A stretch of DNA of 64,000 nt from Microbacterium sp. RU1D (GTDB lineage: Bacteria; Actinomycetota; Actinomycetes; Actinomycetales; Microbacteriaceae). The translations under genes and the position numbers were made by a program. The stretch lies in assembly GCF_900156435.1 (NCBI RefSeq), contig NZ_FTPQ01000001.1, forward strand, positions 434,001-498,000, written 5' to 3'. The notes under the pieces are model-generated. The model searched no databases and was not told the DNA's origin. It saw only the letters and a list, made by a program, of their open reading frames with translations. Positions 1 through 64,000 of the stretch are shown here, piece after piece (positions within the stretch are counted from its first letter, which is position 1; every line of letters starts with the position of its first letter).

Positions 1-112
1 CAATAATCTCGCGCTCTTTCGTATAACTCAGATCCATGCTTCAGGCCCCCTGTGAGCGATTGATACACCCCGGCTCGACATTCCTCGGGACGAATCGCAA
101 CTTCTTGTATCT

Positions 113-757
113 TTACGGCTGCCGCCGCACCCCGCTCCACTCGCCCGCGGCATCCCGCACGAACACGATCCGGTCGTGCAACCGCGACGGACGCCCCTGC
201 CAGAACTCGATCTCCCGCGGCTCCACCCGATACCCGCCCCAGTGCGGCGGACGCGGCACGGGCTGGTCGTCCGCGAAGCGGGCCGACACCTCCTCCATCT
301 GCTCCTCGAGCGCGGCACGGGATGCCACGGGCTCCGACTGGTGGCTCGCCCAGGCCGACAGCTGCGAGCCGCGCGGCCGCGACGCGAAATAGGCGTCGTC
401 GCGCTCGGCGGGCAGCGGGATGGCCGTGCCGAGCACGATCACCTGCCGCTGCAGCGCGTACCAGGGGAACAGGATCGACACCGCCGGATTCCCCGCCAGC
501 GCCTGCCCCTTCCGCGAGTCCCTGTTCGTGAAGAACCACAGCGCGCCGTCGTCGTCGACTCCGCGCAGCAGCACCGTCCGCGAGGTCGGCCGGTGCTCGG
601 CATCCACCGTCGACACGACCATCGCGTTCGGTTCGGGCAGGTCCGCGGCCTCCGTCAGCCAGCGCTGGAAGAGCGCCAGCGGGGATGCCGTCAGCGCGGC
701 GTCGTCGAGCTCGTCGAGCGTGTAGTCGAGGCGGTGGGCGAGGGGGTTCTCGGTCAT
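113..757 (-). CDS. pdxH: Pyridoxamine 5'-phosphate oxidase
   Basis: Oxidises pyridoxamine or pyridoxine 5'-phosphate to pyridoxal 5'-phosphate with FMN in the cytoplasm, the last step of PLP salvage. The 214-aa product has the usual family length. Visible motifs are the FMN-binding stretch SRTVLLRGVD (about residues 58-67), GSQLSAWASHQSEP in the C-terminal half, and the C-terminal signature RLHDRI followed by W..VRRQP. The ATG at 757 was chosen over longer in-frame starts because GGAGGA lies just upstream and because homologues begin a few residues before the LDYTLDELD-like segment. It is transcribed towards the left edge of the window; no partner gene is apparent. Function is secure from sequence similarity to the family. 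Confidence 0.95.
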   Translation of the reverse strand: MTENPLAHRLDYTLDELDDAALTASPLALFQRWLTEAADLPEPNAMVVSTVDAEHRPTSRTVLLRGVDDDGALWFFTNRDSRKGQALAGNPAVSILFPWYALQRQVIVLGTAIPLPAERDDAYFASRPRGSQLSAWASHQSEPVASRAALEEQMEEVSARFADDQPVPRPPHWGGYRVEPREIEFWQGRPSRLHDRIVFVRDAAGEWSGVRRQP

Positions 758-848
758 CGCGCGGTCCTCCGAAGCGTCGCTGGGGGCACCATCGTATGCG
801 CGGCGCGTCCGACCGCGGCCCGACCGCCGCCCGGGACGAGATCGACTG

Positions 849-1001
849 TCAGAGCCCCGCGATCCCGGCCGACCGCACAACGAAGTACACGAGCGTCGCC
901 GCCACGGCCGCCACGAGCACCACCGCGGTCCAGAACATCGCAATGCGCAGCCGGCGGGTCTGAGCGGATTCGCCCGGCCGGTTCCAGGGCGCGCGCGCCA
1001 T
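849..1001 (-). CDS. Small single-pass membrane protein (50 aa)
   Basis: A 50-aa protein with a basic N-terminus (MARAPWNRPGESAQTRRLR) followed by one hydrophobic helix of about 22 residues (AMFWTAVVLVAAVAATLVYF). The charge pattern predicts an N-in, single-pass inner-membrane protein; no catalytic motif is present and the family is not recognised. Its ATG shares one base with the TGA of a 14-codon upstream frame (1001-1045), so its translation may be coupled to that leader. It lies upstream of pdxH on the same strand with about 90 bases between them. The start is supported by the coupling geometry rather than by a strong ribosome-binding site of its own. Confidence 0.55.
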   Translation of the reverse strand: MARAPWNRPGESAQTRRLRIAMFWTAVVLVAAVAATLVYFVVRSAGIAGL

Positions 1002-1045
1002 CACCGTTCGGCTCCGACCCGTGCGACCGTAATCGACATCGGCAT
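1001..1045 (-). CDS. Possible 14-codon leader ORF
   Basis: ATG at 1045 is preceded by a purine-rich AGGGGGA at suitable spacing and opens 14 codons (MPMSITVARVGAER). These end in a TGA overlapping the ATG of the small membrane protein by one base (TGATG). The better ribosome-binding site belongs to this short frame, not to the following gene. Peptide function is not predictable; the arrangement may simply load ribosomes onto the downstream gene. Confidence 0.3.
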   Translation of the reverse strand: MPMSITVARVGAER

Positions 1046-1225
1046 GCGTTCCCCCTGCGCTGCTCCATGGACGAAAGCCCACGCTAATTAGCCCCGCGCT
1101 CAGACGCCAGCACCCGGCGGCCGCCCCCGTCAACCCAACGCCGCACACATGTGCACCGCGTGGAATAGGTCGGCGCCGCGCTCCGTTGGTGTCGCGTGGC
1201 CCTTGTTCCCCACGAAAGGACTCCC

Positions 1226-2302
1226 GTGAGCCTGTTCAGCCCCACCACCGTCGGCAGAATCGGCGTGCGCAACCGCGTCTCGCTCGCCCCCATGACCCGC
1301 CTGCGCGCGAACGCTGACGGCGTTCCCGGACCGATCGTCGCGAAGTACTACGAGCAGCGCGCCGGCATCGGCCTCCTCGTCACCGAGGGCGTGTTCCCGA
1401 GCGCCGAGTCGAAGGCGTACCCCGGCCAGCCCGGAATCGTCACCGACGAGCAGGCCGCCGGCTGGGCGAAGGTCGCGGATGCCGTGCACGCCGAAGGCGG
1501 AGTGGTGTTCATGCAGCTCATGAACGGCGGACGCGTCACCCACACCGACATCACCGGCACCGACCGCATCGTCGCCCCCTCGGCGATCGCGATCGAGGGC
1601 GACACCCGCCTCGCCGACGGCTCGAAGGTCGCCTACCCCGTGCCCCACGCCCTCGAAACCGAGGAGCTCGCCACCGTCCGCGACGAGTTCGTCAAGGCCG
1701 CCCGACGGGCCGTGGATGCCGGCATCGACGGCGTCGAGCTCCACTCGGCGAACGGCTACCTGCTGCACGAGTTCCTCTCCCCCGCTTCCAACCAGCGCAC
1801 CGACGGCTACGGCGGATCGCCCGAAGCCCGCGCCCGCTTCGTGATCGAGGTCGCCCAGGCCGTCGTCGCCGAGATCGGCGCCGACCGCGTCGGCATCCGC
1901 ATCTCCCCCGCCCACAACATCCAGGACGTCTGGGAGAAGGACGACGCCGAGACCCGCGCCACCTACGAGGCCCTCATTGCCGGCCTCGCCCCGCTCGGCC
2001 TGGCCTACCTGAGCGTGCTGCACGCCGACCCCGCGAGCGACCTCATTCAGGACCTCCGCCGCGCCTTCGGCGGCACCTTCATCGTCAACTCCGGCTTCTC
2101 GAAGTTGACCACGCGCGACGAGGCCGTCACGGCCGTCGATGAGGGCATCGCCGACCTGGTCGCCGTCGGCCGCCCCGCCATCGCCAACCCCGACCTCGTG
2201 ACGCGCTGGGAGCAGGGCGCCGACGAGAACGAGGTGAACCAGGCCACGGTGTACGGCGGCGGCGAGGGTGGGTATACGGATTACCCGACCTTGAAGGACT
2301 GA
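1226..2302 (+). CDS. Old Yellow Enzyme family NADH:flavin oxidoreductase
   Basis: FMN-dependent TIM-barrel ene-reductase of the OYE/NemA family, which reduces activated C=C bonds or nitro groups with NAD(P)H. The 358-aa protein shows the N-terminal barrel start (LFSPTTVGRIGVRNRVSLAPMT), the substrate-anion site HSANGYLLHEFLSP around residues 172-185, the family signature NQRTDGYGGSPEARARF, and the C-terminal FMN-phosphate region GRPAIANPDL. The GTG at 1226 was chosen because GAAAGGA precedes it by about six bases and the homologous N-terminus starts there. It stands alone as a monocistron, closed by a strong hairpin at 2317-2349. The physiological substrate cannot be read from sequence. Confidence 0.92.
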   Translation: MSLFSPTTVGRIGVRNRVSLAPMTRLRANADGVPGPIVAKYYEQRAGIGLLVTEGVFPSAESKAYPGQPGIVTDEQAAGWAKVADAVHAEGGVVFMQLMNGGRVTHTDITGTDRIVAPSAIAIEGDTRLADGSKVAYPVPHALETEELATVRDEFVKAARRAVDAGIDGVELHSANGYLLHEFLSPASNQRTDGYGGSPEARARFVIEVAQAVVAEIGADRVGIRISPAHNIQDVWEKDDAETRATYEALIAGLAPLGLAYLSVLHADPASDLIQDLRRAFGGTFIVNSGFSKLTTRDEAVTAVDEGIADLVAVGRPAIANPDLVTRWEQGADENEVNQATVYGGGEGGYTDYPTLKD

Positions 2303-2316
2303 AGAATTCGTGCCGA

Positions 2317-2349
2317 AAGGCCCCGCGCGAAATTTTCGCGCGGGGCCTT
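2317..2349. terminator. Strong bidirectional hairpin terminator
   Basis: Fifteen-base perfect inverted repeat (AAGGCCCCGCGCGAA / TTCGCGCGGGGCCTT) with a three-base loop, sitting between the convergent OYE gene and the DUF2510 membrane protein gene. Short A and T runs flank both sides, so it can end transcription from either direction. Confidence 0.85.
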
Positions 2350-2371
2350 CTCTACGACGTGAGGTGCACGA

Positions 2372-3460
2372 TCAAAGGTGAGGGAAGGCCTCAACCTTGC
2401 TGTCGAGCGGCACCTTCCACAGGCTGACGTTCCAAGCTGCGGTACCGCCAGCGGGCACCCGGTCGGTGAAGGTGAAGTCGACCCCGACGATCTTTCCGCC
2501 GCCGTCGCGCGCGATCAGATCGATGCGCACCAGGTCCTGATCTTCCGAGAAGTTGCTGGTCACTGTGCCGCTGACAGTCATCCAGTCGTACTCGGAGCCC
2601 GTCGTGATCTCACCGAGCGTGAAAGATCCTGTCTCAGCTGCCGGAGAGTATGTCGCTGCGGCCGCGGTCGGCCCACGAACCTCAATGTGATCGATTTGCG
2701 CCGATCCGATGTCGAAGAACCGACCAACGAACCATGACGTGCCCGTCAAGACGGTTCCGTAGCTGCTATCGGTGTCAATCAGAACGCCGTTTGCGTCGTA
2801 GGCCTCTACATCGATGCCTGCGTGGCCGAAGACGTAGTCGGCATTCGGGTTGGTCAACTCCACCGCATACCAACCCATGCCGCTCTCCGCGTCCATACCG
2901 AACGCGGTCTCCCCCAGCACCAGTTCTTGTGCCTTGGCGACGGCGGGCTTCTCCTCAGCCGCAGGGGCCTCACCGACCGACGACCCTTCGCCGACTGCGG
3001 CGGTCCCCACGTCATCGGTGACCGTGTCGTCGACCGCAGTGCTGACAGCGCCGGCAACGACCGCGATGAACACGATCACACCGACGATCGTGCCAACGAT
3101 GGAAACGATGATCGCCGCAACGCCCTGCCACTTGGGCTTCCCCTTCTTGAATAGTGCGACGATGCCGAGGACGAAGCCGACCGGTAGAAGGAGCCAACCG
3201 ACGATCAAGGCGCCGGGAACGCAGGCGAAAATGAACCCGAGGGCGGCAACCGCGAGGGCGATGATGCCCAGCACATTGCGCGGTCTCCTGCCTTGAGCGG
3301 GAAATTCAGAGCCGTCGGGATAAGAGCTGACCTCGTTAGACGTCGCGCCGACGGGGCGAACCTGCTCAGTCCATGCGGCGCCGTCCCAATAGCGCTCCTG
3401 CCCTTGAACGCCAGCCGGGAACCATCCGGCAGGCGCAGACGCGGATATTGAATCAGTCAA
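2372..3460 (-). CDS. DUF2510 domain membrane protein with extracellular C-terminal domain
   Basis: A 362-aa protein. Residues about 11-36 form a DUF2510 domain (GWFPAGVQGQERYWDGAAWT), a short W-rich actinobacterial module. It is followed by a linker and two hydrophobic segments: about 65-105, DUF4190-like, with the G/V-rich LGIIALAVAALGFIFACVPG, and a second at about 112-138. The remaining 200 residues are acidic and beta-rich, resembling DUF4352-type extracellular domains (VELTNPNADYVFGHAGIDVEAYD). Predicted topology places the DUF2510 end inside and the large domain outside the membrane. Biochemical role unknown. It is transcribed alone, convergent with the OYE gene. Confidence 0.85.
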   Translation of the reverse strand: MTDSISASAPAGWFPAGVQGQERYWDGAAWTEQVRPVGATSNEVSSYPDGSEFPAQGRRPRNVLGIIALAVAALGFIFACVPGALIVGWLLLPVGFVLGIVALFKKGKPKWQGVAAIIVSIVGTIVGVIVFIAVVAGAVSTAVDDTVTDDVGTAAVGEGSSVGEAPAAEEKPAVAKAQELVLGETAFGMDAESGMGWYAVELTNPNADYVFGHAGIDVEAYDANGVLIDTDSSYGTVLTGTSWFVGRFFDIGSAQIDHIEVRGPTAAAATYSPAAETGSFTLGEITTGSEYDWMTVSGTVTSNFSEDQDLVRIDLIARDGGGKIVGVDFTFTDRVPAGGTAAWNVSLWKVPLDSKVEAFPHL

Positions 3461-4070
3461 AGTACATCCCCCCTTGTAGGCTGCGTCGGGTGTTGCAGCC
3501 GCAAAAAACGCCCGCCAGACGATAGCTGGGCCCTGGAAATTTTACGGATCGGCTACCGGTCGATTCATAACCTTTTAACATCACATCCCCAGCGACGCAG
3601 ACGAGTGGGGGAGGCGTCGACGCTTGCGCCTCCAGCCAACCCCCGAGCGCAGCGCTCCAAGGAGTCAACCGCTGCCTCGTGGCGCCGCCGAGACCACCGC
3701 GCCTCCAACCCTCGGCCGCGACGCGAATGAGCGCACTGACGTGGGCTATTCGTCCCTGAGGGATTGACGGCCGGGTGCCGAGCAAGGCGGTGTCGCGACG
3801 ATGATGCTGCAACACGCCCACATCTCCGCGGTCACCCACTTCAGATCCTGCCCGTTAACACTTGAGCTAGACAAAAACCGGCCGACGCGAGCCAGGCCGA
3901 GCTTGCTCGGGTGACCCCGCAAGCCGGGTGCGATTTCGCCAGACTCGAGAGCTGGCGGATTGTGTTACCCAGGCTGACCATGGAACGCAGTTCACCCCTC
4001 ATCGCGAGACCTCCCTCTCCGAGACGATGGCGTAGGTTTGGGAATTCGTTTCTGCTACCCGGGGGGCATT
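3461..4070. other. Intergenic region, about 600 bases, no gene supported
   Basis: Divergent promoter space between the DUF2510 gene and the exonuclease gene. Open frames here are short, Arg/Ser/Pro-rich and mutually contradictory on both strands, as expected for noncoding GC-rich DNA. A short AT-richer stretch near 3540-3590 may hold the promoter of the leftward gene. No tRNA fold was seen. Confidence 0.6.
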
Positions 4071-5297
4071 TTGACGATCGATTTTGTTGCATTGGACTTG
4101 GAGACGGCGAATAGGTCGCCGTCTTCGGCATGCGCCATCGGTGCGGTACGCGTTCGGGACGGTGTCATCGTCGAGGAATTTCACACGCTGATCCAACCGC
4201 CGGAGGAACATAAAGAGTTCGAGTCCGTGAACGTGCGTATCCACGGCATCACGGCTCGGGATGTCGACGACGCACCTCTGTGGCCCCAGGTCTATTCCGA
4301 TCTGCGAGCATTCATCGGAGACGACACCGTCGTCGGACACAACGCGGCGTATGACATCTCGGTTCTGCTCAACAGCTGCGGCGCTTACGACATCGGTCTC
4401 CCGGCACTCAGCGTCGTTTGCACGCTTCAACTGTCTCGAGCCGCGCTCCACCTGCCCTCGTACTCGCTCCCGTGGGTCGCCGAACATCTGGAACTTCCGA
4501 GTTTCGAACACCACAACCCGCTTGCCGACGCTCGGACGTCCGCGCTCGTCTTGATTGCCCTCGCCACTCGAGCCACTGCGTCGTCGCTCGACGAGCTGTT
4601 GAAACGACTCACGGTCGCCCCCACCGGCACCTGGACCGAGCGTGACGACGCGCTCTTCCACGGTCTGACGGCGGAGCCCGATGCGATCGTCGGAACAGGC
4701 TTTGCCGGCGAAATCGTGTGCTTCACCGGAGCGCTGAAGCAGATGGTGCGAAGCAGGGCTCGCGAGCTCGTCGTTGAGCAGGGCGGCACGTGGCAGGACG
4801 GCGTCACACGCACGACGACGATCCTCGTCACCGGAGACTTCGATGACCGGACGTTCCGCCCCGGCGCCGCCTTCACTTCGAAACTCGCCAGGGCCTTCTT
4901 GCAGGTGGAGAGGGGGCAGGCGCTCGAGATCCTCACCGAGGACGCTTTCGTCACGCGGATGTCAATCGGCGAGGAGGAGCTGCGCGCGAAGATCTCGGCC
5001 GGCGGAGGCCGGTCGAAGGTTCCCGAGTGGGTCATCACGCAGGCCGCCTCCGGAGAGAGCAGCGATGACTTCTGGACGTGGTACCGGGCGGCCCTCGCCC
5101 ATCCCACTGGCCCGGCAAGGGGTGATGAGCCGTGCGTGTGGTGTGGCTCGTCGGTGCCCGCAAAGGCGCATTGGGTTCATCGCGAGCGGCACGTCTGCGG
5201 CGTTCACTGCAACGAACGCCTGAAACGGGGCGCCCGTCGGGCGTGGGAGCGAGAGGGCATCGCCGTTCCGGTCGCTCCGCCCGTCGAGTGGAGCTGA
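4071..5297 (+). CDS. DEDDh 3'-5' exonuclease with BRCT-like domain and C-terminal Cys motif
   Basis: N-terminal DnaQ/RNase T-type exonuclease domain with DEDDh residues visible as LDLETAN (about residue 9), GHNAAYD (about 89) and HNPLADART (about 150). A BRCT-like domain follows at about 205-290 (GEIVCFTGAL, ARELVVEQGGTW, TTILVTGDF), the same order as in proteins that join DNA polymerase III epsilon-like exonucleases to BRCT. The C-terminus has CVWCGSS and CGVHC (about 354-380), a likely zinc-binding pair. The TTG at 4071 is preferred because a G6 run sits six bases upstream and the exonuclease fold begins at once; another TTG lies at 4038. Likely a DNA repair or end-processing nuclease; the exact substrate is inferred. 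Confidence 0.85.
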   Translation: MTIDFVALDLETANRSPSSACAIGAVRVRDGVIVEEFHTLIQPPEEHKEFESVNVRIHGITARDVDDAPLWPQVYSDLRAFIGDDTVVGHNAAYDISVLLNSCGAYDIGLPALSVVCTLQLSRAALHLPSYSLPWVAEHLELPSFEHHNPLADARTSALVLIALATRATASSLDELLKRLTVAPTGTWTERDDALFHGLTAEPDAIVGTGFAGEIVCFTGALKQMVRSRARELVVEQGGTWQDGVTRTTTILVTGDFDDRTFRPGAAFTSKLARAFLQVERGQALEILTEDAFVTRMSIGEEELRAKISAGGGRSKVPEWVITQAASGESSDDFWTWYRAALAHPTGPARGDEPCVWCGSSVPAKAHWVHRERHVCGVHCNERLKRGARRAWEREGIAVPVAPPVEWS

Positions 5298-5339
5298 CTG
5301 CGAGACCGCTCCGCACCCGGGATTGCGCGGCTCCCTGCG

Positions 5340-5894
5340 TCAGAGCGGCCGGTACCGCTGCACGACCGCGCCGGAAGGGAACTCCCGCCGCTCCACGAGT
5401 TCGAGAGCGATGTCCACCCCCTCGAGCAGCCGCGGCCCCCGCCCCGCGATCACGGGATGCACCATGAACGTGTACTCGTCGATGAGCACCTGCGCCGCGA
5501 GCGTCGCCGGAAGCTTCACGCCGCCGAGCGAGATCCCCCTCCCCGGCTGCTCTTTGAGCCGCCGAACGGCCTCCACGACGTCGCCCCGCACGAGTTCAGC
5601 GTTCCAGTCGACTCCGTCGAGGGTTCCGGATGCCACGACCTTCCGCATCGGATCCATCACCTCCGAGAACGCGACCTCACTGGCATCCATCCAGTCCGGC
5701 CACTCCCCCGACTCCGGTCGGCGCCACGCGCCCTCCATCAGCTCGTAGGTGACGCGCCCGTAGAGCAGCGTGTCGGAGCGGCGCAGCTCGTCGGTCCAGA
5801 ACGCCATGGACTCGGCATCCGGCGGGAGGCCCGCCTCGTGCGAGCAGCAGCCGTCGAGGGTGACGTTGATGGCGTAGCGGAGGGGCTGGGTCAT
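5340..5894 (-). CDS. Dihydrofolate reductase family protein (RibD C-terminal-like)
   Basis: 184-aa NADPH-binding reductase of the DHFR/RibD_C superfamily, with an opening strand YAINVTLDGCCSHEAG, the cofactor region LLYGRVTYELM (about 43-53), ISLGGVKLPATLAAQ (about 121-135) and the C-terminal VHPVIAGRGPRLLEG. Members of this group are rarely true DHFRs and their substrates are mostly unknown. It lies four bases downstream of the WYL-domain regulator gene on the same strand, so the two are almost certainly one transcript. Start at 5894 chosen as the first ATG before the conserved beta strand. Confidence 0.88.
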   Translation of the reverse strand: MTQPLRYAINVTLDGCCSHEAGLPPDAESMAFWTDELRRSDTLLYGRVTYELMEGAWRRPESGEWPDWMDASEVAFSEVMDPMRKVVASGTLDGVDWNAELVRGDVVEAVRRLKEQPGRGISLGGVKLPATLAAQVLIDEYTFMVHPVIAGRGPRLLEGVDIALELVERREFPSGAVVQRYRPL

Positions 5895-5898
5895 AGCG

Positions 5899-6885
5899 CT
5901 AGCCTCCTCGTCGAGACTCTTCCGTGGAAGAGGCCGCCGCCGCGAAGCGCGCCGCCTGCACCGCGAACGCTTCCGCCAACTCCGAAGGCTCGACGACCTC
6001 CATCGCCACCTCGAACCGCCCGAACGACGCGGCGAGCGCCCCCCACGACCACGACCCGACCTCAAGGGTGCATCGCTCGTCGGTGACGGCGGTGACGGTG
6101 CCGTCGCCCGCGAAGGGCAGCACGTCGCGGGCGGGCGCGTGCAGCAGCACGGTGCCCCGGCAGGGCCATTCGTTCGTATCCGACCCCTTGAACCGCGCCG
6201 AGACGAACGCGTCGACATCCCCACCCGGCACCACTCGCGGCACGAACGGAGCACCGTGTGGAACCCGGGGTCGCACGCGGTCCGCCGAGAAGAGCCGCCA
6301 GTCCTCGCGCTCGATATCCCACCCGAGCAGGTACCACCGTCCTTGCGAGGTCACGAGGTGATGCGGCTCGATCCGCCGAGGCCGAGGCTCCCCCTCGCCC
6401 CGCGGCAGATGATCGAAGCGCAGCGTGACCCGGTCGCGCACCGCCTGAGCCAGCGTCAGCAGCACGTCGAGCGGAACAGCAGCAACCGGCGCTTCACCGG
6501 GGCGGCCCACCGCCGTCACCTCGACGGCATCCAGCCGATGCCGCAGCCTCGACGGCAACACCTGTCGCATCGTCGTGAGGGCGCGCACCGCCGCCTCGCC
6601 GATGTCCGCGCCCAACGCGGGAGCCGCACGTAGCGCGATCGCGACCGCGAGCGCCTGATCGTCGTCGAACAACAGGGGCGGCATCTCGGCACCCGCGTCG
6701 AGGCGATATCCCCCGTCGGGACCCATCGTCGTCTCGATCCGATAGCCCATCTCACGCAGGCGATCGATATCGCGCCGCACCGTGCGATCGCTGACATCCA
6801 GCCGCGAAGCCAGCACCGAGCCCGGCCAGTCCCGTCGGGCCTGCAGGAGCGACAGCAGGGTGAGCAATCGCGACGTCGTGGCCAT
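5899..6885 (-). CDS. WYL-domain HTH transcriptional regulator (YafY/PafC-like)
   Basis: 328-aa regulator with an N-terminal DeoR-like winged helix (SVLASRLDVSDRTVRRDIDRL, about 22-43, then GYRIETTMGPDGGYRL), a central WYL domain ending with RRIEPHHLVTSQGRWYLLGWD (about 171-192), and a C-terminal WCX domain. WYL proteins sense ligands, often nucleic acids or nucleotides, and regulate adjacent genes. It is co-transcribed with the DHFR-like gene and divergent from the VOC gene at 6984, making the intergenic stretch 6886-6983 the probable operator for both. The ligand is not predictable. Confidence 0.92.
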   Translation of the reverse strand: MATTSRLLTLLSLLQARRDWPGSVLASRLDVSDRTVRRDIDRLREMGYRIETTMGPDGGYRLDAGAEMPPLLFDDDQALAVAIALRAAPALGADIGEAAVRALTTMRQVLPSRLRHRLDAVEVTAVGRPGEAPVAAVPLDVLLTLAQAVRDRVTLRFDHLPRGEGEPRPRRIEPHHLVTSQGRWYLLGWDIEREDWRLFSADRVRPRVPHGAPFVPRVVPGGDVDAFVSARFKGSDTNEWPCRGTVLLHAPARDVLPFAGDGTVTAVTDERCTLEVGSWSWGALAASFGRFEVAMEVVEPSELAEAFAVQAARFAAAASSTEESRRGG

Positions 6886-6983
6886 ACATTCGACGGTAGT
6901 CGCGGTCTAGGACAGAAACCGACCTATACGGCTGGGAACTTGATCTCAGAAGCCGATCCCGGCCCATTCATCGAGGAGCAGAC

Positions 6984-7439
6984 ATGCCCGTGCAGACCAC
7001 CACCCACCTGAACTTCCGCGGCGATGCCCGTCAGGCGCTCGAGTTCTACCAGTCCGTCTTCGGCGGCCACCTCGTCGTCAACACCTACGCCGACTTCGGC
7101 ATGCCGGCCGAGATCCCCGGCTCCGACAAGGTCGTCTTCGGCCTGGTCGCCGCCGAGAACGGCTTCCGCATCATGGGCTACGACATCCCCGGCCGCACCG
7201 AGGGCGGCATCGCCGGCGGCGGATCGACCCACCGCGCGAACAACACGACGATCACCGATCAGTCGCTGTTCGTCTCGATCAGCACCCCCACCCTCGAGGA
7301 ATTGCATGGCTACTGGGACATTCTGTTGACGGATGCCACGATCGTCGAGCCGCTCGCGGCTTCGGCGTGGAGCGCGGGGTTCGGGCTGCTGACCGACCGG
7401 TTCGGCGTAACGTGGAGTGTCTCGATCGCGGCGGTGTGA
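6984..7439 (+). CDS. VOC family (PhnB-like / glyoxalase-fold) protein
   Basis: 151-aa vicinal-oxygen-chelate protein of the PhnB/3-demethylubiquinone-methyltransferase-like group. It shows HLNFRGDARQALEFYQSVFGG at the N-terminus (the first beta-alpha-beta unit), ADFGMPAEIP, DQSLFVSIS and the terminal DRFGVTWSV typical of this group. CGAGGAG precedes the ATG. It is divergent from the WYL regulator and probably under its control. It is the last gene of the ordinary left flank before the accessory island. Enzymatic substrate unknown. Confidence 0.88.
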   Translation: MPVQTTTHLNFRGDARQALEFYQSVFGGHLVVNTYADFGMPAEIPGSDKVVFGLVAAENGFRIMGYDIPGRTEGGIAGGGSTHRANNTTITDQSLFVSISTPTLEELHGYWDILLTDATIVEPLAASAWSAGFGLLTDRFGVTWSVSIAAV

Positions 7440-7888
7440 GTTGTGCCGTCGCCGTGCGTACGACCCCGGGCGGCGAGTGCGTAGCCGGCACCTTAAGCGC
7501 GGCGTGGTGCTGACTCGGGCCTCGCCAGCGTCCACCCGGCTTGCTAGCTTCTGCGCTAAGCGCCACTTCCGCGCCCCTAGAGGGACCCGAACACGTTCTG
7601 AGCATTCTGTACAGCGACGTCGAACGACAACTTCCGCGGAATTACGCGGGTTGTGGAGATCGATGCGACATCCAGCGACGTCCGAATACAGCCACCGGCG
7701 AATACAATGCGGCCAAAATGCGGGCAAGAGTTACCAGTCCTGGACTGGGCGCCAGGCTCATCCAGAACTGGATGCGGCCAAGCCGGTATTGGCCACAACC
7801 TGAAGGGCGCGATTTTGGGCGGTATGAACGCAAGGGCTCGTTTTGCCTAGCAGAGTGCTCAAATGCGGGTTAACGCATCCCAATGATG
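7440..7888. other. Intergenic region with clustered inverted repeats at the island edge
   Basis: About 450 bases with no convincing gene and visibly lower GC than the left flank. Between 7734 and 7794 it holds a 7+1+7 palindrome (7734-7748, CCAGTCCTGGACTGG), a shorter inverted repeat TCCAGAACTGGA just after it, and GGCCAA/TTGGCC arms (7776-7781 and 7789-7794). The decamer ATGCGGCCAA occurs twice. The segment marks the change from housekeeping genes to the accessory island and could be a recombination or control site. Confidence 0.4.
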
Positions 7889-8503
7889 TCAGCGACCTAT
7901 CGAAGGCCCCGATGAACCTGGGCGGACGACAGGTCCGGTGAACTGCTCGCGGAGCTGCTGCTCGCGGGCCTGAACGAGGACCTCCCGACCGGTGGCCTCG
8001 TCGACAAGACCCGCAACGCGGGCCCGATTCATCATGCGCGTCGCGGTGCTGACGCTGACGCCGAGCTCTTCCGAGACCAGCTTGAGTGGACCGTCGTTGA
8101 TGACCGAGGCGAGCCGGTACAGCCTGACCGCCTCGCGCAGGTTCTGGTCCTCCGAGCGCGACGCGTCCGCCCGCAGTCGCCTCAAGTACTGTCCGTAGGC
8201 CTCGAGCTCGGACAGACCACCGTCGATGCGGACAACGCGAGACGCAGCCCACTTGACGATGGCCTGCACTCGGAGGTCGCGCAGCAGCGTGGTGGTCACC
8301 TCATCGCCCTGGCCGCTTCGATCCACTCGGATCCACTCAGCCGCTGCCCGCCGCAGTGCGGGGTCGTACACGACGTGCGCGCGTACGGCACCCGGAATGT
8401 CGGGAAGGCCAGTCACGACGGCGACCCACGATCGTGGCAGGTGAATGCCGTCACCGGCGTCGAGGATCTCGTCGTCGATCAGTTCGATCGAGAGTGCAGG
8501 CAT
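7889..8503 (-). CDS. Helix-turn-helix regulator, unclassified
   Basis: 204-aa protein. The C-terminal third contains a helix-turn-helix (LKLVSEELGVSVSTATRMMN, about residues 148-167) followed by a wing-like segment; the N-terminal two thirds (LPRSWVAVVTGLPDIPGAV, then mixed alpha/beta) match no named domain I can identify. The ATG at 8503 was chosen because longer in-frame starts run through the repeat-bearing promoter region. It is divergent from the 59-aa HTH gene at 8616, and two identical 19-base direct repeats lie between them, so autoregulation and control of the small gene are likely. Probable role: master regulator of the island or of a lost mobile element. Confidence 0.72.
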   Translation of the reverse strand: MPALSIELIDDEILDAGDGIHLPRSWVAVVTGLPDIPGAVRAHVVYDPALRRAAAEWIRVDRSGQGDEVTTTLLRDLRVQAIVKWAASRVVRIDGGLSELEAYGQYLRRLRADASRSEDQNLREAVRLYRLASVINDGPLKLVSEELGVSVSTATRMMNRARVAGLVDEATGREVLVQAREQQLREQFTGPVVRPGSSGPSIGR

Positions 8504-8532
8504 GCTGCGAGTTTCCCAGTTCCAGGAGGTGC

Positions 8533-8593
8533 GAGCAAGTGATGACATCGACCACTCACGGGTGTACATTGCGTGAGCAAGTGATGACATCGA
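8533..8593. promoter_or_regulatory. Paired 19-bp direct repeats in a divergent promoter
   Basis: The identical sequence GAGCAAGTGATGACATCGA occurs at 8533-8551 and 8575-8593, start to start 42 bases (four helical turns), in the 112-base space between two divergent HTH genes. Same-face spacing and identity point to operator sites for one of the flanking regulators. The second copy ends 22 bases before the start codon of the small gene. Confidence 0.65.
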
Positions 8594-8615
8594 ACATCCA
8601 GCGAAGGAGAAAGTC

Positions 8616-8795
8616 ATGAACGCGTCGCCGAATTCGCTAGCCCTGACGATGAAGGATGCCGCGAAGCTCGTCGGCGTCGACTACCGCACGATCAAGCTCG
8701 GCATCGAGAGCGGGACGATCCCCACGATCCAACTCGGCCCGCGCCGGATGATCCCCCGCGCTCCGCTGCTGCGCGCCTTCGGCGTCGACGCCTGA
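8616..8795 (+). CDS. Small excisionase-like HTH DNA-binding protein
   Basis: 59-aa protein resembling the MerR-like excisionase/HTH_17 family: MKDAAKLVGVDYRTIKLGIE forms the helix-turn-helix and IPTIQLGPRRMIPRAPLLRA the short wing. Such proteins act as excisionases (recombination directionality factors) or as small repressors in actinobacterial integrative elements. AAGGAG precedes the ATG at good spacing. It is divergent from the HTH regulator at 7889-8503, with paired direct repeats between. No integrase gene is visible in the window, so the excisionase role cannot be tested from context. Confidence 0.75.
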   Translation: MNASPNSLALTMKDAAKLVGVDYRTIKLGIESGTIPTIQLGPRRMIPRAPLLRAFGVDA

Positions 8796-8989
8796 CAGTG
8801 GTGCGACGAGCCATGCTGCGCAGCGTGTAGGCACCTGCAGGCTCGGCCCCTATTTGCGATCGGGCCTCGGCGGCCAGCGGGCGGCCGCGGACGCGCCCTC
8901 GGCTGTTCGATTCGGACCTGTTCAAGAGGGCGATGGTCCGTCATGTCGTGTGACAAGGCAGACCGATCTCCGGGCGCTGTGCCGGCGGA

Positions 8990-9310
8990 TCAGCGTTCGG
9001 GCGGGTCAGACTCGTCATTGTCGGTGCGCGTAATGACGGTCGTCGCCACAGACGAGATCATCCACTCCACTGACGAATCCGTTGCCTTAGCGGCGAAGTC
9101 AACCAGGAACGACGAGATGTGCGCATTCGCCCGGATGTAGGCATTGAACCGATCTTCTATTTGCTCCGGCTCCCCAAAGACGAAATCGACAATGTTCTGC
9201 ATGCAGGCCTGCTGCGCTTCCTCGTCATTGAGGGTTTGAGCTGTCATCAACTCCGTCGATAGACGGATAGCCGCACGTACGGTTCGGTCGTGTTCTGCCT
9301 CGCTCGCCAT
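8990..9310 (-). CDS. Hypothetical protein, 106 aa
   Basis: A soluble-looking, acidic 106-aa protein rich in predicted helix (STELMTAQTLNDEEAQQACM, then IEDRFNAYIRANAHISSFL), ending with a hydrophilic tail (TRTDNDESDPPER). No motif or family was recognised and there is no signal peptide. The ribosome-binding site before the ATG at 9310 is weak. Amino-acid composition is protein-like and not that of a GC-rich shadow frame. It sits alone between the small HTH gene and the RES/antitoxin operon in the accessory island. Confidence 0.5.
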   Translation of the reverse strand: MASEAEHDRTVRAAIRLSTELMTAQTLNDEEAQQACMQNIVDFVFGEPEQIEDRFNAYIRANAHISSFLVDFAAKATDSSVEWMISSVATTVITRTDNDESDPPER

Positions 9311-9648
9311 GGATTAAGGCTAGCGAGTCTATTCACCCACGCGCGATTCACGTCCGTCGGTGCCCCCGCGTGCCGGGAACAGAAGGGGCACCGCCGACAC
9401 GCATCCACCTCACTCACGTGCTCGAGGGATCGTGATGCAGCGTGAAGTTGCCGCCGGTGATCGCAATCACCACGCTGCCGACCGCTGCTGCCGTGCTGTC
9501 GTCGTCTGCCGGATATCTGCGGGTTCATCGACTGCCCACCGGCGTTGCTGTCGTCAAACGTTCGGCGGGGGGATGCTTCGCTCCGTAGTCACGTCTCCAC
9601 CTTGGAGCGGGTCCACGCGGGTAAGGAACTCCCGATCATGGTGATTCG
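9311..9648. other. Intergenic region with a hairpin
   Basis: About 340 bases between the RES toxin gene end and the 106-aa hypothetical gene; no supported gene. A stem GGTGCCCC/GGGGCACC (9359-9366 and 9385-9392) with an 18-base loop is present and may act as a weak terminator or as the transcript leader of the 106-aa gene. Confidence 0.4.
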
Positions 9649-10275
9649 TCAGCGGGACGGCCGCTTCTTCACGGTTAGGGAAGAGGCCGAAGGAGGGCCG
9701 GGAAGGATCTTGAGGCCAGCCTCACCGCAAGCTGTAACTCCATCTAGGGCGGCAAACGTTGTCCCAACGTCATGCGCTCCTGCTTGACCAAAGAGCGCCC
9801 ACGCCACAGCACCGGGAGTAAATCTCGGAGTGTATCGAATTCCGTGCAGCCCGTAGGAAGAGAACGCGGCAGCCCATTCATGGGGGACGGTGTAGGGAGT
9901 CATGGACGTCAACTCTGATGTCACGCCGAAGTCGGCGGCCCCTTGCGCGGAAACGTCGCCGTAGGAGCCGGTGAGCCCGGCGATCTCCGTTACCGTCATT
10001 CCTTCCGCATCTGACTGAGTCACTAGACCGCCCGGCGTGATCGCGCCTCCAAGCCGTTCTCGAATCGCGGCGCCCATCGAATCTGCCAGGTAGCAGGTTC
10101 CGCTCGGGGCGGCCAGATCGAACCGCCCCTCCCCGCTTGAGGAGAACCAACCGGGCGTATTTGCTGATCCATGAGCGCGCCAGAGCGTATCGACCACTGA
10201 AAGTTCCGCTATGGGGAATCCGTCAAGCGGGATGCTCGGCGGTTTCTGCGCCACTTCCTCTCGACCACCAGTCAC
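9649..10275 (-). CDS. RES domain toxin
   Basis: 208-aa protein of the RES family, whose members (MbcT, ParT and Res) modify or degrade NAD+ or ADP-ribosylate targets as the toxin of Xre/MbcA-type toxin-antitoxin pairs. Signature elements in order are TLWRAHGSANTPGWFSSSGE with the invariant Arg (about residue 33), GRFDLAAPSGTCYLADSMGAA with a Tyr (about 50-70), an acidic/Arg pair in AAIRERLGG, and the C-terminal GIRYTPRFTPGAVAWALFG. The GTG start at 10275 overlaps the antitoxin stop codon (GTGA), showing translational coupling; the gene follows its antitoxin, as is usual for this family. Confidence 0.85.
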   Translation of the reverse strand: MTGGREEVAQKPPSIPLDGFPIAELSVVDTLWRAHGSANTPGWFSSSGEGRFDLAAPSGTCYLADSMGAAIRERLGGAITPGGLVTQSDAEGMTVTEIAGLTGSYGDVSAQGAADFGVTSELTSMTPYTVPHEWAAAFSSYGLHGIRYTPRFTPGAVAWALFGQAGAHDVGTTFAALDGVTACGEAGLKILPGPPSASSLTVKKRPSR

Positions 10276-10961
10276 GCGGACCGCCGCGCGATCTCGTCGT
10301 GCGCGAAGGCGAAGACCCGGTCGGCCTGTTGGGGGTCTCGCATGAGTTCGATGGGGGTACGACCGTCGAGAGTGTGTTGTGGATTGTTCAACCAAAGCGC
10401 GACGGTCCAGTCGTCCGTGATTTCGCTCCGGAGCAGGCGGAGGAGCTCCTTGAAGCGTGGGGGAAGTCGCCCCTCCTCATCGAACTGGAACGCCGGGTAC
10501 AGCAGCGCGTTGTCTGAGGTTCGGAGCCCAAGCAGCGAGCCGGTCCCGGTAAGCTTGCTCACGTTCTGCCGCGTTTCGTTGCGCCACTTCGCAATCGCCG
10601 ACGCCTTGTAGAACGGCCCAATGAGGTCGTCCCACTGGCTCAGTCCAGAGTCGGATCGCTTCGGGCGCTTCGCGTGCTCCAGCAGTCTTCGTATGGCGTC
10701 CGCCTTGCTTTGTCTAAAACTGGCCGCGCGCGCTAGCTCCGCGAGCCCGGTAGGTGCTGCCCAACCGGAGGTGAAGGCCGATTGCAGAGCGGTCTCGAGC
10801 CCGCCGGTCACCTGAACCTCGTACACACCAGCTTCCGTGTCGATGAGCAGGCGGATCGTCGTCTTCGCTGCCTCGAAGTTGGTCAGCGCGACCGTCCGCT
10901 TGTCGAGCTTCTTGACGCTCACCGGTTGACCGATCACTTCTAGCTCGCCGTCTCCTGACAC
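10272..10961 (-). CDS. Xre/MbcA/ParS-type antitoxin (DUF2384-like C-terminus)
   Basis: 229-aa partner of the RES toxin. The C-terminal 60 residues have the MbcA/ParS toxin-binding pattern WLNNPQHTLDGRTPIELM (about 188-205). The middle (FYKASAIAKWRNETRQNVSKLTGTG, about 117-141) reads as a DNA-binding HTH-like segment. The N-terminal 100 residues (VSVKKLDKRTVALTNFEAAK and onward) are extra compared with the usual 130-160 residues of such antitoxins. GTG at 10961 follows GGAGGA by about four bases. A perfect 18-base palindrome lies just upstream and is the expected autorepression site. Confidence 0.8.
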   Translation of the reverse strand: MSGDGELEVIGQPVSVKKLDKRTVALTNFEAAKTTIRLLIDTEAGVYEVQVTGGLETALQSAFTSGWAAPTGLAELARAASFRQSKADAIRRLLEHAKRPKRSDSGLSQWDDLIGPFYKASAIAKWRNETRQNVSKLTGTGSLLGLRTSDNALLYPAFQFDEEGRLPPRFKELLRLLRSEITDDWTVALWLNNPQHTLDGRTPIELMRDPQQADRVFAFAHDEIARRSA

Positions 10962-10978
10962 GACTCCTCCAACCCTCG

Positions 10979-11010
10979 GTTGACATATATGTCAACTATC
11001 GTACGTTGAC
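10979..11010. promoter_or_regulatory. Palindromic operator of the RES/antitoxin operon
   Basis: Perfect palindrome GTTGACATATATGTCAAC at 10979-10996, followed by another GTTGAC at 11005-11010, so three alternating half-sites are present. The central ATATAT also fits a -10 region reading leftwards. The array lies 18 bases before the antitoxin start codon, the place where antitoxins of this class bind to repress themselves. Confidence 0.75.
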
Positions 11011-11331
11011 GGGGGCCATGTCGCCAGGGCCTGCGGGTTATGCCGTAGCTGAGGGGGCGCACACACCTGACCCAAGGTCTGATCATGGCGGCGTGAAAGT
11101 GTCTGGAGGCTCCGCGGACGGTCTCGCGGAATACTCACGTGGCGCCGGGACTTACTGCCTGTGGAGGGTCCGACGTGACCAGCGGGCTGCTGGCGTGGAT
11201 TCAGTCCGAGAACCTTTGATCGTCTTGTCCATTGTTTTGGACGACCGGCTGATCCGCTACCGGACGCGGAACGAAGCGAGACTGTCTGCGTGCACCGGCG
11301 CCTCCGCCGAGTGGACCGCGGCAACGCGTCC
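11011..11331. other. Intergenic region, no gene supported
   Basis: About 320 bases between the antitoxin promoter and the end of the HEPN-motif gene. Reading frames on both strands are short and overlapping, and no repeat, hairpin or RNA fold stood out. Confidence 0.5.
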
Positions 11332-12465
11332 TTAGACATACGAGGCTTCCTCATCAAGCCGGTACAGCAGGCTGCATGCGAGCATCAACCCCTGGACAGC
11401 GTTCCGTCGGCTGAACTGCCGAGGGCTCACAGTATGTGCGGTCGCGTTGCGGCTGAACGTCGACGGCACCTTGTCGCCGTTACTTACGTAGAACTGTTGA
11501 TACGCCTGCCACATTGGCGCGAACGCGATGAACTCTCGAATCGTAAACTCGTTGTACGCGTCATTCGTGGGCGTCTTCTTGTTCGGCGTGTATTTGTACC
11601 GGTCCCTGCCGAAGTAGCCTGTTACGACCGCGTCAATAAGCGAACCGGTCAGCGCCTGCGCACCGGCTGAATGCCCGCTGTCGAGAGCGTCTAGCGCCGC
11701 CACGGCGAACGGTACATAGGGCGCTACGGCAGCCGAGGTACAGCTCAGCACTGCTGCACGGCAGTCTGCCGAGATCATTTTCCAGCGGCGACCAAGGATT
11801 TCTCGGCGAGCCCGCGCATTCTTGGCTTGGACAAGCGCTTCGGCCGTTGAGCTGCGCGGCAGACCATACAGCGCGATTCCCTCGGCCATGACAACCTGGT
11901 TGACCGCCTCGATCTTGAGCTTGGAGATCTCCCTGAGATTGGGCGGGTAGAAGCTTGCCCGCATCGCCTCGAGCGCCGGGCCGAGATTCTGGAGCAGTGC
12001 CAACTGCTCCTCGGCGAAGGATTGGGAGACCTTCGCGGCGATACCCGCGAAGTCGATGTTCCGAGTGAGCTGCTCGACCGTACGACCAATCTCGGCTCGC
12101 GCCAGGACGATGCTCCTGACGGCATCGCTGCTGATGGCTTTTGCCATCTGCTCTCGAATGTTCGCGTGCGCGATGATGATTGGCTCGATCGAGGTGGCGA
12201 GCATCTTCTGCTGCGTTTCAACAATTCTGGCGACATCGACGAGACCTGTCAGGAACGCCTCGGGGATTTTGACCGCCGGCGGATCAAACGTCAGCCCCTG
12301 TCGGATGATCGCGAAGGTGCGACGTAGACTCTCCGCCTGCTCCGGTGTTAGCTCGACGCCGCCGTCCTCCTCATCGTCCTCGTCGCGGTCGGCGTTGCCC
12401 TCCTCGCGGTCGGCGTCGTCCGCATCGCCGAGAGGCTCCTCTGCTGCCGCATCATCAGTCACCAC
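11332..12465 (-). CDS. HEPN-motif protein, possible defence ribonuclease
   Basis: 377-aa protein with a strongly acidic N-terminal 40 residues (Asp/Glu runs), a helical middle (EPIIIAHANIREQMAKAIS and onward) and a C-terminal segment FSRNATAHTVSPRQFSRRNA. In it, R-N-A-T-A-H fits the R-x4-H catalytic motif of HEPN ribonucleases, and the following NAVQGLMLACSLLYRLD is the usual helix after it. HEPN proteins cut RNA in toxin-antitoxin and abortive infection systems. Two tandem GTG codons at 12465 and 12462 are possible starts. It is divergent from the 1663-aa P-loop protein, with about 210 bases between. RNase activity is inferred; no close named family was recognised. Confidence 0.65.
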   Translation of the reverse strand: MVTDDAAAEEPLGDADDADREEGNADRDEDDEEDGGVELTPEQAESLRRTFAIIRQGLTFDPPAVKIPEAFLTGLVDVARIVETQQKMLATSIEPIIIAHANIREQMAKAISSDAVRSIVLARAEIGRTVEQLTRNIDFAGIAAKVSQSFAEEQLALLQNLGPALEAMRASFYPPNLREISKLKIEAVNQVVMAEGIALYGLPRSSTAEALVQAKNARARREILGRRWKMISADCRAAVLSCTSAAVAPYVPFAVAALDALDSGHSAGAQALTGSLIDAVVTGYFGRDRYKYTPNKKTPTNDAYNEFTIREFIAFAPMWQAYQQFYVSNGDKVPSTFSRNATAHTVSPRQFSRRNAVQGLMLACSLLYRLDEEASYV

Positions 12466-12678
12466 AGCAGATTAGAACGCGAGCAGATTTGTAGGGTCAC
12501 CGCAAATCGCATCGGTGAACCGCGCGGGTTACAACTCACCATGGCGCCTCCCGACGCAGCGGGAGTTCTGATCCCAGGAGTCGATGATCCCTGTGCCCTT
12601 GCGCGCGGTCGAATGCACAGCGCTCGTCGACAACTCGGCCATTTCCCCTACGCCTACCTCTCAGGCGAAACTTGACAC

Positions 12679-15600
12679 ATGACCGATGCCCACGGCGCGC
12701 GCGAGCAGGCTGCCCCCGACGAACACGTGGCGGTGGTGAGCCCATATGCCGGCGGCGGCGGGGGCAGCACGCTCGGTCATCGGGTGGCCACGAGTTACCT
12801 CGCCGACATGCTTCTCGCGGCTGGCCGTCCCGAGACCGATGAGCTACCCGTGGTCCGGCTTTCCTTTCAGACCAACCCGACAGACCCCATCGATGACTTG
12901 CGAGTGGAGGCCGCGCAGGGGGCGTCGCGGGTCGTAGTTCATGTTGCCGCTCGACGCTCCCCGCAGTTCGTCGAAAGCCACAAGAAGACGGCGGCGCTCA
13001 TCGGGAGTTTGTTGGATCAGGTAGAGCTCTTCGGCAGCGACGAACGCAGGTACGTCGCGGTCGCGGTTACAGGCATGACGCCAGCTTTCAGGGAGGTCCA
13101 GGGGCTTGCGTCGCTGGCACGGGATAACGCCTCCGAACACGCGTTTCATGGCCAGGTCCACGAGCAGGGACGTCACGCAGGTTACGCCGGTCGGTACAAA
13201 CACCTGACCGCTCTGGTTGGGAGAGCGCGACCGACGTCGTCCTCGAGTGAGCTTCGAACATTGGTCTGGTTGCTCCTCAGCCGCCTGTGGCTACTCGACT
13301 TCCGCGTCGAGTCCGACGACGAGACCGACTGGGTCGCTATTGGCAATCGACTCACCACTCTCGCGCGGGCCGGATTGAGCGGCGGCGAGGTGCGCGACCA
13401 TCTCTACTCTCTTGCCGCCCAGTTCGACCAGAAGGGCACGGAAGTGGACCGTGACCTTCTTCGACGCAGGGCTCATTCTGTCCTCGCGCCGAATGCAGGA
13501 CGGTCATCGGAGGCATGGGCGAAGTTGGAGGTCGAACAGCGTTCGGCACTGGTCGCGGTCCGCCATGCGATTGCTGGAGGACTCGAACTGCCACGCACTG
13601 AGGTGCGGACGAGAGTCAAGATTGAGCTCGCCAAGGCGGGACTGACGAAGAGCGCCGTGCTCATCACTGGCGAGTCTGGCACGGGCAAGAGCGCTCTGAC
13701 GTTATCGACCGCGCAGAAACTCGCCGCAACACCAAGCGAGTTCCAGTGCGTAGCCATGAATTTGCGGCGGGTCTGTGAATCAGTGTCAGGGCTGTCATCC
13801 GACCTCGGAATGCCGTTTCACGCTGTACTCAGCGAGATGACGGCACCATCTCGTATCCTGATTGTTGACGCCGCCGACGCCGCCGTCGAGGGGCGGCATG
13901 CGCTGTTGCGCGAACTCGCTGTAGCGGCTCGCGCTGCCGATCTCGGACTGGTTCTGGTGACCGCAGATACGGCGGTCGAGGATGTGGCGACTTACGTCAA
14001 TGACCTGTACCCGGCACTTGATAAGTTCGAGATTGCGGGACTCAATGACGATGAGTTACGTGTCGTGGGCACGGCGGTGCCGGCGATTGCTGGTGCCCTG
14101 AAGAACTTGCCGCCCCGGTCGATGTACCGGCGCTTGGCGGTCGTGGATCTTCTTGCCCTCACTGGGGTCAAGGTGACGGAGCCACTGGGGAACTGGGACT
14201 GCCTTCAGCTGGTCTGGACGAAACTCATCGGCCGGGCTACCCCTGGGAGCCCGGCTGCGGCGCGCACCGAGACTCTCCTCGCGATCAGCGAGGAAGAGCT
14301 CGAACTACCGGAGACGGATCGACGCTCTCGGGTCGAGTATGCCGCGCTCGACGCGCTGCGAACCGACCGTCTGGTGTCGCCCGAGGACCTTAGAAAAGCG
14401 GAACCCGCTTTCGCGCACGACGAGGTCCGCCGCTTCGCGACGGCTGTGCGCCTGGTGCGAGCCCCGTCCATCACTGAAACGCTGACGGCATCGGGGCCTA
14501 AGCGATGGTCGATGTCAGCAGCCAAGCTCGCATGCGAAGGCCTGCTCGCAGGCGCCAGCGACGCGAACGCGGAACTCGCGGGGCTCGTTACCCAGTTCAA
14601 CGCGCTCGGCGACATGTCGACGGGGCGTTGGCGAGATGTGCCGCTCGAAGCGGTGCTCGAGATGTCGGACGCCTATAACCTGCTGCGGCACATGCTAGAT
14701 GCGAGTTCGGGACAGTCCGCCGCCAATCTTGCGAAGTTGGTTAGATTGGTCTCACTTCATCAGCGGCACGACGGCATGGTCGATGTGTCGCGGGGTGAGC
14801 CAGTCGTGCGACTCCTTGTTGAGGAGAATGACGAGCTGTGGGACCAAGACGATGACGGGTTCCGGCTGGTCTGCGAGTGGCTCAACTCCGCCCTGCTCGC
14901 GAGGCTGCCTGCAGGTCAGTCAACTCGGCAGGCACTACGAGGACGATTGCTCGACCATTGGCGAAAGCACCGTCTTCCCGGGACCGAGAACGGGGTATCT
15001 CGCAAGACTGCCGACGATACCGTCTACAGCGTTTTCGACAACTACTCGAGACCTCACCGGCAACCGAGAGTGCTTGGCCGGGAGATAACTCACGAGCGGT
15101 ACATCCGGTTGCTCGCGCTGCTCGGGCCTGACATCGACGACGACGTGAGCGCCTGCCTGTCCGAGGTCGCCGTACACGCCCCGTCACGTCTGCAACCAGC
15201 TGTCGACCTCGACTGGAGCGCTTTAGGTATTAGCCTGCACGACCCGACGCTCTTGCTTCAGTTGACCGAGTCCTATTACATCGACAGTCGAGACGACCGT
15301 GGCGGCACCCTTTGGAATGGCATCCGCCACCACCAGACCCGTGGCGCCCGCGCTCTCAACGGCCCCACACACGGGTCGTTCTGGGTCCTGATGGAGTTTT
15401 GTCTCGTCGCGGACTGGGCCCCCGTCGTGAACCGGATACTGAACCACGCGGCGAATGTCCAATGCCTCGCAGAAGACGGTTCGGGGTCGGTCGAGTCAGA
15501 CTACGCTTTCACGCTGGCTATCGACGGCACCGAGCGGACTTATGTCGGCGATGGCAATGTGTGGGGCTGGTACAGAGGCAACACCGGCGGCCCGTACCCC

Positions 15601-17670
15601 TGCGTCAGCGCGCTCCAGGCTGTCGAACGGTGGGCTGACCGAACGGTTGCCGCTGGAACGTCAATTGAGACGGTTGCCACGGCGCTGCTGAAGGGTTGCG
15701 ACAACCTAGCGATGCCCGCCCTTGTCGTAGGCGCCGCCATCCGCCACTTCGGCGACGACCCTCGGGCGCTCGACCGCTACCTAGTGGAGCCTCTTGTCTG
15801 GCAGTTTGAGCAGTACCGCGCCACGAAGGAAGCCATCGGCTTCATGCGTTCACCCGACGACGGGATCACGAACCCCGACCGCCGCGCCTGGCATCTCCCC
15901 AACCTGGTCCCGAGCCTTGCGTTCTACGCGGACGATTCGCGCCGCGACGAGCTAAGAGGCTTGGGCGACCAACTTATCCAGAACAGTGCCCGCTTCGATG
16001 TCGAAGAGAGCACCATGCGGCGATGGGCACTGCTATTCGACGCCGATAACTTGATGACAGAGCGAGTTCAGGGTGGCGTACAGGTTTCGGTCAGAGAGCC
16101 GGACGATATCGAGCGAGGCCTCGCCCCGGTGCGAGCTGACCTGGCGCGCGGCGACACTCTCCTTGGGCTCCAGAACAAGTACTGGATTCCGCCACGAGAG
16201 CAGAAGGCCGGCTGGACGCCACCGACCGCGGCCGAGATTGCGCAGGACCTCGCTCAGATCAAAGAGCTGCACGACAACCCGCCTATGCACTCTGGGACCG
16301 AACCGACTCTTGCGCTCGCCCACGTCGCGGCAGAGGCCATCCGCAGCGCTGTCACGGGTCACGCCGAGGCACTCGGCGAGCAAGTCTCCTTCGCAATCAC
16401 CTCGGTCATCGGGATACTCCAGCAAGCCGCGGACGACGCCGCGGACGACCCCGATGCCCGCATCTATGAATCGGACATCGGAACGCGCCGAGCCGCGGCA
16501 GAAGCCATCCCATGGTTGCTCCTTCCTGAGCTGACGGACAGTCTCACCGCGACGAGCGTGACCTCGGACGACGTCGCCGGAGCCGCCAATGCTCTCGGAC
16601 CGCTCGCCGCGACCGAGACATGCCTGAGCTTCGCTCGAGGCTGTGACCTCGTCTGGAGCCATTTGTGCACAGGTGACCCGTGCATTCACCTGACCGCCTA
16701 TGAGTGGGCGCTCGACCTCGCGCGCTTCTGCGAGATCGGCGAATTCGATGAGGACCTCCAGGAAGCTGTAGACGTCCCGCTGGTCGGCGACGTCATGCTC
16801 CACATTCCCCAAGTGCGGCCGCACCGCCTCGACACCGCTCGCCTGAGCGCAACCATCCGGGCAGTCGGGCGGGCCGCGACATCAAGCGCTTGCGTCGCCA
16901 GGACCGCCCACGGAGACTTGGACACACTTCTCCGAGCGCAAGCGAAGGCGATGACAGCGCTCGAATCTTCCGAGCACATCTACTTCGCCGATGACCGTGG
17001 CGCCCAAACTCAAACCGCTGCCCGCGCTCTGCTACTCAGGTCCTCGCACACGGGTGCAGCCGACGCGCTTCTGCTCGACTACATCACGACCATCACCCCC
17101 ACGGCTCACGTCTTCAGTTCCTTTCTGCAGGATCTGGCGGTAGTCGGCTCGGAGACCCAGGAACTCGCCGACGCGGCAAGAACGGTGTGGCCAACCGTGT
17201 TCAAGCATGCGCTGGACGAAGTTGAGAAGAACGGGGCCGTGTATGACCAACCTGATGCGTTCGTCGGCTACGCGCTAGGCAACCTTCTTCCGAACCACCC
17301 CGAGACAACACAGTCAATGCATGGCGAGATCGGCCTTCAGACATTCGCATGGGTGCGCCCGGAGGATCTCGCAAAGTTCATTCCGCGGTGGCTCCTCCAT
17401 GCCGCGGGAAGGCGTGCGTGTCTGCTCGAACTCGTCAGATTCTTGCGCCAACTATCCATCGAGAAACAACTAAGTGAGGGATTGGATTGGGTTGGCGACC
17501 TGTGCCTGGCCCGGACTGACCGTCAGATTGTCAGCTATGACCCCATGGACGAGTGGCTCGTAGACATCAAAGTGGAGGCCGACACACGCGGGAGCGGGAA
17601 CGCGTGGCTGGAACTCGTAGACCGCTTGGTCTACGCAGGAAACGCAAGGCTCGCCGCGTACTCTCGCTGA
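12679..17670 (+). CDS. Very large P-loop (STAND-like) ATPase, candidate defence protein
   Basis: 1663-aa protein. The N-terminal 170 residues carry a glycine-rich start (SPYAGGGGGSTLGHRV) and alternating strands (PVVRLSFQT, IDDLRVEA, SRVVVHVAARRSP) arranged like DUF4297/Cap4-type nuclease domains. The usual Q-x-K is not present; it reads H-V-A-A-R. A Walker A motif, LITGESGTGKSAL, starts near residue 328, and a Walker B-like ILIVDAADAA near 394. More than 1200 residues follow, predicted helical and repeat-like with no named domain. A small N-terminal effector, central NTPase and long helical C-terminus are the layout of STAND (Avs-like) phage sensors. The gene is alone on its strand, divergent from the HEPN-motif gene. 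Function is inferred. Confidence 0.7.
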   Translation: MTDAHGAREQAAPDEHVAVVSPYAGGGGGSTLGHRVATSYLADMLLAAGRPETDELPVVRLSFQTNPTDPIDDLRVEAAQGASRVVVHVAARRSPQFVESHKKTAALIGSLLDQVELFGSDERRYVAVAVTGMTPAFREVQGLASLARDNASEHAFHGQVHEQGRHAGYAGRYKHLTALVGRARPTSSSSELRTLVWLLLSRLWLLDFRVESDDETDWVAIGNRLTTLARAGLSGGEVRDHLYSLAAQFDQKGTEVDRDLLRRRAHSVLAPNAGRSSEAWAKLEVEQRSALVAVRHAIAGGLELPRTEVRTRVKIELAKAGLTKSAVLITGESGTGKSALTLSTAQKLAATPSEFQCVAMNLRRVCESVSGLSSDLGMPFHAVLSEMTAPSRILIVDAADAAVEGRHALLRELAVAARAADLGLVLVTADTAVEDVATYVNDLYPALDKFEIAGLNDDELRVVGTAVPAIAGALKNLPPRSMYRRLAVVDLLALTGVKVTEPLGNWDCLQLVWTKLIGRATPGSPAAARTETLLAISEEELELPETDRRSRVEYAALDALRTDRLVSPEDLRKAEPAFAHDEVRRFATAVRLVRAPSITETLTASGPKRWSMSAAKLACEGLLAGASDANAELAGLVTQFNALGDMSTGRWRDVPLEAVLEMSDAYNLLRHMLDASSGQSAANLAKLVRLVSLHQRHDGMVDVSRGEPVVRLLVEENDELWDQDDDGFRLVCEWLNSALLARLPAGQSTRQALRGRLLDHWRKHRLPGTENGVSRKTADDTVYSVFDNYSRPHRQPRVLGREITHERYIRLLALLGPDIDDDVSACLSEVAVHAPSRLQPAVDLDWSALGISLHDPTLLLQLTESYYIDSRDDRGGTLWNGIRHHQTRGARALNGPTHGSFWVLMEFCLVADWAPVVNRILNHAANVQCLAEDGSGSVESDYAFTLAIDGTERTYVGDGNVWGWYRGNTGGPYPCVSALQAVERWADRTVAAGTSIETVATALLKGCDNLAMPALVVGAAIRHFGDDPRALDRYLVEPLVWQFEQYRATKEAIGFMRSPDDGITNPDRRAWHLPNLVPSLAFYADDSRRDELRGLGDQLIQNSARFDVEESTMRRWALLFDADNLMTERVQGGVQVSVREPDDIERGLAPVRADLARGDTLLGLQNKYWIPPREQKAGWTPPTAAEIAQDLAQIKELHDNPPMHSGTEPTLALAHVAAEAIRSAVTGHAEALGEQVSFAITSVIGILQQAADDAADDPDARIYESDIGTRRAAAEAIPWLLLPELTDSLTATSVTSDDVAGAANALGPLAATETCLSFARGCDLVWSHLCTGDPCIHLTAYEWALDLARFCEIGEFDEDLQEAVDVPLVGDVMLHIPQVRPHRLDTARLSATIRAVGRAATSSACVARTAHGDLDTLLRAQAKAMTALESSEHIYFADDRGAQTQTAARALLLRSSHTGAADALLLDYITTITPTAHVFSSFLQDLAVVGSETQELADAARTVWPTVFKHALDEVEKNGAVYDQPDAFVGYALGNLLPNHPETTQSMHGEIGLQTFAWVRPEDLAKFIPRWLLHAAGRRACLLELVRFLRQLSIEKQLSEGLDWVGDLCLARTDRQIVSYDPMDEWLVDIKVEADTRGSGNAWLELVDRLVYAGNARLAAYSR

Positions 17671-17710
17671 TATCGAAGTCCGCCGGCCGGGAGCAGCCGC
17701 TTTCGAAACC

Positions 17711-17872
17711 GTGCCCGAATTGCTTGTTGAAGCGCGGATGACACACGCGATCGCTGCAGCGCTCGACGCCCGCATCGGGGCCGGCGAGGACGGCGTGTCC
17801 TCGATGGTGCCGCTCGACGAGGTCGCGGGTTACGGGAGACCATCATCTCCGCATACAGATGGAGGTTCGTGA
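17711..17872 (+). CDS. Possible small ORF or gene fragment, 53 aa
   Basis: GTG at 17711 opens 53 codons; an internal ATG gives MTHAIAAALDARIGAGEDGV and continues to a TGA. Composition is protein-like rather than Arg/Pro-rich, and it directly follows the 1663-aa gene, but there is no convincing ribosome-binding site and no recognisable family. It may be a fragment of a longer lost gene. Confidence 0.2.
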   Translation: MPELLVEARMTHAIAAALDARIGAGEDGVSSMVPLDEVAGYGRPSSPHTDGGS

Positions 17873-17967
17873 TTGTATGTAGCGATTTTGGAGGACGGCT
17901 GCGTCAGGGCTGGCTCTCCGCGACCGCGCAGCGCGATTTTCCCGCTCGTAGAACCGCCGCGGGACGG

Positions 17968-19104
17968 TTAGGGGAGGACCCAGCTCGGCGCGGTGAGAGA
18001 GTTTGTATTAAGCCACGCCCGCTCAGACGAATCGTCGTAAAGCACCACGCGCATCTTCTCCCTGAGGAGCGCGAGCATACCCGCATCCGCCCCATATCCC
18101 GCGGCGTCCGAGAACCTTGTTCTGAGCTCGTCGGCCGTCAAGGTCGCGTCGTGCGCTCCGCGTCGCCAATAAAGAATGAGGTCAGCGTCCCCATTGGCGC
18201 GCAAGCCATCGATGATCGCCCTCCACCACCACCGATCCGTGGCTCCGAGTGAGCAGCCGAAGATGATGAAGAGGTCACTCTCGGGGAACAGCGCTTCATA
18301 CTTCACCTTGTTCTGTGCCCAGTACGGCTTGGAGAGCGTGCGTGCGTCACCGTCCGCTTCATCGATGCCAAATAGCAGTGATCGCGGCGTGTACTGAACA
18401 CCGTGCGGATGGACCACATCGGATATGAGGTTGGCGACCATGTAGAACGATGCTCGCTCGCGTGCGTCCGAGTGTCCTCGAGGATTTGGATGGAAGTTGA
18501 TGTTGCGGTCTGACCATCGGTGCGGGTGCGGATCGAACTGCTCCTGGTCGAGGTAGACGAAGTCGTCGAGCAGTGTCGTGTAGTTGAAGTTGATGAACTG
18601 GAAATTGAAGATATCGCCGATGTCCACCCGCTGGGTCAGCTTCATCTTGTGGTACTCGTCCGCGTCTTCGATGTCCCCCAGAAACTCCATGTAGGAGTTG
18701 ATGGTCGACTCGCGCGCCACTGCGATGTCACCCAGCCTGGAGAGCACGTCCGGCGTGGCGACTTGGTCGAGGAAGCTCGCGAACTCTCGTTGGATCTTCC
18801 TCACGTCGGCAACGATCTGCCCCGCCGGGACACCGCCGTCGCTCCGAAGTGTCTCGATGGCGTTCTCGACATCGCTCCAATTCTCGGCGCCAGCGGCTTG
18901 GAGCGACTCCATCTGCTCCAGGATCAGATTGGTGGGCTCAAACTTTCGATATTTCAGGAAGTGATAGAACGACTCGTATCGCGTGTCTGTTGGAGCCCCA
19001 AGGCCAGATAGGACCTGAATATCGAACCCATTGCCGACCAACGCCATCACGTTGTACTGCGTTCTCGCCTCGGCAAAGCGACTCGTGAAGTCCTCGTAGC
19101 CCAT
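17968..19104 (-). CDS. abiH: AbiH family bacteriophage abortive infection protein
   Basis: 378-aa protein of the AbiH family. Diagnostic elements in order: ALVGNGFDIQVLSGLGAPT near residue 21, SFYHFLKYRKF, FQFINFNYTTLLDDF near 170, VVHPHGVQYTPRSLLFGIDE near 232-251, and DLFIIFGCSLGATDRWWW near 274-291. AbiH members stop phage growth by an unknown, probably nucleotide-dependent, mechanism; the glycine-rich N-terminus suggests a nucleotide-binding fold. The length is normal for the family and no disruption is seen. It lies in the same orientation as the DUF4209-like gene upstream but with about 215 bases between, so a shared transcript is possible, not shown. Confidence 0.88.
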   Translation of the reverse strand: MGYEDFTSRFAEARTQYNVMALVGNGFDIQVLSGLGAPTDTRYESFYHFLKYRKFEPTNLILEQMESLQAAGAENWSDVENAIETLRSDGGVPAGQIVADVRKIQREFASFLDQVATPDVLSRLGDIAVARESTINSYMEFLGDIEDADEYHKMKLTQRVDIGDIFNFQFINFNYTTLLDDFVYLDQEQFDPHPHRWSDRNINFHPNPRGHSDARERASFYMVANLISDVVHPHGVQYTPRSLLFGIDEADGDARTLSKPYWAQNKVKYEALFPESDLFIIFGCSLGATDRWWWRAIIDGLRANGDADLILYWRRGAHDATLTADELRTRFSDAAGYGADAGMLALLREKMRVVLYDDSSERAWLNTNSLTAPSWVLP

Positions 19105-19321
19105 CTGATTCTCGGTCTCCTCATCATGTTGGCGGGCGGGCTCTCAAGCACCCGCCTGTGTGAAATCGGACTCAGCCCGAGCATGGCATGTGGCAAGTTT
19201 GCGCCATCCTCTACGGCGGCAGGGTCAAGCTAGTCGCCCACGGATCTGTGAGCAGACTTTCGGATCGATGCTGGACTTGCTTGACGCGTGCGCGATGTGA
19301 GACGCGCACCGCGCACGGCCC

Positions 19322-21010
19322 CTAGCGAAGGGGGACGAGAAGTTGAATGAAGATATGCACCAAGACACCCGCTGTTGCGCGTGTTCCTTCTTCGGCGAGA
19401 CCGTGCAGGTAGTTGTTACGGATGTTCCACCCAAGCTGATCTACAAGCATGAACTCCCAGTATCGAAACAGGCGACGACAGGACGGGACTGAGTTCATGA
19501 GGGACTCAAGAAGCCCTCCTAGAAGCTTCTGCTGATTTGCCATGCTGCCGGAGGATCCGGCCGGATTCACGGTCAGCGCACCCTGTTGTCTGGCCATCTC
19601 CCGTATTGCTGCTTCTACGGTCGGCAAGGTGTCGAGGACGACATCCCACTCGCCCACGATGTAGGCCGCGAGCGCTCGACGCACCCGTTCCTTGCCCTTC
19701 GCGCTGAACAGATCGCAGCCATCGAGCAGAAGGAATACGAACTCAAGAAAGTCGTCGCGTGTGACGACCTTTTGAAGAGCCGCGTCTAGGAATCCCACGT
19801 AGAACTGACTCAAGGTGTCCTCGTCGTGGCGCTCCCAATAGTCCCTAAGTTCATCTGCCGAGGAAGGAGCACGCGTAACGAGCCCCTGTCGGCTGATCTG
19901 GACCGGTGAGGCGATCAGTTCAACAATGGACCGCTCACGTGATTCTCCCGCCGGCTCGAACGGGGGAAACAAGCCGACGAGCCTGCGCAGGCTCTCCTCC
20001 ACTGGCTGTCCCACTTCGAGCGGTGCCATGACGGACCGGTAAACCTCCCCAGGAATCTCGATGTGGATGTCATGCTCGCGGAGATCAAAGTCGGCCACTT
20101 CCAGCTGGGCCAGCCGCACCCCAATCGCACGGATGTGATCGGAGAGGCCGCGGGTTCTCGCCAGTTGTTGTGCCTCGCGTAGGAGCTGGTCTTTCACGAG
20201 TCCCGCATGTTCGTCAGCCTCGCTGATCAGGCGATCGAGTTCCGCTGACATGACCGCCTTGCGCGTTTCGTTGTCCGGAGCCGTCGATTCCAGCAGCATT
20301 GCGAGTTCCGTTCGTCCTCGCGATTGATCGTGGAACTCAACGATCGCGGTTTCGATTAGGGGCACGGCCTGGATTGCCGCGCCACCATTGCTGAGGAACA
20401 ACCGAAGGAGATCGTGCGCAGTACCGCTTCCACGTCCGACCAGGTTGGACTGCTCAATCACCGAATCCGCGGCCGCGAGCAGTGCGGCCAGCGCTTGAGC
20501 ACGACGCGCGTCATCGTTCAACTGGCGGGCGAGGTCAAGCGCGGACGCAAGAATTCGATATCGTTCCCAGATCTCGGAGCCAGGATCAGTGCCGAACTCT
20601 ATCGCGGAGGCCAGAGCGCTTTCCGCTAATGGTCGATTGGCACCGCTGGGTCTAAGCCGCCAAAGTGTATGGCCCAACTGTGCTCGAGCAAGGACACTCG
20701 CGTTCGGATGAACTGCAGCTTCGGCTAGTAACTCTTCAACGCCCTCGTCCCATTCCGCGATGGGTGGTGGAAAGTCACCCGCCGCCGTCTCGTACCGAGG
20801 TTCGAAGGCAGGTCTAGTTAGTAGCTGTCCGTCCCTCTCGAGCACCAGGATGAAACTGAAACCATAGAGGACGGCCAGAGCTGGCAAGGACTGGTCTTCG
20901 CGCAAAAGTCGACGCAGTGCGTCGGCTGCTTCCGAAACGCTCTTTCTATCGCTAATTGCTTCGAGCGCGCCTTCGAGAAGCTCCGCGTGGCTTGGGTCTT
21001 CCTGGTTCAC
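19322..21010 (-). CDS. DUF4209-like protein with C-terminal HEPN-type motif
   Basis: 562-aa, largely helical protein. Residues 1-320 look like tandem helical repeats. The C-terminal part from about 480 resembles DUF4209: LGGLLESLMNSVPSCRRLF, then WNIRNNYLHGLAEEGTRA, in which R-N-N-Y-L-H fits the HEPN R-x4-H motif, then a final hydrophobic helix (AGVLVHIFIQLLVPLR). Such proteins are predicted RNases or stress/defence effectors. GTG at 21010 is preceded by GAGGGGAT. It sits between AbiH and the relaxase remnant. RNase activity is inferred from the motif only. Confidence 0.7.
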   Translation of the reverse strand: MNQEDPSHAELLEGALEAISDRKSVSEAADALRRLLREDQSLPALAVLYGFSFILVLERDGQLLTRPAFEPRYETAAGDFPPPIAEWDEGVEELLAEAAVHPNASVLARAQLGHTLWRLRPSGANRPLAESALASAIEFGTDPGSEIWERYRILASALDLARQLNDDARRAQALAALLAAADSVIEQSNLVGRGSGTAHDLLRLFLSNGGAAIQAVPLIETAIVEFHDQSRGRTELAMLLESTAPDNETRKAVMSAELDRLISEADEHAGLVKDQLLREAQQLARTRGLSDHIRAIGVRLAQLEVADFDLREHDIHIEIPGEVYRSVMAPLEVGQPVEESLRRLVGLFPPFEPAGESRERSIVELIASPVQISRQGLVTRAPSSADELRDYWERHDEDTLSQFYVGFLDAALQKVVTRDDFLEFVFLLLDGCDLFSAKGKERVRRALAAYIVGEWDVVLDTLPTVEAAIREMARQQGALTVNPAGSSGSMANQQKLLGGLLESLMNSVPSCRRLFRYWEFMLVDQLGWNIRNNYLHGLAEEGTRATAGVLVHIFIQLLVPLR

Positions 21011-21268
21011 TGTTTATCCCCTCGAAGCACCCGGCACGTGGACTTAGCCGGTCCAGCTTGCCAGTTCACCGACCGATCGAAGGCGCTTGCAGCGTCGAAA
21101 GTCCGTCGTTCGTGGCAACAGACGAGGAGATCCTATGAGCGAGGCCGAGACCCGCGCTGATCCCGCCCGAATAGCGCGCCCGAGTCTCTCCTCCTTGAAC
21201 GCCCGACCATCGCCCGACGCACGTCTGTTCCCGCGCGGGGGCCAGCCCTTCACCGCGATTGATGGGCT

Positions 21269-23792
21269 CTATATCCCGATCGCGCGCCCGGTACTCGGCG
21301 GCCCGACCACCGGTCCTGTCGCCATCGCCGCCTCGCGGTTCCTCGCCGCACGCCGCACCTCTGCTTCCGCCGCGCGCACAGCATCCTGCATCGTCAACTC
21401 CGGAGTGCCGCGCTGCATCGACTCGGCAAGGCACTCGCGGGCCGCGGCATCGGTCCGTGCTACAACGATCGCGACGTTGCTCAGCCGACCGCGCGTGAGG
21501 CCCACGTACAGCCCCGCGGCGTCGACGTCCGGCCCGACCATCGACGCGTCGGCGGTGTCGCCCTGCACGCCGTGCACAGTGGACGCGTAGGCGAGCTGCA
21601 GGTGCTCGCGCGCGTACTCGCTGGACACTCGCGCCACCTCGCCGCTGTCGCTCACGGAGACAAGCGACAAGTACTCGTCGCGGATGCCGCGCACGATCCA
21701 CTGCGCGCGATTCTCTACGCCCGTGAGTCGGTCGTTGCGACGCGTCTGGACGGTGTCGCCGACGAGGATGCGCTGCTGCCCGATTCCCCACGCGGCGACG
21801 GAGTCGTCGAGCTCGCCCTGGTCGACTCGCCGCTGCTGGATGGCGTCGTTGATTGCATCCGCCTCGGCATTCGTGCCGGATACCAGCGTCACCCGCTTGG
21901 CGCGTGCGTGCCAGTCGGAGTAGGCGCCGATCATCCGCTCACGGGCCGCGTCGTGATGGTTGACCCGGTCGACGTGACCGTGTTCGGCAAGCTCGCCCGC
22001 AACCACCAGCGCACGCTCGCGATCACACGCATCCCGGAGCCGCAGTGTGAGCGCCGCGTAGTCGGGATCGCGGAACCGGTGCACCGTGTCGAGCTCGATC
22101 GCAGCGTTCGCGTGCCGGATCGCAGAACCCACCGCGCCCGCGTGTCCGACCGGCAACGCCTGATGCGTGTCACCCACGAACGCCAGCCCGACACCCTGCT
22201 CGATCGCGAGCTCGACGAGGACGTTCGCCGTCTGCAGGTCGACCATGCCGGCTTCGTCGACGACGATCCGATCGCGAGAACGCAACACGTACTGGGTTGG
22301 CCCGCCGAACGCGGTGCCCGTGCTGGAATCGACTTCTCCCACTCGAAGCCTGGTCCACACCTTGGAGCCGGCCTCGTCGGTGGCCCATCGGTAGCCGTGG
22401 TCCAAGAGAAGGGCATGAATACTGGATGCCGCGGCCCCGACCTCGCGAGAAGCCACCGATGCCGCCTTTCGCGTGGGAGCAATAACAAGCATCCGCCGCC
22501 GTTGCGACGTGAGCGCCGCGAACGCGGCGCGCAGCATCGTGGTCTTGCCCGTGCCGGCGGGGCCGGTCACAGTTACGAGCCCATCCGTGCCGGCGATGGC
22601 GCAGGCGGCGGCGCCTTGTGAGGCATCCAGTGCCGACAGATCCGCGTTCGGAGCGAGCCGGTTCAATTCGCCCGACAGCAGGGAGCGCACGGGCCGGGCG
22701 AGCACGTCCAAGCGGCCGGCGAGACGCACCTTGGCGCGTACGGTTTCGGTTGCCATGAACGCCTTCACGTGCGCCGGCGGGTCTTCCGCAACGAGCCGGT
22801 AGACGGCACGCGTGGCGCGCTCCGTGATCTCGGCGATCACGCCGTCGAGCCTGTCTCGCTCTGCAACGACGCCCGTGCGCGAGAGCGCGCGTATTGCGCC
22901 CGCGCGGATGTCGAAGCTGCTGAACCTCCCGCCGCTCGATGTGGACCGTTCGTCCGCGTCGACGACCGCCTGTGCAGCGAGCAGATCCAGGTCAACGGCA
23001 TGCGGATCGATTGAAGCGACTTGGATGGGTGCGCGCGGGGTGACCAGGCTCGGATCGACTGCTGTGATCTCGTCGCGGACGCGGGCCTCCCAAGCCGCCT
23101 CATCGAGATCGGTCGGCTTGTTCAGACGCGACACCGCCCAGGCGCGGCGATCGATCTGCTGCAGCACCTCCACGCTCGGCGCAGATCCTCCGTGCGCCGC
23201 CGACCACTCCGCGATCAGGCGCGCGCGGTTGCCTTCGATTTGCGCCGACCGACGCGAGACGGGTCGGACGGCGCCGGCAAGTTCGGCGATCTCGCCAGTC
23301 TCGTCGACCGTGTAACCGTGCCGTGCGAGCGCGGCGATCCAGGCGGGATCCGTGCGGGCGGCGAGCTCACCCTCGGCGTTGACGACGGTGTGGAGTTTCA
23401 TCGCGACGCGCGAGTCGAGATTCGACCACTTGCCGTCCGCGCCGAGCACCTTGATGTTCAGCCAGAGGTGACGGTGGATGTGCGGGTCCAGTGCGCGCGA
23501 GCGCCGATGCTGCAGCTCGACGACCTCGATGCTCTTCCCCGGTGACTGGGTCGTGGCCGGTGAGCCAGACACGAAGGCCGCCGGCAGAGAGCTCGTCGGA
23601 GGTGATGACGCCGTTCGCCACGATGAACCGCGAGACGGTCGAACGGGAGGCGGCACTGTACGCTTCGAGCGCGTCAAAGCCGGGGGAGTGCTCTAGGTGA
23701 GCATCGCAGGTGCCCTTGAGCGCGTAGCCGATCGCCTGTCGAACCCCTCTGGACTCGACACCTCGCTTCCATCGCTCGAGGCCTCCGCGCAT
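21269..23792 (-). pseudogene. Disrupted MobF/TrwC-type conjugative relaxase-helicase
   Basis: The reading begins at 23792 in one frame with a relaxase N-terminus reaching WLTGHDPVTGEEHRG. It then continues in another frame from SIEVVELQHRRSRALDPHIH through the metal-binding histidines (DPHIHRHLWLNIKV) to the end. Intact relatives have about 70-80 more residues here, including the PKS motif, so an internal out-of-frame deletion occurred near 23530-23540. Downstream, the RecD-like helicase part is open: Walker A GPAGTGKTT, Walker B VVDEAGM, TVHGVQGDTAD and YVGLTRGR. Relaxases nick oriT and lead DNA transfer; this copy should be inactive for nicking. It marks a former conjugative or mobilisable origin of the island. 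Confidence 0.82.
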
Positions 23793-24154
23793 GCCCTCAG
23801 GATAGGGTGCGTTTTCCCGCTTATCCAGGTATTTTCTTGGTGTGCAGGTGTGGGTAGGCGAGTGCCGCTAAAGGGCGTCGCTCACCCATGGTGCCTGCGT
23901 GCATTGCTTCCTGTTCCTCGTGGATTGTCTCGTCTTTCGTCGTCTTCGTCGTCTTCGTCGTCGTCTTCTTCGTCATCTACTTGCGGGCGTGCGGTGACTC
24001 GATGGCCCTAGTCGACAACCTGTTTCTGCACTTGCGCCGCTGGGGATCTATGCGAGCTCTCGACACGTCGACGGGGAAAATGTTGGCCCTCGACCGGAGT
24101 CTGGATCTGACCGGATAGCGTGCTGTCTAGACTGCCGTTTATTGGGGGTAAGTG
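23793..24154. other. Intergenic region upstream of relaxase and defence operon
   Basis: Divergent space of about 360 bases between the relaxase remnant and the sacsin-like helicase gene. Relaxase genes of this type often have oriT just upstream, so a remnant origin could lie here, but I could not identify a convincing nic site. It contains the pyrimidine repeat at 23931-23974, and a GGGGG ribosome-binding site at 24144-24148 for the rightward gene. Confidence 0.45.
23931..23974. repeat. CGTCGTCTT-type pyrimidine-rich microsatellite
   Basis: About 44 bases made of CGT, CTT and CGTCGT units without a single A on the top strand (purine-only complement). No good frame uses it, so it is probably noncoding. 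Such tracts are prone to slippage and to unusual DNA structure. Confidence 0.6.
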
Positions 24155-27100
24155 GTGACCGACACTGCTCAGGCATGGACGCCTGAACCGATTCTCATCC
24201 GCGAAATCGAAGAGCAATTCGAGCGAGCCATCGGTTCGTATCGCGCAGACCCAAAGCTCATCGTCGAGCACGCGAACCTCGAGGAGTCAATCCGAGTTGG
24301 GGGCTACGCGAATCGCACCCTGCTGGAGCTGGTTCAAAACGCGGCTGATGCGATGGCTGGCACTACACCCGGTTCGGACGAGCTGGGTCGCGTAGAGATC
24401 GTGCTCGACCCAAGCTCGAAGACCCTGTACTGCGCCAACTCTGGGCGAGGGTTTTCGAAGCAAGGGCTTGAAGCGATGGCCCACGCCTACTTGAGTGCGA
24501 AGCGGGGCGATGAGATCGGGCGATTTGGTCTGGGATTCAAGTCCGTCCTCGCCCTGACCGACTCCCCGCAGGTGCTGAGCCGGAGTGTGTCTTTCGAGTA
24601 CAACTCGCCCATTGCGAAGACTGCGATTCGAGAGGTTGGATCGGGCGCTCGGCGCCTGCCGGTGCTGAGAACGGCAACGTTACTTGACGCTGGCGAATCC
24701 ATCGCGCGCGATGCCACGCTGGGGGAGCTCGCGAGCTGGGCAACCACGGTGATCAGACTTCCCGGCATCCTTCACGTCGACCGCATTCAGGCCGAGATGA
24801 GGACCTTCGCTTCGGAGTTCCTACTGTTCGTGGGCGCCGTGAGAGAGATCCACCTCCGTGTCCTTGGCGACCAAGGCTTCGAAACGAGCCATGTCTCTCG
24901 TGACATGGGACTCGGGCGCTTCAAGATCGAAAGACCCGATGGCAGCGGCGACGAGTGGATCGTGGGAGACCGGATGCATGCACCGTCGCCTTCGGCACGC
25001 CGAGAGGTGGGAGAGGCGGTCTCGAGAGACGAGATCAAGATCAGCGTCGCTGTACCTTTGCGTCCGCGCCGAGCCGGCCTGAGGGAGAAGGACGATCGCG
25101 GTACGCAGGTTGGGCAGTTCTGGAGCTATTTCCCGCTGCAGGACAACACCTCAGCCACCGGTTTCTTCAATGCGCCCTGGAGTGTCAATGACGATCGCAC
25201 GACATTGCTGCGCAATGAGTACAACCGAGAGATTCTCGCCACGATGGCGGAAGTCTTCCTCGAGCTTGTCCCGCAAGTCCGGACTGCCGAGGATCCGGCG
25301 GCTCACCTCGACTACCTCCCTGCTCGCGGTCGGGAGGAACGGTCGTACGGTGACTCGATCCTGTGCGCAGACGTGCCGCGCCTCGCTGGCCAAGGCGGAT
25401 TAGTACCCGACAGTGCGGGGACGCTCCTATCAGCGGCTGAGCTGGTTCCGCTTGACTTCGCCGTCATCGACGATCTGAAAATCGATGAGTCGGTTCACAA
25501 AGCATGGATCGAATCGCCCAACACCGGCGGCGATGTCCCTCACTGGAAGTGTTATAGCTCCAGTCAGCGAGTACTCCGTCTTAGCGAGGTCTTCGCTGCG
25601 AGCAGCGATCCCGACCTGTTCTTCGAGGACGCCGGGCCGCGGGCGCGCCGTATCGAGATGGCTCTCAGATCTCTACCCAAGCGCGGGATGTTGTCCTGGC
25701 TTCGAGAGTGGGCGGAGGGAACGCACCTGATTTCCACCGCCAACGCATTGCGCTTCTGTTTCGACCGGCGGACGAATCCGACCGTCATCGAAGCTAAAGT
25801 CATTCCCACATCGAGCGGTGCCAAGGCCCTCAAGGATAAGGATCTGGTGTTCCTGCACCAGGTGGAGGACCTCGAGATCGAGGGTGCCGTCTTCGTCGAC
25901 CCCGACTTTCTCGCGCATGCCGAGACGGAGAAGCTGCTCCGCGAATGTGGATTCCGTGATCTAGATCCAATCGCGATCCTCAACGCTCGCACCGCGGTGC
26001 TCACCCCGAACGCCGATACATCTCTACAGGGCAAGTTCTGGGACGCCGCACTCGGTGTAAACCCGCGCGACGCGATGAAGGTCATCTCAGCTCACCCGCA
26101 AGCAGTCATTCTTGTGCCCACGAGGGGCGGCGGGTGGGCATGGCCGCAACAAACATTCGACCTCGATGAGACTCTCCCCGGTGCAGATGGCAACCTGCTG
26201 CTCGATCACGAGCGTTGCTTTCCGGCGGTCGCACATGCACTCGGTGTCGTCCGTGCGCCTCAGGCGGACTACCCGTTCGAGGATGAGTTCGCCGCCACCG
26301 ACTATGAGAAATGGGTGCTGCGGGAGCTGAACTCGCGCCTTACTCCCGACGATCGTCCGATCGAACGCATCACTCTCTACCCGAGGCGTGACTCATCGCC
26401 GGGACCGTTCTCCGTCCTCCTCATGCTCGCCGATTCAGATGCGAGCGCGCCTTCTCGCGAGCTCTGGACGCGAGGACTCATGGAGTTTGGCGACAGCGCG
26501 TGGGACTGCGAGGACATCGACACCGGAGCCTCGTATGCCGTTCCGTCGCCGGTCAGGTGGGCAGTGGACGCTGTGGGAATCGTGAACTCCAGCCGCGGAT
26601 ATCTCGCGCCCCGACAGACCGTCTCTGCATCTCTGGTGAGGTACGACGGCCTCGTCCCTCTGTTCCGTGGTCCGCGATCAATGGAAGAGTCGCTCGGGCT
26701 TCCCGAGGACCTCGAATCCATGTCCTTCGAGGTCGCGAGAACCGCCCTGGGGCAGGATCTGTATCCCGCCACACTGAAGGACGACGTCCTCGCCGAATTC
26801 ATTCTCATCGCAGCGCGGATCGTCCAGAACGAGGCACCGCTCGCCTCTATACCGTCACGGGTGCACCGCGCGATCGAGTCTCGACCACCTGGGGCGGTGT
26901 ACCTCGCCACCACAGACGAGCAGGAGTCGTTCCTGCGTGCGAAGCAGCGGCCATACCTACGTGTGTCACCGGATCAGGCAGATCAATTCGTCGCCGACGT
27001 CGGTTGCCGACGATTCGAGGAGAGCTTTTCGTTCTCGATGGTTATCGAGGGCCAGCAGGACCTTCAAAGGATCCTCGACGCGTATCCCGGATTACGCACA

Positions 27101-28939
27101 GAGTTCTCGGTACGACTCGCTGGCGTTCGATTCGCAAGGGCGCTCCACATCGCTAAACGTGTGACAACCGAGGACGGCGTCGAGGACCAGCCGTTGGACT
27201 GGCATCTTGATGGTCACGATCTCGTCGTCCGTGCCGATGCGGACGAGCGACGAGTCTTGTCGCTCTTGAGCGAGGCGTTCGAGCTGCGACTGAACAACGC
27301 GCAGTTGAGCGCCATTCTTCAGGCCGGCCAGGACCATCGGCTCGAAGTGCTACGCCAGCAAGCACGAACGATCGAGTCGGATGCCGACCGTTTGGATCTC
27401 TACATCGGCCCAGATGACTTGAAAGACGCCCTACCCACCGGCCTATGGACCGCGCTCGAAGCGCAGGGTGTTGTTGGCGAACACACGTCCGCGTCCGAGC
27501 TCTTTCTGACGGTGTATGGGTCGGACTCCCTGAAAACCCTTGCGGACCGTTTCCGGGAAGAGGGTTACTCAGACGTCCCCGACACCTGGGCGGGTTCACC
27601 AGCGGCGATCTCGTGGGTGCGGAAGATGGGATTCGCGTCGTCGTATGCGGGTCAGCGAAACCAGCCCCGCCCCGAAGAATTCGTCGTCGCGGGTGCAGTT
27701 CGGCTGAACAAGCTTCATACCTTTCAGAAGAAAATCAGCGAGGACCTGCGTACGGTCCTCACCCAGCCGTCGGCGGCAGGCCCCTCGCAAAAGGGAATGG
27801 TCGAACTGCCGACCGGTGCGGGCAAGACGCGCGTCGCAACGGAAACCGTTCTGAGACTGTTCGTCGACGAAGTACTTAGCGGCACTATCCTCTGGATCGC
27901 ACAGTCTGCCGAGCTTTGCGAGCAGGCCGTTCAGACTTTCCAATCTGTGTGGCGCTACCTAGGCGACGAACGTCCGCTGACTATCGGCCGACTCTGGGAC
28001 ACCAACATGGTCCACGAGCCGGACACCGAGTTCGCCGTGATCGTCGCAACGGACGCCAAGATAGCGACCATCATGGACCGCGACGATTACGCATGGTTGA
28101 GCACGCCCGCGGCCGTATTCATCGACGAGGCACATCGCGCCGGAGGATCGGGACGCTACAGGAAGATCCTGAGCTGGCTCGGCGTCGACGGGCGCAGCTG
28201 GGAACGCCCTCTCGTCGGTCTGTCGGCAACACCGTTCAAGGGAAGCGCGAACGATTCGAGCGGCACCAGAGAACTCGTCGCCCGTTTCGGATCGAATCGG
28301 CTAACGGCCTTCGAGTCGGATGCCTACCGGCAATTGGTCGCTTTGGGGGTGCTTGCCAAGGTCCGGCACGAGGTACTCCCCTCCGGCATCAACGTGGAAC
28401 TGAGCGAGCCCGAGCAGACCACGTTGCAGACAAATCGTCTGATCGACCGCAATCTCTATGAGCGGATCGGACGCAACGAGCAGCGAATGCGGGTGCTCGT
28501 CGATCACATCCTGAGCGTCCTCGGCTCGCACCCCGCTTGGCCGATATTGGTCTTTACACCGAGCGTTCTCTCAGCACAGGTACTCGCGGCCTCCTTGGGC
28601 TACCGCGGCATAGAAGCGGCTTCGGTCAGTGGACAGACCGGCCGCCAGGAGCGACGGGATGTGATCCAGAAGTTCCAAGAGGGCAAGATTCGCGTACTCG
28701 CCAACTGTGATCTGCTCGTACAGGGTTTCGATGCCCCTGGCGTACGCGCTCTCTACATCGCACGCCCAACATTCAGCCCAAGCGCCTACATCCAGATGGC
28801 TGGTCGAGGGTTGCGCGGAAAAGAGAACGGCGGCAAGGAGGAGTGTCTGATTGTTGACGTTGCTGACAACTGGGGTGCGATGAATGACTTCCTCGGCTAC
28901 AGGGACTACGAAGATCTGTGGGAAGAGCAGAGCGCATGA
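24155..28939 (+). CDS. HSP90/sacsin-type ATPase fused to SF2 helicase
   Basis: About 1594 aa. The N-terminus is a GHKL/HSP90-type ATP-binding domain of the sacsin kind: LLELVQNAADAM near 54-65, a GRGFSKQGLEAM lid region, and IGRFGLGFKSVLAL near 120. A middle of about 800 residues has no named domain. The C-terminus is a superfamily 2 helicase: Walker A ELPTGAGKT near 1217, DEAH box FIDEAHRAGG near 1322, LVGLSATPFKG, and motif VI IQMAGRGLRG near 1545. GTG at 24155 suits the GGGGG site better than GTG at 24152. It is first in an operon overlapping the next gene (ATGA). The combination with DrmA/DrmB suggests a phage-sensing or DNA-translocating role; this is inference. Confidence 0.85.
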   Translation: MTDTAQAWTPEPILIREIEEQFERAIGSYRADPKLIVEHANLEESIRVGGYANRTLLELVQNAADAMAGTTPGSDELGRVEIVLDPSSKTLYCANSGRGFSKQGLEAMAHAYLSAKRGDEIGRFGLGFKSVLALTDSPQVLSRSVSFEYNSPIAKTAIREVGSGARRLPVLRTATLLDAGESIARDATLGELASWATTVIRLPGILHVDRIQAEMRTFASEFLLFVGAVREIHLRVLGDQGFETSHVSRDMGLGRFKIERPDGSGDEWIVGDRMHAPSPSARREVGEAVSRDEIKISVAVPLRPRRAGLREKDDRGTQVGQFWSYFPLQDNTSATGFFNAPWSVNDDRTTLLRNEYNREILATMAEVFLELVPQVRTAEDPAAHLDYLPARGREERSYGDSILCADVPRLAGQGGLVPDSAGTLLSAAELVPLDFAVIDDLKIDESVHKAWIESPNTGGDVPHWKCYSSSQRVLRLSEVFAASSDPDLFFEDAGPRARRIEMALRSLPKRGMLSWLREWAEGTHLISTANALRFCFDRRTNPTVIEAKVIPTSSGAKALKDKDLVFLHQVEDLEIEGAVFVDPDFLAHAETEKLLRECGFRDLDPIAILNARTAVLTPNADTSLQGKFWDAALGVNPRDAMKVISAHPQAVILVPTRGGGWAWPQQTFDLDETLPGADGNLLLDHERCFPAVAHALGVVRAPQADYPFEDEFAATDYEKWVLRELNSRLTPDDRPIERITLYPRRDSSPGPFSVLLMLADSDASAPSRELWTRGLMEFGDSAWDCEDIDTGASYAVPSPVRWAVDAVGIVNSSRGYLAPRQTVSASLVRYDGLVPLFRGPRSMEESLGLPEDLESMSFEVARTALGQDLYPATLKDDVLAEFILIAARIVQNEAPLASIPSRVHRAIESRPPGAVYLATTDEQESFLRAKQRPYLRVSPDQADQFVADVGCRRFEESFSFSMVIEGQQDLQRILDAYPGLRTEFSVRLAGVRFARALHIAKRVTTEDGVEDQPLDWHLDGHDLVVRADADERRVLSLLSEAFELRLNNAQLSAILQAGQDHRLEVLRQQARTIESDADRLDLYIGPDDLKDALPTGLWTALEAQGVVGEHTSASELFLTVYGSDSLKTLADRFREEGYSDVPDTWAGSPAAISWVRKMGFASSYAGQRNQPRPEEFVVAGAVRLNKLHTFQKKISEDLRTVLTQPSAAGPSQKGMVELPTGAGKTRVATETVLRLFVDEVLSGTILWIAQSAELCEQAVQTFQSVWRYLGDERPLTIGRLWDTNMVHEPDTEFAVIVATDAKIATIMDRDDYAWLSTPAAVFIDEAHRAGGSGRYRKILSWLGVDGRSWERPLVGLSATPFKGSANDSSGTRELVARFGSNRLTAFESDAYRQLVALGVLAKVRHEVLPSGINVELSEPEQTTLQTNRLIDRNLYERIGRNEQRMRVLVDHILSVLGSHPAWPILVFTPSVLSAQVLAASLGYRGIEAASVSGQTGRQERRDVIQKFQEGKIRVLANCDLLVQGFDAPGVRALYIARPTFSPSAYIQMAGRGLRGKENGGKEECLIVDVADNWGAMNDFLGYRDYEDLWEEQSA

Positions 28940-30456
28940 TCCTAGTTCCAGACCTCGCTGACATTGAACGAGTCGCTAACAGCGACGCCGAACGCCGACT
29001 CGCGCGGCTCCTCCGACAAGTCGACTCAGATCCAGACGCTGTGGCGTTCTACTCGGTGCGGCTTCGCTCTCACGCATACAAGCAACAAGCGGAGGCCGAC
29101 TTCGTCATCCTCTTCCACGGTGTCGTCGTCGTCGTCGAAGTCAAGGGCGGCGGCGTGAGGAAGCATGATGGTGTTTGGTACTCAGTCGATCGCCGCGGTG
29201 ACTGGCACAAACTTGCGACCTCCCCGATGGAGCAGGCGCAGTCCGCGGCATTTGCTCTTCGAGACATCCTGAAGGATGAGGGGCTCGGCTGGCTCGCCCA
29301 TGAAGCCATTGTCGTGACTCCGGACATCGACTCGCCGCCCCACTCCGTTGAGTGGCGTCCCACACATTGGGTTGCGAAAGACCGGATGAGCGTCGATGGC
29401 GTCGCGCACGCGCTGCAAGACGTTGTAAGTGCCGCGCGAAGTGCCCCCGTGAATCAGAAGCTCGCCCGCATCACTGACTTGAGGGCCCGACTTTTTGGCG
29501 AGTTCACCCGCATCCCAGTGATCGACGCACAGCGAGGCGCAGTGCTCGAGGAACAGAATCGCGCAACCGAGGGTCAAGCGCGTGTATTAGCATCGCTCGC
29601 GCGCAATCCACGAGTACTGGTGCAGGGAGGGGCTGGCACCGGGAAGTCCGTTGTCCTGGCGGAGGGCGCCAAGCAGGAATCAGACCAAGGTCGACGCGTC
29701 CTCATCACGTTCGGATCCCCTGGCCTTGTCGACTTCTTTGCGCCCCGAGTCGCGGGCAGAGACGTTGACGTCATCCCGTTCCATTCCCTTGTTCAGGGGA
29801 CGAGATATGACGTGGTGTTCGTCGATGAAGCACAAGACCTCATGACCGCGGACGGAATGGACGCTATCGACGCGCTCCTCGTGGGTGGTCGCACGAGCGG
29901 CCGATGGCGAATGTTCCTCGACCCGAACAACCAGGCTCACATCGACGGTGCGTTTGATGGAGATGTGCTTGAGCTCATCGCGGCCGAGGCGACATCGCTG
30001 GATCTGGATCTGAACGTTCGCAACACTCGAGCAATCGTCCACGTGGTGCAGGAGTACCTCGGCGCAGACGTTGGGGACCCCGGCATAGTGCATGGAGAGA
30101 AAGTGCGGTGGCACACACCAACCGGGTCAGGGGGCGTTGAGGAGGGCGAGTCCGCGGCATCAGAGCTCGTGTCGGATGGTGCGAGCCGCTCGGGCGTCTG
30201 GATCATCAGAGCGGATTCAGTGGATCCTCCCGCGCTCACTGCCGGCGGATTCACTATCCTAAGCCCACGCTTCGCGAAAGGACTGGAGGCAGAGCATGTC
30301 GTCGTGTGCTGCCTCCCAGCTGAGTATGACGTACCCGGCTTGGCCGCGTTCTACGTCGCCGTCACGCGTGCTCGGGTTTCGCTGACCATCGTCGCGTCTG
30401 CGGCGGACAAGCGACGTCTGCAAGTCCTCCTCAAGAGCCGCCTGGAGGAGAAGTGA
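28936..30456 (+). CDS. NERD nuclease domain and UvrD/DUF2075-like helicase
   Basis: 506-aa protein. The N-terminal 120 residues form a NERD (nuclease-related) domain: VILFHGVVVVVEVKGGG contains the E-x-K of the restriction-endonuclease-like fold. A superfamily 1-type ATPase follows: Walker A VQGGAGTGKSVVLAEG near 228, Walker B YDVVFVDEAQDLM near 291, a LDLNVRNTRAIV-type motif, and C-terminal FAKGLEAEHVV and FYVAVTRARVSLTIV (UvrD C-terminal 2). The ATG at 28936 overlaps the previous stop as ATGA, and its own stop overlaps the DrmA-like start as GTGA, so expression is tightly coupled to both. Likely a DNA-degrading helicase-nuclease of the defence operon. Confidence 0.85.
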   Translation: MILVPDLADIERVANSDAERRLARLLRQVDSDPDAVAFYSVRLRSHAYKQQAEADFVILFHGVVVVVEVKGGGVRKHDGVWYSVDRRGDWHKLATSPMEQAQSAAFALRDILKDEGLGWLAHEAIVVTPDIDSPPHSVEWRPTHWVAKDRMSVDGVAHALQDVVSAARSAPVNQKLARITDLRARLFGEFTRIPVIDAQRGAVLEEQNRATEGQARVLASLARNPRVLVQGGAGTGKSVVLAEGAKQESDQGRRVLITFGSPGLVDFFAPRVAGRDVDVIPFHSLVQGTRYDVVFVDEAQDLMTADGMDAIDALLVGGRTSGRWRMFLDPNNQAHIDGAFDGDVLELIAAEATSLDLDLNVRNTRAIVHVVQEYLGADVGDPGIVHGEKVRWHTPTGSGGVEEGESAASELVSDGASRSGVWIIRADSVDPPALTAGGFTILSPRFAKGLEAEHVVVCCLPAEYDVPGLAAFYVAVTRARVSLTIVASAADKRRLQVLLKSRLEEK

Positions 30457-33400
30457 CATACACGTCAGCGCAGCGTCTTGCCCTTCGTCACCTCCGCGCC
30501 GCGTATGTCGGGCCGGAAGCAGGACCGGGCGAACTGATGACCAACCCGCCGAATAGGCAGTATTCGGTCGGAATGCTCTATCCATCCGAGGCCACCGATG
30601 CCACTGGGTCGCTCGAAGACAGCTATCCCGTTACAGATGCAGATGTTCAGTCCGGAGACGTCGACGAGGACGGAGCGACCGGGCCCGTCGCGGAGGACTG
30701 GCGCCCATCATCCGTTGCGCTGTCGTTCGTTTCGAGCATTCCGCACGTGCACTGCCAGTTGACAGGCGGCACCTACGAACGCGTCGTTGACGATGGACCG
30801 CCTAGATGGCAGCGAACGGGCTTCTCGTCGGGAGTCCTCGATCTATCAAGCACGGCCAAAATGCGGCAGCTGAGTGTCGGTGGGATTCCGGTCGAGGTGG
30901 GATCAAGGTGGAGGCAGTACGGCTCCGCATTCCTAGTGACGGTGCATGTCCGCGTCCTCGCGAAGAGCACGGGAGACGACCGACTCGACATCCCCCTCAC
31001 GCTCTTCCAAGCCGGGCTGAGCGTCACGCCGCCGGAGGCCGGGGCGTTCCTCGAATACGACCCAGCACGCTCCTTCGACGTGGATTCGGAGTCGGCTGAA
31101 ATCCGACTCCGCTATCGCGACCGAAAGGTCTACGCCGTCGGTCATGGGATGGCAGCGGACTGGGAGATCGACGACGGCGCAGTAACTCGAGTATTTCTCG
31201 AACCGGTTCCGAGCCTCGTCGTTGTCGGTATAGAAACCACGGGATTCGCCCCGGGCGCGCCGGAGTCGGAGGCTCTGCAGCTAAGCAGGCTCGCTCAGAT
31301 CGACACAGACACATCTGGCGTAGCTGCGAACCTGAATGCGTTCGTGAACGCCTTCGAGCAGTGGGTTGGTACACAAGAAGGTCGGGTGCTCACCTTCGGC
31401 ACTGAGTCGCACGTCGCCGCCAGGATAGTCGCCAGGTCGAGGGCCGCCGTCGAGCGAATGCGACAAAGCATCGAGCTTCTCAGTTCTCCGTCGAAGAAGG
31501 ATCTGCGCGCCGCCTTCTCCCTCGGCATGGCCGCCATGCGCCTACAGATGAGACAGACCGCGGCTCACCAAGTTGCGACTGAGTGGCCACTTCCGGAACC
31601 AAAATGGCGACCGTTCCAACTCGGGTTCATTCTTGTCGCTCTCGCCTCGACCGTGGACGAACTTCATGAAGACCGCGACCTGGTCGACCTGATCTGGTTC
31701 CCGACGGGTGGCGGCAAGACAGAGGCATACCTCGGCTTGTCAGCGATCGAGATCTTTCGCCGGCGCATAGCCGATGGGCCCGAGGGCGGTGGGACGGCAA
31801 TTCTCACCCGGTACACCTTGAGGCTTCTCACCACACAACAGTTCCAGCGGACAGCCGCATTGGTTTGCGCCATGGAACTGCTGCGGCGAGGTGGGCCGCA
31901 CGCCGATCCTCGAGCAAGTCTCATGTCGCCGTTCACGATTGGCCTGTGGGTCGGAAACGAAGTCACCCCCGGCACGAAGAGCGAGGCCAAGGACGCGCTC
32001 AGCCGTTTGCATAATGCTGCGCGTCCCGAAGAAGCAAACCAATTTCAGGTCGAGAGCTGTCCGTGGTGTCGCACAGCGCTTCTTCCTGAACGAAAGGACA
32101 CCAACCGCAGCCGATACGGATTCGAGTTCTCGGGCAACGATCTCAACATCCATTGCACCAACGCCGAATGTGAGTTCTCCAGCTCTCTACCCGTGTTGGT
32201 CGTCGACGATGAGATCTACGCGGAACCACCGACCATCTTGCTCGCGACGGTCGACAAATTCGCGCGGATCCAGTTTCGACCCGAGGCTGGAAGGCTACTA
32301 GGACTGGGCACGATCTTCCGCCCGCCCTCCATCGTTATTCAGGACGAGCTGCACCTCCTGTCCGGGCCGCTCGGCACAACAGTGGCCGTATTCGATGCCG
32401 TGATCCGGCTGCTGCTTCGCCATGCGGGAGGCGTACCCAAGATCATCGCTTCGACTGCCACCATCCGCGCATCCGACGATCAGGTCAGAGGTCTCTACGG
32501 TAGGCCGGTGGGGCTCTACCCTCCCGCAGGTCTCGACGACGATCGAACCTTCTTCTCACAACCTGCAAAGTCGGGTATGGGCCGGCTCTTCGTCGGTCTG
32601 ATGCCGCAATCTTTGTCGCAGGCATCGGGCGTCATCGCAGCGGCCTCGCCGCTCCTAGAGATTCCCGCGATCCTTGAACACGATCCTGCATCGGGCGCGA
32701 CGCGCGATTCTTATTGGACCGCCGTGATGTACCACAACAGCCTTCGCGAGCTTGGTCGGACGGGCACCCTTGTCGTTGACGACATCAACGGCCGACTGGA
32801 GACACGGGCAGAGCGTCTCGGACTCGCGTTGCGCCAAGTGCGTGCGGACAAAGTCCTCGAACTGACTTCCCGAAGAGGACCTGAGGAGCTCCCGAACGAC
32901 CTTCGCGAGTTGTCTCGTAGCGCGGATACCTCAGATCAGGCCGTGGACGTGGTCCTCTCCTCCAACATGCTGTCGGTTGGAATCGACATCCCGCGACTCG
33001 CCCTGATGCTGATGGTGGGGCAGCCGAAAACCACCGCGGAGTACATCCAGGCGACGAGTCGTGTCGGCCGAGGGAGCAATAGCGGCATCGTCACGACGCT
33101 GTTCCGATCCAATCGCGCTCGGGACCGATCGCATTTCGAGTCATTCCGCAGTTATCACGAGGCGTTGTACAGAAGCGTCGAGCCTACGAGCGTTACACCG
33201 TGGTCGCTTTCGTCGAGGGAGCGCTCTTTGGCCGGTGCTCTTGTCGCGCTAGCGAGGAACACGATCCCCGCTCTCGCGAGCAATGACTCAGCGGGGAACT
33301 TGAATCTTGCGGACCTTCAGATGCGGTCCTCCCTTGAGGCGCTCATCGCGGACTTCGTCGATGCGGTCACGCGGTCAGAACCAATGGAAGCCGCGGATAC

Positions 33401-33641
33401 GGAGAGCGCGGTCTGGGCTCTCCTCAGGGAATGGGATCGGCGCGCGTCCGATGCGCGGTCGGCTGGACTCTCTCTCCGCTATGACCGCGCGAAGTCCGAG
33501 GATGAGTCACTCCTCAAGCGGTTCGGTCAAGGCGGTGAGGGATTTCTAGTGGCCGACTCCATGAGGTCCGTCGAACCGAATGTGGCGGTCGAAGTCGTTG
33601 AGCCCAGAGAAGAGGTGACAAGTGGAACGAATCAAGCATGA
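30453..33641 (+). CDS. drmA: DISARM-type helicase DrmA
   Basis: 1062-aa helicase of the DrmA type, one of the two core DISARM proteins. The N-terminal GPGELMTNPPNRQYSVGMLYP resembles the conserved DrmA opening. Helicase motifs are LIWFPTGGGKTEAYLG (Walker A near 417), IQDELHLLSGPLGT (motif II near 630) and LSVGIDIPRLALM followed by EYIQATSRVGRG (motifs V-VI near 843-872). CPWCRTALLP with a later IHCTNAEC forms a four-Cys zinc site near 535-570. DrmA binds and translocates on DNA with DrmB. GTG at 30453 overlaps the previous stop (GTGA) after GGAGGAG, and its end overlaps the DrmB-like gene by 20 bases. Length and motifs look intact. Confidence 0.85.
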   Translation: MTYTSAQRLALRHLRAAYVGPEAGPGELMTNPPNRQYSVGMLYPSEATDATGSLEDSYPVTDADVQSGDVDEDGATGPVAEDWRPSSVALSFVSSIPHVHCQLTGGTYERVVDDGPPRWQRTGFSSGVLDLSSTAKMRQLSVGGIPVEVGSRWRQYGSAFLVTVHVRVLAKSTGDDRLDIPLTLFQAGLSVTPPEAGAFLEYDPARSFDVDSESAEIRLRYRDRKVYAVGHGMAADWEIDDGAVTRVFLEPVPSLVVVGIETTGFAPGAPESEALQLSRLAQIDTDTSGVAANLNAFVNAFEQWVGTQEGRVLTFGTESHVAARIVARSRAAVERMRQSIELLSSPSKKDLRAAFSLGMAAMRLQMRQTAAHQVATEWPLPEPKWRPFQLGFILVALASTVDELHEDRDLVDLIWFPTGGGKTEAYLGLSAIEIFRRRIADGPEGGGTAILTRYTLRLLTTQQFQRTAALVCAMELLRRGGPHADPRASLMSPFTIGLWVGNEVTPGTKSEAKDALSRLHNAARPEEANQFQVESCPWCRTALLPERKDTNRSRYGFEFSGNDLNIHCTNAECEFSSSLPVLVVDDEIYAEPPTILLATVDKFARIQFRPEAGRLLGLGTIFRPPSIVIQDELHLLSGPLGTTVAVFDAVIRLLLRHAGGVPKIIASTATIRASDDQVRGLYGRPVGLYPPAGLDDDRTFFSQPAKSGMGRLFVGLMPQSLSQASGVIAAASPLLEIPAILEHDPASGATRDSYWTAVMYHNSLRELGRTGTLVVDDINGRLETRAERLGLALRQVRADKVLELTSRRGPEELPNDLRELSRSADTSDQAVDVVLSSNMLSVGIDIPRLALMLMVGQPKTTAEYIQATSRVGRGSNSGIVTTLFRSNRARDRSHFESFRSYHEALYRSVEPTSVTPWSLSSRERSLAGALVALARNTIPALASNDSAGNLNLADLQMRSSLEALIADFVDAVTRSEPMEAADTESAVWALLREWDRRASDARSAGLSLRYDRAKSEDESLLKRFGQGGEGFLVADSMRSVEPNVAVEVVEPREEVTSGTNQA

Positions 33642-35430
33642 TCTCCGTCTGTCGGAGATCATTTCACCCTTCGGCGTCGGCGCGATTGTTGATGTGAGAG
33701 GGGAGTCGCTGATCGCAGCGGATACGTCGTGGTGGGACAAGAAGCACTCGCCCGAGATTCATTGCGAGCGCCTGCTACAGCGCATTGGCGCAGGCGAGCT
33801 TCGCGAGCCACCCACGCATTCGGGGAGAGTTGCGAAAGGCACCCCCAGCCTCCTCTACTGGCGATTCCCCGAGTGGCGGTTTTGCGAACGCTGCACGAAG
33901 CTTTCGGACCGATCGGGCAAGGATAAAGGCAAGTGGACCAATAAGTGCGCCTGCGGAGGCATCCTCGTGCCAATGCGCTACATCGCGATCTGCGAAAAGG
34001 GAAGCCACACCCAGGACATCCCCTGGTTCACGTGGGCACATCGCGGAAGTGATTCGGGGATAACCGACGCTGTGAGATTCTGTCGCGCGTACAAGGAACT
34101 GAGGTTCGTACGATCGGCGAAGTCCGGTGAAGGTCTGAAGTCGTTGCGAGTCGAGTGCGGGAGTTGCAAACGATCTCGATGCCTGTCGGACCTCGTCGCC
34201 AAGTCGGCGCTGGGTCGCGACGGTCTTCGTTGCAGCGGTCGACAGCCGTGGCAGGATCCGACTACAGCGGCCGTATGCGATCACGCTCTCGCTGCGGTTC
34301 AGCGCGGAGCGACAAGCAACTACATCGCCGAGCGACTCTCTGCGCTCGACATCCCGGAGGAGCGCCCGGCATCCGTCCAGCTCGCGGACAAGATTCGCGG
34401 ACACGTCTATTTCGACAAACTCGTGGCGGACAACGGCGGCCCGCAGTCCGACATGGTGTCCGAATGGATCGCGGCCGAGCTGAACACCACGAAAGACGTC
34501 GTCCTCGCAGTGGCCGGCCAAGACGGGACCGATCTCGATGAACCACTCATGGACTTGAAGGACGGAGAGTGGGCGGCATTCGTCAAGAAGCTCGAGCAAA
34601 GCGGGCGAGACGACAGCGGATCGGATTTCGTCGTCGACGGGTGGGATCTCTCACCGCGTCCCGACTGGCCGAGCACGCTGACAGGGCGCATCGACTCCAT
34701 CGGTCAAGTCCGTCGTGTCAGGGAGGTGCGCGCGCTCCTCGGATTTCGACGCCACGACGGGAATGCGGAGCGCATCATGGCAGACCTCGGACCTGATCAA
34801 CGACGGAAGCCGGTGTACCCAGCGATCGAGATGTTCGGTGAGGGTATTTTCCTGCGATTCAAAGAAGCTGTCCTGGCTGAGTGGGAGCGGCACCCCGAGG
34901 TGCTCGCGCGCGCTGATGTACTAATCGGCCGCCGAAACGCTACCGAATGGGCTCACCGGCTACCAACCCCGGAACCAAGATTCATCGCCCTGCACACGAT
35001 TGCTCATCTGTTGGTCCGGCGACTCGCATACGCGAGCGGTTACGCTTCGGCCTCCCTGCAGGAGCGGATCTACGCCAGCTCCGAAAGACCAGACAGGACG
35101 GCGGGCGTGCTCATCTACACTGCTGCCGGAGACGCGCAAGGCACCCTCGGCGGCCTCGTCCGCCTCGGAGCGCCGGACAAGCTGGTCCCGCTGCTGCTGG
35201 CCGCACTCGACGACGCCGACGTCTGCTCTAACGACCCGGTGTGTATTGAAAGCGACAGCCAGGGTTCCTCGAGTCTGAATCTGTCCGCATGCCACGGCTG
35301 CTCACTTGTTAGCGAGACCTCCTGCGAGTCAGGGAATAGGCTCCTGGACCGTCAGCTCGTGTTCGGCGGTCGTAGCGTTCCCGGCCTACTCGAAGGGGTT
35401 TTGGAGGAAGTCAGAACATCTGCGGCCTAA
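33622..35430 (+). CDS. drmB: DISARM-type DrmB, DUF1998 protein
   Basis: 602-aa protein matching DrmB. The opening LRLSEIISPFGVGAIVDVRG is the family's N-terminus. Cysteine pairs CERC and CACGG (near 92-112) and CEKG form zinc sites. The C-terminal DUF1998 contains LHTIAHLLVRRLAYASGYAS (near 457), SNDPVCIE, and NLSACHGCSLVSETSCE (near 550) followed by NRLLDRQLVFG. DrmB partners DrmA to form the DISARM core complex, which holds partially single-stranded DNA. The gene starts inside the end of drmA, showing translational coupling. No DrmC (phospholipase D-type) gene follows; the next gene is Vsr after about 130 bases. Confidence 0.87.
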   Translation: MERIKHDLRLSEIISPFGVGAIVDVRGESLIAADTSWWDKKHSPEIHCERLLQRIGAGELREPPTHSGRVAKGTPSLLYWRFPEWRFCERCTKLSDRSGKDKGKWTNKCACGGILVPMRYIAICEKGSHTQDIPWFTWAHRGSDSGITDAVRFCRAYKELRFVRSAKSGEGLKSLRVECGSCKRSRCLSDLVAKSALGRDGLRCSGRQPWQDPTTAAVCDHALAAVQRGATSNYIAERLSALDIPEERPASVQLADKIRGHVYFDKLVADNGGPQSDMVSEWIAAELNTTKDVVLAVAGQDGTDLDEPLMDLKDGEWAAFVKKLEQSGRDDSGSDFVVDGWDLSPRPDWPSTLTGRIDSIGQVRRVREVRALLGFRRHDGNAERIMADLGPDQRRKPVYPAIEMFGEGIFLRFKEAVLAEWERHPEVLARADVLIGRRNATEWAHRLPTPEPRFIALHTIAHLLVRRLAYASGYASASLQERIYASSERPDRTAGVLIYTAAGDAQGTLGGLVRLGAPDKLVPLLLAALDDADVCSNDPVCIESDSQGSSSLNLSACHGCSLVSETSCESGNRLLDRQLVFGGRSVPGLLEGVLEEVRTSAA

Positions 35431-35559
35431 CCATGAACGAGCCTCAATGACGTCTCGAGATGCAGGAACACTTCGTTGGCGGAACAGCCCCTGCGCTCCT
35501 TCGAAAGAGGGCACAAACTAAGACCGTAGCCCTGCTAGCGAAACTCGAGGAAGTGGCGG

Positions 35560-36072
35560 TTGACATTCTCTGATCCTCGCCCTGAATGGAACCCACCCCG
35601 TTCCAATCCGTCCTGGGCGAGCAGTCCGGGCGTCGCGAGATCGATGCGCTCCAACCGCGGTCGCGACACCAGCCCTGAGCGTGCACTTCGTAAGGAGTTG
35701 CACGCGGCTGGTTACAGATACAGAGTCGACTTTGCCCCCGGCCCCGATCGGCGCCGACGCGCAGACATCGTTTTCACAAGACTGCGCATCGCGATCTTCG
35801 TCGACGGGTGCTTCTGGCACTCATGCCCGGTCCACGGAACGGTGCCTAAGACGAACGCCGACTACTGGGTGCCGAAGCTGGAGCGGAACCGGCTTCGCGA
35901 CGTGGAGACAACCCGGGCGCTGGAAGCCGACGGCTGGGCGGTCATTCGTGTCTGGGAGCACGAATCGGTCGCTGCCGCCTCCGCACGCGTCATCGACGCG
36001 GTGAACGAGAAACGAAGGATGTTCGGCGAGGCCGACCTGCGACAGTCGTCCCGCCCGCCGGGGGTGCGATAG
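35560..36072 (+). CDS. vsr: Very short patch repair endonuclease
   Basis: 170-aa Vsr family endonuclease, which nicks at T:G mismatches arising from deamination of 5-methylcytosine. Motifs: NRGRDTSPERALRKELHAAG (near 31-50), RYRVDFAPGPDRRRRADIVF with the catalytic Asp, AIFVDGCFWHSCPVHG with the zinc/active-site residues (near 86-101), and the terminal GWAVIRVWEHE. TTG at 35560 follows GAGGAAG and retains the full N-terminus; a shorter ATG start at 35644 would remove 28 residues. It lies directly before a NaeI-like restriction gene and near an m5C methyltransferase, the usual setting for Vsr. Confidence 0.9.
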   Translation: MTFSDPRPEWNPPRSNPSWASSPGVARSMRSNRGRDTSPERALRKELHAAGYRYRVDFAPGPDRRRRADIVFTRLRIAIFVDGCFWHSCPVHGTVPKTNADYWVPKLERNRLRDVETTRALEADGWAVIRVWEHESVAAASARVIDAVNEKRRMFGEADLRQSSRPPGVR

Positions 36073-36079
36073 CGTCTCG

Positions 36080-37045
36080 ATGATGAGAAAGACGGCCGCG
36101 TTGCCAGGCAGTTTGTGCCTACCCGACGAGCGACGCGGGCGCACCTCCGCTCCCCACGTGGTCCATGGGGTGGACGACGATACTGAGCTCCAGAAGGTGT
36201 GGTCATGGCTCGTCGCCCGCCCGCTGCCCGTCCAGCTGACGCGAGCGGTCGACGATGCCGTGAAGTACGTTCTCGATGGAGCTCGGACGGGACGGTTCGA
36301 CCTGCTGAGTCCTGAGGTCGATTCCGACGAGCGAGCCTCGGTGGGCACGAAGCTTCAGTACCGCGTGCTGAATGAGCTGGGTCTCTACAAAGAGCCCCCG
36401 CTCGACACTTTGATCCTCGGGATCCCGGTCGAGCTCAAGGCCACGATCCGGTCGAACTGGATGATCCCGACAGAGGGCCAATGTGAGATCAGCGTCCTCA
36501 TCCAGGTGGATGTCGCGAGGCGACGTCACCGGGCGTTCCTGATGCGGGTCCACCGGGTGTGGCTGAACGACGGTGCCAACAAGGACGGAAAGCGTGGCGT
36601 CGCAGCGGATGCGCTCGCGCAGTTCTCACTTCCCCTGATCGATTGGACCTCGCTTCCCGCGGAGCCATTGATCCAGCTCACGGCAGCACAACTCGCTGTC
36701 GTCTTCGCGCCAAGAGTCGGTCAGACCTCTCGGCTGGCTTCGCTCTTCGGGTTCCTGCCAGACACGGTGATTCCTCGGTCCTCGATCGAAACGGTGTGTT
36801 TCGGAAACAGGGATCCGATGCGCCGGGCACGCCAGGCGAAGGATGCTGTTCTCGCCGCGTCGGGCCTGGAGGTGCTTGTCGGGACCTGGCTCACCGATCG
36901 GCTGCGGGCGAAGGAGCTCGGGTTCGATCTAGGTGATGATGCCTGGGTGGCCGTGAGTCCTGCAAAGGCTCACGACCGCGTCGACGTGACGCCTGCTCAG
37001 CTTGAGATCGAGTGGGACCCGCAAATACCTGGCGCGGGCAGTTAG
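36080..37045 (+). CDS. NaeI-like type II restriction endonuclease
   Basis: 321-aa protein, almost the same length as NaeI (317 aa). An N-terminal endonuclease part contains SVGTKLQYRVLNELGL and an acidic strand LILGIPVELKATIRSNW (near 112-128), giving a P-V-E-L-K version of the PD-(D/E)xK site. The C-terminal half (TSRLASLFGFLPDTVIPRSS and onward) would correspond to the NaeI DNA-binding domain with its CAP-like fold. NaeI itself cuts GCCGGC; specificity here is unknown. The gene follows Vsr by seven bases and its stop overlaps the stop of the convergent methyltransferase, so the three form one restriction-modification locus. Confidence 0.75.
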   Translation: MMRKTAALPGSLCLPDERRGRTSAPHVVHGVDDDTELQKVWSWLVARPLPVQLTRAVDDAVKYVLDGARTGRFDLLSPEVDSDERASVGTKLQYRVLNELGLYKEPPLDTLILGIPVELKATIRSNWMIPTEGQCEISVLIQVDVARRRHRAFLMRVHRVWLNDGANKDGKRGVAADALAQFSLPLIDWTSLPAEPLIQLTAAQLAVVFAPRVGQTSRLASLFGFLPDTVIPRSSIETVCFGNRDPMRRARQAKDAVLAASGLEVLVGTWLTDRLRAKELGFDLGDDAWVAVSPAKAHDRVDVTPAQLEIEWDPQIPGAGS

Positions 37046-38223
37046 GCGACGGCGAGGTCGAGGTCTTGTTCGTCCGCGATCCGTGCGGCGACTAGGTGCG
37101 GCTTGATCTGCTGTGCGATGGCTTGCGCCAGACCTGAGGGCACCGCGTTCCCGATCTGTCGTGCGATTTGGATCTTGGTGCCCACCCATCGATAGTCAGC
37201 CGGGAAATCCTGGATCAGCGATGCCTCGAAGTGGCTGATGACGCGGTCAACCGAGCGAACCGGGTCGCTGCGATGCTTGCCGTACTCCTCCACCCACTCG
37301 CCAGCCTCCCACTGAGGGTGCAGGTACTGCCCCTTCTCCGGCTTGAAGAACTCTGTCCGGATCGTCACCGATGGCATGTCCCAACGGAGCCGGCCCATGA
37401 CGTCGGTGGTGCCGGTCGGCTTGTTGGCCCAGCAGTTAGGAAGCAGCGCATGCGGAAGGTCGAACCGTCCGCCGCCTGGTGGTATGAAGCTGTATCGGTC
37501 GAGGCTCTTGCTCGTCGGTGTGCGCCGGATGTGGAGGTCGAGCCCGCGGAAGACTCCAGGCATCGTCTCTCCGAAGAAAGCGGACCTGGCGTCCGGAAGC
37601 TCCGTCGTCAAAGGATGCGGAGGGATCGCGCCGATCACATCCCGCACCGTCCGCCAGGGCTTCAGGCCCGACCCCTCGGCGGGATCCTTCGTGTGAGTAG
37701 CGTTGGGTAGATCGATTCGACCGATCCGCGATCCGATCACAATGGTCCGCTTGCGGCGCTGAGCGACGCCGTAGTCTGCAGCATTGAGCACTGCGTGCTG
37801 AAGTTCGTACTCGGCCAGAGCGCCATGATCGGCCTCCGCCAGCAGCATCGCGAACTCCGGCGACTTGGCAAAGCGATCGACGTTCTCGATGACGAAGACC
37901 TTGGGGCGCGAGTGCTTCACGAACCGCATGAACTCGCGCCAGAGCTGATTCCGAGGGTCGTTGATATCCTTCAGCCCGAGGTTCGAGAATCCCTGGCACG
38001 GTGGACCACCGATGATGATGTCGGCCTCAGGGATGGCCTCGTTGGGTACGCCTGCGATGTCGCCCGCGATCACATGCTCTTCGCCGAAGTTCGCCGCATA
38101 TGTGGCCGCCGCAACTCGATCCCACTCAACCGCCAGCACTGAACGGAACCCCTCGGCCGCGAACCCGACTGTCATGCCTCCGCAACCGGCGAAAAGGTCA
38201 ATCATGCGGAGGGATTTCGTCAT
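37042..38223 (-). CDS. DNA (cytosine-5)-methyltransferase
   Basis: 393-aa C5-methyltransferase with motifs in canonical order: I, MIDLFAGCGGMTVGF (near 6-20); IV, IIIGGPPCQGFSNLG with the catalytic Cys (near 75-89); VI, VFVIENVDRFA (near 114); VIII, AQRRKRTIVIGSR; and X, RQIGNAVPSGLAQAI near the end. It is convergent with the NaeI-like nuclease, with stop codons overlapping by four bases, so it is the presumed protective partner. It could also serve the DrmA/DrmB genes, since class 2 DISARM uses an m5C methyltransferase. The variable region between VIII and X, which sets specificity, cannot be decoded by eye. ATG at 38223 chosen as the first before motif I. Confidence 0.93.
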   Translation of the reverse strand: MTKSLRMIDLFAGCGGMTVGFAAEGFRSVLAVEWDRVAAATYAANFGEEHVIAGDIAGVPNEAIPEADIIIGGPPCQGFSNLGLKDINDPRNQLWREFMRFVKHSRPKVFVIENVDRFAKSPEFAMLLAEADHGALAEYELQHAVLNAADYGVAQRRKRTIVIGSRIGRIDLPNATHTKDPAEGSGLKPWRTVRDVIGAIPPHPLTTELPDARSAFFGETMPGVFRGLDLHIRRTPTSKSLDRYSFIPPGGGRFDLPHALLPNCWANKPTGTTDVMGRLRWDMPSVTIRTEFFKPEKGQYLHPQWEAGEWVEEYGKHRSDPVRSVDRVISHFEASLIQDFPADYRWVGTKIQIARQIGNAVPSGLAQAIAQQIKPHLVAARIADEQDLDLAVA

Positions 38224-38270
38224 AGACCGATGGTAAGTGCGGCCACCGACGTCGGCGTCATACCCCGCCG

Positions 38271-38453
38271 TTACCGGTCGAGTCGTAGGTCGAGGCGGCG
38301 GCACGCGACGGGAGCTCGCGCCTTCCCCCTCGGCAGCTCGGGAGCCGGCGCTAGCCCCTCTTCGTCCTCTAGCGTCAGGGCCCACCGCTCTCCAGCTATC
38401 TCCGAGCTGGCACGAGACTCTGCTCCGTGGACGCGGGCGACTCTGATGCTCAT
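38271..38453 (-). CDS. Possible 60-aa ORF upstream of the methyltransferase
   Basis: ATG at 38453 opens 60 codons on the methyltransferase strand, ending 47 bases before it. The middle (SSEIAGERWALTLEDEEGLA) has a protein-like composition, but both ends are Arg-rich and no HTH is visible, so it is not an obvious C-protein controller. A GAGTGG stretch precedes the ATG. The whole 38224-38617 space otherwise holds no gene; it probably carries the methyltransferase promoter. Confidence 0.25.
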   Translation of the reverse strand: MSIRVARVHGAESRASSEIAGERWALTLEDEEGLAPAPELPRGKARAPVACRRLDLRLDR

Positions 38454-38617
38454 CCACTCGCCGCCGCCCAAACCGTCGACGCGGCTGCGTCGGAGGTCCG
38501 CCCTTGCGCATATAGGACGCCGCGACCGGATAGATTCACAAGACTGCACCCTCGCATGTATTTGGCCAGAACGCCACCTTCGATGAGGGTCCAATCGACG
38601 GGCTCATCCGGGGAATC

Positions 38618-39190
38618 ATGAGTCTCGGGGCCGATGTCCCGGAGTGGCTCAGAGAAATTCCAGAATGGTTGGCGGAGTCCGCGCACGCGTGGGCTGTCGG
38701 ACTTCTCACCGTTGTTGCGGCTCTCTGCGCCACATGCTTTGCGAAAGCTCAACGCAGCGCGGGTCTAGTCGTTGTAAGTGTCCTCGCTATGGCCGTGAGT
38801 GTGCAGTCCGGGTCCAACTTCGTGCCGGTGTTGTGGACGCTCATTCCAGTGGTCCTCGCCCTCGGGATCAGCGCGTACAGGCACGCTCTCCTGGGACGGA
38901 AACGGCTCTACCGAGCCCAGGATTACTTGCCGAGAATCGTGCTCGAAAGATTTGCGCTCGCTGCATTCGCGCCCATGTGGCAGGTGTTCCTCGCTCCAGC
39001 GCTTCTCGTTCGGCTCGTCGTCGGCGTGTACGGTGCTTCACCTTTCGCGGAAGAATCGACGCTCAAACTCGTACGAACGCAGATGAAGAGGCTGCGTCGA
39101 TCCGGAAAGACAATCACCGAGGCTGGGGCGGCCGACGTCCTCGGCGTCCTCGGCGCGGTGCTGTCAGCGCAACCCGACCAACAATCTTGA
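38618..39190 (+). CDS. Hypothetical membrane protein, 190 aa
   Basis: 190-aa protein with an amphipathic start (VPEWLREIPEWLAESAH), two or three predicted membrane helices at about 24-42 (AWAVGLLTVVAALCATCF), 48-62 and 69-85 (VPVLWTLIPVVLALGISAY), a further hydrophobic stretch near 115-138, and a hydrophilic C-terminal tail of about 50 residues predicted helical. No family recognised. Ribosome-binding site is weak (GGGGAATC). It stands alone between the restriction-modification locus and dnaB, converging on dnaB, and marks the right side of the accessory island. Confidence 0.6.
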   Translation: MSLGADVPEWLREIPEWLAESAHAWAVGLLTVVAALCATCFAKAQRSAGLVVVSVLAMAVSVQSGSNFVPVLWTLIPVVLALGISAYRHALLGRKRLYRAQDYLPRIVLERFALAAFAPMWQVFLAPALLVRLVVGVYGASPFAEESTLKLVRTQMKRLRRSGKTITEAGAADVLGVLGAVLSAQPDQQS

Positions 39191-39403
39191 CAGAACCTCG
39201 CCGCAGCTGCGCTCTTCGCCCTCGACGAGCCGCTGGGAGCGAGCGGTGTCATTCCCCGGACCCCGAGCACACCCGCAGGTCGCAGCTCGGAATTCCAGCA
39301 GGTGCTTCGGTGTCACCACCGCTGTCAGTCACGAGAGGCGAGACTGCGCAATGCTCACCTCCGCGCCTCAAAGAACGCCGCTCCGGGGTCATCGAAACCC
39401 GAG

Positions 39404-40771
39404 CTACATCCCCGGCGCCATATCCGCGAACCGCGAATAGTGACCCTGGAACGCCACCGTGATGGTGTCGGTCGGACCGTTACGGTGCTTCGCCACGATC
39501 AAGTCGGCCTCGCCGGCGCGCGGCGAGTCCTTCTCGTAAGCAGCCTCGCGGTGCAGCAGCACCACCATGTCGGCATCCTGCTCGATCGAGCCCGACTCAC
39601 GCAGGTCGGAGAGGGCCGGCTTCTTGTCGGCGCGTTGCTCGGCGCCACGGTTCAGCTGCGAGAGGGCGATGACGGGAACCTGCAGCTCCTTCGCCATGAG
39701 CTTCAGCGCGCGCGAGAACTCACTGACCTCCTGCTGGCGCGACTCGACGCGCTTACCGCTGGTGAGCAGCTGCAAGTAGTCGATGACGACCATCTTCAGA
39801 CCCTCGCGCTGCTTCAGGCGACGGCACTTCGCGCGGATCTCGACGAGCGTCATGTTGGGGCTGTCGTCGATGTAGAGGGGGGCGTCGTTGATGCGGCCGC
39901 GGGTGGCGGCGACGGTCGTCCAGTCGCGGGAGTCCAGGGTTCCCTTGCGCATGCTCTGCAGGGGGATGGCTCCCTCGGCGCTGAGCAGGCGCATGGCGAT
40001 CTCGCTGCGCCCCATCTCGAGCGAGAAGAAGATGCACGGGGCGTTCGACTTGATCGCGGCAGCGCGGGCGAAGTCGAGCGCGAGCGTCGACTTACCCATG
40101 GCGGGACGCGCGGCGAGCACGATCATCTGACCCGGGTGGAGGCCGTTGGTGAGCTGGTCGAGGCCGGCGAAGCCGGTGGGGATGCCCGTCATCGACCCGT
40201 CGCGACCGCGAGCGGCCTCGATCTCGTCGACCGCGGCATCCACCGCCACCGTCAGGGGGATGTAGTCCTCGGCGCTGTCGTCGCCCGAGACGTTGTAGAT
40301 CTCGGCCTGCGCGCTGTTGACGAGCTCGACCGGGTCGCCCTCGCCGGCGTAGCCCATCTGCACGATGCGGGTGCCGGCCTCGACGAGGCGGCGCAGCATG
40401 GCGCGCTCCGACACGATCGACGCGTAGTAGCCGGCGTTGGCGGCCGTCGGCACGATCGAGGTGAGCGTGTGGAGGTAGTCCGCTCCCCCGGCGCGCTGCA
40501 GCTCACCGGTCTTGATGAGCTCGTCGGTCACGGCGACGACGTCGGTCGGCTCGCCATGCGAGTAGAGCGTGAGGATGGCCTCGAAGATCAGCTCGTGCTT
40601 CGGCACGTAGAAGTCGCCGCCGCGCAGGGTCTCGATCACATCGGCGACGGCGTCTTTCGACAGCAGCATGCCGCCCAGCGCGCTCTGCTCGGCCAGCATG
40701 TCGTGCGGCGGCGTGCGCTCGGGGCGGGGTGCTTTTCCGAGACGGTCTTCGGCGATGTCGGCGATGGCCAC
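39404..40771 (-). CDS. dnaB: Replicative DNA helicase DnaB
   Basis: 455-aa hexameric 5'-3' helicase that unwinds the replication fork ahead of polymerase III. The N-terminal DnaB domain (PPHDMLAEQSALGGMLLSKD) is followed by the RecA-like C-terminal domain with Walker A AARPAMGKSTLALDFA (near 222), Walker B LKMVVIDYLQLL (near 325), and SRALKLMAKELQVPVIALSQ with a terminal arginine finger region. No intein is present, unlike some actinobacterial dnaB genes. GTG at 40771 follows AAGGAGAG. It is on the same strand as rpsF-ssb-rpsR-rplI but separated from it by six unrelated genes. DnaA-box-like sites lie 200-330 bases upstream. Confidence 0.97.
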   Translation of the reverse strand: MAIADIAEDRLGKAPRPERTPPHDMLAEQSALGGMLLSKDAVADVIETLRGGDFYVPKHELIFEAILTLYSHGEPTDVVAVTDELIKTGELQRAGGADYLHTLTSIVPTAANAGYYASIVSERAMLRRLVEAGTRIVQMGYAGEGDPVELVNSAQAEIYNVSGDDSAEDYIPLTVAVDAAVDEIEAARGRDGSMTGIPTGFAGLDQLTNGLHPGQMIVLAARPAMGKSTLALDFARAAAIKSNAPCIFFSLEMGRSEIAMRLLSAEGAIPLQSMRKGTLDSRDWTTVAATRGRINDAPLYIDDSPNMTLVEIRAKCRRLKQREGLKMVVIDYLQLLTSGKRVESRQQEVSEFSRALKLMAKELQVPVIALSQLNRGAEQRADKKPALSDLRESGSIEQDADMVVLLHREAAYEKDSPRAGEADLIVAKHRNGPTDTITVAFQGHYSRFADMAPGM

Positions 40772-41364
40772 GTGCTCTCCTTCTGTGCTCGGGACGCCCG
40801 TCACCGCCTCACGCGCGCGCGTGGGGGGCTCGGAAACACTGCGGGTGGGACGACCTCGCCAGCATGCAATCACCGAGTTCGGACATCGGAGCGCGCGGGT
40901 GGTGAAGGGGATGCCCGAGGGGCTGCACCCACGCTAGATACCACGCTCCCCACATGCAAACAGACCTGTGGATAACTCTGTGGAGAGTTTGCGGGAAACG
41001 CCGCCATGTCTGTGCACAACCACTGTGGAGAACTCGGTGGATGGATGCCAATTTGCCGCCCAAAAAAGCTTTTGACCGGGCCTATATCTGTCCACAGGTT
41101 TCCTGCGTAAAACCTGCGTGAACTTCGCCTTGAAGGTTGTGCGCTAGGGGCTCCACATGTGTACAACTCGGGGGATAACTCGCCGAAGCACTACCGATCC
41201 GAGCCCCCCGCTGTCAAATCTTTTTTCCCATCCGGCGTGTCGCCCGTCATCGCGCGGCTACCGGTCGACTACTGGGATTTCACCCGATCTCTTCCGCACC
41301 CGCGGTGGCAGGCGTACCGTGGCCCGCGCAGAATCGCCGTCGATTCTTTTGGGGGGTGCATCGA
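40772..41364. other. Long intergenic region with DnaA-box-like sites
   Basis: Nearly 600 bases without a gene between the divergent dnaB and a secreted protein gene. It is AT-richer than its surroundings in the centre and contains the DnaA-box-like sequences listed separately, several TGTGNACA-type palindromes, an A6 run near 41062-41067 and a further GGGGATAACTCG at 41170-41181. It presumably carries the promoters of both neighbours. Confidence 0.6.
40967..41097. promoter_or_regulatory. Cluster of DnaA-box-like sequences
   Basis: TGTGGATAA at 40967-40975 is an exact complement of the consensus box TTATCCACA. Near matches follow: TGTGGAGAG (40979-40987), TGTGCACAA (41011-41019), TGTGGAGAA (41024-41032) and TGTCCACAG (41089-41097). 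Five sites within 131 bases in the dnaB promoter region suggest DnaA binding, either to control dnaB or as part of an origin-proximal locus. No dnaA or dnaN gene is in the window, so this is not identified as oriC. Confidence 0.5.
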
Positions 41365-42564
41365 ATGGATGCCATGGCAGGGCGAGGGGTGTCGCACACG
41401 TTGCGACTGCTCCTTCTCGGCGCCTGCGCGGCATTCGCCCTCGCCTTCCTCTCGCTCATCCTGTCGGTCTCATCGGCTTCGGCCGACGACGGCGGAGGGG
41501 GCCTGCTCGGCGGCATCGCCTCGACGGTCGATGACGCGACCGACACCGTCGCCGACGTCGTGGAGCCGGTCACCGATCACGTCGCCGATTCCGCGGCAGC
41601 CGACACCGTCGCCGACGTCGTGGAGCCGGTCACTCACCGCGTGTCCGACACCGCGGCATCCGACACCGACACCGTCGCTGAGGTGCTGCCCGAGCCCGTC
41701 GCGGTCCCGGTCGCGGAGGTCGTTGAGACGGTGACAGACACCGTCACCGACACGGCCGGCGACGTCGCCGGGGGCGCGCTCGACGCCGTCGACACCGTGA
41801 CCGACACTGCGGGTGACGTCACCGGCGGCGCTCTCGACACCGTCGACGCCGTCGTGCACGACACGACGCAGGGCGTGGACGACGTCGTCGACGCGGGCGT
41901 CGTCGGCACCATCGTCGAGCCGATCGTCGACACCGTCGAGACGCTGCCCGTCGTCGGCCCCATCGTGGGAGACACGGGCCTCGGCGAGGTCGTCACCGAC
42001 GTGGGTGACGCCGTCGACGGCACGGTCCCCGTCATCGTCGGCGAGCTGCCCTCAGTCGACCCCGTCTCCCCGATCATCCCGGTCGTTCCGGTTCTGCCCA
42101 CGACGCCCCTCACCCCGTCGACCCCAGCCGCGCCGATCGCGCCGGTCGACCTGGGCGGCGAGGTCACTCCCCCGGCCGATGTCGCCGCGGCGGAAGCAGT
42201 TCCGGCGCTCCCCGAGGCCGCGCCGGTTGCGGTGTCCCCCGTCGATGCGCTCACCGCGCAGACGACCGCGACCGCGCAGTTCTTCACCGCCGCCGCCCAC
42301 GCGACGCCCACCGTGACCGTCGTCACGGCCCCGGCCTCCCCCGAGACGCCCCGCGATCTGCCCGCGCCTCTCGCCGCGGACGCCGTGTCGGGCGTTCCGG
42401 CTTCGTCGTCGGCATCCGGGAACTCCCCGACGGCCGCCACTCCTCTTGCCACGCCCGCCGACGCCGCCTTCGGCGCCGGGCTGCTGCTGCTCGCTCTCCG
42501 CCACGACGTCGACGACGATCTGCCGGGGAGCCCCGTCTTCGCCACCGACGTCTCTCCTGACTGA
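41365..42564 (+). CDS. Secreted repeat-rich surface protein
   Basis: 399-aa protein with a signal peptide (LRLLLLGACAAFALAFLSLI, with likely cleavage after SSASA). A Thr/Asp/Val-rich region of imperfect 20-residue repeats (DTVADVVEPVT occurs twice, and variants such as DTVTDTAGDV follow) is succeeded by a Pro/Ala/Thr-rich stretch. The C-terminus has a short hydrophobic patch (AAFGAGLLLLALRHDVDDD) but no sortase motif. ATG at 41365 follows a G6 run at 41351-41356. It lies 78 bases upstream of the chaplin-like anchored protein on the same strand; both are probably cell-envelope components. Function unknown. Confidence 0.7.
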   Translation: MDAMAGRGVSHTLRLLLLGACAAFALAFLSLILSVSSASADDGGGGLLGGIASTVDDATDTVADVVEPVTDHVADSAAADTVADVVEPVTHRVSDTAASDTDTVAEVLPEPVAVPVAEVVETVTDTVTDTAGDVAGGALDAVDTVTDTAGDVTGGALDTVDAVVHDTTQGVDDVVDAGVVGTIVEPIVDTVETLPVVGPIVGDTGLGEVVTDVGDAVDGTVPVIVGELPSVDPVSPIIPVVPVLPTTPLTPSTPAAPIAPVDLGGEVTPPADVAAAEAVPALPEAAPVAVSPVDALTAQTTATAQFFTAAAHATPTVTVVTAPASPETPRDLPAPLAADAVSGVPASSSASGNSPTAATPLATPADAAFGAGLLLLALRHDVDDDLPGSPVFATDVSPD

Positions 42565-42642
42565 GGACGGTCGCGCCGTGCCCCGCACGGCACACGACCC
42601 CGCGCGTTCGCGCACCCTCATTCACACACAGGAGAAACTCTC

Positions 42643-44403
42643 ATGCGCAAGTTCTACTCGCGTGCCCTGCTGGGCGCGTTCGTCGGGGGCGGCCTGGCCG
42701 TCCTCGGATGCGGCATCGCCAATGCCGCGGAGACCTCGGGAGCAGACGGTCTGCTCTCGGGCGATCAGGCCGGCATCTCGGTCGACCTGCCCGTGACCGT
42801 CGGCGGCAACGCCGTGTCGCTCATCGGCGACAGCCACAGCGAGGATGCCGACACCTCGGCGCCCGCGCCCGATGCGGCCCCGGTGACCATCACCGACGGC
42901 AGCGACGGGGTGGGCTCGGGCAACCAGGGCATCATTTCGATCGACGTGCCCGTCACGGTCGGCGGCAACGCCGTCTCGGTGGTCGGCGACAGCCACAGCG
43001 AGGATGCCGAGACCTCGGCGTCCGCGCCGGAGGCGACCCCGGAGCCCGCGCCGGCTGAGGAGCCCGCCGCGGAGCCGGAGGCGGCCCCGGAGCAGCCTCC
43101 GCTGCACGTCATGCCGGTGTACACCGACGAGGTGCCCGGAGCGGCCACGGACGGCACCGATAGCCTCCTCGGCGGCAACCAGGTCGTCGCGCCGGTCGAG
43201 GTTCCGATCACGGTCGGTGGAAACGCCGTCTCGGTGATCGGCGACAGCCACAGCGAAGACGCCACCACCACCGGTGGCACCGGCGGTGACTCGGTCGGCG
43301 ACGTCGAGACCGACGGCACCGACAGCCTCCTCGGCGGCAACCAAGCGGTCATCCCGATCGAGGTTCCGATCACGGTCGGCGGCAACGCCGTCTCGGTAAT
43401 CGGCGACAGCCACAGCGAAGACGCCACCACCACCGGTGGCACCGGCGGTGACTCGGTCGGCGACGTCGAGACCGACGGCACCGACAGCCTCCTCGGCGGC
43501 AACCAGGCCATCATCCCGATCGAGGCGCCCCTCACCATCGGCGGAAACGCCGTCTCGGTAATCGGCGACAGCCACACCGAGGACGCCACCACAACCGGTA
43601 GCAACGGCGGTTCGGTGGGTGACGTCGAGACCGACGGCACCGACAGCCTCCTCGGCGGCAACCAGGCGATCATCCCGACCGCCGTGCCCGTCACCATCGG
43701 CGGCAACGCCGTCTCGGTGATCGGCGACAGCCACAGCGAAGGCGCCACCACCACCGGTGGCGTGGGCGATGGCGGTGTGGTCGGAGGCATCATCACCGAC
43801 GGCACCGGCAGCATCGGCGGCGGGAACCAGCTGATCATCCCGATCCAGCTGCCCGTCACGATCGGCGGCAACGCGGTCTCGGTCATCGGAGACAGCACCA
43901 CCGAGGAGTCGAACACCGGCGGCACCCCGGGTACCCCCGGAACGCCGGGTGAGCCCGGTACGCCCGGTGAGCCCGGAACGCCCGGCACCCCCGGAACCCC
44001 CGGCACCCCCGGAACGCCCGGTGAGCCCGGAACGCCCGGTGAGCCCGGAACGCCCGGAACGCCCGGGACTCCGGGCACCCCCGGAACGCCCGGCACCCCG
44101 GGAACCCCCGGCACCCCGGGAACCCCCGGCACCCCGGGAACCCCCGGCACCCCGGAAACCCCCGGCACCCCGGGAACCCCCGGCACCCCGGGAACCAACG
44201 GCGGTCACACCGAATCGACCGGCGGCACCACCGTCGTCGGCTCGGTCGCCTCGGTGAGCGCCGCGGCGCCTCTCGCGACGAGCGGGGCCAAGGCCCTGGC
44301 CGTCACCGGAACCAAGGGCTCCACCGCCCTCGGCCTCGCCATCGCGGGCCTGCTCGCGATGCTGATGGGCGGGGTGCTGCTGCGCCGCCGCGTCCGCGCC
44401 TGA
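42643..44403 (+). CDS. Chaplin-like repeat protein with collagen-like stalk and sortase signal
   Basis: 586-aa cell-wall protein. Signal peptide ([20 protein letters not shown], cleavage after NAA). Seven repeats of about 33 conserved residues follow, of the form [26 protein letters not shown], matching chaplin domains but lacking their cysteine pair. Next comes a collagen-like stretch of G-T-P/G-E-P triplets (about residues 427-520). The end carries LAVTG, a hydrophobic helix and RRRVRA, a class E-type sortase anchoring signal. Chaplins form amphipathic surface fibres in Streptomyces; here the module is displayed on a stalk. AGGAGAAAC precedes the ATG. Near-identical tandem repeats suggest recent expansion. 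Confidence 0.85.
42745..43908 (+). repeat. Seven tandem chaplin-like repeat units
   Basis: Coding repeats inside the anchored protein. Units 3 to 6 recur every 159-162 bases, and units 4 and 5 are almost identical at DNA level, including their Thr/Gly linker, which indicates recent duplication or gene conversion. Confidence 0.85.
43921..44195 (+). repeat. Collagen-like G-T-P/G-E-P triplet repeat tract
   Basis: About 90 codons of nine-base units (GGAACGCCC, GGCACCCCC, GGTGAGCCC and variants) coding Gly-Thr-Pro and Gly-Glu-Pro triplets. The nearly pure run in the second half (GGCACCCCGGGAACCCCC repeated) should vary in copy number by slippage. Confidence 0.85.
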
Positions 44404-44438
44404 GTGACCGCGGGCCTACGTCACGGGCCCGCTGAACA

Positions 44439-44480
44439 CGACACCGGATGCCGACCCCGACACGGCGGCATCCGGTGTCG
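44439..44480. terminator. Inverted repeat between convergent genes
   Basis: Fifteen-base arms CGACACCGGATGCCG (44439-44453) and CGGCATCCGGTGTCG (44466-44480) with a 12-base loop, just after the chaplin-like gene and before the end of the cupin gene. There is no clear U-tract, so it is a probable bidirectional terminator by position and stability. Confidence 0.7.
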
Positions 44481-44536
44481 TGGTGCGCGAACCGGCATCC
44501 GCGCGCCGGCTCGGCCCGCGGATCACGCCGGCGCGG

Positions 44537-44965
44537 TCACTCCGCCAGGCGCCAGTCCTCGAAGCTGAACCCCGGCGACACCAGGCAGCTCACCACGACC
44601 TCCGCGCCGCTCGCGGGCCGCGCCGCCTGCCACACGCCCGCGGGAACCGTGTGCTGCAGCACGTGCCCCGCCGCGAGGTCGGGACCGAGCGTCACCGTCT
44701 GCGCCTCTCCGGGAGCTGCGCCGTCGCCGCCGAGTGACAGCTCGAGCGTGCCGGGACCGTGCCAGAGCCACACCTCGTCGCTGGTCACGACGTGCCACGC
44801 GCTCTCTTCGCCGGGGGTGAGCAGGTAGTGGATGCACGTCGCCGCCGGACGCGCCCCCGCGGGCGTCTCGACCGCGTACGAGCCGGTCCACATGCGGCGG
44901 AACCATCCGCCCTCGGGGTGCGGCTCGAGAGCGAGTAGCCGAGCCGTTTCGGGGAGGTCGGTCAT
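44537..44965 (-). CDS. Cupin domain protein (DUF985 / cupin_5)
   Basis: 142-aa single-domain cupin of the DUF985 family: LLALEPHPEGGWFRRMWTGS at the N-terminus, IHYLLTPGEESAWHVVTSDE (near 45-64) with the metal-ligand His/Glu, LWHGPGTLELSL, and the C-terminal VSCLVSPGFSFEDWRL, all family hallmarks. Substrate unknown. Its ATG overlaps the stop of the upstream amidohydrolase gene (ATGA), so both are translated from one transcript. Confidence 0.9.
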   Translation of the reverse strand: MTDLPETARLLALEPHPEGGWFRRMWTGSYAVETPAGARPAATCIHYLLTPGEESAWHVVTSDEVWLWHGPGTLELSLGGDGAAPGEAQTVTLGPDLAAGHVLQHTVPAGVWQAARPASGAEVVVSCLVSPGFSFEDWRLAE

Positions 44966-46272
44966 GCGGATACTCCTGTCTCACGGGCGAACGACGCCGA
45001 CGTCCAGCGCACCTCGCCGTCGATGTACGTGGCCGCCGCGCGTCCGGCTCCGTCGACCACGAGGTGCTCGATGGTGTCATCGACCCCCGACACCGGCACG
45101 TCGAAGAACGCGAGATCCGCCACGGCGCCGACCGCGAGGTACCCCGTGCGCGCGGGCCCGGTGTCCAGCCCCATCGCGTGCGCTCCCCCGAGCGTCGCCG
45201 CCCGCAGCAGCAGCGCCGACAGGTCGCGATGCACGTACCCCTGCGCCTGCGCCAACCGGTGCAGCGCCGCGACATCGGCCAACAGGTCGAGAGAGGGACT
45301 GGATGCCAGGGAGTCGGTGCCCACGGCCAGGGCGTTGCCCTCGACGAGGTAGGCGGCCACGGGCGGCTCGTCGAGGCCGATCACGGCGTTCGAGCGCGGG
45401 CACAGCGCCACGCTCGTGCCGCGCGCCCGCAGCGTCGCGCGGTCGCGCGCGGTCATGTAGACGCCGTGGGCGATGTGGCAGTCGGGTCCGAGCACGCCGA
45501 GCTCGTCGACGAACTCGGTCGCCCCGGTGCCGAACCCCTCGTCGCGGAGGGCCTGGAAGCTCGACGCGCGCCGCTCCCGCCACGGCTGCGGATCGTCGTG
45601 CCCGCGCTCGAACGCCGCCTCTCCGAGGTGGATGTGCAGGCGACTCCCCCGCTCGCGCACGATGTCGGGAATCTCGAGCAGCGGCTCCACGTCGAGCGAG
45701 TACGGCGCGTGCGGCGACAGCCCCGTCCCCGGCGGCGACGGCAGCGCGTCGAGGCGCGCCTCCACCTCCGCGCGTCCGCGCTCGGCCCAGGCGGCGTTCG
45801 TCCAACTCATCACCTCCCAGTAGGTGATGCCGTGCAGCCGCGCGTCGTGCAGCGCCGAGGCCGCCTCGACGTCGGTGACGATGTCGGCCACCGCCGTGGT
45901 CCCGGCGGCGATCATCGCGCGCGCGCCGGCCGTGGCATCCGCTCCCCAGTCGTGCCCGCGTTCGTAGACCGGCTGGAACGCGGCGGCCCAGTCCTCGAAC
46001 CCCGCGTAGCTCCCCCGGCCCACCGCGGCCATGCCGGTGTACTGCAGGTGCGAGTGGGCGTTGACCAGTCCCGGTGTCAGCACGCCCGGCCAGTGCACCT
46101 CGTCGAACGCGAGCCCGCGGGCGTGCAGCTCGTGCAGTACCCACTCGCGGTCGCCCACGTGCCGGATGCGCCCCGCCGCCACGGCGATCGCCCCGTCGCG
46201 GATCGGCGGCGCCGTGATCGGCAGCACGAGGGATGCCGAGAACACCACGACACGATCGGCTCGCTCTTGCAC
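44962..46272 (-). CDS. Amidohydrolase family protein (chlorohydrolase/deaminase type)
   Basis: 436-aa metal-dependent hydrolase of the TRZ/ATZ and guanine/adenosine deaminase-like group. It has the metal-binding GLVNAHSHLQYTG (near 67-79), a distal His in LHIHLGEAAFERG (near 208), CHIAHGVYM (near 260) and the final Asp in LAVGTDSLASSPSL (near 310). N- and C-terminal beta segments form the small sandwich domain. Members deaminate aminated rings or hydrolyse related bonds; the substrate here is unknown. It is transcribed ahead of, and overlapping, the cupin gene. Probably cytoplasmic, as no signal peptide is seen. Confidence 0.88.
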   Translation of the reverse strand: MQERADRVVVFSASLVLPITAPPIRDGAIAVAAGRIRHVGDREWVLHELHARGLAFDEVHWPGVLTPGLVNAHSHLQYTGMAAVGRGSYAGFEDWAAAFQPVYERGHDWGADATAGARAMIAAGTTAVADIVTDVEAASALHDARLHGITYWEVMSWTNAAWAERGRAEVEARLDALPSPPGTGLSPHAPYSLDVEPLLEIPDIVRERGSRLHIHLGEAAFERGHDDPQPWRERRASSFQALRDEGFGTGATEFVDELGVLGPDCHIAHGVYMTARDRATLRARGTSVALCPRSNAVIGLDEPPVAAYLVEGNALAVGTDSLASSPSLDLLADVAALHRLAQAQGYVHRDLSALLLRAATLGGAHAMGLDTGPARTGYLAVGAVADLAFFDVPVSGVDDTIEHLVVDGAGRAAATYIDGEVRWTSASFARETGVSA

Positions 46273-46323
46273 GGCGTCAGCCTAGGGAGGCGGTGTGACG
46301 GGCGTGTGTCGTGCGGGCGCGAA

Positions 46324-46348
46324 GGTGGCTGAGCCTGTCGAAGCCACC
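46324..46348. repeat. Short dyad element, dispersed-repeat type
   Basis: GGTGGCT (46324-46330) and AGCCACC (46342-46348) flank GAGCCTGTCGA. This closely resembles the GGCTTCGACAGGCTCAGCC-type dyads common between genes in Microbacteriaceae, recognised from general familiarity. Only one copy was noticed in this window. Confidence 0.45.
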
Positions 46349-46440
46349 CCAGGACCGGTTTGGGGCGCATTCCGCACGTCGGGGCGCGAAATACACGCCC
46401 CGACATCACGAATCCGCCCCGGATTGGGCGGGCGCGCGCG

Positions 46441-46475
46441 AAAAGGCCCCGCCCTGCCGAAGCAGGAGCGGGGCC
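46441..46475 (-). terminator. Rho-independent terminator of the rpsF-ssb-rpsR-rplI operon
   Basis: On the minus strand a hairpin (arms GGCCCCGC and GCGGGGCC plus an inner CCTGC/GCAGG stem, 46445-46475) is followed by TTTT (46441-46444 on the plus strand reads AAAA). It lies 18 bases after the rplI stop codon. Confidence 0.88.
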
Positions 46476-46492
46476 GAATCGTGCGTCGCGAA

Positions 46493-46945
46493 TTACTTCG
46501 CGGCGACCACCTGGAGGGTGATCACGGCGGTGACGTCGTCACGCAGGCGAACGGTCGCCTCGTGCTCGCCGACCGACTTGATCGCGGAGGTGATCTGGAT
46601 CTTGCGCTTGTCGAGCTCACCGAGACCGGCGGCCTTGACGGCGTCGGCGACATCGGCGGGCTTGACCGAACCGAAGAGGCGACCCTCGTTGCCGGCCTTG
46701 ACGGCGAGCTTGACGGTGTTCGACTCGAGCGAGTTCTTCAGGGCCACGGCGTCTTCGTGCGCGTGGATCGCGCGGGACTCGCGAGCAGCGCGGATCGACG
46801 CGACCTGCTTCTCGCCACCGCGGCTCCAGGCCACGGCGAAGCCCTGCGGGATGAGGTAGTTGCGGGCGTACCCGTTCTTGACCTCGACAACGTCACCGGC
46901 GCTACCGAGCCCGGTGACCTCATTCGTGAGAATCAGCTTTGCCAT
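46493..46945 (-). CDS. rplI: Large ribosomal subunit protein bL9
   Basis: 150-aa bL9, binding 23S rRNA at the base of the L1 stalk. The N-terminal domain contains [20 protein letters not shown] and [13 protein letters not shown] (near 24-36), followed by the long connecting helix and a C-terminal domain ([15 protein letters not shown]). It is the last gene of the ribosomal/SSB operon and is closed by the terminator at 46441-46475. Confidence 0.97.
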
Positions 46946-46955
46946 CGGGTGCTCC

Positions 46956-47210
46956 TTAGCGGCCGGCGCCGGCGTAGGGCAGGAGAGCCATCTCGCGCGC
47001 GTTCTTGATGGCGCGGGCGATCAGGCGCTGCTCCTGCACGGAGACACCGGTGATACGACGGGCGCGGATCTTCCCGCGCTCCGAGATGAACTTGCGGAGA
47101 GTTGCGACGTCCTTGTAGTCGATGACGCCGACGCGGATCGCCTTCGCGGGGGCTGCGTTCTTCGCGCCCTTCCGCGGCTTGCGGCGGTCGCCAGTGGCCT
47201 TTCCAGCCAT
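46956..47210 (-). CDS. rpsR: Small ribosomal subunit protein bS18
   Basis: 84-aa bS18, partner of bS6 on the 30S platform. The core [19 protein letters not shown] and [20 protein letters not shown] is standard. The N-terminal extension is basic ([20 protein letters not shown]), and no cysteine occurs anywhere, so this is the zinc-independent (C-minus) form. It sits ten bases upstream of rplI in the operon. Confidence 0.96.
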
Positions 47211-47316
47211 GCTTCCTTCTTTCGTGTGGTTCGGATGCCGAGCCGGTCACGCGGACCGGGTCATGGCATCCGGAATTTCGAGGGGTCTGTCGTCTCGCTC
47301 GAGAGCGGGGCGAAGA

Positions 47317-47835
47317 TCAGAACGGGGTGTCGTCGCCGTAGGAACCGGGAGTGCTCCACGCGTCAGCGCCGCTGTTGCCGCCGCCGTTGTTCGAGCCGGG
47401 GGTCGACCACGGCTCGTCGTTCGACTGCTGCACCTGCGCGCGCTGGCCGCCTCCGCCACCCCCGCCGCCACCGGCGGCACGGGTGACCTGGGCGGTCGCG
47501 TAGCGGAGCGAGGGGCCGATCTCATCGACTTCGAGTTCGATGGAGGTGCGGTTGTTGCCCTCGCGGTCCTGGTAGGAACGCTGCTTCAGACGCCCGGTCG
47601 CGATGACGCGGGAGCCCTTGGTCAGCGAGCCGGCGACGTGCTCGGCGAATTCGCGCCACACCGAGGCGCGCAGGAAGAGCGCCTCGCCGTCCTTCCACTC
47701 GTTCGCCTGACGGTCGAACGTGCGGGGGGTCGACGCGATGGTGAAGTTCGCCACCGGAAGCCCGTTCTGCGTGTACCGCAGCTCGGGGTCGGCCGTGAGG
47801 TTGCCCACGACGGTGATGACGGTTTCGCCGGCCAT
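47317..47835 (-). CDS. ssb: Single-stranded DNA-binding protein
   Basis: 172-aa SSB that coats single-stranded DNA in replication and repair. The OB fold covers about 1-115 ([51 protein letters not shown]). It is followed by a glycine run, a Gln/Asn-rich linker and the acidic C-terminal tip DDTPF that recruits partner proteins. Within the linker, EPWSTPGSN and AWSTPGSY repeat. It lies between rpsF and rpsR in the standard order. Confidence 0.97.
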
Positions 47836-47840
47836 CGTCG

Positions 47841-48233
47841 TTACTTCGCAGCCTTCTCGGCGGACTCGACCTTGCGGGGAGCGGCGGCCTTGCGGGCGGC
47901 CTTCTCCTCGGAGCGCTTGGCCTCGGCGGCGACCTGGGCGATCGCTTCTTCGGCGCGCAGGACCTTGGTGCGCATGATCTGCTCGTTCAGCTTCAGCTGA
48001 CGGTCGAGCTCGTTCGTGGCCTCGCTGGTCGCGACGAAGTTGACGACGGCGTAGATGCCCTCGTTCTTCTTGCGGATCTCGTAGGCGAGACGACGGCGGC
48101 CCCAGATGTCGATCTTGTCGATGGTTCCTCCATCGGCCGTGATGACCTTGAGGAATCCGTCGAGCTTCGGAGCGACCTGGCGCTCGTCGACCTCGGGATC
48201 GAAGATGACCATGAGTTCGTACTGGTGCGTCAC
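47841..48233 (-). CDS. rpsF: Small ribosomal subunit protein bS6
   Basis: 130-aa bS6, which pairs with bS18. Conserved [31 protein letters not shown] and [20 protein letters not shown] are present, with a lysine/alanine-rich tail ([20 protein letters not shown]). GTG at 48233 is preceded by GGAGG at eight bases. It is first in the rpsF-ssb-rpsR-rplI operon, with its promoter in 48234-48420. Confidence 0.96.
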
Positions 48234-48421
48234 TAACCCACCTCCTTCGGACTAGAACGGCTGACGGGCATTTCCCGGCAGCAGGAGGGTGTGTTGCACG
48301 TCATCGCGGGCTCACACGCGCATGGGCGTCGCCGGACAACCTTCGTAGTCTAACGGATGCCGACTCTCCCGGGGAATCGAGGGTCGATAGCCTGGAGACA
48401 CCGACGACGGCAGGGGGCCGC

Positions 48422-49594
48422 ATGACGGGGATCCGACCATTCGACGCGCGAGCGTTGACGATGCCGGGCGATGCGGCCGCGGCCCGCGCGTTCACGGCCC
48501 GGCTACGCGCGGAGGGAAGCCTGCCCGCCGCCAACACCGCGGCGGCGGTCGTCGCCTACGTGTTCGCGTTCGGTCTGATCGGAGGCGCCGGCGTCTTCCT
48601 CATCGTGCTGCTGACGATCTTCGGCTCGGTGATCGGCGAGGGCGCGGTCATCCTCGGCCTGATCTTCTCGATCCCGATCCTGCTCGGCCTCGGGGCGCTG
48701 GTGGCCGCGCTCTTCGCCGTCCGTCACGGGCAGCGGAAGCAGGAGGACCGGCGGTGGCGCCTCGCCGGCTTCGCGCGCGACGTCGGCATGGAGTACGTGC
48801 CCGCGCTGCCCGAGCCCGCGCTGCCCGGCGCGATCTTCCAGATCGGCGGCGACCGCACCGCCTACGACCTCGTCCGGTCGTCGCACCCGCGCTTCGTCGA
48901 GGTGGGCAACCACTCGTACACGGTGAGCAACGGCAAGAACACCACCACCTCGCGCTGGGGATACATCGCGGTGCGTCTCGACGTCCCCCTGCCGCACATC
49001 GTGCTGGATGCCATGGGCAACGGCGTGCGCCTCGGACTGTGGGAGCGGGGTCAGCACCTCAGCCTCGAGGGCGACTTCGACCGCTACTTCCGCCTGTACT
49101 GCCCCGCGGGCTACGAGCGCGACGCGCTCTACCTCTTCACCCCCGACGTCATGGCGCGTTTCGTCGACACCGCCACGCCTCTCGAGGTGGAGATCATCGA
49201 CGACTGGCTGTTCCTCTACTCCCCCACCGAGCTCTCGACGCTCGACCCCGCGCGGTGGGCGTGGCTGTTCTCGGTCATCGCGGCCCTTCTCGAAAAGCTC
49301 GAGCAGTGGGGGCGTTGGCGCGACGACCGTCTCCCCCGCGCCGTCGAACCCTCCGCACCGGCCGCCTCCGGCAAATTCGCCGGGAACGCGACCCCGGCGC
49401 CGGTCGCCTCCGCGCTCCCCTCTCCCGACGCCGTCGCCGCCGCCCTCGCCCCCGCGCCGGTCGGTGTCGCCCCGCCGGGCCGGCGTCTCCGCCGCAGCAG
49501 GGCGTGGATCATCGCCCTCCTCGCCGTGGCGGGCGTGATGGTCGCCGTCGTGGCCGTCTTCCTCGTCGGCATCCTGTTCTTCCTCGCCCGATGA
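48422..49594 (+). CDS. Membrane protein, paralogue A of a tandem pair
   Basis: 390-aa protein with two N-terminal membrane helices at about 36-65 and 73-100 (AAVVAYVFAFGLIGGAGVFL; AVILGLIFSIPILLGLGALV), a soluble central domain of about 190 residues, a Pro/Ala-rich linker and one C-terminal helix (AWIIALLAVAGVMVAVVAVF). The central domain is conserved with the gene at 49752: NPRFVEVGN-like and SHPRFVEVGN, WGYIAVRLDVPLPHIVLDA, LSLEGDFDRYF, YERDALYLFTPDVMARF and EIIDDWLFLYS. Function unknown; the family was not identified. It is divergent from rpsF. Confidence 0.8.
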   Translation: MTGIRPFDARALTMPGDAAAARAFTARLRAEGSLPAANTAAAVVAYVFAFGLIGGAGVFLIVLLTIFGSVIGEGAVILGLIFSIPILLGLGALVAALFAVRHGQRKQEDRRWRLAGFARDVGMEYVPALPEPALPGAIFQIGGDRTAYDLVRSSHPRFVEVGNHSYTVSNGKNTTTSRWGYIAVRLDVPLPHIVLDAMGNGVRLGLWERGQHLSLEGDFDRYFRLYCPAGYERDALYLFTPDVMARFVDTATPLEVEIIDDWLFLYSPTELSTLDPARWAWLFSVIAALLEKLEQWGRWRDDRLPRAVEPSAPAASGKFAGNATPAPVASALPSPDAVAAALAPAPVGVAPPGRRLRRSRAWIIALLAVAGVMVAVVAVFLVGILFFLAR

Positions 49595-49620
49595 CGCGGC
49601 CTTTCACCGAAAGGCGGATC

Positions 49621-49755
49621 ATGACCCCTTCGCCCCTCCCCGGCTCGCGGCTCGGCGCGCCGGCGCCCGCCCGGTCGCGCGGCGCGCTCCGTCGTCATGC
49701 GCACGCCGTCGCTCCGGCGGGCCGGACCTCCCACCCCGCGGAGGCCGTCCGATGA
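49621..49755 (+). CDS. Possible 44-aa ORF coupled to the second paralogue
   Basis: ATG at 49621 opens 44 codons (MTPSPLPGSRLGAPAPARSR onward) whose TGA overlaps the ATG of the next gene as ATGA. AAAGGCGG precedes it. The peptide is Pro/Ala/Arg-rich and basic with no motif; it may serve only to couple translation, or be a chance frame in GC-rich DNA. Confidence 0.3.
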   Translation: MTPSPLPGSRLGAPAPARSRGALRRHAHAVAPAGRTSHPAEAVR

Positions 49756-50858
49756 CCGCGTCCGTCGACGTCTCCGCGCTCACCGCACCCGTCGACCGCG
49801 CCGCGGCGAGCGCGTTCTCCGCGCAGCTGCGACGCGAGGGGCGGCTCAGCGGTCGTGCCGTGCCGATCGTCCTGTTCGCGATCATCGGCGTCGCGTTCCT
49901 GCTGATCGCCCTCTTGTTCTTCGGCGTCGTCGGCTCAGCGTTGTTCACGGGCGACATGGGCTCGGGGCCCGCTCCACTGCTGGTCGTGGTCCTCTTGATC
50001 GTGGTCGGCTCCCTGGTGACCGGGGCCGTCGTGCGCGGCTTCGGCGGAGCCGCCGAGCGGCGTTACCGGCTCGATCGCTTCGCTCGCGCGAACGGGATGA
50101 CCTGGCATCCGGGCTTCGACGACCCCGCCCTGCCGGGCATGATCTTCTCCCTCGGCCACGACCGCGAGACCCACGACATCGTGCGTGCCGAGAACCCGCG
50201 GTTCGTCGAGGTGGGCAACTACCGGTACGAGACCGGATCCGGCAAGAACAAGCAGACCCACCGGTGGGGCTACGTCGCGGTGCGGCTGGACACTCCGCTC
50301 CCCCACATCGTCCTGGATGCCGTGGGCAACAACGGTCTGTTCGGCGGGTCCAACCTGCCGGTCACGTTCGGCCGCGACCAGCGCCTGAGCCTCGAGGGCG
50401 ACTTCGACCAGCACTTCGCGCTCTACTGCCCGGAGGGCTACGAGCGAGACGCGCTGTACCTCTTCACGCCCGACGTCATGGCGCGGTTCATCGACAGCGC
50501 CGCCGCCCTCGACGTCGAGATCGTCGACGATTGGCTGTTCCTCTACTCCCGCCGCGATCTGTCCACCCTGGACCCTGCCACCTGGCGCTGGCTGCTGACC
50601 ACGGTGGCGGCGATCGACGACAAGCTCGCGCAGTGGGCACGCTGGCGCGACGAGCGCCTCCCCTCCACGCCGACGGCGGGGGCCGTGGCATCCGGAATCC
50701 CGGGGGCGACGACCGGCGCCGCGCCCCTGCTGTCGCCGCCGCCGGCGGGCGTCGCGGCCCCGGGACGTCGGCTCAAGCGCGGATTCCCGCTCGTGACCGT
50801 CATCGTGGGGGTCGCCGCGGTGGGCTGGTGGGTGCTGACGCTCGCGTTCGGCCGCTGA
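49752..50858 (+). CDS. Membrane protein, paralogue B of a tandem pair
   Basis: 368-aa protein with the same design as the gene at 48422: two N-terminal helices (about 35-60, VPIVLFAIIGVAFLLIALLF; and 72-95), a central domain with NPRFVEVGNYRYETGSGKNK, WGYVAVRLDTPLPHIVLDAV, LSLEGDFDQHFALYCPEGYE, YLFTPDVMARFIDSA and EIVDDWLFLYS, and a single C-terminal helix ending AFGR. Identity to its neighbour is high in the domain and low in the linkers, as expected from an old tandem duplication. Converges on the SDR gene with about 25 bases between. Function unknown. Confidence 0.8.
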   Translation: MTASVDVSALTAPVDRAAASAFSAQLRREGRLSGRAVPIVLFAIIGVAFLLIALLFFGVVGSALFTGDMGSGPAPLLVVVLLIVVGSLVTGAVVRGFGGAAERRYRLDRFARANGMTWHPGFDDPALPGMIFSLGHDRETHDIVRAENPRFVEVGNYRYETGSGKNKQTHRWGYVAVRLDTPLPHIVLDAVGNNGLFGGSNLPVTFGRDQRLSLEGDFDQHFALYCPEGYERDALYLFTPDVMARFIDSAAALDVEIVDDWLFLYSRRDLSTLDPATWRWLLTTVAAIDDKLAQWARWRDERLPSTPTAGAVASGIPGATTGAAPLLSPPPAGVAAPGRRLKRGFPLVTVIVGVAAVGWWVLTLAFGR

Positions 50859-50883
50859 ACCGACGCCGCTCGAGGTCGGCGGC

Positions 50884-51633
50884 TCAGTGCGCCGACCACC
50901 CGCCGTCCATCGTGTAGCTCGCACCGGTCACCATCGACGCGTCGGGCCCAGCCAGCCACAGCGCGAGCGAGGCCACCTCGGCAGGTTCGACGAGGCGCTT
51001 GATCGCGGCATCCTTCAGGAGCACCTTCTCGAGCACCTCGCTCTCGTCGACCCCGTGCGTGCGCGCCTGGTCGGCGAGCTGCTTCTCGACCAGCGGCGAG
51101 CGCACGTAGCCGGGGTCGATGCACACGCTCGTCACGCCATGGGGGCCGCCCTCGAGGGCCGTGGTCTTGGACAGCCCCTCGAGGCCGTGCTTGGCGGTGA
51201 CGTAGGCGGACTTGAACTCCGAAGCCCGGATGCCGTGCACGCTCGACACGTTCAGCACGCGGCCGAAGCCCCGCTCGTACATGCCGGGAAGCGCGGCGCG
51301 GATGAGCAGGAACGGCGCCTCGAGCATCAGCCGCAGCATGAACGCGAAGCGTTCGGGAGCGAACTGCTCGATCGGGCTCACGTGCTGGATGCCGGCGTTG
51401 TTGACGAGGATGTCGACGTCGAGGGTCAGCTCGTGCAGCGCCGCCGTGTCGGACAGGTCGACCGCCCAGGGGCGGCCGCCGATGTCGGCGGCCACCCTCT
51501 CGGCGCCCTCGGCGTTCAGGTCGGCGACCGTCACCTGCGCGCCCGCGGCGGCGAAGGAGCGGGCGATGGCTTCGCCGATCCCGCTCGCGCCGCCGGTGAT
51601 GAGGGCGCGGCGCCCGGTGAGGTCGATGGTCAT
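50884..51633 (-). CDS. Short-chain dehydrogenase, 3-hydroxybutyrate dehydrogenase-like
   Basis: 249-aa SDR. The NAD(P) site ALITGGASGIGEAIARSF is at about 10-27, NNAG in DILVNNAGIQHVSPIEQF near 82, and the catalytic Ser, Tyr and Lys in VLNVSSVHG and YVTAKHGLEGLSK (near 130-156). IQHVSPIEQFAPERF and the C-terminal GASYTMDGGWSAH match D-beta-hydroxybutyrate dehydrogenases. Its ATG overlaps the stop of the MHS transporter gene by one base (TGATG), so uptake and oxidation of a small hydroxy acid are probably coupled. Exact substrate is inferred from family resemblance. Confidence 0.85.
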   Translation of the reverse strand: MTIDLTGRRALITGGASGIGEAIARSFAAAGAQVTVADLNAEGAERVAADIGGRPWAVDLSDTAALHELTLDVDILVNNAGIQHVSPIEQFAPERFAFMLRLMLEAPFLLIRAALPGMYERGFGRVLNVSSVHGIRASEFKSAYVTAKHGLEGLSKTTALEGGPHGVTSVCIDPGYVRSPLVEKQLADQARTHGVDESEVLEKVLLKDAAIKRLVEPAEVASLALWLAGPDASMVTGASYTMDGGWSAH

Positions 51634-53051
51634 CAGGCTCCCTTCGCACCGGCCGTGCGGCGCTCGGCGGTACGTGCCGCGTCGGCGGCGTCGATGTCGC
51701 GCAGCGAGATCCCGCGCGTCTCCGTCAACGACAGCACGGCGATCGAGGTGACGATGCACGCCACGACGATGTAGATCGCGATCGGCAGCCACGAGCCGAA
51801 GTCGCGCAGCCACTGCGTCGCGAGGATCGGCGCGAGCGAGCCCGCGAGGATCGCGGTGACCTGCGCACCGAGCGAGACGCCCGAGTAGCGCATGCGGGTC
51901 GGGAAGAGCTCGGCCATGACGGCGGGCTGCGGTGCGTACATGCCCGCGTGGAACACCAGGCCGATGGTCACCGCGAGCACGATGAGCACGGGGTTGAGCG
52001 TGTCAAACAGGGGGAAGGCGAAGAAAGCCCAGGTCGCACTGAGGATCGCTCCGACGAGGTATACCGGCCGACGGCCGACGCGGTCGGCGAGCCTGCCGAG
52101 CGGCGGGATCACCAGGAAGTGCACGACGTGCGCGATGAGCAGGGCGAGGAGCAGCTGGCTGGTGTCGTACGAGTGCACGATCTTGAGGTACACGATCGAG
52201 AAGCTGACGACGATGTAGTAGACGATGTTCTCCGCGAAGCGCACGCCCATGGCCTGCACGACGCCTTTCGGGTAGCGACGCAGCACCTCGACGACACCGA
52301 ACGACGTCGCCTTCTCCTTCTCCACCTGCGCCTTGGCCTCGAGGAAGATCGGCGCCTCCTCGACGTGACGGCGGATCCAGAAGCCCACCAGCACGATCAC
52401 GGCCGACAGCCAGAACGCGATGCGCCATCCCCAGTCGAGGAACGCGGCCGGGCTGAGCACGAACGACGTGATGAGCAGCACCAGAGTGGCCAGCAGGTTG
52501 CCGACGGGCACGGCCGCCTGCGGCCAGCTCGACCAGAACGCGCGGCGCTTGTCGGGGCTCTGCTCGGCGACGAGGAGCACCGCCCCGCCCCATTCGCCGC
52601 CGACCGCGAAGCCCTGGATGAAGCGGAGGGCGACGAGCATCGCGGGCGCCCAATACCCCACCGACGCGAACCCGGGGAGGCATCCCATGAGGAAGGTCGC
52701 GGCTCCGACGATGATGATCGTCGCCTGCAGGGTCGGCTTGCGGCCGAAGCGGTCGCCGATCTGCCCGAAGACGACGCCACCGAGGGGCCGGGCGACGAAG
52801 CCCACCGCGTAGGTCACGAAGGCGGCGATGATGCCGTCGAGGGGCGAGCCCGACGACGGGAAGAAGAACGTCCCGAACACGAGACTCGCGGCGGTGGCGT
52901 AGAGGAAGAACTCGTACCACTCGACGACGGTGCCGGCCATCGAGGCGGCGACGACCCGGCGGATCCGGGTCGTGGCCGGGGCTTGACCTGCGCCAGAGGT
53001 GGGGGCGGGGGCGCCGCCGCTGGCGCGCGACGCGGGGGTGGGGGAATCCAT
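51633..53051 (-). CDS. MHS family MFS transporter (metabolite:H+ symporter)
   Basis: 472-aa twelve-helix transporter of the MHS branch of the major facilitator superfamily (ShiA/ProP/KgtP relatives). Markers are MAGTVVEWYEFFLYATAASL at the first helix, the loop 2-3 motif GGVVFGQIGDRFGRKPTLQ, VGGEWGGAVLLVAEQSPDKR near helix 5, and the loop 8-9 motif LGRLADRVGRRPVYLVGA. The Pro/Ala/Gly-rich N-terminal 30 residues are cytoplasmic. AAGGAG precedes the ATG. It is transcribed with the downstream SDR gene and divergent from a LysR-type regulator. Substrate probably a carboxylate; not determined by sequence. Confidence 0.92.
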   Translation of the reverse strand: MDSPTPASRASGGAPAPTSGAGQAPATTRIRRVVAASMAGTVVEWYEFFLYATAASLVFGTFFFPSSGSPLDGIIAAFVTYAVGFVARPLGGVVFGQIGDRFGRKPTLQATIIIVGAATFLMGCLPGFASVGYWAPAMLVALRFIQGFAVGGEWGGAVLLVAEQSPDKRRAFWSSWPQAAVPVGNLLATLVLLITSFVLSPAAFLDWGWRIAFWLSAVIVLVGFWIRRHVEEAPIFLEAKAQVEKEKATSFGVVEVLRRYPKGVVQAMGVRFAENIVYYIVVSFSIVYLKIVHSYDTSQLLLALLIAHVVHFLVIPPLGRLADRVGRRPVYLVGAILSATWAFFAFPLFDTLNPVLIVLAVTIGLVFHAGMYAPQPAVMAELFPTRMRYSGVSLGAQVTAILAGSLAPILATQWLRDFGSWLPIAIYIVVACIVTSIAVLSLTETRGISLRDIDAADAARTAERRTAGAKGA

Positions 53052-53137
53052 GCTGCTCCTTCGGTGTCGACGGTGACATTCGCGCTCCAGTGTGAGCCGG
53101 GCGCCGTCTTGCGACAATGCCCATTCCCGCTTCCCCG

Positions 53138-53155
53138 GTGTGCACAATTGCACAC
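53138..53155. promoter_or_regulatory. Inverted repeat, likely LysR-type operator
   Basis: GTGTGCA-CAAT-TGCACAC: seven-base perfect arms around a four-base spacer, ending at the base before the start codon of the LysR-type gene and 87 bases from the divergent MHS transporter start. It fits the T-N11-A layout of LysR-type binding sites. Confidence 0.65.
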
Positions 53156-54076
53156 ATGGATGCCACGACCGGCCGATTCGCGAATGTGCGGGCCGACGAT
53201 CTTCTGATGCTGCTCGCCGTCGCGCGAACCGGGCGCTACACCGCCGCCGCGCAGGTACGCGGGGTCGACCACACCACCGTCGCGCGACGGATCGCCGCAC
53301 TGGAGGACGCACTGGGCGGCCGAGTGGTCGCACAGTCGGGTCGAGGATGGGAGCTCACGGCTCTCGGCCGACATGCGAGCGAGACCGCAGGGCGCATCGA
53401 GGCCGCGATGTCGCACCTGGCCGCCGGGGCAGAGGAGCCCGATCCGGTGTCGGGAGTCGTCCGCATGTCGGCCACCGACGGCTTCAGCGCCTACATCGCC
53501 GCCCCCGCCATCTCGGCGCTGCGCGAGCGGCATCCGGATCTCGCCGTGGAGATCGTGGCCGCGCAGCGGCGCGCGGCCTTGCATCGCCCGGGGCTGGACC
53601 TCGAAGTGGTGGTGGGCGAACCGCAGACCTCGAGCGGTTCCACCGTCGAACTGGGGTCCTACACGCTGGGCATGTACGCGTCGCGTTCCTACCTCGCCGA
53701 GCACGGCTCGCCGCGTGACCTCGACGATCTGCAGCGGCACCGCCTCGTCTATTTCGTCGACGCGATGCTGCAGGTCGAGGCCGTCGACCTTCCCCGCCGG
53801 ATCGTGCCGCACATGCGTGACGGCGTCACCTCGACCAACGTGCTCGTGCAGGTGGAGGCCACGCGCGCGGGGGCGGGCATCGGGATGCTGCCGTGCTTCG
53901 CCGCCGATCGGCACGACGACCTGGTGCGCCTGCTTCCCGGCAGCGTCGCCGAGCGCCTGCCCTACTGGATGATCGTGCGCGCGGACTCGTTGCGCATCCC
54001 CGCCGTCGCCGCTCTCGCGGAAGCCCTCCGGGACCAGACCGCACGGTCGGCCGCGATGCTCGACGGGGTGGGTTGA
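53156..54076 (+). CDS. LysR family transcriptional regulator
   Basis: 306-aa LysR-type regulator. The N-terminal winged helix is LLMLLAVARTGRYTAAAQVR and DHTTVARRIAALEDALGGRV (about 15-57). The effector domain begins near VVRMSATDGFSAYIAAPAI and ends with AGIGMLPCFAADRHDDLVRL. It is divergent from the MHS transporter and SDR genes and should control them; the dyad at 53138-53155 is the probable autoregulatory site. ATG at 53156 is preferred over the ATG at 53117 because the latter would run translation through the dyad. Confidence 0.9.
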   Translation: MDATTGRFANVRADDLLMLLAVARTGRYTAAAQVRGVDHTTVARRIAALEDALGGRVVAQSGRGWELTALGRHASETAGRIEAAMSHLAAGAEEPDPVSGVVRMSATDGFSAYIAAPAISALRERHPDLAVEIVAAQRRAALHRPGLDLEVVVGEPQTSSGSTVELGSYTLGMYASRSYLAEHGSPRDLDDLQRHRLVYFVDAMLQVEAVDLPRRIVPHMRDGVTSTNVLVQVEATRAGAGIGMLPCFAADRHDDLVRLLPGSVAERLPYWMIVRADSLRIPAVAALAEALRDQTARSAAMLDGVG

Positions 54077-54320
54077 GCCGTCCGCCGACCGCTGCGCCCG
54101 GCGGCAGCCCAGCGCGAGGCGACGCGCGCGAGGCGAGGCGCGTGTGTCTCCCGCAGGCGTCGCATGCGCCCGGCGCGGCGTCGCGGGCGGGCCGGCGCTG
54201 GCCTCGCGGGCGCGTGCCGCGCCGGCGTCTCCGGGTGTCCGGCGCTGGCCTTCGCGGACTTCCGGCGCTGGCGTTCGTGTGCGTCCTGAACGAGGGCATC
54301 GCGGGCGTCCTCCTCGGACG

Positions 54321-55364
54321 TCAGCGGGAGAGTGGCGGCGCGCCGAGCGCGCGGAGTTCGCCCGCCGCCTCGGCGCCGATGCGGAAGCCGAGGCGCGGAG
54401 CAACCTCGGTCGCGAGTAACTCGATCGAGCGGAGGGTCACCTCGTGCGGGGGATCGACTGAATGCACCTGAAACGCGACGTCTGTGGCGAGGGCGAGCGT
54501 CCGGTCGGCGGCGAGCGACGTGACGACGTCATCGACCGTGCCCAGGTGAGTGTCCGTGGCCCGCGCGACCTCCCGCACGTCTCCGTCCGCATTCCGTTTG
54601 AGGAATGTACGAGTCAGGCGGCGGATTCCCGGTTCGGCGACGGCCCAGGTCTCCCCGAGCCGGTCGGCATCCACGACCACCGCCGTGCGCGACGCGAGGA
54701 CGCGCGGCTCGACTCCGGCGGGGAGAGCATCGAGGTAGGCCTCGACCATCGGCACCTCCACCTCGTGCAGGTTCTGGTTGACTTCGCGGGGTTGGGTGCG
54801 GGAGAGGAGCAGCCCGTCGCCCTGCTCCCCGGCGCGGCGCGCTCCGTCGACGGAGAACGTCGCCTGCCACAGCCGCCCACCGAGACGGGGCGCTGCGGGG
54901 TTGAGCCGCAGGTCGGTTCCGCGGATACCGCGGCCGGCGAACGCGTCCCGCAGCACGGCGACGTGGGCGGCGTGGATCTCGCGACGGTCGCCGGAGGAGC
55001 GTTCGAACGCCGCGAACGACGCCGGGGTGCCGCCCGTGCCGATTCCGAGCTGCACGCGACCCTCGCTCAGGGCGTCGACGAACGCGGCATCCTCCGCCAC
55101 CCGCACGGGGTCATCGATCGGGAGGGTCACGATGCCGGTGCCGAGGGCGATCTGCTCGGTCTGCGCCGCCGCAGCAGCCAGGAACGGGAACGGCGACGGC
55201 AGTCCGCCCTCGTCGCGGTCGAAGTGATGCTGCGCCACCCACACCGATGCGAAGCCGTGCCGTTCGGCTGCGCGGACCTGCGCGAGGGCCTTTCGGTATC
55301 GCTCGCCGTCGGTGCCGGCATCCAGGAGGCGGGTGAAGAAGCCCAGCCGCGCGCCGCTCATCAT
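54321..55364 (-). CDS. LLM class flavin-dependent oxidoreductase
   Basis: 347-aa TIM-barrel flavoprotein of the luciferase-like monooxygenase superfamily. RLGFFTRLLDAG opens the barrel, AERHGFASVWVAQHHFDRDE (near 35-54) is the usual second segment, EQIALGTGIVTLPIDDPVRV and GRVQLGIGTGGTPASF (near 75-125) bind flavin, and the C-terminus contains GTVDDVVTSLAADR. Members oxidise organosulfur compounds, alkanes or nitriles with FMNH2 supplied by a reductase; the substrate is unknown. GAGGAG before the ATG at 55364 supports that start over 55361. It lies about 100 bases downstream of sfnG-like on the same strand. Confidence 0.88.
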   Translation of the reverse strand: MMSGARLGFFTRLLDAGTDGERYRKALAQVRAAERHGFASVWVAQHHFDRDEGGLPSPFPFLAAAAAQTEQIALGTGIVTLPIDDPVRVAEDAAFVDALSEGRVQLGIGTGGTPASFAAFERSSGDRREIHAAHVAVLRDAFAGRGIRGTDLRLNPAAPRLGGRLWQATFSVDGARRAGEQGDGLLLSRTQPREVNQNLHEVEVPMVEAYLDALPAGVEPRVLASRTAVVVDADRLGETWAVAEPGIRRLTRTFLKRNADGDVREVARATDTHLGTVDDVVTSLAADRTLALATDVAFQVHSVDPPHEVTLRSIELLATEVAPRLGFRIGAEAAGELRALGAPPLSR

Positions 55365-55465
55365 CGCCCCTCTCCTCGCATTCCCCTTGCGGAATGCCAT
55401 CCCATCCAGGCTAAGACGGATCTCGAGCGGGGCGGCCCGGGTCGCTCGGAAGTCCCACCGGCCTC

Positions 55466-56599
55466 TCAGAGTGAAGCCACGTCGATCGGGTCGCCTGTCC
55501 GCGCCAGATCCGCCTCCAGCTCGCGCACAATCGGAATGACCGTCTCACCGAATCGCTCGAGCTCCTCCTGGAAGTGCAGGAATCCAAGCAGGAAGAGGTC
55601 GACCCCGCGCTTCTTGTATTCGATGATCCGCGTGGCGATCTGCTCCGCATCCCCGAACAGCTGCGTGCGGAATCCGTCGTTGTACTGCACGAGGTCGTCG
55701 ATCGAAGAGTCGGCCCACATGCCCTTGCCGTCCTTCGTGGACGCCCCGGCCTCCTGCACGCTCTTGCGGAACCCCTCGACGGCGCTGTCGTCGGCGTGGG
55801 CGATGATCTCGCGCAGCTGCTCTTCCGCCGCGGCGCGGCTGTCGCGCTGGATGACGAAACCGTTGAGTCCGAACCGGGTGCGCCGTCCGTGTTCCGCGGC
55901 GATCCGCGTGACGTCGTCGTACTGCTCGGTGAAGCCCTCGAAGTCCTTGCCGTTGGAGAAGTACCAGTCGGAATGAGCCCCGCCGTTGAAGCGCGCCGCC
56001 GTCGAATTGCCGCCCTGGAAGATGTCGGGGTGCGCCCGGCCCGGCACGTCGTACGGGAAGGGCCGCAGCGTGAAGTCGGTGATGTCGTAGTACTTCCCGT
56101 GGAACGAGAACCTCTCCTGCGTCCACAGCCCGCGCAGCACCTGGATGAACTCCGCCGCGCGCTCGTACCGCTCGTCGTGCTCGAGCCACTCGAGGCCGAG
56201 GTCGGTGTACTCGTCTTTGAACCACCCGCTGACGACGTTCACGGCCGCGCGACCGTGCGAGAACTGATCGGCGGTGTTGATGAACTTCGCCAGGACCGCC
56301 GGATGCCAGATCCCCGGGTGGATCGCCGAGATGACCTTGAGCTTCTCGGTGTTCAGCAGCAGCGCGAGGCTGATCGAGGTGGACTCGTGCTGCTGGGCGG
56401 CGCCGTAGCTCGAGGCGTACCGCACCTGACTGAGGGCGTATTCGAAGCCGACGCGCTCCGCAGTCTGGGCGAGCTTCACGTTGTAGTCGTAGCTCCAGTC
56501 GGTGCGCTGTTCGATCGAGCTGATGACGAGCCCGCCACTGACGTTGGGAACCCAGTAGGCGAACTTCAGCGGCTCGTGGGTGGGGGCGATGTCGGACAT
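55466..56599 (-). CDS. sfnG: SfnG-like dimethylsulfone monooxygenase
   Basis: 377-aa luciferase-like monooxygenase closely resembling SfnG, the FMNH2-dependent enzyme that oxidises dimethylsulfone to methanesulfinate for sulfur scavenging. Characteristic segments are KFAYWVPNVSGGLVISSIEQ, RTDWSYDYNVKLAQTAE, YASSYGAAQQHESTSI and VISAIHPGIWHPAVLAKFIN in the first 110 residues, and NVVSGWFKDEYTDLGLEWLE after. It is divergent from a second LLM gene and close to a third and to an O-acetylhomoserine sulfhydrylase, a plausible organosulfur-use cluster. SfnG assignment is by sequence resemblance. Confidence 0.88.
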   Translation of the reverse strand: MSDIAPTHEPLKFAYWVPNVSGGLVISSIEQRTDWSYDYNVKLAQTAERVGFEYALSQVRYASSYGAAQQHESTSISLALLLNTEKLKVISAIHPGIWHPAVLAKFINTADQFSHGRAAVNVVSGWFKDEYTDLGLEWLEHDERYERAAEFIQVLRGLWTQERFSFHGKYYDITDFTLRPFPYDVPGRAHPDIFQGGNSTAARFNGGAHSDWYFSNGKDFEGFTEQYDDVTRIAAEHGRRTRFGLNGFVIQRDSRAAAEEQLREIIAHADDSAVEGFRKSVQEAGASTKDGKGMWADSSIDDLVQYNDGFRTQLFGDAEQIATRIIEYKKRGVDLFLLGFLHFQEELERFGETVIPIVRELEADLARTGDPIDVASL

Positions 56600-56661
56600 G
56601 GGTTCTCCTCGCGGGTCGGAACCCGGCCACGTTCGCACCGCGGACGGGAGCGGTCAACGAC

Positions 56662-56689
56662 ATGTGACGGCCCGTTTCGTGATGTGACG
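56662..56689. promoter_or_regulatory. Direct repeats in the sfnG/LLM divergent promoter
   Basis: ATGTGACG occurs at 56662-56669 and 56682-56689, exactly 20 bases apart, in the 122-base space between two divergent monooxygenase genes. The phasing suggests a regulator binding site, possibly responsive to sulfur supply; the regulator is not in the window. Confidence 0.4.
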
Positions 56690-56721
56690 CCCGATGCCCT
56701 GACGCCCCCGAGGATGGAGGC

Positions 56722-57783
56722 ATGACTTCCCCCCAGCGCGTGCGTTTTGGCTACTGGACCCCGATCTTCGGCGGATGGTTGCGCAACGTCGACGATGAGC
56801 AGACGCCCGTGTCGTTCGCGCACATCGCGGAGATCGCCCGTGCCGCGGAGGAGGGCGGGTTCGATCTCACGCTGATCCCCGAGCTGAACCTCAACGACAT
56901 CAAGGGGGTCGAGGCGCCGTCGCTCGATGCCTGGGCCGTGACCGCCGGCCTCGCCGCGGTGACGTCGAAGCTCGAGCTGATGACCGCCGTGCGGCCCGGC
57001 TTCCACAACCCGTTCCACACCGCGAAGCAGGCGGCGACGATCGACGAGATCAGCGGCGGTCGGTTCACCCTCAACGTCGTCTCGGCATGGTGGGCCGAGG
57101 AGGCGAAGCAGTACGAGGGCCTCTTCAGCGCGCACGATGACCGGTACGCCCGCACGATCGAGTGGGTCGAGGTGCTGCGCGGCCTGTGGACGCAGACGCC
57201 CTTCGCTTATGAGGGGGAGTACTACCGCACGGAAGGCACGTACACCGAGCCCAAGCCGCAGGTGCTCCCGCGACTGTACGCCGGCGGCGAGAGCGAGGCC
57301 GGTCGCACGGCCATCACGCGCTTCGCCGACGCGTACCTGACGCACGGCGGCACGCTCGACGAGCTCGAGGTGAAGGTGGCTGACATGCGCCGCCGCCGGT
57401 CGGAGGCCGGTTCGGCGCCGTTCGAGGCATTCGGTATGGCCGCCTACGCGATCGTCCGCGACACCGAGGACGAGGCGCAGGCAGAGATCGACCGCATCAC
57501 CGACGTGCGCGGGGGAGCGGCATACGGGTCGTATCAGGACTTCGTGAGCAAGTCGAAGCTCGATACCCAGGTCGACCTCAAGGAGTACTCGGTCTCGAAC
57601 CGCGGCCTCCGCCCGAACCTGGTCGGCACCCCCGACCAGGTGGCCGAGCGCATCGTCGACTTCGCGAACGTCGGCGTCTCGACGCTGCTGCTGCAGTTCT
57701 CCCCGCACCTGCCCGAGATGCAGCGCTTCGCCGCGGAGGTCATCCCGCGCGTGCGTCGCCTGGAGGCGCAGCGCGACGCATGA
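56722..57783 (+). CDS. LLM class flavin-dependent oxidoreductase (SsuD-like)
   Basis: 353-aa luciferase-like monooxygenase close to alkanesulfonate-type enzymes: VRFGYWTPIFGGWLRNVDDE at the start, EGGFDLTLIPELNLNDIKG (near 44), LELMTAVRPGFHNPFHTAKQ (near 88-107), ISGGRFTLNVVSAWWAEEAK (near 114-133) and the C-terminal LVGTPDQVAERIVDFANVGV. GGATGGAGG precedes the ATG. It is divergent from sfnG and probably acts on a related organosulfur substrate; no flavin reductase gene is seen nearby. Confidence 0.88.
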   Translation: MTSPQRVRFGYWTPIFGGWLRNVDDEQTPVSFAHIAEIARAAEEGGFDLTLIPELNLNDIKGVEAPSLDAWAVTAGLAAVTSKLELMTAVRPGFHNPFHTAKQAATIDEISGGRFTLNVVSAWWAEEAKQYEGLFSAHDDRYARTIEWVEVLRGLWTQTPFAYEGEYYRTEGTYTEPKPQVLPRLYAGGESEAGRTAITRFADAYLTHGGTLDELEVKVADMRRRRSEAGSAPFEAFGMAAYAIVRDTEDEAQAEIDRITDVRGGAAYGSYQDFVSKSKLDTQVDLKEYSVSNRGLRPNLVGTPDQVAERIVDFANVGVSTLLLQFSPHLPEMQRFAAEVIPRVRRLEAQRDA

Positions 57784-58082
57784 AGCCGCGTCCGGCCTCG
57801 CAATCGTGCGGCGACACCCTTTCTGGGGCGCCTCGGCCGGTCGCTCCACGGACCAGCGCGTAGCCCTGACAGTGCTGGGGCCGCCTTCGGACGGGAGACC
57901 GTCGCGCTCCCCCGGCGAGGACGCGCGCGCCCACCCAGCGGCACCGTCGCGGCGGGTGAAAAAGGGTGGCGGAACCCTATTCGTACATGCGTTTTTCTTT
58001 ATGCTCTCACCGCGGTCCGCATGCTTTCGCCGGCTAAGTGCCGTCGACCGTCGCACTTCGCCCGGGTCGCAGGGAGGTGACG
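57784..58082. other. Intergenic region, about 300 bases
   Basis: Space between the LLM gene and a small membrane protein gene. An AT-richer core at about 57955-58010 may hold the promoter of the rightward gene. No gene or repeat was identified. Confidence 0.5.
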
Positions 58083-58364
58083 TTGACGACTCTTTCATTC
58101 GCTTACCAGTTCGTTCGAGAGCCCCTCGTCATCACACTGCTGGCCCTCTTCGCGGGGATCAGCGTGGGAATCAGCCATGAGCAGAGTCGTTCCGGCGCGC
58201 TGTGGGGATCAGCGGGAGCCGTCTTCCTCATGAGCGTCTGTGTGTTCGTGCTGTCACCGGAGGCGACACTCGCGCCGTCCGGCTGCATCGTGGGTTTCGC
58301 GGCCACCGCGTTGCTGAGGGATCACTTGGCACGACGGCGGCGCGAGCGCGACCAGGAGTCATGA
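58083..58364 (+). CDS. Small membrane protein, 93 aa
   Basis: 93-aa protein with three hydrophobic segments (about 8-30, REPLVITLLALFAGISVGIS; 39-56, WGSAGAVFLMSVCVFVLS; 60-74, APSGCIVGFAATALL) and a basic C-terminal tail (RDHLARRRRERDQES). TTG at 58083 is preceded by AGGGAGG at five bases, a better geometry than the overlapping GTG at 58077. No family recognised. It converges on the O-acetylhomoserine sulfhydrylase gene. Confidence 0.6.
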   Translation: MTTLSFAYQFVREPLVITLLALFAGISVGISHEQSRSGALWGSAGAVFLMSVCVFVLSPEATLAPSGCIVGFAATALLRDHLARRRRERDQES

Positions 58365-58381
58365 GCTCGGCCGCCGCAGTG

Positions 58382-59692
58382 TCAGACCCCGCTCAGGGCC
58401 TGCGCGAGATCCGCGACCAGATCGTCGGCATCCTCGAGACCGATCGACAGGCGGATGAGGCCGTCGCCGATGCCGAGGCGGTCCCTCGTCTCCTGCGTGA
58501 ACCCGAGATGCGTCGTCGTCGCGGGATGCAGCGCCATGGACCGGGTGTCGCCGATGTTCGTCATACGGCTGAAGAGGCGAAGGGCGTCGAAGAACCGCTC
58601 CGCTGCGGCGCGACCGCCACGCAGGGTGAAGGAGAAGACCGAGCCCGAGAGGCCGTCGTAGTCGCGCAGGGCGATGGCGTGCTGCGGGTGGGAGGGGAGT
58701 CCGGCGTAGTCGACGCTCTCGACCGAATCGTGCTGGTCGAGCCACTCGGCGACGGTGCGAGCGCTCGCGAGGTGCTGGCGCATGCGCACCGACAGCGTCT
58801 CCATGCCCTGCTGGAGGAGGAACCCGTTGAGCGGCGACAACGCGGGTCCGGTGTCGTTGGCGATGCCGAACCGCAGTGACAGCTCGAAGGCGCGGGGACC
58901 GAAGGCGTCGACGAACGAGGCGTGCGTGGCGACGGGCGTGTCGGTGAGCGCCGGGTAGGACCGGTCGGATGCCGCCCAGTCGAAGGTTCCGCCGTCGACG
59001 ACCGCGCCGGCGAGGTTGGCGCCGTGCCCCGAGAGGAACTTCGTGGCGGAGTGCACGACGATGTCCGCGCCGTGCTCGATCGGTCGGATGAGGAACGGTG
59101 TCGCGATGGTGTTGTCAACGACGAGGGGGATGCCGTGACGTCGCGCCACGCGCGCGACGGCGTCGATGTCGACGACGTCGTTCTTCGGGTTGGGAAGGGT
59201 CTCTGTGAAGATCGCCTTCGTCTCGGGACGAATGAGGGCATCCCATTCCGCCTCGTCGAGGGGGTTCCAGACGTATTCGACCGTGACGCCGAGGCGCGCG
59301 AAGGTGCGGTCGAAGAGCACACGGGTGCCGCTGTAGATGCTCGCGGTGGAGACGATGTGCTCGCCGCTGCCGGCGAGACCGAGGAGCGCCATCGTGATGG
59401 CCGCCTGGCCGGACCCGACGACGATGGCCCCTGCGCCACCCTCGAGCGACGCGAGACGCCGCTCGGCGACCTGGTTGGTGGGGTTGGCGTTGCGGGAATA
59501 CAGGTGTCCGAGGTCGACCGCACCGAATCGGTCGGTGGCTTCCTGGAACGAGCTGAAGCGGTATGCCGCGGACAGGTGCACGGGGGTGATCCGCGACCCG
59601 TGCGTCAGGTCTTCTTCTTCACCCGCGTGCACCTGACGGGTCGCGAACCCGAAGCCCGTCCAGTCGGAGTGGGGAATCGCGGGTTCAGCCAC
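58382..59692 (-). CDS. metY: O-acetylhomoserine sulfhydrylase / aminocarboxypropyltransferase
   Basis: 436-aa PLP enzyme of the Cys/Met metabolism family, converting O-acetylhomoserine and sulfide to homocysteine. Key segments: [20 protein letters not shown] at the N-terminus, [20 protein letters not shown] near 64, [20 protein letters not shown] (PLP-phosphate), [20 protein letters not shown] near 187, and the PLP lysine in [18 protein letters not shown] near 210. GTG at 59692 lies eight bases inside the end of the ATP-grasp gene, so translation is coupled. Its place near SfnG-like and other LLM genes suits a sulfur-assimilation role. Confidence 0.93.
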
Positions 59693-60626
59693 GCAGACCG
59701 ACCGCTTCCTGCGGGAGCAGCGAGCCCAGCCAGCGGGCGATCTCGCGAGGTCCTGAGCGGGGTGCGGTGGCCTCGACATCGGGGTTGTAATTCGTGTTCG
59801 TGTTCACGTCGTAGGTGACGGTCCGGCCGTCGCGCGTTTCGATGAACTCGATGCCGGCGATGCCCACGCCCTCGGCCGCGAGGAAAGCGAGGTAGCGGTC
59901 GGTCAGCGCGGGGTCGACGTCGTCGCGGCGGCGGAAGAGCGGCTCCGGCTCCGCTCCGTCGGCACCGGGGACGGCACACGCCTCGGCGGGGCAGAGCTCG
60001 AAGCTGCCGGCGCTGGTGTCGACACGCACGGCGTAGACGAACTCCCCGGCCACGAACTCGGCACGGGTGATGAACGGCGACGTGGCGACCAGGAGTTCTT
60101 GCAGCAGCGTGATGCCGTCGGGGGAGGGCTCGAAGTCGGGGCTGCCGACCCACGCCGCGAACTCTTGGACCGTCTCCCAGCGGCGCACGCCGAGGCCCTT
60201 GCCGCCCTGATTGTGCTTGCTGATGAACGGCGCGCCGAACTGCTCGGCCTGGCTGACGAGGTCGTCGGTGCCGAAAACGGCCACCGTGCGCGGAACATCG
60301 ATGCCCGCGTGCCGGAGAGCCGCGTGCTGCGCGACCTTGCTGACCTCGAGCTCGAGCACGTCGGCGCCGTTGATGACCGTCCGGCCCCACGAGGCGAGCC
60401 ACCGCAGAACAGCGCGCCCGAACTCCTTGCTGTGGGCGTGATCGCGCGTGTGAGCGGAGGCACTGAGGCGTGACCAGAAGATGCCCTCGGGCGGTTCGAC
60501 GGCCAAGTCGATCGAGCCGTCGGTGAGCATCCACTCCTCGAACGGCACTCCCTCAGCCTCGAACGCCGCCGCGAACGGCGGAATCCACTGGGGGTTCTCG
60601 TGAATGACATAGACCTTGCCCGACAT
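59685..60626 (-). CDS. ATP-grasp domain protein (RimK/LysX-like ligase)
   Basis: 313-aa ATP-grasp protein. The N-terminal pre-ATP-grasp domain (VYVIHENPQWIPPFAAAFEA) is followed by an ATP-binding region with PFISKHNQGGKGLGVRRWET (lysine and glycine-rich loop, near 133-152), TLLQELLV, and metal ligands in GIEFIETRDGRTVTYDVNTNTN (near 257-278; E, D and N). Such enzymes ligate a carboxylate to an amine or thiol through an acylphosphate. It overlaps metY by eight bases, a hint that its substrate may be linked to sulfur amino acids, but this is inference. Divergent from the methyltransferase gene. Confidence 0.85.
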   Translation of the reverse strand: MSGKVYVIHENPQWIPPFAAAFEAEGVPFEEWMLTDGSIDLAVEPPEGIFWSRLSASAHTRDHAHSKEFGRAVLRWLASWGRTVINGADVLELEVSKVAQHAALRHAGIDVPRTVAVFGTDDLVSQAEQFGAPFISKHNQGGKGLGVRRWETVQEFAAWVGSPDFEPSPDGITLLQELLVATSPFITRAEFVAGEFVYAVRVDTSAGSFELCPAEACAVPGADGAEPEPLFRRRDDVDPALTDRYLAFLAAEGVGIAGIEFIETRDGRTVTYDVNTNTNYNPDVEATAPRSGPREIARWLGSLLPQEAVGLRG

Positions 60627-60728
60627 GTCGCCAGGCTAACCCGGGGCTCCGACATCGCGCCCGCTCGCCGTCACGAGGCGACACCGACGCGGGAAATCCC
60701 TAGGCTCGAGGTTCGCCGAAGGGATGCC

Positions 60729-61559
60729 ATGACCTCTGACTTCATCGACGCCAATCGCGCCAATTGGAACGAACGCGCGACTCTGCACGCCGCACGTGAC
60801 GGTTCCGGTTACGGCGTCCAGCGGTACGTGACCGATTCGGATGCGTTGTCCGACGTCGTGCGCTTCGACGTGCCCCTCCTCGGGGATATCGCCGGCAAGC
60901 GCACCGTGCACCTTCAATGCCACATCGGTACGGACACACTTTCCCTGGCTCGTCTGGGCGCCCGGGTAACCGGCCTCGACTTCTCCGAGAACGCCGTCTC
61001 GGAGGCCCGCCGACTCGCCGCTGAAGCCGGCGCCGAGATCGAATATGTGCAGTCCGACGTCCGGAACGCGGCCGAGGTGCTTCCTCGAGGGGAATTCGAT
61101 CTCGTCTACACCGGTATCGGCGCCCTGTGCTGGTTGCCGTCCATCAACGAGTGGGCGGGTGTCGTCGCTGACCTTCTGGCGCCCGGTGGCACTCTGCACA
61201 TCCGCGAGGGGCACCCCATCCTGTGGTCGCTGAACGAGACGCTGCCCGGTCTGACACTGGCGTTCCCGTACTTCGAGCAGCCGATCCCGCTCGAATGGGA
61301 CGACGACAGCACGTACGTGGAAGTGGCCGCGCCGCTGCAGTCGACGCGGACGTACGAGTGGAACCGCGGTCTCGGTGAGATCGTCACTGCCCTTCTGTCT
61401 CGCGGCCTGCGGATCGACACGCTCATCGAGCACGACAGCGTCCCCTGGGAAGCGCTTCCCGGTCGGATGACTCTGCGAGCCGACGGCGAATACGCGCTGG
61501 CGGAACAGCCCTCCGTGATGCCCCTGAGCTACACGATCAGGGCGACGAAGGTGGGGTGA
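60729..61559 (+). CDS. Class I SAM-dependent methyltransferase
   Basis: 276-aa methyltransferase. The SAM-binding motif I reads VHLQCHIGTDTLSLARLGAR (near 58-77), motif II VTGLDFSENAVSEARRLA, and motif IV DLVYTGIGALCWLPSINEWA near 127. The C-terminal half (GHPILWSLNE, LEWDDDSTYVE, RTYEWNRGLGEIV) is characteristic of a bacterial group of unknown substrate. ATG at 60729 chosen because GAAGGGAT lies upstream and the family starts with a helix like DFIDANRANWNERA. It is divergent from the ATP-grasp gene. Confidence 0.9.
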   Translation: MTSDFIDANRANWNERATLHAARDGSGYGVQRYVTDSDALSDVVRFDVPLLGDIAGKRTVHLQCHIGTDTLSLARLGARVTGLDFSENAVSEARRLAAEAGAEIEYVQSDVRNAAEVLPRGEFDLVYTGIGALCWLPSINEWAGVVADLLAPGGTLHIREGHPILWSLNETLPGLTLAFPYFEQPIPLEWDDDSTYVEVAAPLQSTRTYEWNRGLGEIVTALLSRGLRIDTLIEHDSVPWEALPGRMTLRADGEYALAEQPSVMPLSYTIRATKVG

Positions 61560-61565
61560 CGGGAA

Positions 61566-62060
61566 TTACTCCAGTCCACGTAGCCGCACAAGGTCGCCCT
61601 CGATACAAGGACTGACGACCTGCAGGAGAACGGCCGTGTCGCTCAGCGCCAGCTGCGTCAGACTTCCGTCGGAATTCGAACCCGTGAGGTATGCGGGGTC
61701 CGAGACCACCAGAGTCCCACTGTCGCCTGATCTGTCATCTAAAGTCACGGTCGGCTGCAAACCTGCCGGCCGCCATACTTCCGCGACCGTCTCGGCGAGC
61801 GCCGGGGTCGGCCTCGGCACGTCGGTGAGGCTTTGCGCAACGAGCATCACCTGCACATGGCCATCACGTGCGATCTCACAGGGACCCCACGTGACCTCAG
61901 TCCTCCAGCTCGTTGCGGAAACCACCGACGCGGTTCGGGCAAAAATGTCACGAGCGTCGCGCTCTGCCGCATCAGGTGTCAATGTCGATCCTTGTGTCGT
62001 CGCGCAGCCGGTGAGCAAGGCCGCCGCGAAGATGGTGGCAACGAGGGCTGCTCTTTTCAT
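61566..62060 (-). CDS. Predicted lipoprotein, 164 aa
   Basis: 164-aa protein with a lipoprotein signal (MKRAALVATIFAAALLTGC, lipobox LLTGC) followed by a soluble domain of about 145 residues (DARDIFARTASVVSATSWRT onward) and a Cys near the end in VVSPCIEGDL that may pair with the one in WGPCEIARDG. Its ATG overlaps the stop of the upstream DUF1023-type hydrolase gene (ATGA), so the two are co-translated. Function unknown; extracytoplasmic and membrane-anchored. Confidence 0.8.
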   Translation of the reverse strand: MKRAALVATIFAAALLTGCATTQGSTLTPDAAERDARDIFARTASVVSATSWRTEVTWGPCEIARDGHVQVMLVAQSLTDVPRPTPALAETVAEVWRPAGLQPTVTLDDRSGDSGTLVVSDPAYLTGSNSDGSLTQLALSDTAVLLQVVSPCIEGDLVRLRGLE

Positions 62061-63832
62061 CGGTGTAATTTCCTCATCTCGGCCTCCACGCGCCATCTGA
62101 ACCTGTCTTCGGGCGTTCCGACCTCGGGGAGCTCTGAGCCTCGACCCACGGAAATCATCGCCGTGCTCTTCAACGCAGACGAGTTGAAGTCCAGGTAGCT
62201 TGCCTTTCCGTCTCCGACCGCGAATGGCCCGTGCATCCCCACCGCCAGCGTCTTGTCCCCATCAACGACGACCTGTTCAGAACTGAAAGGGCGCGCGCCG
62301 AAGTCCGGCGAGGTGGGATCCGCCCGGGAAGATAACCCCTGGCCGACAGGCGCCCAACCGTCCTTCGTCGACTGAGAGGCGTAAACCTCTCCGGCGGGGA
62401 CGCGAAGATCCGTCACATTGCTCACCTGGTCAGAGACGCCGGCGGAACCGAGCAGCACGAGGTGTTCCACTGGCGCCCTCTCCACGGCGAGAGTTGCTAC
62501 ATCGGTTCCGTACGAGTGCGCGATCACCGACAAGTCGGCCGGTTCGCCATTCGCAGCATGCCCTGCGGTTATTGACTGCAAATCGCCTGCAAGCGAACGA
62601 GACCCTACTGCTGCGCGCTCATCGATCATGACCTCGGTGGCATTGAATAATGGCTCAGGCATTGGCGGGTGGTAACCGATCCATGCGATAACGCCCACGT
62701 CGCTGAGCGGAAGAGACCCCGTTTGTGCTTCGGCTACCCGCAGCTTTCCAGCTGCGAACACGTACTGCTCCAGGCTGTTCTCGACAGTTGTTCCCATGCC
62801 CGGCACGATCACGCTCACATGGCGCGCTCGATCCAAATCGCCCACCGCCACCTGCGCCAACGGCGGATGATCCAGCACCAACGAAACGAGCGTGTTGCCG
62901 CTCGACGCCCTCTCCACCGCCTCCAACGCCCGCACCTGATCCGACTCGCCCGATCCGATGTGCCGCGCCACCTCGAGCGCTTCCGCGAGCACGATGCGGT
63001 TCGCACGGTCGCGCGCGGCGTATGCCACTCCGCCGAGATTTCCGATGACCCCCGGAGCCTCGGCGATGAGCACGTCCTGCTGCTCAGCGCTCAGTCGCCG
63101 CCACCACGGCGCCACTTCCTCCGGCGTCGTCTGATTCAAGCGGGTGATGAGGTCGGGGCGTGCCCGCAGCAATGCCGTGAGAGCACGCGCATCAAGAGAC
63201 TGCATCACGGCGAGCACGCTCTCCGCGGTGACGGACGTGGCGCCCAGCCCGGCCCCCACGGACGCCCAGACGTCGCCTCGCGCCCGCACCTTCTCGACCG
63301 CCGTGCGCACGGCCTGTGCGGCGATCGAGCCGGCGGTCGCCACGTCGGCGCGGGCGTCGGCAAGCATGGCCTCGGCGCGCGCACGCGCCTCCGCCCGCGT
63401 CAAGGGGACCGCACCCTGGTGTCGCGGGTCGGTGACGAACACCGGCCATCCGTTCGCGAATGAGGTGAACGTTCCGGCTGCCGCCGTGGCATCCTCGGGG
63501 AGGGTCGCCGCGTAGCTCCACGCCTCGATCGCAGCCGCCGCCAGACCCTGTGCCCGTCGGAGCGCGAGAGCGTACGTCCGCATCGGTTCGACGACCGTCG
63601 CCGCGCCCTGACCGATCTCGATCCACCGCTGCGCGACGGCTGTCATTCGCGCCGAGTAGGCATCGGCTCCCTCGCCCGTCCAGCCCTCGATCTCGCGCCG
63701 TCGACGGAGGTCGTCTCCCACCTCGTCGGCGACTTTCCCTCGCCGCTGCGTGAGGTGTGAGACCTCGTATGCAGCCTCGACGGACCCCGGTACGAGCTGT
63801 TCGGCGAACGATGCCGAACCGAGCCCGGTCAC
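62057..63832 (-). CDS. Alpha/beta hydrolase of the DUF1023 family with WXG-like N-terminus
   Basis: 591-aa protein. The N-terminal 200 residues are helical with a W-x-G-type turn (REIEGWTGEGADAYSARMTA), resembling WXG100/ESX substrates. The C-terminal half is an alpha/beta hydrolase of DUF1023: VSVIVPGMGTTVENSLEQ (near 350), VIAWIGYHPP, and the nucleophile elbow SVIAHSYGTDVATLAV with the catalytic Ser near 445. These are secreted or surface actinobacterial proteins often encoded with small WXG-like partners. GTG at 63832 overlaps the stop of the upstream partial gene (GTGA), and the lipoprotein gene follows with an ATGA overlap. Confidence 0.85.
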   Translation of the reverse strand: MTGLGSASFAEQLVPGSVEAAYEVSHLTQRRGKVADEVGDDLRRRREIEGWTGEGADAYSARMTAVAQRWIEIGQGAATVVEPMRTYALALRRAQGLAAAAIEAWSYAATLPEDATAAAGTFTSFANGWPVFVTDPRHQGAVPLTRAEARARAEAMLADARADVATAGSIAAQAVRTAVEKVRARGDVWASVGAGLGATSVTAESVLAVMQSLDARALTALLRARPDLITRLNQTTPEEVAPWWRRLSAEQQDVLIAEAPGVIGNLGGVAYAARDRANRIVLAEALEVARHIGSGESDQVRALEAVERASSGNTLVSLVLDHPPLAQVAVGDLDRARHVSVIVPGMGTTVENSLEQYVFAAGKLRVAEAQTGSLPLSDVGVIAWIGYHPPMPEPLFNATEVMIDERAAVGSRSLAGDLQSITAGHAANGEPADLSVIAHSYGTDVATLAVERAPVEHLVLLGSAGVSDQVSNVTDLRVPAGEVYASQSTKDGWAPVGQGLSSRADPTSPDFGARPFSSEQVVVDGDKTLAVGMHGPFAVGDGKASYLDFNSSALKSTAMISVGRGSELPEVGTPEDRFRWRVEAEMRKLHR

Positions 63833-64000
63833 GAACGCCGCCCCAGCGCCCTGACGGTCGCGTCGGCGGCATCCTCCGCCCGCTCGTAGAAGCCGGCCGA
63901 CTCTCGGAGCCCGGATGCGACATCGTCGGTCTGCACGATTGCCTCCGTCCACCCGCCCGTCATCGCCTGCATGAGGTCGGTCACGGCCGTGCCGAGTTCG
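63829..64000 (-). CDS. C-terminal part of a small WXG100/EspC-like protein (runs off the window)
   Basis: The last 56 codons of a gene entering from the right edge: TDLMQAMTGGWTEAIVQTDD, then ASGLRESAGFYERAEDAADA and a basic end (VRALGRRS). Helical, small and placed directly before a DUF1023 hydrolase with a GTGA overlap, it resembles the small ESX-type partner proteins. The start lies outside the window. Confidence 0.6.
   Translation of the reverse strand, partial: ELGTAVTDLMQAMTGGWTEAIVQTDDVASGLRESAGFYERAEDAADATVRALGRRS

Follow-up and report, generated by a model that had tools for sequence, protein, structure and literature searches.

INTRODUCTION

Two classes of DISARM have been described, with DrmA, DrmB, DrmC, DrmD and DrmMI in class 1 and DrmA, DrmB, DrmC, DrmE and DrmMII in class 2. 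The DrmA–DrmB core pair has been solved structurally, and in Serratia DISARM it has been shown to load on DNA that is unmodified and has a free single-stranded 5′ end. One preprint mentions numerous uncharacterised DISARM-like classes, and Bell et al. 2024 (PMC11090510) mention DISARM-like cassettes beside McrBC. ARMADA type II (Bell et al. 2025 preprint, PMC12458937) has a YprA-family helicase and a GajB/UvrD-like helicase in one operon. According to Iyer et al. 2008 (PMC2292703), MORC/paraMORC restriction systems bring together a GHKL ATPase, an SF2 helicase, a cytosine methyltransferase and Vsr.

We have analysed a 64,000-nucleotide stretch of Microbacterium sp. RU1D (the window, numbered from its first nucleotide) that contains a DrmA–DrmB pair in different company.

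RESULTS

A four-gene operon ending in DrmA and DrmB

Four overlapping genes on the + strand encode, in order, an ATPase–helicase fusion (SacHel), a NERD-helicase, DrmA and DrmB. They are followed by Vsr, a NaeI-like nuclease and an m5C methyltransferase. The SacHel stop (28939) overlaps the NERD-helicase ATG (28936) as ATGA, the NERD-helicase stop (30456) overlaps the DrmA GTG (30453) as GTGA, and DrmB starts at 33622, 20 bases within DrmA, which ends at 33641. A first-pass annotation had placed DrmA- and DrmB-like genes last in a four-gene operon with these overlaps, and the coordinates confirm it. Its reading of the first two genes, as a sacsin/HSP90-type ATPase–helicase fusion and a NERD nuclease–helicase, is borne out by profile matches in both proteins, and the three genes that it saw downstream are likewise matched by their profiles. 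It had also reported that DrmC, DrmD and DrmE are missing; when ten window proteins were scanned, none of these models was among the PADLOC matches listed (for the methyltransferase, the best 25 of 62).

SacHel (24152..28939, + strand; 1595 aa) joins a sacsin/HSP90-type GHKL ATPase to a RadD/Rad25-like SF2 helicase. Its real start may lie some codons downstream of 24152. Profile search gives 72 bits for the sacsin N-terminal ATP-binding domain (cut-off 50) and places the helicase on the C-terminal side. The GHKL ATPase and transducer region comprises residues 31–375 (24242..25276, + strand). In a structural search that effectively covers residues up to 377, the AlphaFold2 model of this region best matches sacsin SR1 (5v44_C, Z 14.7), HSP90s (Z ~14) and SMCHD1 (6mw7_A, Z 13.3). 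The ATP-binding domain, the fold and the conserved N and G motifs together identify SacHel as a sacsin-type GHKL protein. The SF2 helicase domain occupies residues ~1190–1590 (27719..28921, + strand; ResIII and Helicase_C), and its closest solved sequence is RadD (6jde). Both GHKL and helicase motifs are intact and invariant in eight aligned sequences including that of the window, which rules out a broken or chance frame.

The second gene (28936..30456, + strand, in a frame open from 28918) encodes a NERD nuclease–SF1 helicase with matches to the NERD domain and to Viral_helicase1/SLFN-g3. Residues D61, E74 and K76 (D...ExK) and the Walker motifs are invariant in 19 sequences. The fold resembles SLFN11 and Dna2, with SLFN11 superposing poorly overall (TM 0.43, rmsd 16.6).

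DrmA (30453..33641, + strand; 1062 aa) is a YprA-family SF2 helicase and DrmB (33622..35430, + strand; 602 aa) a DUF1998/MZB protein. They match PADLOC DrmA and DrmB at 1.5e-193 and 5.2e-68, and the solved Serratia proteins at 2.4e-134 and 7.1e-64. DrmB scores 409 bits against the NCBIfam DrmB family (cut-off 240), and DrmA scores 781 bits against the DISARM DrmA equivalog, below its cut-off of 950. R1038 and V1040 of DrmA align with R1294 and V1296 of Serratia DrmA, which make DNA/base contacts, and both are conserved in at least 90% of the 49 SacHel–DrmAB loci described below. Serratia R810 aligns with R608, at a position that is variable across the 49. The window DrmA is ~170 residues shorter ahead of the part that aligns firmly with the Serratia protein (209 vs 377); a comparison of N-terminal lengths by motif search gave scattered offsets. 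Residues ~47–90 form a variable acidic stretch that, from the sequence, may correspond to the autoinhibitory trigger loop of Serratia DrmA (176–232), to which the alignment is non-significant there.

Comparison with described systems

Of the PADLOC DISARM type I components (PMC9252829) the window has DrmA and DrmB, without DrmC, DrmD or DrmMI; of those of type II it is without DrmC and DrmE. Since DrmC is missing, the locus falls under neither published definition. It is like class 1 in its DrmA–DrmB pair and the equivalents of R1294 and V1296. Unlike class 1, its operon has no DrmC, DrmD or DrmMI, its DrmA is N-terminally shorter, and an m5C methyltransferase is its neighbour. With class 2, represented by one locus on a Halobacterium plasmid, it shares the DrmA–DrmB pair, a large first gene and a nearby m5C methyltransferase, but it has SacHel and an SF1 helicase in place of DrmC and DrmE. 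Weak relatives of class 1 genes occur at other loci: L061 and L085 carry divergent genes of both DrmD-like and DrmMI-like type, L074 carries a DrmD-like gene, and L079 and L082 have one that follows DrmB.

The operon resembles ARMADA type II in its pairing of helicases. ARMADA differs in that it has a helicase of the BrxHII-like kind, its methyltransferase is PglX-like and its YprA protein is fused to a Vsr domain (PMC12458937). None of these is among the matches of the window operon proteins; a search of the text of that paper found no HSP90, GHKL or HATPase. Ordinary DISARM and ARMADA are rejected after profile and text comparison, their defining genes being missing. The four protein kinds of the MORC/paraMORC systems are all present in the window, yet the window ATPase differs in being sacsin-type, fused to a helicase and accompanied by DrmAB. 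A text search of PMC2292703 found neither sacsin nor DUF1998.

Loci L186 and L187 are possibly examples of the McrBC-adjacent cassettes mentioned in PMC11090510. They are like the window in having DrmAB, an SF1 helicase, NERD-type or AAA helicase proteins and an m5C methyltransferase, and L187 also has Vsr. They are unlike it in having an upstream DUF2357 (McrC-type) gene and no SacHel. TALON and BRIGADE were compared through their description in text. Literature searches covering open-access papers found, among those listed, no description of a gene set with SacHel, a helicase slot and DrmAB, and the set appears to be an undescribed variant.

Recurrence and co-inheritance

We counted 58 distinct loci with a full-length or near-full-length SacHel. 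Loci with 800 or fewer matched SacHel residues, among them L090, L094 and L105, had been dropped before the count, as had L059 and L065, which lie on the same contigs as L038 and L043. Gene content was scored by six-frame profile searches; longest-frame gene guesses for L046, L166, L168, L175 and L176, partly antisense frames, were unused. One of the dropped loci, from Nostoc (L105), has a GHKL-only SacHel relative near DrmA and DrmB.

DrmA–DrmB is present at 49 of the 58 loci. These come from one Acidobacteriota bin and from actinomycetes of at least ten families. SacHel occurs in eight of 299 genomes of the same family, and the seven others all have adjoining DrmA and DrmB. This recurrence excludes a chance association. 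It also supports the first-pass proposal of a new DISARM subtype or DrmAB-based system, for which co-occurrence was the test.

The genes are co-directional in 47 of the 49, in the orders SacHel > NERD > DrmA > DrmB (25 loci), SacHel > SF1 > DrmA > DrmB (17, two of which carry a NERD gene after DrmB) and SacHel > DrmA > DrmB (five). The other two are L068, of the NERD type with SacHel split over two frames, and L087, where SacHel is inverted. The slot between SacHel and DrmA is filled by a NERD-helicase at 26 loci and by a UvrD-like helicase without NERD at 18, and is empty at five. This corrects the annotation: the NERD-helicase is an operon member at 26 of 49 loci and not a constant component. 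A nuclease at the C terminus of the UvrD-like protein was considered and rejected: inspection by eye of the conservation line of 19 sequences revealed no nuclease catalytic pattern. Given this and the empty-slot type, operon proteins do not supply a constant cutting step.

In the 25 NERD-type loci (L068 being excluded from the test), the four proteins have closely correlated distances (0.964–0.985), and none of 999 permutations was as high. In the SF1 type the SacHel distances correlate at 0.77–0.80, compared with 0.94–0.97 among the other proteins. The main groups agree between the trees of SacHel (built on 36 of the SacHel rows) and DrmA. L195, on plasmid p2MP, is a SacHel relative without the helicase and is in the SacHel tree only. 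An AU test rejects a single DrmA clade for the 14 Sac-associated DrmAs among 31 (p = 3.3e-5). SacHel therefore goes with DrmAs of two lineages, an argument in favour of a functional connection.

SacHel is found without DrmAB at seven loci where the downstream side is visible (L080, L084, L088, L089, L091, L093 and L097); in L074 and L127 the sequence ends before the presence of DrmAB can be judged. Conversely, L045, L046, L166, L168, L176, L177 and L183 combine DrmAB with a helicase of the NERD or SF1 kind but have no SacHel. SacHel is thus a separable module. DrmC was found at none of the 49 loci in the stretches examined (17 with short flanks), using a model from nine class 1 loci; with the same model, DrmC is missing from one of 11 class 1 loci, which include those nine.

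Neighbouring genes and probable insertion site

The Vsr-type endonuclease (35560..36072, + strand; 125 bits, cut-off 98) is the sole Vsr match of its genome, and is a frequent but inconstant neighbour. The NaeI-like type II restriction endonuclease (36080..37045, + strand; 102 bits, cut-off 25) is an occasional one, with relatives at only five of the loci searched (L057, L064, L066, L071 and L083). The m5C DNA methyltransferase lies on the − strand (37042..38511, profile match 37090–38235), and the long N-terminal portion of its frame may be untranslated. It is the only m5C methyltransferase match of the genome at E 1e-15. DrmMII models match it at best at 5e-46, and DruM and MTase_II models match better. 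In the stretches examined, 17 of which have short flanks, an m5C methyltransferase neighbours 42 of the 49 SacHel–DrmAB loci and Vsr 24. Within the NERD type, the nearest methyltransferase and SacHel have uncorrelated distances (r = 0.049; 329 of 999 permutations as high). Vsr, NaeI and the methyltransferase may be a self-contained type II restriction–modification set.

DNA homology to five same-genus genomes starts at the 3′ end of dnaB (39400..39440, − strand), which from the sequence is the probable insertion site of the island. An AbiH gene is also in the neighbourhood. One same-genus genome, outside the counts above, has diverged SacHel, NERD-helicase, DrmA, DrmB and m5C methyltransferase genes together with a divergent Vsr gene, and this set adjoins a partial copy of dnaB. 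Its cassette proteins are 56–65% identical to those of the window, and its flanking genes 78–93% at the DNA level. The cassette has been exchanged or jointly replaced at one fixed chromosomal site.

DISCUSSION

The four overlapping genes probably constitute one DrmAB-based system, directed against phage or other mobile DNA, that is DISARM-like and outside both published definitions. The best reading is that a GHKL clamp–helicase and an SF1 helicase(-nuclease) replace DrmD/DrmE and DrmC. We infer how every step works, from the defence role as such to the methyl mark and how labour is divided, with mechanistic analogies drawn from PMC9142583 and PMC2292703. Host DNA would be marked by an m5C methyltransferase, and it is plausible that the neighbouring one supplies this self-marking here. 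DrmA–DrmB would load at free single-stranded 5′ ends of unmodified DNA and travel along it, as in Serratia DISARM. SacHel would be an ATP-gated clamp like those of sacsin, HSP90 and SMCHD1. By closing on the engaged DNA it would provide both a switch and a second motor, filling the position of DrmD or DrmE. The SF1 helicase would unwind the DNA and, if NERD-bearing, cut the displaced strand in place of DrmC. More tentatively, this could be a DrmAB immunity class of its own: the SacHel clamp would be a checkpoint between detection of unmodified 5′ ends by DrmAB and an exchangeable effector, an SF1 helicase or helicase–nuclease, and any adjacent m5C methyltransferase would supply the self-marking.

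Alternatively, independent defence cassettes might lie side by side, namely DrmAB with its SF1/NERD protein, SacHel, and a Vsr–NaeI–methyltransferase restriction–modification system. SacHel and DrmAB–helicase do each occur without the other, at seven loci apiece, the methyltransferase is exchanged independently in the NERD type, and NaeI relatives are scarce. Yet mere adjacency fits poorly with the ATGA, GTGA and 20-base overlaps, the co-directional order kept in 47 of 49 loci, the NERD-type correlations (0.96–0.985) and joint replacement at a single chromosomal site, and we consider it unlikely. This counter-evidence does not bear on Vsr–NaeI–methyltransferase as a separate cassette, where the alternative may well be right.

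An ordinary DISARM that had lost DrmC and gained accessory genes is a less probable explanation again. DrmA and DrmB are clear homologues of the DISARM proteins, including the solved pair, and PMC9142583 reports DrmC to be dispensable for DISARM activity. However, DrmC is missing from 49 of 49 loci (some with short flanks) against one of 11 class 1 loci (nine used for the model), the Sac-associated DrmAs fall outside the class 1 DrmA group (support 97), and the window DrmA is shorter and below the curated cut-off. Very improbable, in our view, is a genome-maintenance operon comprising a YprA/MrfA-like helicase, a RadD-like helicase, a nuclease–helicase and a MutL-like ATPase. Relatives of these proteins function in repair, and RadD is closest to the SacHel helicase. 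Such a role is opposed by the patchy occurrence (eight of 299 family genomes), the AbiH, Vsr and NaeI genes close by, the exchange at the insertion site, and the score of DrmA, 452 bits to DISARM DrmA vs 28 to YprA.

If the preferred reading of a single DrmAB-based system is correct, it retains the solved DISARM core with swapped partners. The swap is patterned (a NERD-helicase, a UvrD-like helicase or nothing, with an exchangeable methyltransferase), and so provides a natural experiment on what DrmAB requires. Detection rules that require DrmC would miss the system. Among 25 DrmB loci in 396 genomes of the phylum, 11 have class 1 content and 14 do not; three of the 14 are SacHel-type, and class 2 loci may be among them as well. 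Sacsin-type ATPases are known chiefly through a protein linked to human ataxia, and here one is located in a probable bacterial defence operon. The set recurs across many soil bacteria. If the more tentative reading is true, the cassette would be exchanged as a whole at one fixed site in the chromosome, and HSP90/sacsin-type ATPases would be direct components of DNA-targeting immunity.

Gene content of the window

The SacHel gene, encoding a sacsin/HSP90-type GHKL ATPase fused to a RadD-like SF2 helicase, lies at 24152-28939, followed by the NERD-helicase (28936-30456), DrmA (30453-33641) and DrmB (33622-35430). All four are on the + strand and each overlaps the next. The genes were assigned by profile searches, and DrmA and DrmB match their counterparts in the solved Serratia DISARM structure. 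The first-pass annotation had DrmA and DrmB closing a four-gene overlapping operon, and both the coordinates and the Serratia matches agree. It also had DrmC, DrmD and DrmE missing; these models, and DrmMI, are indeed absent from the matches listed for ten scanned window proteins. Profile searches place Vsr 3' of DrmB, then a NaeI-like nuclease and, on the − strand, an m5C methyltransferase.

The GC content of ~7-41 kb is mostly 0.59-0.65 (0.67-0.69 at 21-24 kb), with a higher right flank (0.67-0.75), as expected of an acquired island. An AbiH-family abortive infection protein is encoded near the operon (17968-19104, − strand; 72.5 bits against a cut-off of 30.9), adjoining a gene whose 1663-aa product has weak matches to AAA (12679-17670). 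A MobF/TrwC relaxase-helicase frame (21269-23677, − strand), whose match starts at about profile position 133-150 so that the N-terminal part is absent, is probably a mobile-element relic. RES-domain and Xre/MbcA/ParS antitoxin-type proteins at 9649-10961 (− strand) are likely a toxin-antitoxin pair.

Predicted structures

The predicted model of SacHel residues 1-1190 (mean pLDDT 86.9) best matches the human sacsin SR1 domain (5v44_C; Z 14.7, rmsd 3.5, 186 aligned), with HSP90s at Z ~14 and the SMCHD1 ATPase module (6mw7_A) at Z 13.3 (rmsd 4.5, 284 aligned, residues 35-375). Matches within 1 Z are treated as tied, and HSP90s rank first by Foldseek alone. The C-terminal helicase is closest to RadD by sequence. 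The model of the NERD-helicase (pLDDT 84.1) has matches in SLFN11 (E 4.5e-14) and Dna2 (1.5e-9), and the protein's nuclease residues are invariant across 19 sequences. By alignment, DrmA R1038 and V1040 are the equivalents of Serratia R1294 and V1296, described as DNA contacts in PMC9142583. Serratia K803 aligns with K601, which is conserved, and R810 with R608, a position that varies within the family.

SacHel recurs with DrmAB

SacHel is present in 8 of 299 same-family genomes including the window's own, and in the other seven it adjoins DrmA and DrmB in every case. A wider set of loci was assembled by scanning a species-genome collection with an 8-sequence SacHel alignment (the best 80 of 90 relatives being taken), together with a viral-contig scan and a DrmB search. 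After two duplicates were dropped this gave 58 distinct loci with near-full-length SacHel. DrmA-DrmB accompany SacHel in 49 and are missing in nine, in two of which (L074 and L127) the sequence stops short of the downstream side. The slot between SacHel and DrmA contains the NERD-helicase in 26 of the 49, a UvrD-like SF1 helicase in 18 (UvrD/GajB-like by Pfam and PADLOC in the 4 of 18 scanned) and nothing in five. Repeated co-occurrence of both upstream genes with DrmAB had been named as what would support one system; it is seen for SacHel, while the NERD-helicase is not constant, being exchanged or absent in some loci.

A single co-directional order of the labelled genes is kept in 47 of the 49 (25+15+5+2); SacHel is split over two frames in L068 and inverted in L087. 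In L079 there are ~550 bases between SacHel and the slot gene. The loci come from at least ten families of Actinomycetota, plus one Acidobacteriota bin (L072).

Some loci have additional genes. In L061 and L085, genes for an SNF2-type helicase and of methyltransferase type are found upstream of SacHel in divergent orientation (SNF2 and Eco57I/MmeI by Pfam in L061), and the helicase is also present in L074. A DrmD-like gene follows DrmB in L079 and L082. Three DrmAB-less SacHel relatives are found in two Pseudomonadota and one Coatesbacteria bin (L088, L093, L097), with PADLOC candidate PDC-S68 (L088, L093), PglZ and PglX (L093) or an HKD-Snf2 protein (L097) as neighbors. On Arthrobacter plasmid p2MP (L195), a SacHel relative without the helicase has an m5C methyltransferase ahead of it and an ATP-binding, a PD-(D/E)XK and a Z1 protein after it.

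Seen from the other side, DrmB-family proteins occur in 24 of 396 genomes of the phylum, giving 25 loci (a split frame in G039 counted once). Of these, 11 have class 1 DISARM gene content, three are SacHel-type (the window, L165 and L175), five have a NERD-helicase without SacHel, one a UvrD-like helicase without SacHel, and five are other. With three of 25, the SacHel type is a minority among DrmB loci, yet DrmAB is the rule for the window's SacHel family. A sigma-70-like protein of ~1200-1270 aa is encoded just 5' of SacHel-less DrmAB-type operons in L046 (6031-9627, − strand) and L182 (5081-8902, + strand). On a Tsukamurella plasmid (L183) a RelA/SpoT-domain protein (5684-7078) immediately precedes a UvrD-like helicase, DrmA and DrmB.

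Co-inheritance of the core genes

In 25 NERD-type loci the pairwise-distance correlations between SacHel, NERD-helicase, DrmA and DrmB are 0.964-0.985 (values reached by 0/999 permutations). Among 18 SF1-type loci, those between helicase, DrmA and DrmB are 0.942-0.971, with SacHel lower against these three (0.766-0.801).

In the DrmA tree a branch with support 97 sets the 11 class 1 rows, along with two others, apart from the rest, and the members of each SacHel type group together. When plasmid-borne relatives are included, a branch of 97 support joins the SF1 type with class 1, leaving the NERD type outside; the sole class 2 row of that tree (L194), on a very long branch, carries little weight. 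The groups in the SacHel tree match those of the DrmA tree. A single clade for all Sac-associated DrmAs (14 rows vs 17) was rejected (AU p 3.3e-5) in a test that used quick trees and was chosen after the plasmid-augmented tree had shown its split. We read these results as SacHel having joined two DrmA lineages or having been exchanged between them.

Relation to known systems

In the PADLOC definitions (PMC9252829), DrmC is obligatory in both DISARM types; the window's operon, with no DrmC among the matches listed, falls outside both. The ShdA of Pseudomonas DISARM-like operons, as presented in PMC10270631, is a different partner from SacHel. Bell et al. 2024 (PMC11090510) refer to a DISARM-like system next to McrBC and state that a separate paper is to follow. 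Searching the accessible text of Bell et al. 2025 (PMC12458937) for HSP90, GHKL, HATPase and sacsin found none of them, and term searches of accessible passages of PMC12839542, PMC3710099, PMC10952713 and PMC13092281 found no passage on the SacHel-DrmAB set. One preprint speaks of many uncharacterised DISARM-like classes. On these grounds the branch has been anticipated in print, whereas the SacHel-DrmAB system itself appears undescribed within the literature searched.

Restriction-modification neighbors and a proposed mechanism

An m5C methyltransferase lies within 7 kb of the core in at least 42 of the 49 SacHel-DrmAB loci compared with 0 of 11 class 1 loci, and Vsr in at least 24 of 49 compared with 1 of 11; the counts in the 49 are lower bounds because 17 have short flanks. 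As background in the phylum, 46 of 198 genomes contain Vsr matches (52 in all) and 29 of 100 contain methyltransferase matches (36 in all), from which we roughly estimate chance proximity to the core at <1%. Grouping the nearest methyltransferases at 40% identity gives two main clusters plus a few outliers, with the types mixed. Their distances do not co-vary with those of SacHel in the NERD type (r 0.049); in the SF1 type r is 0.436 (0/999 permutations as high). A methyltransferase that is nearly always present yet exchangeable would agree with a general m5C self-mark. The alternative is the usual clustering of restriction-modification genes in defense islands.

According to PMC9142583, DrmAB binds 5' overhangs and its ATPase rate is reduced by m5C; DrmC is apparently non-essential there. 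PMC2292703 argues for restriction systems from GHKL ATPases together with SF2 helicases, nucleases, cytosine methylases and Vsr. Based on these two sources and the protein anatomy, our clamp-and-unwind model proposes that SacHel would clamp engaged DNA and that the adjacent SF1 helicase would do the unwinding. The effector step is the least supported part, because a recognized in-operon nuclease is found only in the NERD type.

A probable insertion site at dnaB

The island borders the 3' end of dnaB (39400), a gene found in all 13 same-genus genomes searched. In the five of these whose surroundings were compared, DNA homology on the dnaB side begins at 39400-39411. The window was searched to the left of the island for another long copy of the dnaB end, and none was found. 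One of the five, G694, has SacHel, NERD-helicase, DrmA, DrmB and methyltransferase genes all running the same way, with Vsr divergent; after them comes a further copy of the dnaB 3' end, 537 bases long (C11 219363-219898), ~11 kb from the full dnaB. Its core proteins are 56-65% identical to those of the window, whereas the flanking genes are 78-93% identical at the DNA level. Together with the partial dnaB copy, this suggests that the dnaB 3' end is an insertion site in this genus, at which such cassettes were acquired independently.
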